The notes under the pieces are model-generated. The model saw only the letters and a program-made list of their open reading frames with translations. It was not told the origin of the DNA and ran no database searches. The translations under genes and the position numbers were made by a program. A stretch of 64,000 bases of DNA. Source: Gibbula magus (lineage: Eukaryota > Mollusca > Gastropoda > Trochida > Trochidae). Shown here piece by piece: positions 1 to 64,000 of this stretch. Every line of letters starts with the position of its first letter. Position 1 is the first letter of the stretch. The stretch covers positions 75,415,936-75,479,935 of the forward strand of contig OW388291.1 in the NCBI GenBank assembly GCA_936450465.1, written 5' to 3'.

Positions 1-161
1 CGTTTAGTCTCTGATATGAACATTTCGCCCAAATATTGATTATTTGAAAGCAATAAAATAAAATGAAAAGGAGCCTCTGAGATTTCTTCATATACAGGTA
101 AACTCCAGCTCTAGTCTTGTTATAGACTTGCCTAGGCTCCTATATACGTTTACCGTCTAGA

Positions 162-309
162 TTACAGACTACTGTTCCACGTGCAGTAAGGTTTTGGTGC
201 AATGCTACACTGAATTTCAGCGCAGTACCACCCATGATTCGCTAGTTCCAGTCGATGCTCGCAGGGTTCATCGCAATGCATAGCCACATTGGCGTCGCGG
301 GCTTTCTCC
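162..309 (-). CDS. Candidate terminal exon of a Cys-rich protein
   Basis: Read on the minus strand, a good acceptor (TATCATTGCAG) ends at 310 and is followed by an open frame of about 48 codons that stops with TAA at 164-162. The frame enters in phase 2. The peptide has spaced cysteines (HCDEPC, WYCAEIQC, PYCTW) and is more GC-rich than its surroundings, as a secreted Cys-rich domain exon would be. No family is recognised, no partner exon is visible because the gene would continue upstream towards 370-1650 where I see none, and chance is a real alternative. Confidence 0.2.
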
Positions 310-365
310 CTGCAATGATACCAACAGCCGTGAATAAGTAAATACCCTAGAAAACGATTCATCAC

Positions 366-1647
366 CCGGAGGACCGGGGTTCGATACCCGATTTCACATT
401 CGTTAAAAGCCTATAGTTGTTTCCTTGCTTAGAGCCCAGCATATATGGCCACGGTAACGCTTTATCTGACGATGTTACTGTTCACTTTATTCCCTGTGTG
501 CTTGTACTTGATAGCTTCATGTATATTCGTTTAGGCGTGTAAATATTGATCAGTTATACCTACTGGTATACTTGTATAAAAGTACACTTGTAAACCATGT
601 TAACATCAATCGCTCTATATTGATATCTTCTTGTGTACGTATGTATTACTGCATATGAAGTGGAGTGAAGTTCAACAGAGCTGCCATGTAATGAACGTGT
701 ATGATGAACCTGTATCAACGTTCCTCACGTTGACGGTGTATACTTCAAGCATCGTGTACATAAACATACTGGCCAGTGTAACAATGCTACTGTGTTTGTG
801 ACGCTGGTATCAATAGAAGCATGGCGCTATGTGTCTATTATCAAGTGCATGATCAACCTGTATACACACTGCCTACTTTGATGGTGTATGTAAGCTCCAT
901 GATGTAATGAGTGTGGACGAGTGTTTTGGCCATCTGGTATTCGTTATGTATCCAGTGTATCAACATACCATATCACACTTAATGATCGCAACACTTACAC
1001 TGCTGTGGGATACGTCTTACCGGATGTTTTCAACGTCTACCGTTCACACGTGTTTCATTAGATATGGAATAAAATGTTAGTATGCATCAACATGCGAATA
1101 TACTTTAACGTTGTCCATTGTACCAAAAACATGTTCAATACCATGATGACATTGGTCGATCCTGAACTGAGTTGTCTCTACGGTATACATATATGGGTAT
1201 TTAACATACACCAACCTGAACACACTTGAAATCAATTTAGTGATAGTATCCCCAAAACCATTGTACAAAATTGACTCCCCTGGACGCAAGTTCTTTCATA
1301 TACATGACACTGTTGTTCTACGCTTTGAAATACATACTCTATAGTGTTTAATGTTCATGGATAATTTTATGTAACCCCTTTTAGATTAGCATATACACCA
1401 TAATGACACGTTCAACTTTAATGCAGTGTCGAATCATCATCATACGTTCAACAATTCAAACCAAAGTTGATGTTTTTATTTTTTATTTTCACAACGCCAT
1501 CTGCACTGTGTACAGCAGTACTTCCAGATGTACATAAATATGGCTCATTAGTACACCATGCTTCTGACCACAAGCTCCTATAACGAAGGCCATGTTCAAT
1601 CAATGTCTAAGTAATTTGATTTCATAGGATTTCGTTTCTCCTTACAG
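366..1647. other. Non-coding: intron or upstream flank of the kinase gene
   Basis: The kinase reading frame enters the exon at 1648 in mid-codon, so this stretch must include part of an intron. I searched for kinase N-lobe motifs (glycine loop, VAIK lysine) and found none. Between about 690 and 900 there are two weakly similar stretches (both with 'aacctgtat' and 'ggtgtat') that look like an old, degenerate tandem duplication. Confidence 0.5.
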
Positions 1648-1798
1648 AAAATGTCGGATGGACGGTGACCTGAGGAAGAGGTCAGATGGCGCTAGTGAGA
1701 TCGCATATGCAATGGTGCACGAATCTGGGGATATCGAGAATTGTCTCATCACGCCCGCCGACATGTTGTCTTTTGCTAGACAGGTTGCCATGGCAATG
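1648..1798 (+). CDS. Receptor tyrosine kinase, exon A (kinase insert to helix E)
   Basis: An acceptor (ctccttacag) precedes and a consensus donor (gtaagt) follows. The frame enters with one base of a split codon and leaves in phase 0. It encodes 50 residues: a charged, poorly conserved stretch of about 30 residues, consistent with the kinase insert of split-kinase receptors, then TPADMLSFARQVAMAM, the helix that precedes the catalytic loop in FGFR, PDGFR/VEGFR and RET. The reading runs directly into [13 protein letters not shown] in the next exon. The N-lobe, membrane segment and ectodomain lie upstream and are not in the visible sequence. Confidence 0.88.
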
Positions 1799-4150
1799 GT
1801 AAGTTTATACCTTTAGTTTCTTTCATTTTACCTGTCACCGGCCAGACTGGAATTGTATACCTCAACTAGTTATTAGCATCTGTATATATAAGGCTCATAC
1901 ATATCAATATGTGAAATGTGAACTCTAGTAATTAATAAGGGTAAAAGTAAACCACGGCGCTCTGTGAATAGTTTGTCCTCAACGACACTAATCTAGCTTG
2001 TTAAATCTATAATGTCTGGAGCAAATGGGATTGAATGTCGTGATAATTGATAAAGAAAATATAACCAAACTCACATCAGATTTCTGTATATAAATGCATA
2101 TTACCTGAACTATTGTCCCAATAGGTGCAGAAACTTAAGTTATTAAAAAAGCGTCTGGAAGATCATAATTAGGTTTTACATTAATTGAAATATAAATTTT
2201 AAAAGACATGCAGTTTAGATCAAAATAAATGAAGAAATGTAAGAGTGTTGGGAGAAGAAAATGGATCACAGTGGCCGAATGGGTAAGCTGTTTGTAGAGT
2301 CAGTGCTGGTGTTTGGTGCCTGACTCTGAGGGTGTGGGTTCGAATCCCGCACGTGGCTCGCCCCGAAAAAAGTGCCAAACAATGTACGTTTGCAGTTAGT
2401 GTGTTCCCAAATATAACAATGTTAGAAATACAAGATGGTTGTAGATTATTCGAATGAATACGTGATTTGTCACGAGTCGGGTTCATCAGCACGGCGTTGG
2501 CCTATCCCTTGTAACAATATGATCTCATATCTGTCTACATGTGTACACTATGTTAAGATTCTGTTTTATCAAATAATAATGAATTTTTCAACCCGGTTAT
2601 CAAAAGATACATATTGAACGTCTGGGTAAATATTTGAGGTTGTATCGGAGCTTGAAACTAGCCATATATCGTGTTATTATTTCAATGTTATTTAGTCTGC
2701 TAAAGCGATGAAATGTACACCCCGGGCAGCTGTTTCAAATTAACTACCCTTCATATAACTGTGTGATAGCATACGAAAGAAAACAGTATCATCGCGGGGT
2801 TTTTCACGTTCTTTGTTAGTTGCCAACTAGTTAAGTATATGTTCATAGTCAGTGGTCTAATAATGGAACTAGGGTGTATGTTCTGTAACTTCACTATCTT
2901 CCACATGTAAGGGTATCGGGTTTCATATATAATTAATATATACAGCAAGAAAACATATTTTATTACACGCTTGTTTATTCTTCGTGTGAAAAATAGTGTG
3001 AGTAATATAATGTCGAGGAGGCAGTGACGTTAACATAATCACATTTTCCTAAAACTACACATTTTTTACTCCCATAATTCAAAGAAAAGTAGGAAATATA
3101 CCAAAATCACCTGTGATTGTGAATGTTATGTTTATTGGGAAAATATATTTTGTTGTTTATCGTCAACAACTGGTTTACATGATGAAGTTTGAAATTTTGC
3201 CGAGTGTGTTAAAAAGTGTAAATGAAAAAAGCTCACAGACGCATTCGTTTGCTTGTGACGTATATACGTACATCACTGGGAGTTTACGTTCCTATCTAAC
3301 AGTATTTCACGAAAATTGGACGTTAGCAGTGGCAGTTATGAGAATAAGTTATCCATTAATATTGTAATATGATCGTCCGTAAGGACATTCCTTGTCCATA
3401 AAATGTTCGTCTCATTTAGTTTCTCATTTGCTATGAATAGAGTATTTTAATAACTTTGTACACATGATATAACATATAAATAGCATCGTGCATGTGAGGT
3501 GTGAAATGCACACTTCACATTACGCAACGATTTATTAATATTTGTACTTGTTAATGAGTTAGAAGAAATGTATACATGTATGTCAATACGGTACAATATC
3601 TCAACATATTCTTACAATGATTGATTGATTGATAGGTACTAACGGTTTCAGATAAGGACTATGCCTTTCTTCTAAGCGATAATGATTCTCTAGTTATCAA
3701 TGCATGCGCTTTATCGGCGATAACATGTTAATTTTTTCTAAACGATGTACTTACTGTCGCCTATTTTCACCGCTAAGGTTACACCGCACACAAATTTCAC
3801 GTTTTCAAATTAAGGCCCTTTAAAGTGAATAAAGTTTGAAAATATGTTTTTGCTCAATTTACATTATTTCAAATGTATGATGGTCGACATTCTCTTCCCA
3901 CAGAGGTTACACCTCACAGTTCTTCCATCTTGGCGATTGAGCGCGTCATGCTTACCTTGACCATTCCGTTATTGACTCTAACATGTCTCATTATCAATGT
4001 TAATACCTATGAGTGTCCGGGAGCTACAGGGCAGTCAGTGCCCCTAACTGCTTCCATATCTCTACATATCTGAATATTCATCTTACTTCCTTGTTATTAT
4101 TTCATTTCAAATGAAATCATATTATATATATGTAATAAATCTGTTCCCAG
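1799..4150. other. Kinase intron A-B, carrying a SINE
   Basis: This 2.35 kb phase-0 intron lies between GTAAGT and TTCCCAG. Apart from a tRNA-derived SINE near 2.3 kb it is AT-rich with only short chance open frames. No extra kinase exon is needed, because the residues on either side join without a gap. Confidence 0.8.
2262..2400 (+). mobile_element. tRNA-derived SINE
   Basis: A perfect RNA polymerase III A box (TGGCCGAATGG, 2272-2282) and B box (GGTTCGAATCC, 2337-2347) lie about 65 bases apart, a spacing typical of a long-variable-arm tRNA (Ser or Leu type). The T arm folds (GTGGG/CCCGC around TTCGAAT) but the acceptor stem does not pair, so this is not a working tRNA gene. The following 50 bases are unrelated to tRNA and would be the SINE body; the 3' end is not sharply defined. 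It sits in an intron in the sense orientation. Confidence 0.65.
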
Positions 4151-4406
4151 GAGTACCTAACAGACAGACGATATGTACATAGAGATTTGGCTGCAAGAAA
4201 TGTTCTGCTCGGCTACAACAAAGTCGTCAAACTCTGTGACTTCGGTCTGTCACGTGACATCTATAACGATAACCAGTACAAGAAACTGACCAATGGGAAG
4301 CTCCCTCTCAAGTGGATGGCGATTGAGTCTCTGCGAGACCGAGTGTTCACCACACACAGTGACGTGTGGTCCTTTGGGGTCCTGCTCTGGGAGATAGTTA
4401 CAATGG
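4151..4406 (+). CDS. Receptor tyrosine kinase, exon B (catalytic and activation loops)
   Basis: This exon encodes 85 residues of the kinase C-lobe, between acceptor ttcccag and donor GTCAGT (phase 1). Visible motifs in order: catalytic loop HRDLAARN with the catalytic Asp, DFG with the magnesium-binding Asp, activation-loop tyrosines in [18 protein letters not shown] in the APE position, and [20 protein letters not shown] marks a tyrosine-specific receptor-type kinase. MAIES instead of MAPE is shared with RET and Cad96Ca-type receptors, while [13 protein letters not shown] is FGFR-like, so the subfamily is unresolved. All catalytic residues visible here are intact, so it should be an active kinase if the N-lobe is. 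Confidence 0.95.
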
Positions 4407-4816
4407 GTCAGTTTCAACATTTGAAATTATCAAACAATACTCAATTTAATGCTAGTTCATTCAGTTTAGTGACAATATAAAAGTCGCGATTTATCATCGA
4501 AAACCAGATAATGATCAGCCATTTGGTCAAACGTAATTTTGGAAACTTACCTATAACAGACAAAAGACAAATGTGAGTTGGTAATGTTTAATAGCTAATG
4601 TAAGTTTTGTGCATATAACATATGGGACGTGATTTCGTTTTCTGCACATGTTAAAGGCTGTTGCTCGATTTAAAATCAAGTGAAGTTATTTGAACTTAAA
4701 AGAGCACATGAGATAATTCGGCACGTATGAAAGTCAAATAAAATAGTATGAAAAATACTCAATGATTCTTTAAAATTGTCCTTTACTTTAAAGTATATGT
4801 ATCCTCTCATCCCCAG
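4407..4816. other. Kinase intron B-C
   Basis: A 410 bp phase-1 intron (GTCAGT ... TCCCCAG). About 100 bases around 4545-4665 are similar to sequence at about 9690-9790 downstream of the gene. Confidence 0.85.
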
Positions 4817-4913
4817 GCGCCTCGCCCTACCCCCACATAGCGCTGTCCGATCTCTACTACGTCCTGGTTAACGGATACCGGATGGAGAAAACCAGCAACT
4901 GCTCGGAGGAACT
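4817..4913 (+). CDS. Receptor tyrosine kinase, exon C (helix F to G)
   Basis: A 97 bp exon between tcatccccag and gtaagt, entering in phase 1 and leaving in phase 2. It encodes GASPYPHI, the conserved segment after the WSFG helix, then NGYRMEKTSNCSEEL, matching the GHRMxxPxNCxxE(L/M)Y segment of FGFR and RET kinases. The split codon CT|G reconstructs Leu and leads into YAIMLQCW of the last exon. It is too short to appear as an independent open frame and is defined by splice sites and homology. Confidence 0.93.
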
Positions 4914-6468
4914 GTAAGTATATAATAACTTACTTCATAATGGGTGGCATCTTCATGCCAAGGATCTCAGACATCAATTACGATGTTCTTCCTTTACGTC
5001 TTGAAATCAAGTCTAATTGCAATAATTTTAGTAATGGGTGGTTTCTCAATCTGTCATGGTTTTATCGCTATCGCACATTTTTTTGCCCCCCTTCAGATGT
5101 TTTTGATGAAAATAGGAATGGAATTAGGAGTTTTGGCAAGCACGTAACACTATTTGTCTGAAACATCTAAATAGCAGGTGGTTGTTTTCTATGAAATGAT
5201 AAATCGGTGTAATCTAATTTATTAACAAAGTTTTTCCTTGTCTAAATTTTGCGAATTCCATATGTTATTCATCAGAGGCCTGCTGTACACCAGAAAGAAA
5301 TGGTTTTAGTTAAGCATTGACGTTTACATCGAAAACGTCTCTATACAATACGCTTCTACTCCGGATAGGAGTTTGCCTCTAATTGTTTCTACTAGGTGAT
5401 TTCGGATTTTTTGCCGTGTAACAAACTAATTGTCTCACATTAGGCTCTTTTTTCCTACCTGAGATTCTTCAAAGTTAAAACACTTAAAGCACATAAGATT
5501 CAGACGGAAATCTCTTTAAGAGCTCAAGACTATGTTAATTGCATCATTTATCGGCTTTTGTTGAAGCACATGGAGCTTACGCTGACAGAATCTAATGCTT
5601 ATATACTTGTTTCAAAGAGGACAGCTTAATTTCGTAATCTTGTCCAGGATTAAGTTGAAATATAAATGTTAAGGATGCAATTAGTAACATTTAACTGTCA
5701 TTGTTTGGCATCAGTTGGGCACTGGCTAGACGGTTTGGTGGAGTGGGTCTCAGACTGCTATGGTGAATGTCAAAGAGGCCTGAACAAATGGGATCATTGC
5801 GAGTTAAGACTTGGTTAAATGCCTTTTAAAGTTTTATTTGACATATTTAGTATGTTGTTTAAAGCTGAATCATTGTCGATACTCTGATAGATAAAGATAG
5901 ATAATTATTATCAGTCATGTCAAACATGTCCATCCTCCTTAGGAACATACAGGCAATGATGTAATGAAGTTACTAAGTTAACTTTCACATTGCCTTCACT
6001 TACAGACAAGTAAATATTTGATAATAATCATAAGAAAACTGCAGTGAAGAGCTGAGGTTCTCATGCGTCATTTGAAGAATATGACCTAATCTGCCATAAG
6101 AATAACTTGCAATTGTTCTAAAAATATTAAAATAACCCATGTTCTTCTCCCCTAGCGAACCATCGTATTGTAATACAGTCGGACCAGATGTGCGATTAAG
6201 CGAATCACCATTTGCATAGAAATGTATAGAGAAGATTTGAAAGACTATCATCCGTATGGCCGGGTTTCCGGATATACGGGGTCCGGTTAAACGAGGTCTC
6301 ACTGTTTTCATTTAACAACGACAAACCGTCAAACCATGTTTAAGTGTACTGGTATACAATGTATGCTTAAAGTTATATGTAACTGTCCAAGAACCGTACA
6401 TGTAACATCACGGCATATTGCACTGCACTAAATGTTGAGTAATTTATTTGACACTGTTCCTCCCCCAG
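4914..6468. other. Kinase intron C-D
   Basis: A 1.55 kb phase-2 intron (GTAAGT ... CTCCCCCAG). Only short chance open frames on either strand; no recognisable repeat. Confidence 0.85.
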
Positions 6469-6787
6469 GTACGCCATCATGCTTCAGTGCTGGGCGGCGC
6501 TGCCTCAAGACCGCCCCTGCTTCACCCAGCTTAGGATGATGCTTGAGGAACTACTAGAACAAGACAGGAACTACCTGGTTCTGGAGAACATCAATGTTCC
6601 TCTGAATACCTCGGAGAACAGCAGCACTCCTTCATCTTTGGACGACATGTCTGCCCAACCTTCTGGCGCATCTTCCGGTATACTGATAGCGCCAATGACG
6701 AAGGAAGAACTTCGTGTCAATGTGTGTATCCATGGGAAATCTACAGACAGGTTGCTAAGGAAGTCTGAGAGTGATTCAAGTCCTTAG
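6469..6787 (+). CDS. Receptor tyrosine kinase, terminal exon
   Basis: The exon starts after a polypyrimidine acceptor (cctcccccag) and ends at TAG 6785-6787. It completes the kinase domain with YAIMLQCW and the conserved Arg of DRPCF (helix H-I), then LRMMLEELLEQDRNYL at the domain end. A Ser/Thr-rich tail of about 70 residues follows, without a transmembrane or PDZ-ligand signature I can name. With exons A-C it gives 273 residues of a receptor. The tyrosine in RNYLVL is placed like the C-terminal docking tyrosines of other receptors, but that role is inferred. Confidence 0.93.
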
Positions 6788-9700
6788 CAACAGTAGTGTG
6801 AAGTTGTGTGATAGTGCAACGACTCCTGGGTCGAATGTTTATATTGTTATGTACCATGTACAAATAATTCTTGAAATGATGAGAGGGCACGACGATGCTT
6901 GTCACACTGCCATCAGGCTCGGCAAGAGAATTAGGTCCACAAGACAACATGATTCCAAATGATTCAAGTGTCGAGGTCAAATCTAAATTCTGACGGAAAG
7001 TGTGGAACCTCTTTTATGGAACATGAAAACCTTAATCTAATCATTTCGATGTACCAACACGTGCCATCAGAAGAATGCGCTGACGATTAGTCATTGAAGA
7101 GTGTATGTATTTGTCCACGCCAGCACTACGTGCATACGTGCTTGAATGTTCGGGTAGACATGAGACTGTGTAAATAATTCCAGAGTCACCCTTGGTTACC
7201 TCAGAGGCTGACAAGAACCAACTGTATATAATGAGCATATTTATTGTTACAGTATTTATTGACGCCTGAAGCTCGTGGTTGTTTTTTATTCACTTCAGTG
7301 ATAAATTCTTGGGAATATGTCAGGATTGTTTGCACACAACACTAAAGCTGAAGGGATTCCTGGACTCTCCAGGACTCTACTAGACTCTACTGGACTCCGC
7401 TGGACTCTGCTGGAAGATGGACATATTTCCGTATGCGTTCTCAATGGTTGTGTATCTGCAGGAGTAACGAAACATCCAGTTGTTGTGACGATTTAGAACA
7501 GCCATGAGTCGGTTTAATTGATTACACATGAGACAGACCAGATGTGACGTTTTGAAGTGATCTTCAACCTGTGAGTGCCCACATACGTCACTTAATTGAA
7601 TAGATATACTGTTAATACAAAACCGGAAAGAGGGTTGAAATGTTTATTTCATATGTTCAACTTGTTCTTTTGATGTAATGAAGCTAATCTGATTGTGTGC
7701 CATACACGGGACATGTTCCCAAGAAGAAGTCTTCGCAATGCGTTGATGTATTATACCAGGGGCAGTGTCCAACCTGTCTCGACCATGTTGATTTTAACTT
7801 GTTTACACCACTAGTGCTTCATGTTGTTATTGTTTTCTTGTATCTTTTTTTATTGGTGCAAATCTGTTTTAATTTCTCTTAACGAGGAACCGGTTGATCC
7901 AGTCACTATATTTAGGAGAAAAGCTTATGTAGACACGACCGTCAGGAGAAGCTCAGGTCAAACTCTTTCAATGCAGGTAATTGACCATATAAGGGCATAA
8001 TGCAAGTTGAATATTTGTCAGAGCTCCGGGATGGTTTCTTTTGCAGATTACATTTTGTAAATCTGTAAGTGCAGAAGATATTATACCCAGTAGTTGTACT
8101 TACTGTTGGTCATCGCAGGAAAGTATTATTTTAATTTGGTATTGTTTGTATTTACAACACCGCTTACCATTCGTAGCTTTCAAACGTTATGACGTCATGG
8201 AGAAGAACGTTATGCTCAATGTACGGATGCCAAGAAAGCTAATATCACAGTCAATACATTTAATAACTTTTGGCTTTAACATTTCGTAAGGACATATATA
8301 AATATTACTAAATGAAGATTTTATTTGTAATGTCTGTTAATATAACGAAATCAGTTAGCTTGTACTTTGTACAACATACAGAAAACGTCATTATTACTGA
8401 TTTAAATATTGTGTAAATAGTTTCAGTATTACAGTTGTGTCAGTATTTTGATTCCAAAGCTAAAATTTATACTTTCAAATTTAATTGATTTTAACTCATT
8501 ATATGTAACCATTCCGTATAATCGATATCCTTTTTGGAGAAGTTCAGTGAAATGTCAAACTCAAATGTTTTGTGAATTTTAAAAGTTGATAAACGTGGAC
8601 CATAGGGTGTTGTCAATATTCTTACATCATTGATATCACGTTCATTATATACTTATACATCTATTTGCAGCATATTAAAATTGTCACGTTGCGTCATGAT
8701 AAATAAATAGTCACCATTCAAAGTAACGAACCAACATACTTTTACAAGGATACTTAAATGTATAATGTAAATCATACGTTGTAATGTGGATCATACATTT
8801 ATTAGAAAGTCTGGCGAAAGAATAATTCGCACGTGTTAATATCTATTGGATTATAAGTATACTTAATTGGAAAATATGAAGTGATGGTTGTATAAATGTA
8901 CAGCCATGTTCACAATTCCCTCCAGAAAATGAGTGTCTCTTTGATATATGTACATACTAGGGTTGCATATTTATGTGCTTTTCTTTCTTATTCCCTCCAG
9001 TAGAAAACTCTCTTTGAATACAGCAGTTCATTTAGTGAATATGATTATTATTACAATATTTGCAAGGTTTTCCCATGATTAAGTACACCAGATTTGGTAG
9101 ATAATAAACACATTTACAAAATTACTGCAGCATTCCTAATTGACTTTTATTTACTGTCAAATTTTATGGTCTTTATTGATAACAAATGAATTATGGCACT
9201 TTTTATTATCTACGAATAGAAGATTGACTTTTCAGGAAATGGCATTGCTTCTTGTGTGCTTTTTTGATCTTTAATAAATCATAAACATTGTATGAAGGTT
9301 GTATATCAAAGAGGATTTTGTACCTTTTTGTTACCGATAGTGAACATAAGGTGTAAAATATTCGGGATAAACTGTATATGTTGACTGGTGTTACCCACAT
9401 GTAGAACTGTTGAATAATTGAGCACTGTATGGCGATGATAGGGCCACACAATGCCATCATGACCTTATAAACAGTCTAATAAAAGTAATACACAATCACA
9501 TCATGTGTCACGTTTGTTTACTAGTACGGTATACCTGACGACCGGGTGTCACTGTACGAATTGTAGTGAAGGTGATCAGAGACTACCCTATCACACGTTA
9601 TAAATGCTATTATTTAACTTTTGTCGAAATTTACAATCATTCAATTTAATAAAGTGGCAATTTAAGGTGAAAGAAGTGAGTATTTTTTTAAACTTAACTA

Positions 9701-10276
9701 CATCAAACAAAAGACAAATTTGGGTTGGTAATATTTAATAGGGCATATATTTGCTGTGCATTAGACTGTTGCCCGATTTCACTGGAAACAAATTACTGTA
9801 TCATGATGTCTATGGCGATTGGAGATGAATATGCAAGTTGGAGGACATTGTTCTTAAATCAGCACATATATGGTATTTTGGCGCGTCTCAAAGACAAATT
9901 AGATATTAAAAGAAACACTTAATGTCACATAAAGAACAGACAAGGGATCGGGAATTTGAGGCTAGTGGTGCCGTAGAAACAATTGGGACAGAAGTTTGAG
10001 ATTGTGAAGATTATTGACTGACCTCAACCTTCCGCATCATTTGTAACCATACATACATATTTGATACATGCAAATAAGTAAATAGTTATTTTCATTCATT
10101 GATCTGTAAAATGATGGTATTTTATACATTCACTTCTAAAATGTACTTTCGTTTACAAAAAAAACCACGTTATATAACTTTATTACACATGACCTAACCA
10201 TAAAACGTTGACACGGATTGGAACTCACAAAACTCAAAACTCAGTCATTTTGATAATTAATCTACAGTATAGCCTA
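6788..10276. other. 3' flank of the kinase gene, no further gene seen
   Basis: The 3' UTR must start here, but no clearly placed poly(A) signal decides its end (an AATAAA at 9478-9483 is far away and may be chance). The stretch is AT-rich with short open frames on both strands, none with family resemblance. It contains a short 10 bp tandem repeat and a ~100 bp piece similar to the kinase intron B-C. Confidence 0.5.
7361..7413 (+). repeat. 10 bp tandem repeat (TGGACTCTRC)
   Basis: Five consecutive 10-base units of the form TGGACTCTRC with one or two substitutions each, in the probable 3' UTR of the kinase gene. The period is not a multiple of three and no frame is kept. Confidence 0.85.
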
Positions 10277-10285
10277 TTCCAAACT
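10277..10285. repeat. Left target-site duplication of the Foldback element
   Basis: TTCCAAACT directly precedes the first base of the inverted terminus and recurs at 23113-23121, directly after the last base. A 9 bp exact direct repeat abutting inverted termini is the mark of transposition; 9 bp is the size known for Drosophila Foldback and typical of Mutator-like elements. Confidence 0.9.
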
Positions 10286-13265
10286 GGCAGGCTGAAGTTA
10301 GCAAGTTATTAGTTATTAGTTATTCGTTATTCGAATAACGAATAACTAACTGGTTAGTTATTCGTTATTCGAATAACGAATAACTAACTGGTTAGTTATT
10401 CGTTATTCAAATAATGAATAACTAACTGGTTAGTTATTCACTATTCGAATAATGAATAACTAACTGGTTAGTTATTCGTTTTTCGAATATCATGCTGGCT
10501 GCTTATTCAATCTTCAGAGTTGAACAAAGAAGTAAATATAGATATATATTAAGGGTGGAAACTGACAATATGGGGTGGGGAACCTCGTTCATCGATTACA
10601 TTCAGTAAGCACTGGCTAGCTATTCAATATTCGAATAATGAATAACTAACTGGTTAGTTATTCGTTTTTCGAATAACGAATAACTAACTGGTTAGTTATT
10701 CGTTTTTCGAATATCATGCTGGCTGCTTATTCATTCTTCAGAGTTGAACAAAGAAGTAAATATAGATATATATTAAGGGTGGAAACTGACAATATGGGGT
10801 GGGGAACCTCGTTCATCGATTACATTCAGTAAGCACTGGCTAGCTATTCAATATTCGAATAATGAATAACTAACTGGTTAGTTATTCGTTTTTCGAATAA
10901 CGAATAACTAACTGGTTAGTTATTCGTTTTTCGAATATCATGCTGGCTGCTTATTCATTCTTCAGAGTTGAACAAAGAAGTAAATATAGATATATATAAA
11001 GGGTGGAAACTGACAATATGGGTTGGGCAACCTCGTTCATCGATTACATTCAGTAATCACTGGCTAGCTATTCAATATTCGAATAATGAATAACTAACTG
11101 GTTAGTTATTCGTTTATCGAATAACGAATAACTAACTGGTTAGTTATTCGTTTTTCGAATATCATGCTGGCTGCTTATTCATTCTTCAGAGTTGAACAAA
11201 GAAGTAAATATAGATATATATTAAGGGTGGAAACTGACAATATGGGGTATGGGAACCTCGTTCATCGATTACATTCAGTAAGCACTGGCTAGCTATTCAA
11301 TATTCGAATAATGAATAACTAACTGGTTAGTTATTCGTTTTTCGAATATCATGCTGGCTGCTTATTCATTCTTAAGAGTTGAACAAAGAAGTAAATATAG
11401 ATATATATTAAGGGTGGAAACTGACAATATGGGGTGGGGAACCTCGTTCATCGATTACATTCAGTAAGCACTGGCTAGCTATTCAATATTCGAATAATGA
11501 ATAACTAACTGGTTAGTTATTCGTTTTTCGAATAACGAATAACTAACTGGTTAGTTATTCGTTTTTCGAATATCATGCTGGCTGCTTATTCATTCTTAAG
11601 AGTTGAACAAAGAAGTAAATATAGATATATATTAAGGGTGGAAACTGACAATATGGGGTGGGGAACCTCGTTCATCGATTACATTCAGTAAGCACTGGCT
11701 AGCTATTCAATATTCGAATAATGAATAACTAACTGGTTAGTTATTCGTTTTTCGAATAACGAATAACTAACTGGTTAGTTATTCGTTTTTCGAATATCAT
11801 GCTGGCTGCTTATTCATTCTTCAGAGTTGAACATAGAAGTAAATATAGATATATATTAAGGGTGGAAACTGACAATATGGGGTGGGGAACCTCCTTCATC
11901 GATTACATTCAGTAAGCACTGGCTAGCTATTCAATATTCGAATAATGAATAACTAACTGGTTAGTTATTCGTTTATCGAATAACGAATAACTAACTGGTT
12001 AGTTATTCGTTTTTCGAATATCATGCTGGCTGCTTATTCATTCTTCAGAGTTGAACAAAGAAGTAAATATAGATATATATAAAGGGTGGAAACTGACAAT
12101 ATGGGTTGGGCAACCTCTTTCATCGATTACATTCAGTAATCACTGGCTAGCTATTCAATATTCGAATAATGAATAACTAACTGGTTAGTTATTCGTTTAT
12201 CGAATAACGAATAACTAACTGGTTAGTTATTCGTTTTTCGAATATCATGCTGGCTGCTTATTCATTCTTCAGAATTGAACAAAGAAGTAAATATAGATAT
12301 ATATTAAGGGTGGAAACTGACAATATGGGGTGGGGAACCTCGTTCATCCATTACATTCAGTAAGCACTGGCTAGCTATTCAATATTCGAATAATGAATAA
12401 CTAACTGGTTAGTTATTCGTTTTTCGTTTTTCGAATAACTAACTGGTTAGTTATTCGTTTTTCGAATATCATGCTGGCTGCTTATTCATTCTTCAGAGTT
12501 GAACAAAGAAGTAAATATAGATATATATTAAGGGTGGAAACTGACAATATGGGGTGGGGAACCTCGTTCATCCATTACATTCAGTAAGCACTGGCTAGCT
12601 ATTCATTATTCGAATAATGAATAAGTAACTGGTTAGTTATTCGTTTTTCGTTTTTCGAATAACTAACTGGTTAGTTATTCGTTTTTCGAATATCATGCTG
12701 GCTGCTTATTCATTCTTCAGAGTTGAACAAAGAAGTAAATATAGATATATATTAAGGGTGGAAACTGACAATATGGGGTGGGGAACCTCGTTCATCGATT
12801 ACATTCAGTAAGCACTGGCTAGCTATTCAATATTCGAATAATGAATAACTAACTGGTTAGTTATTCGTTTTTCGAATAACGAATAACTAACTGGTTAGTT
12901 ATTCGTTTTTCGAATATCATGCTGGCTGCTTATTCATTCTTCAGAGTTGAACAAAGAAGTAAATATAGATATATATTAAGGGTGGAAACTGACAATATGG
13001 GGTGGGGAACCTCGTTCATCGATTACATTCAGTAAGCACTGGCTTGCTATTCAATATTCGAATAATGAATAACTATTTGGTTAGTTATTCGTTTTTCGAA
13101 TAACGAATAACTAACTGGTTAGTTATTCGTTTTTCGAATATCATGCTGGCTGCTTATTCATTCTTAAGAGTTGAACAAAGAAGTAAATATAGATATATAT
13201 ATTAAGGGTGGAAACTGACAATATGGGGTGGGGAACCTCGTTCATCGATTACATTCAGTAAGCAC
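10286..13265 (+). repeat. Left satellite arm, 13 units of 224/186 bp
   Basis: Units repeat every 224-225 bp (anchors 'cattcagtaa' near 10825, 11049 and 11274) or 186 bp when one 38 bp subunit is missing. Each unit has two or one copies of a 38 bp AT-rich palindromic subunit (GAATAACTAAC-TG-GTTAGTTATTC) and a unique part with 'tgctggctgcttattc' and 'gggtggaaactgac'. The outer edge changes to TTATTAG/TTATTCG repeats that run into the terminal inverted repeat. Thirteen copies of the unique part can be counted. Non-coding. Confidence 0.93.
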
Positions 13266-14199
13266 TTGGTCTGTGAAGTTAACGAATTATTTACACTTCC
13301 TTATGTGTTTTTCGAAATGTGAACCTAGCGAAAACAGTTTTTAGCAAATTGAATTTATAATTGTTGTTAGTTCATTAATCAATATTAGATACTGTGAACG
13401 ATATTAACGTTCCTATATTGTGTATAGATATTCTTATACCAGACAGTCAATAACGTAGTAGCTGAACAGAGCTCTTCACGATGTACAGTAGCCGTTTAAA
13501 AATTGTTTTGTTTAAATCTGATTCAATACAATAAATGTAACACTTACTAAAACGTTCATGTGAACTATAATAATGATGTATAAAGGATGAAGAACGTGCT
13601 CCGCGAACATAATTATAGGTCAGTTTGAATCCGTCTGTAAGACTGTGAAGTTTGTTACTTTTACGATAATGTCGATTTATGCATAGAATACGTCACTGGC
13701 ACCCGTTCAGAATACTTAGGTTTATATTGAATCAGCATATATTAGCTTTGTCTCTAGGGTTCATCTTAGCTATAATAAAGTTTTAGTTATGGCCTCGAAC
13801 GCCCGTTGTGTCATAGGTTAATCTGAATAATTTGCTGAGAGTGTGAAGTAAACTACTTATTCGAAATAGGCGATTTATGCATGGGCGTCCGTTGAAAAAT
13901 ATAGGTTCATATTTGAATTAGCACATGTTAGGTCTTTCGTTGCGGTGTATCTAAGCTTTGATACTGCTTTATATACGGCCGTAAACGTGCATTGTGGGCT
14001 CATTTTGGTCAATCTGTATAGGCAGGGACCTTAAATAGAGGGACTCGTCTCTTCTGCTCCTTTCATGATCATTTTTACTGAGCGATGCAATTTGACAAAT
14101 GCTCGTCGCGCTTCAACGCACAAGCGACTGGGTGCTTGCATAAGCGCTTATTTTGTTATCGCAGTATATTGTTGTTACCAGTTGACGTCTCCGAGTCTT

Positions 14200-14456
14200 G
14201 CCGGTGTAAGACAGAACATGTACCCGCTTTGAAAACACACCGGCGGGTATAATTTCAACGTTAAATTATGACTCAGGGTCACTTTTCAACACCTTGGGTG
14301 TATTTTCAAAGTTGAATAATTATCCGTCTGGGTAATCATTTAACGTTGACAAAAGACCCGAGGCGTTGAAAAGTGACTCCGGGTCATTATTCAACGTTGA
14401 AAAAGTACCCGCCAGGTATGTTTTCAACGCGGGTATATTTTCAATCTTACACCGGC
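14200..14456. mobile_element. 257 bp nested TIR element
   Basis: Termini GCCGGTGTAAGA and TCTTACACCGGC are perfect inverted repeats. The interior is a run of imperfect inverted copies of 'caacgttgaaaa' alternating with 'acccgggt'-like segments, so single strands could fold into many hairpins. No target duplication can be read with confidence. It lies inside the 1.5 kb TIR transposon, i.e. a third nesting level. Confidence 0.65.
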
Positions 14457-14934
14457 TCGCTCGTGCGGCAATCGGCAATCTTTGTATAGTCAAGAAACAC
14501 TAGTGTAACCTCCCTTTGAGACTGTTGATTGTTGTAATGATATATGAAATATACCACTGTGAGAAAAATGTATTTATTACCCATATATGTATATTCTTGA
14601 CGTCACCAAACCTTGCTAAGTGACTCGTTCTCAGACTACTTTTACGTTAATCAAATCAAATAAAATGTTTAATAAAGAAATTATTATACTCGAAAGTGTG
14701 CTATATGACTTTTACAAAATTTGTGCAAATATGACACAGTTCATCGGGTAATAATCTCTATATTTATATGATACTATATGTACTTTACAAATAATGTTAG
14801 GTTTCCTAGTGCTTTGGAATACTTGATGGTATCCACATGTAGGCCTATTATTCTGTTATTTTTTGAGTTGATTACTGTTTATTGTCGTGAGAAAAAAACA
14901 AACAGTAATTATCTATTATTTAAACGGTTGCTAA

Positions 14935-15400
14935 ATGAATATTTTAGAAATTATTGATCTAGGTTAAAGTAAAAGTGTAATTTAGATTCCCCTCGAACCA
15001 TTACATATATCATATACGCTCATTAGAGACAAGATGGCGGACTGACACGCTATTTTAACTGCAAAGTACGAGCGTAGTACATGCTGACTACTTTCCCCTA
15101 AAATACCAGCTTGACGCAGATGCATCAGAAAACTATTCATCTTTCGCTAAATTAATATTTTAGAATTTATTGTCTTCGGTGAAAGTAAAAGTTTTGAACC
15201 CCTCTCGAACCTTTACACATATAATCAAAAAACCGTACAGACAAGATGGCGGACTGACTCGCTATTTTAACCGCATATAATATTTTAGAATTTATTGTCT
15301 CCGGTAAAAGTAAAAGTATTGGACCCCCCTCGAACCATTACACATATTATCTAAACTCCTTACAGACAAGATGGCGGATTGATTAACTGGATATACTAGT
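14935..15400 (+). repeat. Three ~130-200 bp tandem units with CAAGATGGCGG
   Basis: Units begin with 'aatattttagaa' at about 14938, 15154 and 15279; each has 'ctcgaacc', 'ttacacata' and ACAAGATGGCGG. CAAGATGGCGG matches the known core of the YY1 zinc-finger binding site. The function within the transposon is unknown; YY1 binding is an inference from the motif only. Confidence 0.7.
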
Positions 15401-15679
15401 GTGCTACGCAAGTAATTAGCGCAATACGGGCGCCAAGTCAAGATGTGCGTTGGACCATGACGAGGGAAGCTCCGCGAGCGAATTGATTAGTTTCTAATCC
15501 CTCTATATAAGGTCCCTGATATAGGTTACTGAGAGTGTGAAGTTAATAACTTATTCATTATTGATGATGTATGCATAGAAAACGTTACTGGCACCCGTTT
15601 CAGAATACATAGGTATATAAGCACATGTTAGGTCTGTCTCTGGGGTATATCACAGCTACTACAATGCTACGGATAAATA

Positions 15680-16600
15680 CATGGGTATGCATGCGTACAT
15701 CCGATGCCTACGTGCATGTGTGCGTAAGAGGATGTACGTGCGTACAATTATGTACCTGTGTACGCTTACGTACTTGCATAAGGTTACTTAAGTTGAGTGT
15801 ATGCGTACATGCGTGTGTGCTTCCATAAGTATGTTCATACATGCAGTCGTGCTTGCCTACGTATTCATTCGTTTGTACTTGCATGCATGCATATGTAAGC
15901 ATACGTACTTGCATACACATACATTCATGCCTGCATAAGGAAAAATACTTGCGTAAGAAAGTAAATGTTTGTGCGTGCATTTAAAAGACTATACATGTGC
16001 GTGCGTGTATAGTCACATGCGTACTCATATACGGACATACATACGCTTACGGACATAAGTGCATATGTGCATGCATGTACGTTTGCATTCGTGGATGCAT
16101 GCATATGCACAGACTGGTGTAATTATGCTCGTGAGTGAGTGCATGCTTTCGATCAGTGTACAGAAGTGTGTGTGCATGCATGTTTGCTAGCTTAGATATT
16201 TGCGAAGATGCTTGTTTATGTTGTTTGAATTAAACATACGTCCTTGCGTGCATCGACGCATCACTTTGATTCTGTCAATAGGTATATGCTTGTCGGCATG
16301 CATGCGTATTTAATTTTGAAAGTATGTATGCAACCACATACGTACGTGAGCACACTCGCATCACAGCACACACACATAAATGCATATACAGACAATGACG
16401 TATGCGTACCGCGTACCTGTGCATATGCACGTATGCACATTTGTGTACTATGCACTTAATCAATCGCATATGCGTAAGCACTTGCGAAAACATACATACG
16501 TACGTATGTGTACGCATTAATTCGTGGCAATGCGTATCTGAATCGCAAACCGGCGTGAATAATTCATTAACTGTACGTGAGTAAGTACCCATGCGTAAAG
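15680..16600. repeat. Alternating purine-pyrimidine tract (TACGTGCATACG-like)
   Basis: About 900 bases are made of shuffled TAC/GCA/TGT/ACG words so that purines and pyrimidines alternate over long runs (for example gcatgcatgcatatg, acatacgtacgtatg). Such sequence is prone to Z-DNA and cruciforms. The open frames across it on both strands (up to 124 codons, rich in Cys, His, Thr, Val and Tyr) are by-products of the composition and are not called as genes. Confidence 0.75.
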
Positions 16601-16869
16601 AAATAACCATATGTTTTGTTATTCCTTCACCCACTCCAGTGCGTGCCAATTGTGCAATCTACTCGTGAACTTGTATCAACTTGTTCGTATCTTATTCCTG
16701 TGGTGTCGTGTAATACGTGTACAGTTTTCTTGTGTCACGATAAAGGCAAGACTAGGTTGAGCATGTCAAGCAATTGGCACGCAATTCAGGCAATTGACAA
16801 CATTCGTGAGTATTTTTCCGTGCTAATGACACGAATATCATCGAACCAGTAAAAGCACTTCAATGATGT

Positions 16870-17683
16870 TTCATTTTCAGTACTCAGTCTCTTTTTCAAA
16901 GTCTTCTTCAATAACATGGCCGAACCAATCAGAAATGAGCATGCATCACCCCCGTATACATAGGTGTCCCAGGAATGGACAACATATAAGAATTTGTAGA
17001 TATAAGCTTAAAGGGCCATAAGTACAATGCTGTGGAATCCCTTGTATTTGTAGTAGAAGGACCCAACACTGGCCGGCTTCTTCATGGCAACATATTTTCC
17101 ATTCAAAGCTCCCCAGCATTTGTGGTAGTTCCACCTCGAACTGTAACCATGAAACCCTTTATATTTTCCTGTGGGGTTCTGGGGCACCTTAGTACCTCCA
17201 CCTTGAACACATCAATGAAGACTCTGCAAACCCCGGGTAGAAACTTGCAGACTCTGCAAACAATACTTCTGAAGTTGTATTGTAGACTTGTGTGGCTATC
17301 ACAAGTGGCAAGGAAGCGGAATGTGTCTGCTAGTTTTAGTCCAACCTCAAGTGGTTCTCTCACGCAAGTCTTTTTCTTCTCCAAGTGAGGAGTTAACTTA
17401 TAAAAAATTCCTGGGTTAAAGGTCCTACGGAGAACCATTTTGTTTCTCCACGGAGAAGTTCAGTGAGTAACTGTTCATAGTATCCGAAAGAGTGTCTTTG
17501 GTCAATAATTCTCAAACCAAAATGTTCTAGCTTTCCTATTCCGAGGTGAGGTTGCAACATCTTCTTGCTTCCTGTATTATTTCTTCTTCTCCAAGAAGAA
17601 GAAGTGTAGCCGATGTCAGATACATGAGCCTTTTTCTTCTCTTCAATAATGGCGATATCTTGTGAGTTGTTCATGGTGTTCAC
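16870..17683 (-). pseudogene. Broken PIF/Harbinger transposase (HARBI1-like)
   Basis: Read right to left in three frames: an N-terminal part (17683-17393) ending in YYEQLLTELLRGE; then the helix-turn-helix part (17400-17140) with VGLKLADTFRFLATCDSHTSL, the family's LxLRFLATGDS motif; then the start of the DDE nuclease (17130-17011) with WGALNGKYVAMKKP and YYKYKGFHSIVLMAL. The family has GALDGKH at this point: the first catalytic Asp is Asn here (codon 17103-17101). A stop follows MAL, after which AYIYKFLYV continues in another frame. At least three frame disruptions and the lost catalytic residue mean it is dead. It lies in the Foldback loop; its own TIRs were not found. Confidence 0.82.
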
Positions 17684-17716
17684 TTTGTGAAAGTAGAGGA
17701 TGAACTAATTTAAGAT

Positions 17717-17758
17717 AGGGTACTGCCTTTATAGATACTTCCAATGCAGGCAGTACCG
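17717..17758. repeat. Hairpin GGTACTGCC / GGCAGTACC
   Basis: Perfect inverted repeat GGTACTGCCT ... AGGCAGTACC with a 19-21 base loop, just upstream of the Harbinger reading frame. It could be the subterminal end of that element, but a matching copy on the other side was not found. Confidence 0.6.
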
Positions 17759-17789
17759 TACACCAAGCGTTAATAAAAAAAAAAGGTCA

Positions 17790-18190
17790 TAATCTTGACA
17801 AGCATGCATGATTTAGTCATGCCTGTGCCTGCATTTGCACATAATCCGTACCAAAACGCAACTTCATCGGATTATAGACGCAATATATGCGTGCACAGAA
17901 CCCAACATAGTCGTGGCACTTCGTGTACAATTTTACGAGTCAAATGTGCAACATATACATCAGGTGTAATGTCAGGCGAATAATGCGGAGGTGTGCGCAT
18001 TGTTATGTAAACAAATTATATAATCAATGCTTCACGCATTGGCACACACTGAGGTCTTGAAATGCGGATGGAAAGTTCGTGCAAGTGTAAACGCACTTTT
18101 ATACACGTATGCACAAACATATGCTTACGCACTCATGTGCTTATATTTGCAAACACATATGTGTACGAACCTACAGTTGGTATACAAGCA
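17790..18190. other. Loop sequence, second alternating purine-pyrimidine stretch
   Basis: Contains 'gcatgcatg', 'tatatgcgtgcac' and 'catatgtgtacg'-type words like the tract at 15680-16600. The simplest reading is that the Harbinger element was inserted into one originally continuous tract. No gene seen. Confidence 0.5.
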
Positions 18191-21100
18191 TGCACATTAG
18201 TTATTCGTTATTCGAAAAACGAATAACTAACCAGTTAGTTATTCATTATTCGAATATTGAATAGCTAGCCAGTGCTTACTGAATGTAATCGATGAACGAG
18301 GTTCCCCACCCCATATTGTCAGTTTCCACCCTTAATATATATCTATATTTACTTCTTTGTTCAACTCTGAAGAATGAATAAGCAGCCAGCATGATATTCG
18401 AAAAACGAATAACTAACCAGTTAGTTATTCGTTATTCGAAAAACGAATAACTAACCAGTTAGTTATTCATTATTCGAATATTGAATAGCTAGCCAGTGCT
18501 TACTGAATGTAATGGATGAACGAGGTTCCCCACCCCATATTGTCAGTTTCCACCCTTAATATATATCTATATTTACTTCTTTGTTCAACTCTGAAGAATG
18601 AATAAGCAGCCAGCATGATATTCGAAAAACGAATAACTAACCAGTTAGTTATTCGTTATTCGAAAATCGAATAACTAACCAGTTAGTTATTCATTATTCG
18701 AATATTGAATAGCTAGCCAGTGCTTACTGAATGTAATGGATGAACGAGGTTCCCCACCCCATATTGTCAGTTTCCACCCTTAATATATATCTATATTTAC
18801 TTCTTTGTTCAATTCTGAAGAATGAATAAGCAGCCAGCATGATATTCGAAAAACGAATAACTAACCAGTTAGTTATTCGTTATTCGATAAACGAATAACT
18901 AACCAGTTAGTTATTCATTATTCGAATATTGAATAGCTAGCCAGTGATTACTGAATGTAATCGATGAACGAGGTTGCCCAACCCATATTGTCAGTTTCCA
19001 CCCTTTATATATATCTATATTTACTTCTTTGTTCAACTCTGAAGAATGAATAAGCAGCCAGCATGATATTCGAAAAACGAATAACTAACCAGTTAGTTAT
19101 TCGTTATTCGAAAAACGAATAACTAACCAGTTAGTTATTCATTATTCGAATATTGAATAGCTAGCCAGTGATTACTGAATGTAATCGATGAACGAAGTTC
19201 CCCACCCCATATTGTCAGTTTCCACCCTTAATATATATCTATATTTACTTCTTTGTTCAACTCTGAAGAATGAATAAGCAGCCAGCATGATATTCGAAAA
19301 ACGAATAACTAACCAGTTAGTTATTCATTATTCGAATATTGAATAGCTAGCCAGTGCTTACTGAATGTAATCGATGAACGAGGTTCCCCACCCCATATTG
19401 TCAGTTTCCACCCTTAATATATATCTATATTTACTTCATTGTTCAACTTTGAAGAATGAATAAGCAGCCAGCATGATATTCGAAAAACGAATAACTAACC
19501 AGTTAGTTATTCGTTATTCGATAAACGAATAACTAACCAGTTAGTTATTCATTATTCGAATATTGAATAGCTAGCCAGTGCTTACTGAATGTAATCGATG
19601 AACGAGGTTGCCCAACCCATATTGTCAGTTTCCAACCTTTATATATATCTATATTTACTTCTTTGTTCAACTCTGAAGAATGAATAAGCAGCCAGCATGA
19701 TATTCGAAAAACGAATAACTAACCAGTTAGTTATTCGTTATTCGAAAAACGAATAACTAACCAGTTAGTTATTCATTATTCGAATATTGAATAGCTAGCC
19801 AGTGCTTACTGAATGTAATCGATGAACGAGGTTCCCCACCCCATATTGTCAGTTTCCACCCTTAATATATATCTATATTTACTTCTTTGTTCAACTCTGA
19901 AGAATGAATAAGCAGCCAGCATGATATTCGAAAAACGAATAACTAACCAGTTAGTTATTCGTTATTCGAAAAACGAATAACTAACCAGTTACTTATTCAT
20001 TATTCGAATAATGAATAGCTAGCCAGTGCTTACTGAATGTAATGGATGAACGAGGTTCCCCGCCCCATATTGTCAGTTTCCACCCTTAATATATATCTAT
20101 ATTTACTTCTTTGTTCAACTCTGAAGAATGAATAAGCAGCCAGCATGATATTCGAAAAACGAATAACTAACCAGATAGTTATTCGAGAAACGAAAAACGA
20201 ATAACTAACCAGTTAGTTATTCATTATTCGAATATTGAATAGCTAGCCAGTGATTACTGAATGTAATCGATGAACGAGGTTGCCCAACCCATATTGTCAG
20301 TTTCCACCCTTTCTATATATTTATATTTACTTCTTTGTTCAACTCTGAAGAATGAATAAGCAGCCAGCATGATATTCGAAAAACGAATAACTAACCAGTT
20401 AGTTATTCGTTATTCGAAAAACGAATAACTAACCAGTTAGTTATTCATTATTCGAATATTGAATAGCTAGCCAGTGATTACTGAATGTAATCGATGAACG
20501 AAGTTCCCCACCCCATATTGTCAGTTTCCACCCTTAATATATATCTATATTTACTTCTTTGTTCAACTCTGAAGAATGAATAAGCAGCCAGCATGATATT
20601 CGAAAAACGAATAACTAACCAGTTAGTTATTCGTTATTCGATAAACGAATAACTAACCAGTTAGTTATTCATTATTCGAATATTGAATAGCTAGCCAGTG
20701 ATTACTGAATGTAATCGATGAACGAGGTTGCCCAACCCATATTGTCAGTTTCCACCCTTTATATATATCTATATTTACTTCTTTGTTCAACTCTGAAGAA
20801 TGAATAAGCAGCCAGCATGATATTCGAAAAACGAATAACTAACCAGTTAGTTATTCGTTATTCGAAAAACGAATAACTAACCAGTTAGTTATTCATTATT
20901 CGAATATTGAATAGCTAGCCAGTGATTACTGAATGTAATCGATGAACGAAGTTCCCCACCCCATATTGTCAGTTTCCACCCTTAATATATATCTATATTT
21001 ACTTCTTTGTTCAACTCTGAAGAATGAATAAGCAGCCAGCATGATATTCGAAAAACGAATAACTAACCAGTTAGTTATTCATTATTCGAATATTGAATAG

Positions 21101-23112
21101 CTAGCCAGTGCTTACTGAATGTAATCGATGAACGAGGTTCCCCACCCCATATTGTCAGTTTCCACCCTTAATATATATCTATATTTACTTCTTTGTTCAA
21201 CTCTGAAGAATGAATAAGCAGCCAGCATGATATTCGAAAAACGAATAACTAACCAGTTAGTTATTCGTTATTCGATAAACGAATAACTAACCAGTTAGTT
21301 ATTCATTATTCGAATATTGAATAGCTAGCCAGTGATTACTGAATGTAATCGATGAACGAGGTTGCCCAACCCATATTGTCAGTTTCCACCCTTTATATAT
21401 ATCTATATTTACTTCTTTGTTCAACTCTGAAGAATGAATAAGCAGCCAGCATGATATTCGAAAAACGAATAACTAACCAGTTAGTTATTCGTTATTCGAA
21501 AAACGAATAACTAACCAGTTAGTTATTCATTATTCGAATATTGAATAGCTAGCCAGTGATTACTGAATGTAATCGATGAACGAAGTTCCCCACCCCATAT
21601 TGTCAGTTTCCACCCTTAATATATATCTATATTTACTTCTTTGTTCAACTCTGAAGAATGAATAAGCAGCCAGCATGATATTCGAAAAACGAATAACTAA
21701 CCAGTTAGTTATTCATTATTCGAATATTGAATAGCTAGCCAGTGCTTACTGAATGTAATCGATGAACGAGGTTTCCCACCCCATATTGTCAGTTTCCACC
21801 CTTAATATATATCTATATTTACTTCTTTGTTCAACTCTGAAGAATGAATAAGCAGCCAGCATGATATTCGAAAAACGAATAACTAACCAGTTAGTTATTC
21901 GAAAAACGAAAAACGAATAACTAACCAGTTACTTATTCATTATTCGAATAATGAATAGCTAGCCAGTGCTTACTGAATGTAATGGATGAACGAGGTTCCC
22001 CACCCCATATTGTCAGTTTCCACCCTTAATATATATCTATATTTACTTCTTTGTTCAACTCTGAAGAATGAATAAGCAGCCAGCATGATATTCGAAAAAC
22101 GAATAACTAACCAGTTAGTTATTCGAAAAACGAAAAACGAATAACTAACCAGTTAGTTATTCATTATTCGAATATTGAATAGCTAGCCAGTGCTTACTGA
22201 ATGTAATCGATGAACGAGGTTGCCCAACCCATATTGTCAGTTTCCACCCTTTATATATATCTATATTTACTTCTTTGTTCAACTCTGAAGAATGAATAAT
22301 CAGCCAGCATGATATTCGAAAAACGAATAACTAACCAGTTAGTTATTCGTTATTCGAAAAACGAATAACTAACCAGTTAGTTATTCATTATTCGAATATT
22401 GAATAGCTAGCCAGTGATTACTGAATGTAATCGATGAACGAAGTTTCCCACCCCATATTGTCAGTTTCCACCCTTAATATATATATATATTTACTTCTTT
22501 GTTCAACTCTGAAGAATGAATAAGCAGCCAGCATGATATTCGAAAAACGAATAACTAACCAGTTAGTTATTCGTTATTCGAAAAACGAATAACTAACCAG
22601 TTAGTTATTCATTATTCGAATATTGAATAGCTAGCCAGTGCTTACTGAATGTAATCGATGAACGAAGTTCCCCACCCCATATTGTCAGTTTCCACCCTTA
22701 ATATATATCTATATTTACTTCTTTGTTCAACTCTGAAGAATGAATAAGCAGCCAGCATGATATTCGAAAAACGAATAACTAACCAGTTAGTTATTCGTTA
22801 TTCGAAAATCGAATAACTAACCAGTTAGTTATTCATTATTCGAATATTGAATAGCTAGCCAGTGCTTAGTGAATGTAACCGATGAACGAGGTTCCCCACC
22901 CCATATTGTCAGTTTCCACCCTTAATATATATCTATATTTACTTCTTTGTTCAACTCTGAAGAATGAATAAGCAGCCAGCATGATATTCGAAAAACGAAT
23001 AACCAGCCAGTTAGTTATTCATTATTCGAATAATGAATAACTAACCAGTTAGTTATTCGTTATTCGAATAACGAATAACTAATAACTAATAACTAACTAA
23101 CTTCAGCCTGCC
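18190..23112 (-). repeat. Right satellite arm, 22 units, inverted
   Basis: The same satellite as the left arm, on the opposite strand. Twenty-two copies of the unique part ('gtcagtttccaccctt') are counted. Units are 224 bp, or 186 bp when one palindromic subunit is missing. Variants GAGGTTCCCC (G), GAGGTTGCCCAAC (N) and GAAGTTCCCC (A) recur as N-A-G, with the G copy being the short one, at least at 20.7-21.3 kb and 21.3-21.9 kb: a ~634 bp higher-order repeat. The outer edge turns into TTAGTTATTAG repeats and then the terminal inverted repeat. Confidence 0.93.
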
Positions 23113-23121
23113 TTCCAAACT
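23113..23121. repeat. Right target-site duplication of the Foldback element
   Basis: Exact copy of TTCCAAACT found at 10277-10285, immediately outside the last base of the element. Confidence 0.9.
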
Positions 23122-23660
23122 GGTCTATATAAAATACACGAAGATTTTCTGCAAAAGTTGCAAAACCTTTATGTTTTAAGAATTAATCCGAAACCTGCGC
23201 AAGCCAGATTGTTACAAACCGTTTCAGGTTTTCACAAAAACTCTCCAACGGGAGGCGAAATAGCAAACATGAGTGACATGACGGCGACCTACTCTACTGG
23301 AACAGTTAGACATAGTGTTCTGAAATTCAACATAGTATTCTTTTTTAGACTACTTTTTGTACAGTTAATATTGGATTCCCTGTTCGACATTCTTACTTTT
23401 GTAGACTATCTTTGACAAACAAACAAAACATTCAGACGTTAAATGTAGCATGCATTTGTCATCAGCATCTAGAGATATGGAGGGTGGTAACACTCTGTTT
23501 GTTGACGTCGCCTTGAATGTTTGTGACCGCGAATTATCTTGTGTACACATTTGTTCACTTAGCTATGTTGATAGATTGTAAAGAAAGAATCAACGTTTGT
23601 AGATACACCGCTATCACGATATTTGTTCATTTTTAAAAAAAATGTATTTCGACGCTCTAC
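23122..23660. other. Intergenic, nothing recognised
   Basis: Unique AT-rich sequence with two overlapping short open frames on opposite strands (85 and 61 codons) that show no domain, signal peptide or splice logic. Confidence 0.5.
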
Positions 23661-23664
23661 TTAA

Positions 23665-24074
23665 AGGCGCTGTAACACACCGTCCTTGCTTAAATGTATA
23701 CATAATATATAGTGATCTCAAGAAAAAAGTGTTAACAATTATGGCTGATTATTACCCCTTAATCAATAAAAAGAGTCACAAAACGTTCATGGTTTTGGTT
23801 AAGCCATATGAGTCTATTTCCCTTCGAGCGGACAATGTAAGGTGTTCACATTGAGCTGGCCTCTCGAAGGGAGTTCAAGTGATCTAACTGATATAGCGAT
23901 ACCAAAACACCAAGAGAAGAGTTTTAGATATGGCAGATTCGAGAATGATGGAATGGTCAATCATATTTCTGTCTGAAATCTCAAAATCGCATAAGACCTA
24001 ACAAAATTTAACAACTTTAATAATAAATGGCAAATTTGAGAAAAATGATATGCAAAAAACCTGCTACAGCGCCT
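23665..24074 (-). mobile_element. TTAA-flanked TIR element, copy 1 (410 bp)
   Basis: TTAA at 23661-23664 and 24075-24078 flank termini AGGCGCTGTAACAC and CTGCTACAGCGCCT. It aligns in reverse orientation with copies at 27466 and 39107: shared 'tttctcaaattt', 'ggtatcgctayatcag', and a central near-palindrome around GTGTTCACATT. TTAA duplications are the mark of piggyBac-type transposition; no coding capacity, so non-autonomous. Confidence 0.8.
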
Positions 24075-24078
24075 TTAA

Positions 24079-27000
24079 TACGTCATATACGTTTACTCGT
24101 CTCCAGTCTACAAGAAGCGTATGTTTTAAATTTATCAATTAAACAGTTCATCTTTCAACGTGTTACATGAATATTGTGTACCCGAATTTCGATAATTCTT
24201 GCATTGTTTTCATATGATAATTATATAATTATCGAGCCTGGTTATGCAAATTGTATTTAGGTCTTCAAGACAAAGTCATGAATACCTGTTGTTATTATCG
24301 TGTTGTTGTTTTTTAGTCATTACTTGTACCGAATTTTGTCCGCAGGATTCCCGCTTAACGGCTCGAGCAATTTACATGTTGATAGCTTGTGGCTTAAACT
24401 GGTTTTGTGTCGAGCTACCTTTTGGATTTTCGACTTCTTTCTTGAGTTATCTCCCCTTTAAGTTAAAATTCAAACCTTAACAGCTCAAGAACTAATAGAT
24501 ACTAAGAGATATTTTCACAAAACTTTCACCAATATGTAGACAACAACATTCCCCATCGAGGTCTATAGCGCTGTCGGCCATAGTTTTTTTGCTATTTTGA
24601 AAAAACTGAAAATGTTATGCAATTTCGCAGTTTTGAGGGTATGCGTCTTCAAAAACCTTCTCCTAAATAAGGACAATGCATACAGCTATGTGTGATAGGT
24701 CATCTGAAAGCTAATTGAATTGAGAACAAAGTTATTTCGGCATTTTTTTAAATTTTGACCTTGAATTCGAGTAATCTGCCCTTCAATATGGACCTCTTTT
24801 AAAAAGGCGTTTTTCGGCTGCATTTTCAAAGGGTTATGACTCTGTTACTAATGATCGTATGTCACAATAACTTATTGTCATCTCTTACTAATGACTAGTG
24901 TAACAATTCCATAACATATCATTGTGATATAAAGGTTGATAGTTTGCGCACAATTTGGACATTTTCCCAAAATATTTAAAAAAATAGGATTTGGAGATTT
25001 TTCGAACGGTATAGTCTTTGGAGAATATTTTTATCGCAAACCACTGAAGATACCAGCACCTTTATTAGTTTCGTTTGAAGGAGTAACGTCATTTATTAAA
25101 GACAATAATTTTCAAGAACGTATCTGTCATAGTGTATGTGTAAGTCATAGAAAATTGTCATTTTTCGAAAATCGCCATTTTCAGCAAAGTTGAAAGGGTC
25201 ATTACTGCTTAACGTTTTACGCTATTGAAATTTTACTCAAATCTACGTATGCACAATTTCAAGTCCAACAACTTGTCTGTTGTTAACTTTTATCAACAAG
25301 TTGATAGTTAAGCCTCGAACATCGCAAACGTTGTCTAGGGGTCCGAAATTGAGCATTTTTTAGTATTTTCCTGAATATTCAGAAGAACATAACGCATTAC
25401 ATATGTATGCAATCTAAATGATGGTTACATCTACTTAAGTGGAAATTAAAGCACAACATTTTCTAAACTCCACTTTAGTATGAAAATATTAACCATTTTG
25501 TCTTAATCATGAGAAAGATCATGTAGGGGTCCATTAATAAGCGATTGTTCCATTTTCAGAGGGTCATTGTCTTTGGAGAATTTTTGTAAAATAACTAGTG
25601 AAGATAGAGACATGTTTGATAGCTCATTTTAAAGGTCAAGCAGAAATCTTGAAGAAATATTGGCAATCCTAGTTGTATTTGTCATTTGTATTGTTTTAAG
25701 GTAACAAGGTAATTGACTGTCCAAGAAATAGGAGGTTACCGAAATAATACAAACATTCATATTATCAAACTTATCTCAAAAACGAGTAAAGTTAATGAAT
25801 GTATTCAATCATAAACGAATATTATAATCAATGTAACTAAAGGCAAGTTGATAAAAGTGTCATGTTAAATGCTGCGGTTAATTGAAACAACATACCCAAG
25901 TTGATGTAACAGAATAGTGTCAATCAGGGTGACTGGCATTTAGTTTCATCTTTTACCAAGACAACAGTATACTTTACATTTGAATCTCATTCTATACTTC
26001 CAGTTCTCATGTCTTGGTATCATTGCGTCAAGTTCGACCTAGTTCCGCAGTCACCGTAGTGTGAAGGGTCAAGAAGAGTGAAGTAAATGTGAAGAGACTC
26101 AGACAATGACACTTATCTCAATTGGATATTGTCACCAATATAACGGCGACTAGTGGCTAGATGCAAATGTCCGCAAAATATTGTGATTATGCGTTGCAGT
26201 GAAACCTTCGAACTGGAAATAGAGAATCACTCAAATTGAAACTTGTTTTGAAATTGATGTTTTTAAACGGGTCCACATCATCAACTCTAGTCCTGATCTG
26301 TGACTGTATTTATATTTAGGAGCCTTGTTCAGAGTTTATGTTAATCACTTAGCTAGTTAAAATATATTAAATGTTAATGTAAATGTTGAAATAAATTGCA
26401 AGCTTAAGAAATAAAACGAGAAATGATCAAGATTTAGCATTCCAATGTATTTTAAAATACCATTTCACCTTACATAAATACGTAAAATCTAAGCCGTTCC
26501 CCAGTTGAAGGGGAAACTACGTATTGAAAGGATACGCGTCATCATCCGTGTAGTCTTGGCGCGTGTACAAGGACTCACGAATTGGTTCATTCCAATCGTA
26601 TGTAGGTTGGTTCCGTGCCACACGTGATGATTACATGATATTTCGAAGTCATAACCCTTTTTAAATTCTCCACAAACGAACCAAATCGTACTTAAAATAC
26701 ATTTACGCAGATCATCAATGTAACAAAAAAAGGCATTTCCACTCTATCAGCGGGTCCCATCACAGGTTCACAGCACGCCATATTCCACGGTGGTGAAAAT
26801 CTTCTACAGCATCGCATAAAATATGTCTCTGAAAAATCGCTCAAAGTAACTTTTGACCGAGTGCCAGGCGAGGTGTTTTATTTTGATTCCTTTTGCACAA
26901 CAAGGGTATGCTTATGACGCAGGTAGGGTCTCATATTCCTCAGCTTATCAAAATAAAGAACAACGCATCCAAACACCGACCTAACAGTCCGCTGGTGGAA

Positions 27001-27461
27001 CAGCGAAGGTAAATACCTCTCCGAGACTGAACGTGAATACAACTACACAGCTGCTGCTTGTCTATAGCAGCTACAGGGCTCTAATTTCACTTTGATTGCA
27101 GGATTAAATCATGTACATTTCAGTGGTGCGTATTACAGGTGTCTGATGTAGTTTCTCAGAGATGTACGACTCAGATGCGAGTGTCAGGACAGAGATAGTG
27201 AGTCTAATATGTATGTGAGCTCTGCATGTTCCTGGTGTGAGGTCTGCGGTTTTATAGTCGGATATTGAAGTATCTGATTGCGCCATTACATCAAGTGGAC
27301 ATGATATATACATTCTATATTTCTATTTCCGGTTTTTTAAATGATCTCTTGGATAAACCTAACGGGAATGTTCGAGTTAACTAATTAAATAACTTACTTA
27401 ACTTAACTTTTTTTAAATAAATTTTCTGGTTTAAGTTATCGTTTGGGTTGTAAGACAATTG
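24079..27461. other. Intergenic with degenerate long-period repeats
   Basis: No gene supported. Between about 24.6 and 25.65 kb the phrase 'cattttca-(n)-gagggtcatt' followed by 'cttcaaaaa/ctttggagaa' recurs near 24622, 24822, 25180 and 25549, with similar sequence after it, suggesting an old tandem repeat. From 26.45 to 27.3 kb the GC content rises, but no open frame, splice pair or RNA fold was convincing. Confidence 0.45.
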
Positions 27462-27465
27462 TTAA

Positions 27466-28157
27466 AGGCGCTGTAGCACGTCTTTGGCATATTATGTTTT
27501 CTCAAATTTACTATTATTTATTATTAAAGTTTATACAATATATTGGTACGTTAATGGGTACAAACATCTCATTACACGACCCGATAAGCCGTATCCATAG
27601 AAAACGGCTATCCGTATTCGAAATAATGGTGCGATGTATAAAGCGACAGTTGTGTGGGACTCTTCAGTGTGAAAGGTAGATTTAGGTCTCATGGGAATTT
27701 GACAGTTCAGACAGCAAGCATCCTCGGTTACCCAGGGTTTTATATATGCTTCGTTACTCTCCACTATATCACCCATAGGAAACTTCATCAGTGAAATCTG
27801 TACTCAAATTACCCGCCCTTGGGTGATATAGTGGAGAGAAACGGAGCACACATATAACCCTGGGAAACCGCTGATGGACAGCAAGATGGTTGACCATTCC
27901 ATCATTCTGCCATATTTAAAACTCTACTCTTAGTGTTTAGGTATCGCTACATCAGTCAGATCACTCGAACTACCTTCGAGCGGCCATCTTAATGTGAACA
28001 CATTAAAATGGCCGCTCGATGGGAAATGGTTGAACCGAACATTCGTTTGAGAACTCTTTCTATTGATTTAGGAGTATTATTCTGACATTAGTAACACTTA
28101 TTTATATTTGTGTGAATGCACTTTATTTCAGTAATAAAATCGTGCTACGGCGCCTTT
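27466..28157 (+). mobile_element. TTAA-flanked TIR element, copy 2 (692 bp with nested insert)
   Basis: TTAA at 27462-27465 and 28158-28161; termini AGGCGCTGTAGCACG and CGTGCTACGGCGCCT. Same family and orientation as the 39107 copy. Two extra segments explain its length: about 100 bp near 27560-27660 that copy 3 lacks, and a complete 158 bp nested element with its duplication. The interior has the near-palindrome CGAGCGGCCATCTTAATGTG / CACATTAAAATGGCCGCTCG at 27976-28019. Confidence 0.8.
27719..27876. mobile_element. Nested 158 bp element with 57 bp TIRs and 9 bp duplication
   Basis: Starts CATCCTCGGTTACCCAGGG and ends with its inverse; the two ~57 bp arms, reaching to TATATCACCCA, match at roughly 80 percent or more. 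The direct repeat GACAGCAAG flanks it (27710-27718 and 27877-27885). The two sister copies of the host element have the uninterrupted site (GACAGCAAGATG and GACAGAAATATG), so insertion and duplication are shown by comparison. Long TIRs and a 9 bp duplication suggest a Mutator-type MITE. Confidence 0.85.
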
Positions 28158-28161
28158 TTAA

Positions 28162-30057
28162 TTTTGTTATCAATTACTTACATCCTTGTTGTAAGAACTG
28201 ATCTCACGTGTCTGTTACCGTCTATTGGTCTGCAGTCGTGGTTAACTATTGACAATTAGTTATAATACAATATCAACTTCATTGAAATGCGTAATGTTTC
28301 GCCTGCTTGATAACTTTCTTGACAAATTTTGAATACACGCCGCGACGTCTTCATGCAGGCGTTGATTGACACTATCTGCAGTCTTCAAACTACATGCCTT
28401 CGATTTATTAAGTGATCTTAAAACTAAGATAGCCCATGGCTACCATTAACGGCAATCTTAACGGTAAGATAGATTCGAAAATCTAGCCTATATGCTACAA
28501 TGCATATGTCCAAATTATCTGGAAAATCTGAAAGGTTACAATTTCTTACGTTTAGTTTAACTTACAATTCATGTATTCAAATGAAAGTTGCATTATGGGG
28601 AACTGTTAAAGTATGTGCAATATTTTCAATTTAGGAATGCACAGAAATATACATCAACTTGAATATGTTGAAATAAAAGGGATAAAATTCAAGGTAGGCA
28701 GAAGAAAAGATATCAAATTACACTTGTGACGTCATACTGTTTTCAACATTTTCAGCAATAAACCCTTTCACGTGACAAAAAATGGTCATAGATACGTCAT
28801 GTTACAGTTTTAAAGTCCTTTAAAGTAAGTATGATAAATAAACAGTAGTTTGAGCTCTCGTTTCCTTAGAATTAATATCATTGAGAAACCGCAAAAAATG
28901 GAAACGAAAGTTACTCAAACATTAACCTTATATTTAATTGACCGTTTTATTAAAAACAATTTCCATAAATAAAACATAAAAACATGTATCCACATTTTTG
29001 TACAACAAGGACTATCATATTTTGGAAGAAAAAACAAATACCTTTTATTTTCTGACTTCAGGTTATTGAGTTCGGCATCCACTGATTTCCAAGTGTTTTG
29101 TCTCTGCATATCTCTCCTCACTTTAATATGACTACACGCGAGGAGCTCTCCGAGCAGTATCAACAATAGATGATTTTCTATTGTCTTCTAGCTCAGTGAC
29201 ATTAATACAAATAATCAGACATCAAAGGAAGCGCCTCCAGCCTGGCATAGGTAAAGTTAATCATAACAGGTGTTCAGATACTGCGTAACAAGGGGAGGTA
29301 ATTCTTGCATATATCTTTCAAAGCATACGTGAGGTTATATAACAAAAGTAGAAACATTCGAGTCAGCGCTTATATCATAAAGTTAATTTGAGTGGGCGTC
29401 TGGCAAAAAGTGAGTTTGATAAAGGAGAATTTTAAGTATCTGATATCAAATTAGGACTTCAATTTATGTAATTGAAGAACGTGATTTCTTTGTGTTGCAG
29501 GAAAATGTTCGTGGACATCATTTTGCTGAATCAATTAGCATGTTGTTGAAATAATGATGTAAACATCACAAAAAGATACAGAAATGTTTTATCTAAATGC
29601 ATTAAAATATTACCACATAGATGGAACAAGAAGAGGCTACATTGTACGAATGTACATATCGAATACCACATATGCCATATACAATCAGACATATAAATGT
29701 AAGCGGTATGTTATCTGCTGATGGGATTAAACTAGGTCATGTGACCGTTATACATCCCCATAAACACTAAATTGACAGTTGAAAATTTGTAATTTGGTTA
29801 AAAGTTAGATTAATGCATAAAACTAGAACTATAAATTAAATAAATGAGTTAATTAGTTATAGGTGTGAGCTACTTTTCGCATGTGGTGACACATGAGTGA
29901 TGTGCTACTATTGTTAGCGGAGCTATAAAAGCCTGGTCTAAGTCAATCATAAATATTTGTTTTAACATGTACTGTATAAAGTATGTACATGTTTTGAAAA
30001 AAAATTTCAATTTTATTTACGGATAAAAACATCCCTTAAATTGCAATTTTTTAAATT
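28162..30057. other. Intergenic, nothing recognised
   Basis: AT-rich unique sequence. The open frame on the minus strand at 28915-29166 (83 codons) has no recognisable domain and no neighbouring exon. Confidence 0.5.
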
Positions 30058-30059
30058 TA

Positions 30060-30232
30060 AAAGAAATACCATTTATAATGTGTTTGTTCACTGGCTTATA
30101 ACGGTTTGAAAGTTCAATTTAAACTGTTGTATAAATGCCGTCTACAAGCTCCGGCATTTATAACAGTTTAATATGCACTTTTCAAACCGTTTATAAGCCA
30201 ATAAAAAAAAACCCATTTGAATGTATTTCTTA
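30060..30232. repeat. Imperfect palindrome, possible MITE
   Basis: Arms TGGCTTATAACGGTTTGAAA ... and the inverse ending TTATAAGCCA at 30200 pair across a GC-rich centre (TGCCGTCTACAAGCTCCGGCA). Weaker pairing extends outwards to AAGAAATAC / GTATTTCTT. Looks like a small foldback MITE; no clear target duplication. Confidence 0.7.
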
Positions 30233-31061
30233 AACACACTTCATAATAACTGTTTGATTCTCAAAAAACATTTCTCTTGTACTTTGTAAAAACATTAACC
30301 TAACACAGTAGGTAAATATATTTGTGGTCGACTTTTGTCAGACATACGTAAGCAAAACCGTGTGTATAGCAAGCAGCTTACAAGGAAAGCTACAATTCCT
30401 CTGGGAGGTATAGGATGTGTATTGCGAGGTGCGCGAGGTTCTTGCATCTTACAGATAAACATACATGCGCCATTTCCATATCTCGCCACACAGGGGATTT
30501 AACAAGAAGATATTCGGCCTTCCGTATAAATGTCAGTATTTATACGGACCAAACACATGCCAGAAAACATCCCCGGGCTTAAACAGTTGCATGTGCACAG
30601 TGAACTCTTGAGCGTAGAAAACTTGAGCATTTAACCTCATGTGTTAGAACCCGTATGTTCGCACGAGCAAACGCGTCAAATTAGATAAATGAAGCGCGCA
30701 GATCGCTCATGCTTCACGTGCTGCACGTGCAAGTTAACATAAGTTCGTGCTGTTGATATTCTGATTTGAGAGTTCTATCCATGTTATACAAAGTCAACAT
30801 TTTTCCTTGAAACGTTTTACGTATATATGCATAGAGAACACTTTAAGCACCCTTATGTTTTTTACACCAGAAAAGGTTGTCTGATAAGGAAAAGGCAACG
30901 TGTCAGAAACAGTAATTGTTTGAGATGATAAATCTTTATCTATCAGTTTATTAAAAAAAATTCATTTTGGATATTTGCATCCTGGTATTTTGCATTTTCT
31001 CCCTACAAAGGTTACTCATGTCATTTCTTTCCACGTAACCTGTGTTACAATTTGCCTGTTA
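30233..31061. other. Intergenic, nothing recognised
   Basis: No gene or repeat supported; a minus-strand frame of 64 codons at 30295-30489 shows no family resemblance. Confidence 0.5.
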
Positions 31062-31320
31062 CGACGTAAACTGTAATAAAGACGTAAATTGTAATACTTG
31101 CAGGAAATTGTCATAACCCTCGACGTCAATTGTAATAAAAACGTGAATTGTAATAAACTTTTGAGTAAATTGCAATAAACTTTGACGTAAATTGTAACTA
31201 AACTTGACAAAAGTTGTAATAAAACTTCACGTAAACTGTAAGACGAAAATTGTAATAGAAATTAACGTAAATTGTGAGAACCGTTACTTGCGGTAATACG
31301 TAATAATACCTAAATTGTGA
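31062..31320. repeat. Degenerate short tandem repeat GACGTAAATTGTAATAAA
   Basis: About ten imperfect units of 18-26 bases built on (G)ACGTAAATTGTAATAAA, with spacers of variable length. Confidence 0.75.
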
Positions 31321-31388
31321 AAAACGTTATGATAACAAGTAGAAAGGAGTGTGCTAGTACTAGCATTCATGTTATAACTGTACCACAT

Positions 31389-31468
31389 TTCTCGCTTCTA
31401 GTACACTTTCGTACCACGGACTTTCTCCTTCTCGCTTCTAGTACACTTTCGTACCACGGACTTTCTCC
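31389..31468. repeat. Exact 40 bp direct duplication
   Basis: The 40-base unit beginning TTCTCGCTTCTAGTACACTT and ending GGACTTTCTCC occurs twice head to tail without mismatch, so the duplication is recent or an assembly effect. Confidence 0.85.
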
Positions 31469-32369
31469 CTAATTCTAGCCAATGAAATCACATATTTGAA
31501 AGGCATTTAGAAGCTGAATGCATATTAAGAAAACGATATTTTCTGGATAACAACTTTGTTATTGTAAACAAACACGAACGTTTTTAGTATATCCGTACTC
31601 CTTCACCACGAAACATCGCGTTTAAATCATGCAATGTCTTAACCTTTGACGGATTTTATTAATATACATAAATGCACATGTTGTAAAATTGTATGATAAA
31701 TTGAACTGTTAAGTAGCCAGGTCAGATATTCTGTAACAAGCATCACTAAAACTTGGAGCAAAACGTACGGCATTAAAATCGAAGCATCAAGGCATGGAGA
31801 CGAGCATATACTTGCCAAACCTTATTGGAACAGCATCAAGAAGCTTAAAGACTTGAGGGAGTTGAAGTAGGAATTCAAATTTAAAAAGGCTGAATGAGTG
31901 AAGGCAGTAACGGAATATGAAAATTATTTAATTCTACCATCAAAGTGGGTTAAAAACAGACACCTTCTCCATGCAATAATGTAATTATGAAAAGAATCAG
32001 CCACAGTTCTTGTGTATCCTAAGCGAAAAAGGTGAAGTTATCAGGAGCTGAAAATCATTATTGACAATAGTGTATTAAATTTAGAATCAAAATAGAGATG
32101 TTAATATAAAAAGGCGAATGTGTAAGATATATTATCATATGTATAGAACTTACACTTACTGCACTGACTGAAACCTTTTGGAAGTAATCATGTTGAACAG
32201 GAGCTCCAGTCTAATCTATAAAGTTCTACAACGTTAAATTAATATTGAAATATGAAAGTGACATTTTGTGAATCTTATTCTGAAAGTTAACATAACATAT
32301 TTCACCGTGTTAAACCTCAAGGCAATTAACTACAGTCACTGAAACGTCCCTCTGATTCATGTGAACAGA
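31469..32369. other. Intergenic, nothing recognised
   Basis: AT-rich unique sequence; no open frame or repeat that I can support. Confidence 0.5.
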
Positions 32370-32815
32370 CATTATTAGATTAAAATGGTTGAACAGAGAT
32401 GACAATGTAAGGAAAGAGGTTGACAAAAGATTGGAATGTAAATAAAATGGTTGAACAGAGATTATAATGTGAATAAAGTGGTTGGCAAGAGATTGCTATA
32501 TAAATAAATTGATTGAACAGAGATTATATAATATGTAAGTGAAGTGGTTGAACAGATATTGTAATAAAAGTAAAGTTGTTGACAGGAGATTGTAGGTTGA
32601 GCAATATGTTTGACAAGAAATTGTTATGTCAGGAAAATGGTTGCATAGAAATTGTAATGCCAGGAAAATGGTTGCATAGAGATTGTAAAGCCAAGAAAAT
32701 GGTTGAAAAGAGATGTTTATGTAAGAAAAGTGATTGAACAGATGTTTATCTAAGAAAAGTGGTTGAACAGACATTTTATCTTAGAAAAGTTATTGAACAG
32801 AGAACGTAATATGTA
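32370..32815 (+). repeat. Degenerate ~38 bp tandem repeat, about 12 units
   Basis: Units of the form AAAATGGTTGAACAGAGATTGTAATGTAAG recur with substitutions and small indels. A 92-codon minus-strand frame across it (repeating FNHF-like words) is a product of the repeat and not a gene. Confidence 0.8.
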
Positions 32816-33943
32816 AGTAATGTGATTTATTAAATAAACAAGCACTCCATATTAAACTGAAACATTATTTTTGTCATTATCATGTTATAAGCAATACTAG
32901 AAACAAATATGTATACATTGTAGATCCTTCTAAAATATCAAACACTAGCTGACACGCTGTCGGCTGAAACTGTTTGGGAGTATGAGCCATGAAAGCCAGC
33001 CTATCGACACCAGGTGTAATCCGTGTCGGAAGTGGGGTCGTGGTTTTCATGTCGGGTTTATTAATTTAATAATTGTAAACATGACACTGGCGCGTGAAGG
33101 TTAATTAGATTTCCCTCCCTCTTTTCGCCAATTAAGTAAAACTCCGTTTAAAACCCGACTGACTGATGGAGCATGGGGTGCCCAGCACCTGGTTTTCACG
33201 CGCTCTCTCATATTCTATAATGTCGGGCTGTTTTTTTCTGGTAATAATTCCAGCGTGAACTTTGTATATCATGAAAGATACATGAAACTATTTCCAGTTA
33301 AAATTATAACTTTTCTGTATATTTACTTTCCATATTTAGGCTACGACTGTCTGACTGTGAAGTTAAATATAAAGGTCAAGAATATGGCTTACTTTTAATA
33401 TCTGCAAAGGGATCTCAAGACGGACTTCTGGTAGCAAATTTAATCGACATAATGTGATTATGTGAATTGATCACTTTCTAACAACTTGACACCAGGTATA
33501 CGAGGAAAACTCCATTATGGCATTCAGCGAACTGCATGTTCAGTTAGAAGTATACATTAGAATACCAAAATATCGTTTTGCTCCTGCGAAAAGTGTTGTC
33601 GTGTTATTACATACAACCATCTCGTGATTTTATAGACAGATTAATACCCAAGGGAATAAAGAGTATAAAGCATGTTTTTACAACTAAAGTTACAGGATTT
33701 TCTGACAGCAAAATCATTTTCGGGTGTCGGCATCTACGTTATTTTTTATTATCCATAACTGCAGAATGTCACAATGACAAATATTAATAAATTAGTTAGT
33801 GTAGTTGATAATATCAACCCGTATCGATGATCTGAAATAGCGCCCCTTTCCGACATCACGGATTACATAGAGGGATGACTATATTGACGTAATATATGGA
33901 TTGCAATATGATAATGTACATATAAATCTAATGTAACATAATT
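32816..33943. other. Intergenic, nothing recognised
   Basis: Slightly GC-richer patch at 32940-33220 without coding signal; the rest is AT-rich unique sequence. Confidence 0.5.
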
Positions 33944-34157
33944 CAGGGCTCCGTTCCATAACAGCGAGCGCTTAAATTGCTCATTGATCGTTCAATGTAG
34001 CGCTCAAGTAGCGCTCTCTTGAACGACACAGTGCAAATTCCTCGAAGTTTGCTCGCCTTGCTACGTAGCGCTACATTGAGCAACCGCGTTCAAGAGAGGT
34101 TTAAAAGTAATCGCTAATTGAGCGATTACTTTGAAACCTCTCTTGAACACGGCCCTG
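33944..34157 (+). mobile_element. CAGGG-ended snapback element, copy A
   Basis: Begins CAGGGCTCCGTTCC and ends ACACGGCCCTG. One end is a ~60 base hairpin (GTTCAAGAGAGGTTT ... AAACCTCTCTTGAAC around TAATCGCT/AGCGATTA); the other holds repeated GCGCT / TAGCGCTC words that also pair. The same element lies inverted at 41031. Non-coding, MITE-like; termini resemble hAT but no 8 bp duplication is seen. Confidence 0.75.
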
Positions 34158-35468
34158 TAGTCAACTTTAGTTTTTAAGCAGACCATTGACTTTAGCACTG
34201 ATTCACCCGCCTCGTCAGCTGACACATGTGCACGGGGTGCCGCACGCTTTTCACAAGCTAATCGAGAGTTCTTCGGGGATGTTAGACAAATAATGATTAC
34301 TTCCGTTTCAGTTAAGTTGTCGAATAGATCAACATGTTCGTGTGATTTAAATGAAATGACACAGATTTCTATCATTATTCTAAATGTTTCATTTTTCACA
34401 GACCTAGCGGTAAAAGAAGAGATTATGTATATTCGAAATGTAACTCAAGTTAATTTATGTAAATTTCAAGTAACGTAATATCATGGTAAACCAAATTAAC
34501 ATGTTGGCTTTTTAAACACTTGTAAAGTAGACCCGCATTCAAACACCACTTGTGTCATTGTCAAGTTACCGCACTGGTTTAACGCGTGTGGATATATCGA
34601 AATTTGTGTAGACTTATTCTTTAACACATTTAGAGAGACAGTGAGTTACAGCAGGAGGTGAACAAACTTGCAAGTGTACGGACGAAATACACGTTACCTA
34701 CACAGACATAAACCTACACTTGTATTGCGTAATGGCCATTTCCTTTCCATACTGTTTCAGCGAACCCACCTCTGTTACTGTAAATGTAGTCCGTCATCTA
34801 GACCCTTAATGTCTTAAGAGCCGAGGCAAGTATACAACAAGAGCTCACACACATCTTAAAGGTTCCTTTTATAAAAATAATAAAAAATAAAATTTGGAAA
34901 TTTTACGCACAAAAATTCATGAAATTTTTATTGATTAAATGTTATAGTGCTGTAAATACAAATAACTTACAACCATCCTACACTTCCCCATGTGTAAAAT
35001 AGACTGTCCCATGTTGTTTTCAGCACGTGCATGTACATTTCATCGCCCCATCTTTCCCCAGCTTCTTCATGTGGAATATGAAGGCATACCTCACTGGGTG
35101 AACTGTACACGTGTTGTCAGACGCCCATCACCCACTGAACTCCACAGGTTTATCGCCTGCCTGACAGAACCGGTCGATTTTACACACTTACAACGGTTTT
35201 AGTGCTATGAAAGGATGTCCCCCGGCATAACTGCGGCATATTCTGTGGAGAATAAATTTACCCCAAATTCCATTAATGCATTTAGTAATGTCTCGGATTT
35301 GATCGTAGAATGACACATCATTTATTGATAGCCCTAATGGACGCAACTATGGGATTCCTCACGTGCTTGGTTCCCAGGGTGTGATCATTTTGAAATTTAA
35401 GTAATTGCGATGAAATTAGTTTGTCCCAATATTGTAGACTTTGTTGAAGTATTTGGTGTTAACTTCTA
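34158..35468. other. Intergenic, no supported gene
   Basis: A 70-codon plus-strand frame at 34990-35202 is GC-richer than its surroundings, and two acceptor-like sites lie upstream of or within it, but it resembles no family I recognise and has no partner exon. Confidence 0.45.
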
Positions 35469-35470
35469 TA

Positions 35471-36045
35471 CTCACGTGCAAAAGAAACGTCCCCATAACT
35501 TTGAAAGAGTATAAAATGGACAGTTGATGTCGTAGAAAGTAGATTTTGAATGTATTCGAGAGACAAATGATTTGTAGAGAAGCACTAATAATTGTATAAT
35601 AAGAGTATGGAACTTTTATTTTTATGTGTGTTCTAATACACATGGGGTGCTAAACACGCTCTTAATTCAAGATGTTTTTGGCCAAACTGTTTGGTATTTT
35701 AGTTTAAAAAATTACAAAAGTAGAAATTTAAATCAATGTAAGATGTCGACGACCTAAATAACTTTCGTGGATTTAAATTTATTAACGCATCAATAATGCA
35801 GGACGTAACAAAACAAGCTAAAATAACTTTTTGACGCTCCTATGTTGTCTAGTTAAGGATATTCTAAAACGACGATTTCTTAAAACGTGTTTTTTTCTCT
35901 GAAATAAGAACAGATAATGTTTTGAAAATTAATATTTAGTGTAGTTGGTCCGACATACATGATGTAACGCTGTTTCAGTCATATGTTTTGCTCATGGATG
36001 GAAATATCTTGTGTTATGTATGGAGACGTTTCTTTTGCACGTGAG
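35471..36045. mobile_element. TA-flanked Tc1/mariner-type TIR element, copy 1 (575 bp)
   Basis: TA at 35469-35470 and 36046-36047 flanks inverted termini containing CTCACGTGCAAAAGAAACG, about 21 bases and perfect over most of their length. No transposase frame survives; a second copy at 57759 shares the termini and interior stretches such as 'ttgaatgt-ttygagagrca' after the left end, so this is a family. TA duplication is the Tc1/mariner rule. Confidence 0.82.
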
Positions 36046-36047
36046 TA

Positions 36048-37828
36048 TATTTCATTACTGCTACTGTTGACAGCCAAACTGAATGTTCACTCAAGGGAAT
36101 GTTCTTTTAAGTGAAGTGTCCAGGTGACCGCTACAAGTCTAAACATGTCCAGCCCAAACGGTGTCACTCGTCGTCAAGTTTGATTCATGAAGATTGTGCT
36201 ACTATTGTCCTAAACTTGAGTTTGAATTAACCATCAGGACAGAACATATATCATCTTATAAAAATTTTAGATTCTCGTCCATCAAATGATGTTCATTTCT
36301 TTATATGTATGCTCATTTAAATATAATAAATACAGACTTGAAATTGAACACTGAAATACACAGCTAATTAGTCTCATTAACTCCTGTAAAACGGTAGCGC
36401 TCACAGCAAAGATGAACATATGTACAACGCTTTCAAAGAAACATCAGTATGCGAAAATCGCCTGGCGTATGCGCAATAAAGTAGACACAGGCAGAGCTAT
36501 CCAAAAACATAGCAATTAATAACATCGTCAAGTCCTTTGCCCATGTTGCATCGTTTACTAACAATAACACGTGACGTCACCTGCACGGGATATTCGTGCT
36601 AAAAGCATTGTCTAGTGCGCGCATACCGTGAACTGCCAATGGCACGAATTCCCCGTGATTTTTTTGTTCCAGTTCCCGTGTGCAATGATATATATGTTAA
36701 CATGCACAGTGCCCCGGCTAAGAGAACTGGCTCGGTAGGTGTCCCGCATATCTGTACCTAAAAATGTATGTACTAAAAGCAAAAGTAAAAAACATGTTGA
36801 TGCAGCTTTTAAATTATTTCTGGAAACAATTATTGGGTGAAACAGTATCTGACTGATTGATCAATGATGTCTTTGCTAAGTGATATACACAGACGAATGG
36901 CATTTGTTTTGCAGTACACTGGAGTTTTTTCTGCATAGTTTCTTGTGGAGTTTTTTTTGCATCGCAGAACACATAAACCTTAGTCAGAAGTGTACCAGTT
37001 TAAGCATATATAATGGACTCAAAATGGACTGTGCAATTAAAATAAAGGTTTGACACGACTTTAAAATATTGTTTGAAAGTATTGCTGAAATTTGATTAAA
37101 CGTTTGAATTAAGAAAAAAATGTCGTCATCAGGATTTGGAATTTAAAAAAAGTCTTAGCCAAGCCAGATTTAGCCAATAAAACTACAACAGTGTTGAATC
37201 AAAATTTGAAATGTGAATCCTCACTTGAAATTAATGCTTTGTTCGAAAAAACCATATACATCAGGTATATTTAAAAAGCCAAAAGTTAAGTTTGAAAGTG
37301 TGAGACATTTTAGTACTTTTGCTCCTGCACCTACAAGTTACGTACATTAACTTCCGATTTCCTTGACACGTACAACCTCTAACATTTTGTTTAATCTTTC
37401 ATCACGTGAAATCATAAATCATTTATGAAAGATGACATAAATGATGAATATTTGGGTGACATTTATTCAGTACACCTCATAAAATGTCAAAGGTGAAGAA
37501 AGTCCAACAAGTGTTAATGTGTACTTTCTATGGGACACCTGTTTATGGTGTATATTTCTCGTTTATTTCAAAATAAAACACGTCACTCATCACTGCGAAG
37601 TGAAGTGAAAGACGTCTCGACTTCAACAGAGCACCTGTCACGAACGCTTTGCTCTTCTCCGGATTTCCCGTGCAGCACGTGCACACTTTGTACGCGTTCT
37701 CTTTAGAATGTAACTTGAAAATGCAGATGGGGTGTTTTTAAAGTGAGCCATTGTATTTTATATTTCTGGACATAATTTGTTGAAAACAAAAATATGATTT
37801 ACATCATTCTCTTCCCGCGAGGTTACTC
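36048..37828. other. Intergenic, nothing recognised
   Basis: AT-rich unique sequence without an open frame above about 60 codons and without repeats I can support. Confidence 0.5.
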
Positions 37829-38340
37829 CCTTCAGATTTCCGATTGTAACCTCTGTTCTATTTGGGCTAAATTCTTGGCTAGAAATAGTGAATTCTGATT
37901 AGTTGTATTGGTAGTTATTTGTGATTTCAGCGACGCCGTTGGAAAGGTGCGATTTGCCAATGATACGTCATAAATGCTTTAAACCTTGAAATAAACGTTT
38001 TCTTGTTTAATGTGTTTTCCTCGATGTATGTTATTTGAATTTCAACATTTGAACGTAAACGTGCTGCTAAATAAATAATGTCAAAGCAGAAAAAATTTGA
38101 AAACATTTAATTTGTAGTATTTATATCAATTATATTCAAAGAACATTTGCTAATTAGACAGACCCTTTACACTCAAAGGCTAATATCTTTGAATATCTCG
38201 ATCGATGTAGTCAACGTAAGACGAGATTTCATTGGATAAAAAGCAGGGATATGATACCCTTTCTCGCCGCTAGGGTATTTTAGTAGAAACGAGAAATATG
38301 AACCAAACAGAACAGAGGTTACGATAAAAAATCCTGAAGG
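37829..38340. mobile_element. ~512 bp TIR element (AACCTCTGTTC termini)
   Basis: Left arm CCTTCAGATTT...ATTGTAACCTCTGTTCTATTTGG is matched by the inverse at 38304-38340, with 21 of 23 positions identical in the inner block and a weaker match outside it. The target duplication is not readable. No coding capacity. Confidence 0.6.
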
Positions 38341-39102
38341 AAGAAATCTCTGAGGTCAGGATTACGTCGTGTGTTAGCTGGGAAGAAGTATAATGTTCAA
38401 GATAGTAACATGTATATGTTTGGGTGTCATGGTTTCAAACACCACAGCTAAACTGATATGTAGACATTTGATAAATGAATGATGTTGTCGATATAATTAC
38501 CTTGGACTTACAGTTACTGACGCGCCTTTACCGTAGGACGTCATAAAACAAGCCAAACAAGCCCGTTGGTACCCGTCTCCATTGTTCCTTACATGTGGTT
38601 TGCTGAGTTTGGATGAGACAAATGAGGGAAACAGTCAAATTCAGTTCTCCATTATTAAGCAGTTGTTTCACGCAAGATGCCATTTGCAATCGAGCTAAGG
38701 GAAACAACTTCACTAGGCTTGTCAAACTGAGTTCGAATTTCTTATTGTAACGTTCACTATTTATCAATTCTAACATTGTGATATTACCAATAGTTCGGCC
38801 CCGCAATAACTATGACAAGAACTGGCACTAATTAGGAACTGTTTTGACTGGGTTAACCATGCCAGTCATCACTCACATGTATTTATCCTTACAGTTGAAG
38901 TTACATTTTATCACAATAAGCATACAGATTGACATTGTATGATAAAGAGTTTATCATCCTCGAGTGTTTCTTAATATCCCGCATTAGAAATAAACACTAG
39001 TTCTCAAAATAAATAAAATCCTAATGCAGAAAACTGACAGTCCAAACACAAGAGCATGATAGCCTTTACACAGTGCATATTAAATAATTTATGTCTACAA
39101 CA
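38341..39102. other. Intergenic, nothing recognised
   Basis: A 92-codon minus-strand frame at 38528-38806 has no domain resemblance and an unremarkable composition. Confidence 0.45.
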
Positions 39103-39106
39103 TTAA

Positions 39107-39527
39107 CCGCGCTGTAGCACGTTTTTGGCAAAGTTTGTTTTCTCAAATTTTCCATTTCTTATTAAAGTTTATACAATATATTGTTACGTTAGAGGGTAAC
39201 TCTTCAGTGTGAGAGGTAGATTTGTAGGTCAGAATTTGAGAGTTCTGACAGCAAGATGAATGACCATTCCATCATTCATGGTGCCATAATTAAAGTTTTA
39301 CTCCGAGTGTTTAGGTATCTCTACATCAGTCAAATCACTTGAACTATCATCGGGCGGCTTTTTAATGTGAACACATTAAAATGGACTCGCATGATTTAAC
39401 CGAACCATGTACATTCGTTTTAGAACTCTCTTTATTGTTTGAGGAGTATTATCTAGCCATTGGTAACGCATATTTACCTTTTCGTGAGATCACTTTAATT
39501 CAGTTAAAACGGCGTGCTACAGCGCCT
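39107..39527 (+). mobile_element. TTAA-flanked TIR element, copy 3 (421 bp)
   Basis: TTAA at 39103-39106 and 39528-39531; termini CCGCGCTGTAGCACG and CGTGCTACAGCGCCT. It aligns with the 27466 copy over nearly its whole length and shows the empty site of the nested 158 bp insert (GACAGCAAGATGAATGACC near 39249). Confidence 0.82.
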
Positions 39528-39531
39528 TTAA

Positions 39532-41030
39532 TATATAATTGAAGCTTTGCAGAGATTTCCCATTGTACACTGTAAATGTGGGGAAGAAGAAAAATCACCA
39601 ATAATTATTTAAGCTACACAAATGGAAATTACTTTAAACCATGTTTATTTGTGGTGATTCCGTGGGTGACTCGTCTAAAGTTCCAAATTGTGTCACTGTG
39701 CAAACTATACATGGATGAGCTGTGCAATGAATATCCATGTTTGTTAGCCACGACCCCTCGTTTACAAATGTATGTCATAAAGTTAAAGTATATAATAATC
39801 GCTTCTATGAAGAACTTCTCCGACATTATTCAACCACATGTAACGTCCCAGTAATGTCAGCTGAAGTTAATTAATTGTTGTATTTTCCTGAGATATTTAC
39901 AACTACTAATAACTTCACGACAGGACACAAGGACGCCGTTCGTCTCTGATAAATAGAACAAAGCAAGAACTAACTTACTTCTGTCTTTATTATCAGCTTT
40001 GAAGTCGACACTTTTATATCTTTTGAAAATAGCTCATACAAGATTTATTATTGTCGTAACAGACACCTGTAACATTTTTAAGCAACGTAAGCAAAATATG
40101 TTGTTCTCCCTGTTTTTGCTAATTAGTAATAATGATATGTTTCGTAATTGGGAGTAATTTGGACCTGCTGTTCGAACATAAAGGTGGGATATTTACAGTA
40201 ATAAGACGTGTCTGATGAGAAACTGACCTAGATCTATCTTGATTAAAGGAGTAGTTTGAACAAACGAATGTCATTAGTGACTCACTTCATCTTAAAAAGG
40301 ATAAATAAAAAAAAGTAATTGTTATTTCAATATGCGAAATAAAACTGTTGCAGCCTAGAAATTATTAAAACATGCTCTCAAAATATTCTCTTATACCCAG
40401 AGCAAGAATGTAAATAGATCTTTTAAATATCAACTAAACACTTTTCGGTTTTCAATAAAAGATTTTATGTTTTTTGTAATTAACGTTTTATTACAGAGAA
40501 GCCTGTTACATGAAAGGACTCCGGTCCAGGGAGCAGGAGTCCTATTAAATAAAAGAAATAAATACAAGATATTTTGAATAGATGAAGGCTTGACGTAACA
40601 TGTCTGAATTTGACCAATAACTTTTTTTATGTGTATAAACGATGAGAAACCTAAAGTATGGTGTACTAAAAAGAGTTGTCTATTCTGCATATAAAACTTT
40701 ACCAATACCTGTCTACATAGACATTAAAACAACATAAAATACGTTATATTAGGGCCTCGTTATAACTGACAATGGTCAAAATCCCCAAATTTACACCAAA
40801 ACAGATTGAACGTTCCCATGCCACTTTCACTTTTCGCATAACGTTTACAGTGAAGACCTGGATATATTTATATATTTTTCCAAAAGATTCAGATTCACAC
40901 CTAGTGATTCAATCAATACCATTGCTGTCTTGATCCCAACACTAATTGCAACGTGAGCACATTCTGCTCGTATAGAACAGTCGGAAGGAAATAGGAAACT
41001 ACGTACATTTACATATACAGGTTAACACTC
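39532..41030. other. Intergenic, nothing recognised
   Basis: Overlapping short open frames on both strands at 39576-39854 and a minus-strand frame at 40430-40705; none has recognisable motifs. Confidence 0.5.
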
Positions 41031-41252
41031 CAGGGACGTGTTCAAGAGAGGTTTCAAAGTAATCGCTCAATTAACGATTACTTTTAAACCTCTCTTGAAC
41101 GCGATTGCTCAATGTAGCGGTACGTAGCAAAGCGAGCGAACTTTGAGGTTTTGCACCGTGTCGTTCAGGAGAGAATGAGCGCTACTTGAGCGCTACATTG
41201 AGCAATCAATGAGCGATTATAAGCGCTCGCCGTTATGGAACGGAACCCAGGT
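41031..41252 (-). mobile_element. CAGGG-ended snapback element, copy B
   Basis: Inverted copy of the element at 33944, beginning CAGGGACGTGTTCAAGAG and ending near GGAACGGAACCCAGG. The terminal hairpin and the GCGCT-word cluster are both kept. The right terminus has decayed (CCCAGG instead of CCCTG). Confidence 0.75.
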
Positions 41253-42639
41253 ATCAATACCAGATCAAGGCTTCCTTCAACAAACACTACTTTGACCAGA
41301 TCACTTAGATAACCTTGTGTTGGTGAAGATTGGAATTTACAGTCAAAATCATTGAGATAGTTTTGTGAAAAGGAACTCTAGTACCATATTGTTTTTATGT
41401 CAGAATAATATGTAATACTGAGGTCTATAATCGTGAACATTCTCTCTTCCGTTAGCCTGACTTTTGAAATATAGAGAATACTTTTCTTCAAGTTATGTAT
41501 TTTGTATAGACACTTAAATCACTTTAGACACGGGAAGTGTGTAAACCGCGGTTATTAGATTTTCAGTATGGTAATTAATCATTTATCTTCCAGAGGCTAT
41601 TATCAACACTGATAGCTTTTCCGGTATACGACAGATGCAACCGGATGTATGAGCAGATAACTCTGTACTAAGTTGACCATCACTAAGATAATGAATCATA
41701 TCCTGGGTAGGACTTGTCACGGATAACATAACCTCTGATAAAAGGGTAATTAGATATGATATTAATGCGTCGTTGTGAAGTTATAACGTAAACAAATGCT
41801 AGACTAGGCTCTGAAATGCTAATTTCTGTCAGTTCTGATTTCTGTTATCATCTGAGATTCAACTACGCAACGAGTGAATAAAGAAGTTGATTATATGTAT
41901 ATTATTTAATTATATAAAGTAAACAGGTAAACATTAGTGTTAGGTTGTTTTATTTTAAATAGATATAATGAATTAGATTAATTTAAAAAATGAATCACGC
42001 ACACGTTCATATTCTCCTAGGATACCTCACGATTCACAAAATTAAAAGTTCGAAAAGTTATTTTAAAAAAGTACTTTGCGGGGCAACAAGGTTCATAATC
42101 AGGTCACACATATACAATTTCATGTCATTTTTTGTCCCGGTTGTATGTTCATTGTAATATAAGTATCAATCATTTTCCTCAAGGATATCGATCACTTGGA
42201 ACTGTCAAAACAAACACGGGTAAACATGTCAGGGATGATTTCAAACTAATTAGACAAATTCTCCTGTACCAGAGATCGCCATGTTGCAAGCAGCTGTTTG
42301 AGCTTCCGGTTAGAAGTCAATCACTTCTCGTGAGTTCTCGCAATATCTCGCATACCGAACATCCTTGACCTTGGTCATCAGAGCTACTTCCCTTTTTATT
42401 GTTCCTGGCCAGTTATTGGATACGTCACTGGTATAATTGGCTTCAGGTCGAAGCTACCATTACCGACACAAAAAGATAATATATAAAAGACAAAAAGTTA
42501 CGGTGTTTTATTTGATTAACGTTTAGATCTAAAGGTATACTCATACATGTTCGGTCTGGCATTGAAAAATAAATAACAAACGAGGTATACCATATACTGG
42601 GACAATGTATGTTTTTGGAAACACAATTCAAGGGAACAT
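41253..42639. other. Intergenic, no supported gene
   Basis: Unique sequence; the 78-codon frame at 42132-42368 shows no recognised domain. Confidence 0.5.
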
Positions 42640-43330
42640 TCATGTTCATGTTAAAGATCCCGTGAAATGCATTTTTCTCAAGAATGGTTGATTATTACCT
42701 CTACGTATATTGTATATCGGAATCAGTTGAGCATAAAATCGAGACAATATACACTTGTAATTGATTATTAAGACGATTTTAATTTACCCATTTTAACAAT
42801 ATCGCGATTACCGCCGCGAAACGTTTTGAAAAGAATCATTGAGGCTTGACTGATTAACCACTCCGCTCCGTTGAGTCTCATTAATTAATTAATGATGATT
42901 ATCACTGCCACAAGATGAATTTATGAGGTGTGTTAAATCACCAAACAAAGTTATGCAATAATTATGTAATTGTCATCTGTGGAATTACCTAGTTGGATAT
43001 CTAAACATTCGATATATGGAAAATTTAAGTTGTTTGATTGAAGATTTGTTAGTGAAATTAACAATCAAAATGTTGCGAAATTACGTTGAATTATGACTAT
43101 CGCCGATAATTAGATTACTCCAGTGACGTCACAGAAGTCATCGCTTCAGGGGTCACATCCCCGCAGACTTTCATTCTGGTCGTCGGGGCTAACTTAGGCG
43201 GTTTTTAAAAGCCGTATATAACTAATTTATGGACCGATTTAAAAATTTTAAAATCTAGCAATTGACAAATTGACATCCCATTCTAATCAATCCGATTTTG
43301 ACCACATGTCATTGCATCTATCCTTTAAGA
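42640..43330 (+). repeat. Duplicated ~650 bp segment, copy 1
   Basis: Co-linear with 49400-50040. Best-kept blocks: 'gagcataaaatcgagacaatatacacttg', 'cattaattaattaatgat', 'tagttggatatctaaacattcgatatatgg', 'tatgactatcgccgataa', and a GC-rich block around 'cagtgacgtcacag ... gtcgtcggggctaa'. Non-coding in all frames. Contains a palindromic CRE-type TGACGTCA. Either a dispersed repeat or a duplicated conserved non-coding element. Confidence 0.8.
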
Positions 43331-44589
43331 AGACATGATACTTACACAATCCATTTGACATAATTTACCGAGGGTAATATTTTGATGACTTGATATTTGA
43401 CAACTCTTTTCTCAGATGTTTCAAAGGATCAGTTAGCGACATGCATGCACATGTATATAATAATGTATTTCTGTTATAACGTGCCTAGTTCACAAAGTAA
43501 AACAATGGTTAAATTATATGTAGGACTTATTGCACAGGTTGTTTAATATTTAATATTTAATATTTAATAACTGTTTTAAGCTTTAGCATTTTCCTTATTA
43601 CAAAAATTATAAGGTTTAGTTGTAGTAATAAGCTAATATATGTAACACCAATTAGGCTGAACATTTAAAATAGAGAACTCAAAATGTTGACAGGTGAAAT
43701 AATTTCAGTTAAGAATAGTTTTCTAAGTATTTAAGATAATTAGAAATATTAAATGATATAAATAGGACAGAATGCATTTACCGTATATTTAAGACAAATG
43801 AGGTAAATAGTTACACATTTTTATCAGAATGTTCAAACTATTTTTCGCTTCAATTCCTAGAGGTACTGCACGTTATAGCTCTATAACGTGAAACCTCTTT
43901 GAAAACTAATAGAAAATTTGCCGACGCGTGTATAGGGGACAAGGCGTTCAGTTTCTCGTTAGCAGTTTTAGTAGGAAGTATGGAAGAAGATAGATATGAA
44001 AATAACAACTCGGTGTGGTGATGACGTAAATGAGCTATATTTTCTTCATTCTGTAAAGGTTAAACGAAACACTGACACAACTCAACATCACATGAAGTCA
44101 AATTAGTTTTTACATTTTTAAATACATTTTGCCTAATTAACTGTTTTTAAACTTTAAAGCATCTATTTAACGGATAAATACTTCTTTACTATTCCACCAC
44201 GCTGTCAAGCGTAGTTTGTAATTACACTTTGAAAAGTATGAAAATTGGCTTTTAATTTTCGTTTTACGAGTGCCATGCCTCATTTACGTTATAAAGTAAA
44301 CGCATCTGTTTGTTTACATTTCACCATGTTCCTTTCTGACAGATGCGTTCCAGGCCATCTGTCATAACTTGCCCACCTTATGATAAGTGAAGAGTACATG
44401 TTTGTTTCTTGTTTTAACGCTGCGATATAGTGACTGTCGACACAATATTTATGTAACGCAGTGCAAATTAAAGGAGAAAATGTGAAACCATGGTTTACTC
44501 ATTCTTGGGGAGTTTTCTATAAGAATATTTACTCCTAAAACAAAGTAACTAATATTTAGCGTTGAATATCCAAAATCTGTCTAATATAA
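43331..44589. other. Intergenic; one short perfect hairpin
   Basis: No gene. At 43869-43890, CACGTTATAG and CTATAACGTG form a 10 bp perfect stem with a 2-base centre, flanked by GAGGT/ACCTC that also pairs. Otherwise AT-rich unique sequence. Confidence 0.55.
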
Positions 44590-44725
44590 TATATCATATA
44601 TTTCTTTCTAACGTTTTATCTATCTATCTTTCTATCTTACTTTCTGTCTTTCTATCTATCTATCTTTCTTTCTAACTTTTCTATCTGTCTATCTTTCTAT
44701 ATTTCTATTTATATATCTCTCTTTT
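44590..44725 (+). repeat. Pyrimidine-rich TCTA/TTTC microsatellite
   Basis: About 130 bases of interspersed TCTA, TTTC and TGTC words (mostly pyrimidine on the + strand). Confidence 0.85.
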
Positions 44726-45383
44726 CACCTAGTATATATAATATTATATACTAGAATGAAAGTTATAACTAAAAGAGCATGTTTCCACATTTCCAAATTG
44801 TCATAACTTTATAACTATCTTTCTCTAACATTAAACTTTACTTTAAAATTATACTCAATGAGAAATCTATCTATTTGTTATATATATATAATCTCAACGT
44901 TAATTGATCTATCTTTAAAAAACTAGTATCAAGGCAGTGCTTTTATGAAGGTATACACACACATACATACGGTCTCGAGCTATTATATGGTGTATTATAC
45001 AAGAAACAACAGATTGCAAGCACATCAAACATTTCCAAAGTTGAAATAATGTTATATGTTTTTATATTCATATTCGTGCCAATCTATGAAACACTGTAAA
45101 TAAAATTATTTATTTATGCCATTGATATAATCACCATAACATATGTGTGTGATCCTTTATACCCTTTGAATACACCAGAAACAACAGTTTGCCATGTAAA
45201 AACATTTAAATATGTCCTAAATTTTACTCTTGAGAACAAATACAGATATCTCACATCTCTTATCACTATTTATGATGAAATTAAGACATACATTTCATTT
45301 CGTGACACTGTGAGGGAATATACTCAACACAGTACTATCATCTATTGTATAACTATCAATGATAAACTATTTATTTTATGTCG
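44726..45383. other. Intergenic, nothing recognised
   Basis: AT-rich. The 90-codon frame 45145-45417 runs into the first minisatellite unit and stops there; it has no recognisable motif. Confidence 0.5.
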
Positions 45384-47584
45384 CTTTCACGTCCAACTAT
45401 TAGAGAATACATCATGATATCAGACAGGTTTCACGTCCAACTATTAGAGAATACATCATGATATCAGACAGGTTTCACGTCCAACTATGAGAGAATACAT
45501 CATGATATCAGACAGGTTTCACGTCAAACTATGAGAGAATACATCATGATATCAGACAGGTTTCACGTCCAACTATTAGAGAATACATCATGATATCAGA
45601 GAGGTTTCACGTCCAACTATTAGAGAATACATCATGATATCAGACAGGTTTCATGTCCAACTATTAGAGAATACATCATGATATCAGACAGGTTTCACGT
45701 CCGACTATTAGAGAATACATCATGATATCAGACATGTTTCACGTTCAACTATTAGAGAATACATCATGATATCAGACAGGTTTCACGTCCAACTATTAGA
45801 GAATACATCATGATATCAGACAGGTTTCACGTCCAACTATTAGAGAATACATCATGATATCAGACAGGTTTCACGTCAAACTATTAGAGAATACATCATG
45901 ATATCAGACATGTTTCACGTCCAACTATTAGAGAATACATCATGATATCAGACAGGTTTCACGTCCAACTGTTAGAGAATACAGCATGATATCAGACAGG
46001 TTTCACGTCAAACTATTAGAGAATACATCATGATATCAGACAGGTTTCACGTTCAGCTATTAGAGAATACATCATGATATCAGACAGGTTTCACGTCCAA
46101 CTATTAGAGAATACATCATGATATCAGACAGGTTTCACGTCCAACTATTAGAGAATACATCATGATATCAGACAGGTTTCAAGTCCAACTATTAGATAAT
46201 ACATCATGATATCAGACATGTTTCACGTCCGACTATTAGAGAATACATCATGATATCAGACAGGTTTCACGTCCGACTATTAGAGAATACATCATGATAT
46301 CAGACATGTTTCACGTTCAACTATTAGAGAATACATCATGATATCAGAGAGGTTTCACGTCCAACTATTAGAGAATACATCATGATATCAGAGAGGTTTC
46401 ACGTCCAACTATTAGAGAATACATCATGATATCAGACAGGTTTCACGTCCGACTATTACAGAATACATCATGATATCAGACATGTTTCACGTTCAACTAT
46501 TAGAGAATACATCATGATATCAGACAGGTTTCACGTCCAACTATTAGAGAATACATCATGATATCAGACAGGTTTCACGTCCAACTATTAGAGAATACGT
46601 CATGATATCAGACATGTTTCACGTCCAACTATTAGAGAATACGTCATGATATCAGACATGTTTCACGTTCAACTGTTAGAGAATACATCATGATATCAGA
46701 CAGGTTTCACGTCCGACTATTAGAGAATACATCATGATATCAGACAGGTTTCACGTCCAACTATTAGATAATACATCATGATATCAGACAGGTTTCACGT
46801 CCAACTATTAGAGAATACATCATGATATCAGACAGGTTTCACGTTCAACTGTTAGAGAATACATCATGATATCAGACAGGTTTCACGTCCGACTATTAGA
46901 GAATACATCATGATATCAGACAGGTTTCACGTCCAACTATTAGAGAATACATCATGATATCAGACAGGTTTCACGTCCAACTATTAGAGAATACATCATG
47001 ATATCAGACAGGTTTCACGTCCAACTATTAGAGAATACATCATGATATCAGACAGGTTTCACGTCCAACTATTTGAGAATACATCATGATATCAGAGAGG
47101 TTTCACGTCCAACTATAAGAGAATACATCATGATATCAGACAGGTTTCATGTCCAACTATTAGAGAATACATCATGATATCAGACAGGTTTCACGTCCAA
47201 CTATTAGAGAATACATCATGATATCAGACAGGTTTCACGTCCAACTATTTGAGAATACATCATGATATCAGACAGGTTTCACGTCCAACTATTAGAGAAT
47301 ACATCATGATATCAGACAGGTTTCACGTCCGACTATTAGAGAATACATCATGATATCAGACAGGTTTCACGTCCGACTATTAGAGAATACATCATGATAT
47401 CAGACAGGTTTCACGTCCAACTATTAGAGAATACATCATGATATCAGACAGGTTTCACGTCCGACTATTAGAGAATACATCATGATATCAGACATGTTTC
47501 ACGTCCAACTATTAGAGAATACATCATGATATCAGACATGTTTCACGTCCAACTATTAGAGAATACATCATGATATCAGACATG
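45384..47584 (+). repeat. 44 bp minisatellite, about 50 copies
   Basis: Head-to-tail units of exactly 44 bases (GGTTTCACGTCCAACTATTA GAGAATACATCATGATATCA GACA, written in blocks) with very few indels. Variants: CAGG/CATG/GAGG at the junction, CCAAC/CCGAC/TTCAAC/TCAAAC, and ACATCA/ACGTCA. The unit contains TGATATCA and ATCATGAT palindromes. It has stops in frame (TAG, TGA) and 44 is not a multiple of three, so it is not protein-coding. Not CRISPR: there are no unique spacers. Confidence 0.97.
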
Positions 47585-49399
47585 TTCTACCTTGAACGTT
47601 AAGGTGTACAGATAGAGAATACTGTTCTCGACAAGTTCTTATGTTCCATGTTGTTCTTACTGAGAGATAAGGGTCGATCCTGAGGCGCCTGCTCGCCGTA
47701 AACAACAATAACTCTCCGTGTTTCGGAGAGGGAAGAGAGGAGAAAACAGCAGGGTGAAGAGAGAATTGGGGCTATAATCTAAAGGAGAGAGGTCGGGTTT
47801 CATGTCTCGGCCAGTTAATGCCATTGTTATTGTCAGATTGGAGGCTTCTGTTTACACCTAAATATAGAGTAATAAACATCGATTACAAGGAACATGAGAT
47901 ATGTCTGTAGGATTGCCGTGATGCTGAAGTTTTGTTTATTATGATTTGTCTAATCGTTGAGCCCTTGTCTTTTTTGTTGAGTAGTTTTTGTTTTGATTTA
48001 CTTGTCTTTCAAACAATAGTGATGGAAAGATTGCAGAGTTATCATTTTATAATGGTATTATCTGCCGATGTGCTATGATTATAATATTTACGACATTCCC
48101 CGTTGTTCTGAAAACACCATGTTGCTAGAAACGTGATAATATGATTAATATGTACCGACCGGATGTTACGGTCTTCATCTGATTTAATATACTGCGCTGG
48201 ACGTTACAGTGTAAGGTTTTTTCATTTATATGTGCTTTTTGAAAAAATGATAAAAATCGAAAATATTACTTTAAAATATTTAAAAAGTAAAATATGTTTT
48301 AAACGGAACAACTTTCTTCCAGTCGTTATAGAAGGGAAATAACTCTCTTAGTACTTTTTTGTTCATTAACGGTTAACGGAAAATAGTTATACACAAACAA
48401 GGATACCAAACTATTGTTGTAAAAGTATTACATCAAAAGGGGGTGTTTAATAAACATTTCTTTAGTCACTTATTAAGTATAAACCGAGCTCCGTTGGTTC
48501 ATAATTGGTGACAATATAACGCCAAGCAAAGAACATATGTATCAAATGCCAATATGCGACATTGATTCTTTCTTATTTGAATGGATAAAACGAAATAGAA
48601 TATTTTTTAAACAATTGTACATTCTGTAATGAAGATTACTATTTGAAACCAAACATTTTGATTTCGTACGTTACACGGTTAGATGGTGGTGGTTGTGTTA
48701 TATTTTACGTCTGCATCATCAATGGTATAGTAGTCACCCATCCTACAGACAGACAGCTGACAGGCGCTTTAAAACAACAACATTTACGGTTCGGTGCAAA
48801 CTGATCATGAGTTACTACTTGTTGTTGGTAGAACATACATGCCATTTGGTTTTCATTAAAGTTCACGTGTAATGCATTTCTCTCAACAATGACAGATTGA
48901 TTGAGAAGACGCTCTTTAAAATCATGAAACAGCAACACGATGTTCTATAAACACAATCTTACTTTGTATTTTAAAATGAAAGTTAACTGTGAAAAAAATT
49001 TTAAGAGTAGAGGACAGATTATTATTTGATCCTCTTGTCACAACAAAAACCTATGTTGTCTTTACAGTTCGTTACAAAGTTTACTCTACTTTGGTTTAAT
49101 CTGATGGGTGCTCCAATCTGACTGTGGGCTGTTCAATTATCTCTGTAGGGGAGACCTAATTATTCATCTACTAAGTGTCTGCTGGATGGGTCGTATGTCA
49201 GCTGCCTGTCTGCAGAATGGCAAATAATCGTCACTCCATGATACTGAGTTCTAACACAGTGTAGAAACAAAACCTTTGGAACTAAATACAGAATAAACTG
49301 TTCCATTTAGTGAAACGAGAGATGATGGTATTTAACGAGCAAAACGTGTTGTTGTTTTAGGTTAAGTTTTTTTATTGTTCGCAAATCTCTTTTACAAGA
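47585..49399. other. Intergenic, with a partial repeat fragment
   Basis: No gene. A stretch at about 48856-48902 ('gtaatgcatttctctcaacaatgacagattgat') is almost identical to the start of the duplicated segment at 49405. A GC-richer patch at 47650-47810 includes the small hairpin CTCTCCGTGTTTCGGAGAG. Confidence 0.5.
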
Positions 49400-50040
49400 A
49401 TATTAAAGTTCATGTGTAATGCATTTCTCTCAACAATGACAGATTGATACCTAGCTACGTACATTATATATCGGAATCAATTGAGCATAAAATCGAGACA
49501 ATATACACTTGTATATGACCATTTTAACAATGCCGCTATCAGCGCGGCGATCCGCTTTGAAAACAATCCTTGAGGCGTGACTGTGATTAGCCACAGAGGA
49601 GACCCGCTAGACAGCTTGTAAGCGGAGCCTTATTAATTAATGATAATTATCACTACCGCTAGGTGAATTTATGAAGTGTGTTACATCGCCAAAAACACAT
49701 GTTTATGCAATAGTTGTTACTTAGTTGGATATCTAAACATTCGATATATGGACAATTTAAATTGTTTTGTTGAATATTTGTTTGAGAAATTTTCAAACAA
49801 AACGTTGCGAATTTACTTTGAATTATGACTATCGCCGATAATAAGATATCTCCAGTGACGGCACAGGAGGTATCGCTTCAGGGACCAAACCCCTGCAGAT
49901 TTTCATTCTGCCCGCCGGGGCTAATTTAGGCGTTTTTTTAAAAAGCCGTAATTTATGGGCTGATTTCAGAAATTTATTATCGAACAATTGTCAAATTGAA
50001 ATCCTATTTTAAGGAATCCGAATGTTACCATATGGCATGA
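49400..50040 (+). repeat. Duplicated ~650 bp segment, copy 2
   Basis: Co-linear with 42640-43330, with several small indels; the CRE-type palindrome has changed to TGACGGCA. Same orientation, 6.8 kb apart. Confidence 0.8.
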
Positions 50041-50043
50041 CAT

Positions 50044-51480
50044 CTAACTAAGAATATTGTCACTCAGAATAAAAAAAAGGGAATAAAGAAAACGAATTGG
50101 CATATTGTTTTTGATTATTATTTCATTTTTATACAAAGCTTTCGACAGTGAACATGTCTTCAAATTATTTTGAAAACTATTCAATTTTAGAATATTTCCT
50201 GCAGCCTGCAAATGTAATATATTTATTAGCACATACAATCTTATGATGAAGCAGTATAGGGTTGTACTGAGTGGACAAAACTAAACAAGGAATTTTGTCC
50301 ATTTGAAATCATCAATATATCTGCTAATCCAATCCTGTAGTTTGTTCCCAAAGTGTTGGCTTTCCTCACATTCCCGATATACATGATAAATCCAGCCACC
50401 TCTTTACAGAACGATCATATTGTATTATCAATCACATTCTCAAGGGCTCTTTTCTTCAAAAAACAATTTCAAGTAAAAAAGCTTGAACTGCTAGTATTGT
50501 AATTTAAGACCCTTTTCGTTTCTGCTAAATAGAGAATAGATAAAAGGTTTTTTACCTTTCAAAACACTTATTTTGAGATAAAATTCCGCATTTGTGGCAT
50601 AACAGTAGTTTAGCTTTCTTAGACATGAGCTTATCACAGAACTTGGTTGAACATTTTGTTGTCATGAAATCCCTTTAAAAGGACTAACAAAGTCATTCGG
50701 ATGGATATAACTGTAGCCTTTTAAGATCTCTGTCCGTGCTTCAGGTAAAATATGGAACATGTATTGAAGGTCCAAGTACTCGTATGTACTTTATCCATAT
50801 TTATTTTTCAAATCCTCAAAAGAAAACAGGCCTTGCTCCCCAAATACGTTCTTACCTTACAATATTATTTTTTTAGTCCAGTGTTTAATTTAATGGTTTG
50901 GATATTGTATTGTAAGTTATCATTAACTCATTTGGGTTGAGATAGGATGATTTCATTGCTGTTATTATATCTTCTATATACATGTAGTATTTTTAATAAA
51001 TTAAGATTTACCGGCAATTAACACATATATCCAGAAATGGTTGTCAATTTCCACAATGTTCTATAAATGCTACCATATTTTAATCATATGTTACTGGAAA
51101 ATTACATGGATTGTTTTCATTTGATTATTAAGTTATAAATGAAATAAAAAGTAATAAAATACTTCAGATGGGTCTTTAAAATGTGCACCGATTTTCGCCA
51201 ATGTTTTAATCACACTCAGTTTACCAATTAATGTCAAACGTCTTTTCCTACAAGTTCCAAGTACTCTATTGCTTTCTTCAAATCTTTTTCTTGTTTCCAT
51301 TGCCTATACAACCTTTAAATCAGGAGTAAATGTTATTCCCAGAAAATTTAGAAAGGAAAAATTACAAAATCGTTGACCTGCCACTGAGATTCTTCTCACA
51401 AACGGACACAAAAGAAAACCTATTTTCTGGTCAATGGTGAATTGTTGCAATGCACAAAGAGAACATCACCTTGGGAAAAA
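50044..51480 (-). pseudogene. Degenerate LINE reverse-transcriptase relic (ORF2 3' part)
   Basis: Read right to left in shifting frames: around 51330-51190, FLGITFTPDL then RKRRLTLIGKLSVIKTLAK, the thumb-region motif (KFLGI...W-KRRNLTPLGKxxVIKTL) of invertebrate LINEs; around 50830-50660, FEDLKNKYGTS ... LQYMFHILPEA (family: FEDLKxKYN...FLQY); around 50250-50050, NKYI ... FEDMFTVE, the last conserved block (K-YIYxxRC...). Many stops and frameshifts. The catalytic FADD region is not visible and would lie further right if kept. Clade not determined. Confidence 0.62.
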
Positions 51481-53183
51481 ATTAACAAAATTAAATGCCG
51501 ATAGTTCTATCTTGATTGTTTATTTTCCATAGGGTACATGTAGGCCATCGGCCCATGGTATACATTTCAATGGTTCTATCATTCTCAACAAAGGTTCGAT
51601 AATTCATTTGCATTTTGGAAAATATTAATACTATGTTTTATGATTTGTTTTGTTTCGATCAGTTTCGTAGATATAATTAATTTATTTATAGACGTTTGAA
51701 ATACATGTACTTTAAACCATTTGATATGCATATATGTCTGGATTCCTCATATAATTAGAATTTCAGTGTTTCTCTTTGTCTCGGTATGTAATGCCCTGGG
51801 TTTGTTTATCAGTGACGTTTATTTTTAAGTTTTGCATTCCGCGCTTGTAAACTGTAAATGTAGAGAAATGATCACTCAAGTATGACAACCTCTAACGCTA
51901 TTTCAACACTTTATTTCGTAGGTCCTGTTGTTTTGGGGGGATTTTTTTTCACTTCTCTTCGATATTCGAACGAATTTCTCGTAACAAGCAGACAACAGCA
52001 ATGTCGACTCGGGTGAGATATTTTATGTCTCTTCATACTCTTTTTAAACTCTTAAAGGGTAGCCTTCATACGTTTGTACTGTGTATGAATATTAAAGTAT
52101 GTGTATTATAGGTATGAATGTATATTGGTATAAAGTATACAGGCAAAATGTGTAATATCGTTGAATCTAAATAATCTATAGTTTCTGAGCAGACGTTTGT
52201 TAATTCATATTTAATTCGAATGTTTTGCAACGATTATGAATTATTGCGGTCGTCGAATTTGGCTAAATTCTAGAAGAATTCGTTTTTAAAAAAAAAAAAA
52301 AAAGGTTTCAACACACACGAAAATATGACTATTATAATAAAATAGGGACTAATTTGATTTATTCAGTAATCAGGTCATATGCATTGTCTAAATGTTTATT
52401 TCACAATAGTACAGTCATATTGAGCAAAAATATGTGCTACATGTACAGTTTGGTACTTAGTAACTCAGACTTATGTAGCTGTAGTGTTGTCCAAATAAGT
52501 GGAAGATTGCATAGCAAAAATAAGATCATATTTGACACTTCGCCCTATGTTGTTTAACCTATACTGACTTTTAAAATAAACTTCCCACTCAATGTTAGGG
52601 CTTGTAAAAGACACGAAAGAATAATGCAGTTTTAGAATTAGTGGAATACCATATTGCATGTACATATATCATTCGTTCATGCAAAGAGTTGATCAAACCA
52701 CAGAACAACTAATAAAAAAGACAGTTACTAAACGTTCATGGCAATAGCCAGGTTTTAAAGTATGGAGTTTCCTTTGAACGTCAATAGAGTCACAGAAAGC
52801 TAAGCTCCTGTCCGCTATGTAAAAATAAACCTTTATCAAAATTATTCTTATAACTGACTGTAAACTATTATTAACAAGAGACATTTTGATGTTACAAAAT
52901 AGGGAACCCGTTCATTGTTTTAAAAAAGCAAATAATTAGCACTATGACGTAATTGAAATAATTGATACGTTGTACGTAACTGTTTGACGCGGGCAGATAT
53001 ATAATGTAATAGTGTAGATGATCGGACATGTCAGTCCTGGGTGACCAGAGTTGTTAATCAGATGGTGGGTCATCAAGTAAGACCCGGAAGGTAGTGAGAA
53101 GAGAAAAATAGAGCCATTGGCTCTGTAGTTCATCAGGTTTAAAACAATGAACTAAATACATTTCAAAATGTAAATTTTCAAGG
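51481..53183. other. Intergenic, nothing recognised
   Basis: AT-rich, with a 15-base A run near 52290 and short chance frames; it may include decayed upstream parts of the LINE, but I cannot support any. Confidence 0.45.
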
Positions 53184-53590
53184 ACTTGAGAAAAAGATGA
53201 AAATAGGCTTTTTAGATTATGACCCCTGTGACCCTATTTGAGGTCATGGGGTCACCAAATCTACAATTTAGAATCCCCATTGGGCAAGGAGTCTGCACGC
53301 AACCGTACAGCTCTCTAGACCGGATGGTACTGGAGAAGAAGATGAAAATAGGTTTTTAAAATTGTGACCCCTGCGACCCTATTTTGGGTCACAGGGTCAC
53401 CAAATCTACAAATTAGAATCCCCATTGGCCAAGGAGTCTGCACATACTTTTCAGCTCTCTAGAACAATTGGTTCTGGAGCAGGACACGAAAAGTCGAAAC
53501 GTTTACAGACGGACGGATTGACGGACGGACGTCGGACGCCATGCTATGTCATAAGCCCATTGGGCCTTTCAGGCGACTTATAGTCAACTT
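53184..53590 (+). repeat. Composite dispersed repeat: two ~150 bp units plus GGAC-rich tail
   Basis: Two similar units ('gaagatgaaaatagg...tgacccctg-gaccctattt-gggtca-ggggtcaccaaatctaca...agaatccccattggscaaggagtctgcac...agctctctaga') are followed by a (GACGGAC) tail and 'aagcccattgggcctttcaggcg'. Two-unit body plus simple-sequence tail suggests a non-autonomous dispersed element. It ends about 370 bp before the vanin-like start codon. Confidence 0.7.
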
Positions 53591-53961
53591 TAGTCAATCG
53601 TCAATGAATTATGCTTGCTATGCAAGTTTAAGCTGATATTTTGGATTTTCTACCAGATGGCTAGTTTACACGATCTCATGCCGAGCTATATTAGTTTCCA
53701 ACGTCTCATATCAAGCCTTTTCATTGGCTTATGTGTTCATAACAAAATTCAAAGTATCCGCCATTAGTACATGTTTTCCTGATGAAAGCCCCAGGGGTTT
53801 TGTGTGTACAGCATTTAAATAATCAACGCTGGTTGACCGAAATGAACAAGAACTATATGCTTAACATTAACTATCAACAAAGAAACGCGGAAAACAGATC
53901 GCATGACCTAAGGAGATAAGACAGCGATATCAAATAAAATACACGCCTAAACTACCAAACC

Positions 53962-54168
53962 ATGGAGGAAATGCTAGTCCACGTGTTGTTATTCCTGTCG
54001 TACACCTTCAGCCAGGCGAGCCTCCCTCCTTCCTACAGGGCCGCGGTGTATGAACACGCTGTTGAGGTGGTACCCCGGGGACAGGTTCTGTCTAGACCAC
54101 AGGCACTCGGACTCGCCCACAGGAACCTGGCTGTGTATGAGACGCAGACTCGCATAGCAGCTCAACGA
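53962..54168 (+). CDS. Vanin/biotinidase-like amidohydrolase, exon 1
   Basis: Start ATG lies in a strong context (AAACCATGG). The first ~19 residues (MEEMLVHVLLFLSYTFSQA) form a signal peptide, so the product is secreted or lumenal. It continues YRAAVYEHAVEVVP, the characteristic start of mature vanin/biotinidase proteins, and ends ...TRIAAQR at a phase-0 donor (CGA|GTACGT). The open frame continues past the donor for 20 meaningless codons to a stop. Joined to exon 2 it gives AAQR-GAQIIVFPEDG, the canonical family junction. Confidence 0.93.
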
Positions 54169-54832
54169 GTACGTAGAGACAGTTATATATATGTAGTGAC
54201 AGAACGGATATCTCTTGTAATAATGTAATTCGATAGCATTTCTTCGTTTGTGAGGTTATGTTAAACACCCTTTCGCTCTTCTTCGTTTATGTAACACTTC
54301 CGCTTCCTTCCTTGGGGAAGATCTAAATTGAATAATAGTATTTCTAGACTTTACTGAAATTGAAACCAAACCTCACATAGCAAACCAAAGGTCTCCGAAT
54401 TTCTCAAAATCTGCATTAGGACAGATGGCATTCCGTCTATAGGTGAAGCTTAGAGGAAAGATCAACTTACCGCAAGGTGAAAAACTGTAAGCAACTCTTA
54501 ATACGCCTGGGAAGTTCAAATAAAGCCTTTCCACTGTTATACTATCATTTTAACATTGTGTATTTCTATATCTATTTTGGGAGGAACTACAGATATTCTT
54601 GTTTCATATCAAGATCTCAACCCAATTATCTTCTGTGTACATTATATTCCGTTTAGCCAAATCCATGTTCAGCACATATATATGTATACTATAGATTGTC
54701 TTATTTCATACCAGGATCTGCTCTCTACTCTACTTTCTTTTAATCTAATCTACATGTATATATCATAGAAATTGTTTGTTTTTAGCGAAGTCTTCAGCAC
54801 AGTAACAAACCATATTACTTGTACACTGCCAG
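54169..54832. other. Intron of the vanin-like gene
   Basis: 664 bp phase-0 intron, GTACGT ... CACTGCCAG. AT-rich with no repeat recognised. Confidence 0.9.
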
Positions 54833-56107
54833 GGTGCCCAGATCATCGTGTTTCCCGAGGATGGTATCCATGGTATACATCTATCCCGAGATGCAGTTCG
54901 TCCCTTCCTGGAGTATATTCCAGATCCAAAACACGTCAACTGGGTACCATGTGACGACCCGACTAGATTCTCGCCCTCCGATATTCTCCAGACACTCAGT
55001 TGTATGGCCAAATCCAACATAATCTACCTAGTAGCGAACATGGGGGACAAGCAGCCTTGTCACAAGGGCTCGGACAACAACTGTACACACGGACATTACC
55101 AGTACAACACGGACGTCGCCTTTGACCCTTCCGGTCAGCTGATAGCCCGCTACCACAAGGTCAACCTGTACTATGAGTTTCAGTTCGATGCTGGCAAACC
55201 GGAAGCTATCACCTTTCAGACACCTTTCGGAGAGTTTGGAATGGTTACATGCTTTGATTTTCTGTTTGGGAATCCCCTCATCCCTCTCGTTCAGGAGAAA
55301 GGTATTGGAAACATCGTGGGACCCACTGCTTGGATGGACGTGCTACCTCTGTTGGCTGCTGTAGAGTTCCATTCCTCGTTTGCAATGGGTCTGGGCATCA
55401 ACTTCCTGACTGCTAATCTGCATCTTCCACAGGGTAAGTTCCAGGGCAGTGGAATCTGGACACCCTCCGGACCAGCAACCTACTACTACAGTACAACTCC
55501 AGGAAAGGGAAAACTTTTAATAGCAGATGTCAAAACTGTGGCGAGGAATAACCTTCTTCCACAATCAATGTTCCAGGGGAAAGACATCTTCTCTCAAGGG
55601 CGTGAATCCACCTTCAAATCTACACTTTGGAGAGATGAGTTCACATTTGTCCCTCTCCAGAAACCCTCTGGTCATGTCTCAGTTTGTGGTAATGCGCTAT
55701 GTTGCTCTCTGAACTACTCCATGGTCCCAAACAACAATGACTTCTACGCTTTCGGTGCTTTTGACGGACGACATGCCTATGACCTGAATCTCTACTACAA
55801 CTACCTCCAGGTCTGCACCCTGCTGAGGTGCGCCAACAGCTCGAGGTCTTCGTGTGGGTCATACACCAGAGAAGCGGGAACCATATTCACTAATATTGAG
55901 ATTACAGGAAACTTCTCCACCTCCTTCGTCTACCCAGAGATGTTACTTACCGACAACATCACCCTGAAACTAGCAGCAGGTCACGTGACTTACAAAGATG
56001 GCATCTTCTCCACCCTGAGTACACTTCCTCAACCGCTTCTGTCTGCGGCGATGTATGGGCGTGTGTTTGAGCGGGATGATCCTAGTTCAGATCTGGTTGG
56101 TAGATAA
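54833..56107 (+). CDS. Vanin/biotinidase-like amidohydrolase, exon 2 (terminal)
   Basis: One 1275 bp exon, stop TAA at 56105-56107; the full protein is 493 residues, near the ~510-540 of vertebrate VNN/BTD. It has the nitrilase-superfamily triad: Glu78 (VFPEDGIHG), Lys178 (ARYHKVNLYYE) and Cys209 (GMVTCFDFLF). Other family landmarks are QYNTDVAFDPSG, GPTAWMDVLP and AVEFHSSFAMG. Several Asn-X-Ser/Thr sites and many cysteines fit a secreted glycoprotein. No hydrophobic C-terminal tail for a GPI anchor is seen, unlike VNN1. Family members hydrolyse pantetheine to cysteamine and pantothenate, or biocytin to biotin; which substrate applies here cannot be read from the sequence. The frame is intact throughout. 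Confidence 0.95.
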   Translation, partial: GAQIIVFPEDGIHGIHLSRDAVRPFLEYIPDPKHVNWVPCDDPTRFSPSDILQTLSCMAKSNIIYLVANMGDKQPCHKGSDNNCTHGHYQYNTDVAFDPSGQLIARYHKVNLYYEFQFDAGKPEAITFQTPFGEFGMVTCFDFLFGNPLIPLVQEKGIGNIVGPTAWMDVLPLLAAVEFHSSFAMGLGINFLTANLHLPQGKFQGSGIWTPSGPATYYYSTTPGKGKLLIADVKTVARNNLLPQSMFQGKDIFSQGRESTFKSTLWRDEFTFVPLQKPSGHVSVCGNALCCSLNYSMVPNNNDFYAFGAFDGRHAYDLNLYYNYLQVCTLLRCANSSRSSCGSYTREAGTIFTNIEITGNFSTSFVYPEMLLTDNITLKLAAGHVTYKDGIFSTLSTLPQPLLSAAMYGRVFERDDPSSDLVGR

Positions 56108-56127
56108 CATGCATGTGCTGTGCTTTG

Positions 56128-56133
56128 AATAAA
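56128..56133 (+). terminator. Poly(A) signal of the vanin-like gene
   Basis: AATAAA lies 21 bases after the stop codon, giving a very short 3' UTR. It precedes the dispersed repeat that starts near 56172. Confidence 0.7.
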
Positions 56134-56171
56134 ATTATGATTCAGTGGCTAAAGGAATTAGTATTGTTTAT

Positions 56172-56788
56172 TATACCCCCGACCTAAAAAGGTCGTGGGT
56201 ATATAGTAATACCAATGATTCCGTCCGTCCGTCCGTCCGTCCGTCCGTCCGTCCTTCCGTTCGAAGACAATTTGTGTCCGATCGATTACAGAAAAACTAT
56301 TCATCCTCATCCTTTTCAAATATGGTACATGTCTTCTTCACCACTAGGAAAGTTGCAGTGCGAAGTTAAAACCGAAGTTGCGAATTTATGAATTTTTGGC
56401 GAATTTTTGTATTTTTTAACTTAGTCAAATTTTGAGCATTTTTTGTCCGATCGATTACAGAAAAACTATTCATCTCATCCTTCAAATTTGGCACATGTCT
56501 TCTTCACCAATAGGAGAGGTGCATTGCAAAATGTAACGCGATTTGGTGAATTTTTGAATTTTTGGCGATTTTTTTTATATGTTTTTACTTCATCATATTC
56601 ATAGCTAGAATGAATGAAGCTACTTCTGTGTTGTGATTTGTTGACTTCATCATTTTCATAATCTTAGCAAATACATTTCATAGCTTATCAATCCTTAGGT
56701 GTGCAGACACCTCTCTCTTTAAGTAAAATAAAAATGTCAAACTTTAACAGTCGGGGGTATTAGTGAGCCACGCTCACTTTTTTGCTTG
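56172..56788. mobile_element. Dispersed repeat with CCCCCGACC/GGTCG ends and CCGT microsatellite
   Basis: Left end is a hairpin (TACCCCCGACCT-AAAA-AGGTCGTGGGTA), followed by about eight CCGT units (56221-56252). Two ~175 bp subunits follow, each starting 'gtccgatcgattacagaaaaactattcat' and ending in 'gaatttttgaatttttggcga'-like text. Right end is GTCGGGGGTATTAGTGAGCCACGCTCAC. CCCCGAC and GTCGGGG form inverted ends, so a non-autonomous element is likely. It lies 64 bp past the vanin-like stop. Confidence 0.7.
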
Positions 56789-57756
56789 TTTCAATAAGTT
56801 TATTTTAAAATTCTCCATTTTGTTTGTATTTCATTTCAACCGTGAATCTGCTGATGACAGAGAGAATCACCAGCAGTCTGATTTAAATCAACCTTATTCC
56901 AGGTTATAGAAGTTCTTGTGTTCCTCGCCATTACTCACCAACAATGAGAGACGACGACATACGGGGACTCGCAATGGTTACTAGGCAAACATGATGTGTG
57001 CACAACTGCACATGTGCTCGTATCGAAAATATTAACTTGGTTATTTTCAACCATATGGGTAATAAAACTACATTTATTGTTGACAACGTGTATTTGAAAG
57101 AATTATTCAGGAATCCAAAAACACGCCCTTAAACAGGCACAATCTAATCGGGGACTCTCTAAATAGAGTAAATCAGTTTATCAGTATATAGAGTCCCTGA
57201 TTAAATCTACTAATTTCATCATTATACTATATGATTGGGATGCACTCATGCTTGGGTGTCAAATACAGCGATGATTTAAGGCGATCTCCACATACCTATT
57301 TACCCAAGTGTCATATTTCATCTTATCTATCAGCAGTATCATAATTATACATTTTCGGCATAAAATTGCCGAGACATCAAATGTGAATCGAATTTGTGAG
57401 GCTGTTATATAAATCTTCAAAGCGAAGCAGACAAAGAAACTATCATCGCGAGGGTATCGGATGAGTAATTCCTTCAAATTGGACATTTGGACACGAAATA
57501 AATTGCATGTCTGACTTTCTGGACTATCGAACGACGTCTTATTATCGAGAGAATCTTTGTGAAAGGAAACCGAGTTGCGTCTTCTTTAAATGTTAAAGAT
57601 ATAGTGCTGTTAGCTTTCGTAGATATATATCGATCCCAAAATCTTTGGTTCCTGTGTGCACATAACAGTTCGGCTACAAGCTTTACAAAGTACCAGGTTT
57701 TATAACAGTAAGGCTACAAGCTTTACAAATAACCAGGTTTTGCTGGTTTCACTGTA
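56789..57756. other. Intergenic, one small palindrome
   Basis: No gene. At 57143-57205, TAATCGGGGACTCTCTAAATAGAG and TATATAGAGTCCCTGATTA (read in blocks) pair as an imperfect hairpin. Just before the next element, 'ggctacaagctttacaaa(g/t)(t/a)accaggtttt' is repeated twice near 57670-57740. Confidence 0.55.
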
Positions 57757-57758
57757 TA

Positions 57759-58244
57759 CTGAAGCACAAAAGAAACGTCACATCATTTCAACGGAGTACA
57801 ACACGAACTACTTCTGTCGGAGAAAGTAGAGTTTGAATGTCTTTGATAGGCACGTGTTATGTAAAGACGTATTCAACAATTGGTACAAACAAAAAGTAAA
57901 TGTAGAAATGTAATTAGGAAAAGATGTTACTGGCCTAAATAATAATAATAATAATAATAATAATATATTGATAATAAACTTAAATTTATGCACGCAGCAT
58001 ACTGTAGGACACAAAAATCCCGTTGTGACTCACCTATCTCATGTAGATATAAGGAGATTTTAAAACAACGATATCTTAAACTTTTAAAAACCAGAAACGT
58101 CAATAGATAATGTTTTAAAACATTCAAAGTTAGCTAGTTGGCGTCGGAAGACATAGTGAAACTCTGTTTCAATCGTACATCGTAGTTATCACTTGTTGAT
58201 TCAGATATCTTGTGTATATGTCGATGTTTCTTTTTGGCTGAGTG
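57759..58244. mobile_element. TA-flanked Tc1/mariner-type TIR element, copy 2 (486 bp)
   Basis: TA at 57757-57758 and 58245-58246; left end CTGAAGCACAAAAGAAACGTC-like, right end GATGTTTCTTTTTGGCTGAGTG. It shares termini and interior segments with the copy at 35471; chance minus-strand translations of both contain CLSxTFKxYFLR, showing their DNA similarity. It contains an AAT microsatellite at about 57939-57965. Confidence 0.75.
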
Positions 58245-58890
58245 TAGAAATAGGGAATCTTAATCTAAAATGGTATTGTATATACGCCGGTTTATTACAT
58301 ATATATTATATATTATTCTCTCGGGAGGATACGTAATAATAGAACTAATGCAATTATATTATTTGGAATGGAATAAAATCCACAGTAAACTACGGCTTCC
58401 GTTTGTGCTATACCTCACTACTGTGGTAGGCGGGAATCTTTTGTGATGAAAGAGAACGAGTTCTATGAAGAGTCAGCTTCGTTTTTGCAATGGTACGTTT
58501 TATTTTATAAAGAACAATGGAATACTGGGATTCATCAGTAAAATAACCTGTATATCAAGCTGCAGTGTAGATGTTTTCATTGTGACCAGTGACGATATGA
58601 TACCTCGTCACTGGCGAATAGTCTCCTTTCCACAATGTATAAACAGGTGACAGTTACTCGGATGTGTGAAAGTACTTTGATAATATTGTATTGTTAAACT
58701 TATATAATAAATAGAATACTGGATGGATGTTGTCAACTACCAGGATTATGAAATTGTACCATGTAAGGAACCATGACACTCGATGAAATAAACCTGTTTC
58801 ACCTGTAAATCGATTCAAGCTAGACAAAGACATTATTTGTTGGATGTGCATAATTCATGTATGACTTTTCTGTACCCCTCATAATATTGT

Positions 58891-59795
58891 ATGCACTCTG
58901 CAGGAATGGTCTTTAAGGCGATGGGACGTAACCTGAGCTACCATTACACTGCTGTCAGTCGTTTAGTCCGGAAGCATGCGCAGACAGGAAGTGCAATGGA
59001 CCGTCGTATATCCTTACAACTCGAGAGGACCGGCACCTTCTTCGACATGTACGCCGAGAACCCTCCTGACAAGTCCTCAACTGAAACTTCTGTGGTTACC
59101 AAATCGAAACATCAGCACCAGAACAGTCAGTCATCGCCTCATATCGGCAAGATTAAAGGCAAGAAGGACAATTAAACGTCCTTGTTGAGAGACCATCATA
59201 AACGTGCACGTTTAGCATGGTGTTTGGACAAACAACACTGGAATCTGAGGACCTGGCGGAAAATCCATTGGTCTGACGAGAGTCGATTCTTGCTCCATGT
59301 TACTGAAGGGCATGCACGTGTTTGTAGACAGAAACATACAGCTTATACCCCCAGGGACATCCAGCCAACTGTTGCGTATGGAGGTGGTTCTGTTATGGTA
59401 TGGGGATGCCTGTCTCATGACGGGAGCTCAATACATCCGGGACGTGCTACAGTCGGTCGTTGTTCCTCATTTCGATAACCATGTACATGGACGACAACGC
59501 CCGGCCTCACCGATCACGTGCCGTTGTCGATTCCTGTCGAGCCAACGCGGTGACAATTTTACCCTGGCCAGCACTAAGCCCAGATCTGATCCCTCTGGAG
59601 CATGTGTGGGATATTCTAGGGCGGCGACTCCAGACTCAGAACCATCCAGTACAGAATTTACATGAGTTGGAGGCAGCTCTGCACGCTGAGTGGTGGATGT
59701 TATTGACACAAGAACATACCCGACGTCTGACTGGAGGCATGAGACGTAGGGTGCAGTTTGTCATCAGGGTACGTGGCGGTCCTACCAGATACTGA
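58891..59795 (+). pseudogene. Broken Tc1 transposase (DD34E)
   Basis: Pieces in three frames, in correct order: helix-turn-helix GMVFKAMGRNLSYHYTAVSR and RKHAQTGSAMDR (58900-59010); TRTVSHRLISARLKARR (about 59115-59165); then KRARLAWCLDKQHW, HWSDESRF (first catalytic Asp, codon 59275-59277) and GGGSVMVWGC; after a small deletion and two frameshifts, MDDNARPH (second Asp, codon 59493-59495) and LIPLEHVWD (Glu, codon 59598-59600). Thirty-four residues separate the second Asp from Glu, the Tc1 DD34E spacing. It ends with MRRRVQFVIRVRGGPTRY at TGA 59793-59795. The triad is kept, but frameshifts make it inactive. Flanking TIRs were not found. Confidence 0.9.
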
Positions 59796-61536
59796 TCATT
59801 CTTATTGAACATGAACACTAGGGTCTACAAAGAACATTTAGAAGTGACAATACCAATGCGAATGTGTTTTGTTTCACTTACAGCTCCATACGTTTGTGGA
59901 CTTTGGTTCATGGTAAAAACAGTACCTGTGTAAACATGACGTCATCGCTATTAAATAATGATAACAGCTACATATTGTTGCGTTTCTGTCTTGTCTGATG
60001 GCTGATCTATCTGAAAAATAATAATCTCAGACTAATTTAGGGTCATAGCAGAGCTTACTTGTTTCTGACATTCATCTATATGAAAATATCGGGGTGCTTA
60101 ACTTTTTTCTTTGTGTATATACAAGTTAAAATAATTGCATCATACTTGTAATTGGAGGTTAATTTTTTTTTAAACTTACAAGGATATACATGTGATCATC
60201 AAAAGCAATTGTTCTGATCGATCTGCAAGATCATCATTGATATTAACAGATGCATGTTAGTGTGTTGATATAAGTACATGTTTGATAATTGTAATTGAAT
60301 ACCCTTCACATGAACTACTAATGTGTTGACTTTGGTTTGCTGTGACATAAATGACTTAAGTTGGATGGGCGTGTGGGCGTTTCCTTGGTTCAAAACTTGA
60401 ACGTAGATTTCGTACAGACCTTTTATTGATGTATTGACCATTCTTCTGATTTAAGTTGATGTTTATTTTAGGAAATAATCATTTCCCGAACTAATAGTTG
60501 ATGTATTTTCTATACATTCCTAATGTGGTGCCAGGCTTGTGGGTGATCGTGATACTGCTGGAATAATGACACGTAGGACATAGAGATCAAACAGCTAATC
60601 AATAACCTCTCACATAGACGTGGGGACAGATACTTCAAAGGAGACATTTATTTTACTAATTAAATGTGTGGATATTTTTTTTATAATTTTCTTTGATTCA
60701 AGAGAATCGTAGGAACTTTAAAAGAGTATTCAATATCAATCAACGAATTATTGATGCAGGTATATAGTCCAGTAGAAGTAGTCCAAGGAGGTTAAAAACA
60801 AGAAAATCAAAGGAAATTCGGATATCCTTACTTCCATCAACAATGAATAAGTCAGTTAATTCGTATTTTAGTTTTAACTTTAATTACATTCCTTTGTCAA
60901 ATATGTCCATAATTCTTGTAGGACAATGAACTAGACTTTGATAGTGTGTCTGCTATGGTTTTACAAATAAAGCATTGTATAAACACGTTGAGCGGTTTTA
61001 GAAATGTGACAACGTCAACCAATATAAAACAAGATCATAAATCGATTAACATATAATAGTCAATGACATATAAAGGAATTAGAGTTATATATCATGATAA
61101 CTTTGTATACATAAAAAAAATTATGCATTATACAAGTTGTTATTAGACGTCAAAAGGCGCCAATCCCTTTATTCCAATTGCTGAATCCAAAGACTTTAAA
61201 AGTATATATACTCATAATTACAGGAGAATTCAATAAATTTTGCAGCTTGAGCATTTGTGTTGCAACTTGTCTCAGGTGTAACACTAGATATAACACGTGT
61301 CATGACAAGTTGTAGGCACAACAATAAAATATGATGGCATCATTTACCTGTGTGTGTTAACACCAAGTTCATTACCAAGGAGGCATGCAAAGCAAAGGGA
61401 TTTCATAATCGCATGTGTAGTAGAATTGGGAGGGATGTTCCTGACATACCACAGTTTGTTTATTGACTCTTCGGTTCAGAAAAAGATCAGTCTCTACATT
61501 TCAAAGATGCCTACATCGAAACTACCTATTTTGCTT
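59796..61536. other. Intergenic, nothing recognised
   Basis: AT-rich unique sequence; would include the 3' end of the Tc1 copy, whose terminus I could not define. Confidence 0.5.
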
Positions 61537-61759
61537 CAACTTCCAAATGCAAGGCATAACTCTTGCCAGTCTGCATTACTGGCTGATTTAACCTTTGCGG
61601 TATTTCCCTCGCTTTGTTGTGTCAAGACAGTGAATAGCTGCACCAGAAATGCATAGCGGGCCTGGATTTCTAAACACAGATTTCTTAAGGAAATACTGCA
61701 AGGCCTAAATCAGCCAGTAATGGAGACTGGCAAGAGTTGTGCCTTGCATTAGGAAGTTG
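61537..61759. repeat. Inverted repeat, 71 bp arms, 81 bp loop
   Basis: Arm CAACTTCCAAATGCAAGGCA ... GGTATTTCC (61537-61607) pairs with GGAAATACTGCAAGGCC ... GGAAGTTG (61689-61759) at about 90 percent identity. The transcript would fold into a long hairpin. A 100-codon plus-strand frame (61354-61656) overlaps the left arm; it has no recognised domain and is not called as a gene. Possible MITE. Confidence 0.8.
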
Positions 61760-64000
61760 ATTTTGCTTATGAAGCCGCATTTCTTCTCGTCTAGAGACAT
61801 GGATTCACTAATGATACATCGAAACTAAATTGGAATCCATACAACGGAAACACCCAAATTCTTCGCCTCTGAAAAAGTTTCGCACCCAAGCATCTGCTGG
61901 CAAGGTAATGGCCACCATAGTTTGGCATGCAAGATTCATACTGATTGATTACATGCCACTTAACACTACAATCAATTGGTAGCATTATTTTAATTAAGAA
62001 CATATATTCGACAGTATTGCCATGTGGTGTTGACACTTTGTGTCGTTTATTTGCATTACAACGTTCCGGTTAACAAGTCGAGAAGTGCACATGTGAATAG
62101 ATTTGAACAGTTACATCACCAAGCTAGTAGCCTAGTCTCCAGTTACTAGTTTCTGCTCCGAAAAATCAAGTGCGTACATGTACTAGGTGAAAGAGGATTC
62201 CAGGACGACGGCTATGGTGTTGTCACAGAAGCGTGGTGGGAGAGCCAATCTGCAAATGGAATCAACTGTTTGAAAGACGACATTGAGATTAAATTGAGGA
62301 ATACAAATGTTTAAATATTCTCCGACCTGGTCTAATGGTGAAGTTGAAAAACTCCCACGTAATGTCTTATATTCCCAGTTGATTTCACTACTTTTAAAAT
62401 ATTGTCTTTGCTGCCAAAAATAGTTAGAAACCTGTAATAAGCGTTCCGACTTTTCAAATCACCTGTCAGTTTTAACCGCTCACAATTCACACGAGCATGA
62501 TATTTCTGCTTTTAATTTGTTAGGAGTGTGCGTCGGCGTCCGGTACTCCAATAATTACTCTGCCGCCAACGCTAAATCTTGCTAGGGGGTAGTTCTTCAT
62601 GAAAGAATCCGGAAGCAAGGTTTCGATTTGTCGATTGTGGATTGATTCCTCACACCTGCGGGAACACATACCTGTTATCATACCTGGCCTTGACACCTCA
62701 CACCTAGGTGTTTCTGTCTTATATTAGCACTTAACTATACTTGTTTACTCCATTGGCCTTGACATCATAATATACGTGTAAAGATAACTGTATAAACCTG
62801 ATATATGTATCTCAATGTATACTTGTTCATTTCTAGGACTTGACAGATATCTCATTGTATACGCCAAACGTGGATATTTTATATCCACTACTTACAATTA
62901 CTGAATACCGAAGTCCGGGGACATGAAATAAAGCCTTAATGAGTGGATGAAAACCCTTCATTATCAACATAGATACATACGTTGATAGGAGAGAGTTATC
63001 TTCGTAATGAAGGTGTCTCCTCCCACGACTAAATACCTGACACGACTGTCACGGGGAATATGTTCATCAATACCAAATAAATCAACTATTCATTAATATC
63101 AACAATTCTAATGAACACTAAACATGTTTGACATACCTAACATAATTCTCGTTTAGGGCAAAATACTCGTTTATTTGGGCCCTGGACGAGTGTTACGATA
63201 CAAGGTATCGATTAGCTGAAATTGTACGGTGTAGATTTACACACGGATCCCTTGTCAGTGAGGATCTTCTCTGATGTATAACTTTCTACAGACACGAGTG
63301 TGTTAGTGTAATGTGGCATGGCAATACATTACTACACTCCTACCAATACAGAACGAGTAAATCCTAACCCCAGTCCATTTGATGTTCACTATCGCACATT
63401 GGCAAAATGATGCCACGCCAATCTGATGATTAATGAATAACACAATGCTTTGGACTTAAAAGATGACTTATTTGGAAAAGAAAAAAGGTAGACTATCGCC
63501 TGATGTATATGTTTCCTTTTGCAAACTTCCGTTCTATTTGCAAATCAAACAGAACCAGTAGGCGGGTCCTGAGCGGAAAGTTCTTCTCAGGAGACAGGCT
63601 GGACCAATTTGATTAACCAAGTCCGTTCTGATTGCAATTAGTAACGTCCGATAATTAGTGACAGTGTCCTAGTGTCTTGAAAACCTTGTGGTTCAACGTT
63701 CCTTATTTTGTTAATTATACGGATCTTCCTTTATATCTCATATAACATGTGATGGACGTTTATTTCGCATATAATATAATACGAATTATCGGGGTCACAT
63801 GAACAAGTGTCCAAAAGAAACGCTACCACGTGTTTCATAAACACAAAGTAATATAGACATTTCAAATTGGTTTAATTATTTTTAGAGACCTTTTCACAGC
63901 ATGTATGCAAAATTTCAAAATAAATTCAAAATTTTAATAAATGCAGTTTTATCATCAGGATAGGCCTGTAAAGATGGGAGGGGTCCAAATCATAACATTC
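61760..64000. other. Intergenic, nothing recognised
   Basis: No coding exon supported on either strand. The end of the window (63.8-64.0 kb) contains CCAAAAGAAACGCTACCACG, which weakly recalls the TA-flanked TIR family, but the interior does not match. Confidence 0.5.

Follow-up and report, generated by a model that had tools for sequence, protein, structure and literature searches.

The FB and FB-NOF elements of Drosophila have inverted arms made of tandem repeats, 9-bp target duplications and a variable middle. The element analysed here is like them in its arms, its 9 bp and its middle; its repeat units appear to be different and it is without a reported NOF domain. It is a further case of a known architecture, as similar elements are present in flies, beetles and nematodes. 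Tetris of Drosophila virilis is described as a foldback transposon having tandem repeats of ∼220 bp in long inverted repeats and duplications of 8–10 bp, and its repeat is also described from long arrays with as many as 66 copies (PMC4079207). Rehavkus-1_TC of Tribolium castaneum is given as a 9.5-kb element with a 164-bp satellite in its inverted termini, mostly as five and eight monomers (PMC10218199, PMC6446971). The Tm1 Mutator/Foldback elements of Meloidogyne are reported to have composite inverted repeats with tandem motifs and mostly 9-bp duplications, some copies being transposase-less (PMC3169594).

We compared the locus with each of these published descriptions. Tetris is alike in being without coding capacity, in its variable middle and in the tandem repeats of its inverted arms. 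The stretch common to repeat and terminal domain is 37 bp in Tetris and about 30 bp here. The inverted repeats of complete Tetris copies reach 1,735 bp, as against 2,981 and 4,916 bp here, while the outer domain reaches 866 bp in Tetris as against ∼100 bp (left end) and 30 bp (right end) here, a comparison made by description and not by sequence (PMC4079207). Rehavkus is likewise listed with a 9-bp duplication (PMC6446971). The arms described here, with 13 and 22 units, hold more units than those of Rehavkus-1_TC (PMC10218199), and the Rehavkus transposase is described with a PHD finger (PMC10218199, PMC6446971), whereas none was found in this copy. Tm1 differs in its motif of ∼14 bp, in its reported lengths (including 1,080 and 2,593 bp) and in that some copies encode a Phantom-type transposase (PMC3169594). 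Literature searches for foldback/NOF satellite elements in gastropods and for Mutator 9-bp elements in bivalves returned Tetris as the sole match, and a search for foldback transposable elements in Haliotis returned no match. Tip, unit core and palindrome, each searched as an exact pattern, gave 0 matches in IMG/VR, which covers viral contigs and where near records may be omitted.

We conclude, with a probability of about 0.85, that the locus arose by one insertion of a DNA transposon of Foldback type that is non-autonomous and known here from one copy.

Insertion scar and inverted termini

The whole stretch of DNA analysed (the window) is 64 kb long. The ends of the element in it are as follows.

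10277–10285, unstranded: left target-site duplication, TTCCAAACT (exact repeat and inverted-pair control)
10286–10386, + strand: left terminal domain, with tip GGCAGGCTGAAGTTAG followed by palindromic 38-bp subunits
23035–23112, − strand: right terminal inverted repeat, 78 bp with 2 mismatches to the left end; the outermost satellite unit extends into its inner part
23113–23121, unstranded: right target-site duplication, TTCCAAACT (exact repeat and inverted-pair control)

The two exact copies of TTCCAAACT abut the outer ends of the inverted termini and are the only ones on the + strand of the window, the − strand having the sequence once, at 55233. Without the duplications, the element is 12,827 bp long. 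An exact 9-bp duplication beside inverted termini of 54 bp with 2 mismatches had been claimed in the earlier note; we confirmed the duplication, and the likeness of the termini extends further, to 78 bp, still with 2 mismatches. Over 120 bp, counted from the tip, mismatches fall at 17, 18, 79, 92, 107, 109 and 120. The 12-bp tip GGCAGGCTGAAG was found at the two element ends only in the whole window.

When the termini were fixed by the inverted repeat and flank repeat lengths of 1 to 12 were tried, the repeat was exact at 9 (and trivially at 1). As the right flank and the element tip both begin with GG, the flank match extends over 11 bases (TTCCAAACTGG). An 11-bp duplication was nevertheless dropped, since it leaves the termini asymmetrical; they are symmetrical only after the 9-bp cut. 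Among 64,638 inverted pairs of 12-bp words lying 0.2–20 kb apart, a single pair, the element ends, had an exact 9-bp outer direct repeat, although 64,331 of these pairs fall within the element and are not independent. Equal 9-mers were observed in 13 of 200,000 random pairs drawn from the window.

Satellite arms

The left arm (10286–13266, 2,981 bp) has 13 units of a 224-bp satellite in + orientation and the right arm (18197–23112, 4,916 bp) has 22 units of the same satellite in − orientation; the arms are therefore unequal. The satellite portions are listed below, the unit edges having been placed by hand from BLAST rows and the arm assembly taken as given.

10387–13266, + strand: satellite arm on the left; of its 13 units, 12 measure 224–229 bp and one 186 bp
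18197–23082, − strand: satellite arm on the right; of its 22 units, 18 measure 224 bp, three 186 bp and one 219 bp, and two 38-bp subunits stand at the inner end

All 36 BLAST rows longer than 100 bp for the satellite lie within 10286–23112 (one partial row was excluded from the units). Mean divergence between units was 3.3% within the left arm, 3.7% within the right arm and 3.4% between left and right, so that units are as similar between arms as within them, and identical pairs occur across opposite arms (for example, L10/R05 and L09/R20). These rows and comparisons bear out the earlier view of the arms as one satellite in opposite orientation. Unit order between the arms was not significantly colinear (longest run, 2,000 permutations; P = 0.87, 1.00, 0.40 and 0.06 at four thresholds), and exchange between the arms is therefore argued from divergence and not from unit order. 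The closest arm offset, 13, gave nine unit pairs with a mean difference of 2.5%, a value that carries no significance estimate. The likeness of the arms would be explained equally well if they had a recent origin in common.

The 224-bp unit and the terminal domain have 29 of 30 bp in common, and the 38-bp subunits are themselves palindromic. The longest ungapped inverted arms measure 1,852 nt at 97% identity. The multi-kilobase duplex that had been suggested for the arms is possible on this measure, but local hairpins would compete with it owing to the palindromic subunits.

Interior and its probable passengers

The region between the arms probably represents a collection of passengers, a dead PIF/Harbinger transposase among them.

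13267–18196, unstranded: interior, 4,930 bp, without an intact gene found
13640–14022, + strand: repeat of about 190 bp in two diverged copies; a third copy starts at ∼15520, past the nested element
14023–15518, unstranded: probable nested DNA element with 21-bp inverted tips CAGGGACCTTAAATAGAGGGA, 95% complementary
15660–16600 (limits by eye), unstranded: cryptically simple TGCATACGTAC-like sequence; similar sequence again at ∼17800–18196
16981–17615, − strand: broken PIF/Harbinger transposase (HARBI1-like, PF13359 family) with frame changes and stops

The transposase remnant, a broken HARBI1-like DDE copy, was matched in two frames when five relatives were searched by tblastn against the raw window (lowest E 2.1e-45), and the frame-joined query gave a best E of 6.5e-50. 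The probable nested element is flanked by an imperfect repeat, with TATAGG common to both sides, and contains a hairpin as well as ∼125-bp repeats. Both features had been overlooked in the earlier reading.

Pfam searches of the six full interior frames, up to E = 1, gave no transposase family above the cut-off; neither a MULE or Rehavkus transposase nor a NOF-like domain was reported in the interior of this copy. The only matches, NT5C (E 0.0097) and HTH_Tnp_4 (E 0.1), were below the Pfam cut-off and were set aside as chance. Seven single interior frames, the Harbinger pieces included, gave nothing up to E = 1. When the repeat of about 190 bp was compared with the terminus, from which it might have been derived, the best + strand score was 25. 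This score was reached by 17 of 200 dinucleotide shuffles for the left 60 bp and 22 of 200 for the right 60 bp, and by 3 of 200 and 8 of 200 for the left and right 34 bp; for the − strand, between 156 and 182 of the 200 shuffles did so. Over the whole window, Rfam gave 0 matches at the gathering score. The window also has a pantetheinase frame, whose best named matches are from molluscs (47–49% identity), amphioxus proteins (49–50%) standing slightly lower in the list.

Class of the element, its mobiliser and a possible mechanism

Long terminal inverted repeats built of tandem repeats, with a target duplication immediately beyond symmetrical termini, place the locus with foldback elements. Of the earlier proposal of a giant invertebrate Foldback element, the Foldback-type insertion, the satellite arms and the 9-bp duplication stand; membership in Drosophila FB/NOF is at most a possibility, no MULE or NOF domain having been reported in this copy. 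That a satellite array had moved, or been built, as a transposon is supported as far as an insertion with satellite arms is concerned, with Tetris and Rehavkus-1_TC as precedents.

Helentron-type elements are not known to have inverted termini or a target duplication. A satellite-carrying element of this type, as described in oyster (PMC7492417), was rejected for this locus, where both are present.

The mobiliser was probably a member of the Mutator/Rehavkus group acting in trans. The 9 bp observed here falls in the range of that group (8–11 bp, often 9), the source giving 8–11 bp for MULEs and 9 bp for Rehavkus, which it describes as confined to insects and annelids (PMC6446971). Conserved G/C bases are reported to open most arthropod MULE tips (PMC13359780).

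It is unlikely, though worth weighing, that the mobiliser was not Mutator-like, the foldback form having arisen in Merlin, a P/Galileo-like or another 8–9-bp superfamily and the likeness to FB being convergent. Merlin duplications are 8–9 bp, so that 9 bp fits Merlin too. Galileo makes 7 bp, and P and hAT 8 bp, as against the 9 bp here, and the Galileo/P superfamily (7–8 bp expected) was set aside by duplication length. The absence of a MULE domain from the Pfam results for this copy favours this alternative, as does the possibility that the foldback form arises in different lineages, Galileo being assigned to the P superfamily (PMC4079207; PMC3688188). Against it, the available accounts list 9 bp for Rehavkus and several MULE groups (PMC6446971), have it as the commonest length in Tm1 (PMC3169594) and give 8–10 bp for Tetris (PMC4079207). 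As this alternative, too, takes the locus to be a foldback insertion, its odds overlap with the 0.85 given above.

We consider it very improbable that the locus is a PIF/Harbinger transposon of unusual duplication length with the dead transposase as its own. The element does contain the HARBI1-like remnant, on the − strand and close to the right arm. Harbinger elements, however, usually make 3-bp duplications, whereas an exact 9 bp is present at the element ends; the transposase is therefore probably a passenger. Moreover, it is broken and sits amid other interior debris, yet the termini and the duplication are nearly intact. Satellite turnover can, as an argument, yield inverted arrays and unequal arms, and one copy is known, but it is hardly credible that a resident satellite array was duplicated in inverted form, or that the assembly is at fault, and that the 9-bp end repeat is due to chance, given the same tip at both ends, present in 0 of the 35 satellite units, and the exact 9-bp repeat directly beside the tips (p^9 = 7.7e-6 from base composition).

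For the Foldback-type insertion, we propose the following course. The GGCAGGCTGAAG tips would have been recognised by a transposase acting in trans, most likely one from the Mutator/Rehavkus group, and the palindromic subunits may have served as extra binding sites, as is reported for Galileo. The element would have moved whole and been joined to a 9-bp staggered cut, leaving the observed TTCCAAACT on either side of its termini. The 224-bp unit may have arisen next to the tips and then been amplified by unequal exchange, and the arms, with their equal divergence, might keep their mutual likeness by exchange or conversion. A broader and tentative possibility is that a lophotrochozoan foldback family acts as a self-homogenising satellite nursery. 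In its arms, a 224-bp satellite of 34-bp palindromes akin to the terminal domain would grow, the arms would copy units mutually, and whole kilobase arrays would reach new sites as a single transposon, together with Harbinger and other passengers.

With its long satellite arms and probably molluscan host, the element enlarges the small set of Tetris, Rehavkus-1_TC, Tm1 and FB, which connects cut-and-paste transposons with the way in which satellite DNA arises and spreads. Together with the host genome, it would open to test the descent of other genomic satellite from such arms and the exchange of units between opposed arms.

Target duplication and inverted termini

We observed TTCCAAACT at 10277-10285 and again at 23113-23121, and the inverted termini of the element (GGCAGGCTGAAGTTAG...) lie directly inside these two copies. 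The termini agree over 78 bp, with mismatches only at positions 17 and 18. The exact 9-bp duplication beside inverted termini that the earlier note had described was thus borne out. When duplication lengths of 1 to 12 were tried, the exact length was 9 bp (and trivially also 1). Within the window the tip, the 12-bp outermost end of each terminus, is confined to the two element ends, and none of the 35 satellite units carries it. For a control, all pairs of 12-bp inverted words in the window with a spacing of 0.2-20 kb were examined. An exact 9-bp outer direct repeat was found for 1 of these 64,638 pairs, which is the element's own; 64,331 of the pairs lie inside the element, as is to be expected from its arms, and are not independent. 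For one pre-set pair, the chance of a 9-bp match is 7.7e-6 from the base composition. What was inserted here was a unit whose two termini match, and its insertion duplicated 9 bp.

Satellite arms and their predicted folding

The same satellite forms both arms in opposite orientation, again in agreement with the earlier note. BLAST of one unit gave the following arrangement.

10286-13266, + strand: left arm, 13 units and one partial row
18197-23112, - strand: right arm, 22 units

All 36 rows >100 bp from this search fall within the element, and the unit edges were placed by hand from them. Most units (31/35) are 219-229 bp long, and the other four (one left, three right) are 186 bp. The unit contains palindromic 38-bp subunits, and its core of 34 bp, TTAGTTATTCGTTATTCGAATAACGAATAACTAA, is perfectly palindromic; sites with <=6 substitutions from this core number 69 in the window, all within the element. 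The arms show no CpG depletion: the observed/expected ratio is 1.25 in both of them, 1.04 in the interior, and 0.73 and 0.95 in the 5-kb flanks. A further satellite, with a 44-bp unit in 50 copies (96% matches), is present at 45385-47586.

Mean unit divergence is 3.3% in the left arm, 3.7% in the right and 3.4% for left versus right, and several identical units occur across the arms. This pattern would fit exchange or conversion between the arms. It would also fit two arms that share a recent origin and have exchanged nothing, since the order of unit types in the two arms showed no significant colinearity. The longest ungapped complementary stretch of the arms is 1,852 nt (97%) and the longest gapped match is 2,454 bp (97.6%), so that a long duplex between them is possible. 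This predicted duplex would have to compete with local hairpins formed by single units.

Interior and surroundings

No intact gene was found in the interior (13267-18196), and no Pfam domain scored above the cut-off there in six frames. The interior holds the following.

14023-15518: probable small DNA element, nested, whose inverted tips (CAGGGACC...) are 21 bp long and whose flanking repeat is imperfect
15660-16600 and 17800-18196: TGCATACGTAC-like sequence of the cryptically simple type, flanking the Harbinger remnant on both sides
16981-17615, - strand: broken PIF/Harbinger (HARBI1-like) transposase, two frames by tblastn
within the interior: diverged repeats of about 190 bp

Inside, the nested element carries an 84-nt inverted repeat with 80% complementarity, as well as repeats of about 125 bp. 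A frame-joined transposase query gave 44 protein matches (best E 6.5e-50), several of them named HARBI1 and having PF13359. Five of these 44 proteins, used in tblastn against the raw window without joining, matched 16981 to 17615 in two frames with E down to 2.1e-45; Pfam alone did not report a Harbinger transposase in the interior. As Harbinger elements make 3-bp duplications, the best interpretation of this fragment is that of a passenger. Carriage of foreign sequence by DNA transposons, Drosophila FB4 included, is described in excerpts of PMC8277862.

GC content is 35.8% over the 64 kb, which are of animal origin. Pfam searches of the flanks covered three + frames of about 1-10277 and 23122-37523 and three - frames of 301-10276 and 23122-33021, and matched solely two overlapping protein kinase families in one + strand stretch. 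The coding features of the surroundings are listed here.

best part about 4145-4441, + strand: coding sequence for a protein kinase (PF07714, E 9.8e-43), to the left of the element at a distance of about 5.8 kb
54806-56107, + strand: pantetheinase/biotinidase-like open frame of 433 aa, matching solved pantetheinases

Among the best 120 of 259 protein matches of the latter frame, the top named ones are from molluscs (Haliotis, Patella; 48-49% identity), and amphioxus proteins (49-50% identical) stand slightly below them. An upstream exon is likely, since the match begins at residue 48-68 of three solved pantetheinase chains.

Relation to known foldback elements

Excerpts of PMC4079207 describe Tetris of Drosophila virilis as having arm repeats of about 220 bp and 8-10 bp duplications, without a transposase; its assignment to Mutator relied on the duplications and on how foldback elements had been viewed before, and its repeat also occurs in arrays of up to 66 copies. 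According to the same excerpts, the inverted repeats of complete Tetris copies are <=1,735 bp, whereas those of the present element reach 2,981 and 4,916 bp. The satellite unit has 37 bp in common with the terminal domain (the outermost part of the arm) in Tetris, compared to 29/30 bp in common here. Rehavkus-1_TC of Tribolium castaneum is given as an element of 9.5 kb whose inverted termini contain a 164-bp satellite (PMC10218199, in part), and Tm1 of Meloidogyne as having foldback arms, mostly 9-bp duplications and, in some copies, a Phantom-type transposase (PMC3169594, in part). By comparison with these three, the present element is a further member of an already known kind.

A transposase supplied in trans probably cut and pasted the element. 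Its 9-bp duplication is compatible with Mutator/Rehavkus, as this length is in their range in the excerpted text of PMC6446971, and its G/C-rich tip resembles those reported for arthropod MULEs in part of PMC13359780. The transposase of Galileo has its binding sites within the arms' tandem repeats (abstract of PMC3688188), which suggests that the satellite may be retained because it adds extra binding sites.

No comparable foldback element in a mollusc was found in literature searches on foldback or Mutator with bivalve, gastropod or Haliotis, and a further search turned up papers on satellites and transposons of molluscs. Tandem repeats inside mollusc inverted-repeat elements are as such not new, because one of these papers, PMC5139131, in the portion available, refers to two putative MITEs in the clam Donax trunculus and cites a study with tandem repeat-containing MITEs of this species in its title. 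What is notable in the present element is the length of its arms and its probable host group, the molluscs.
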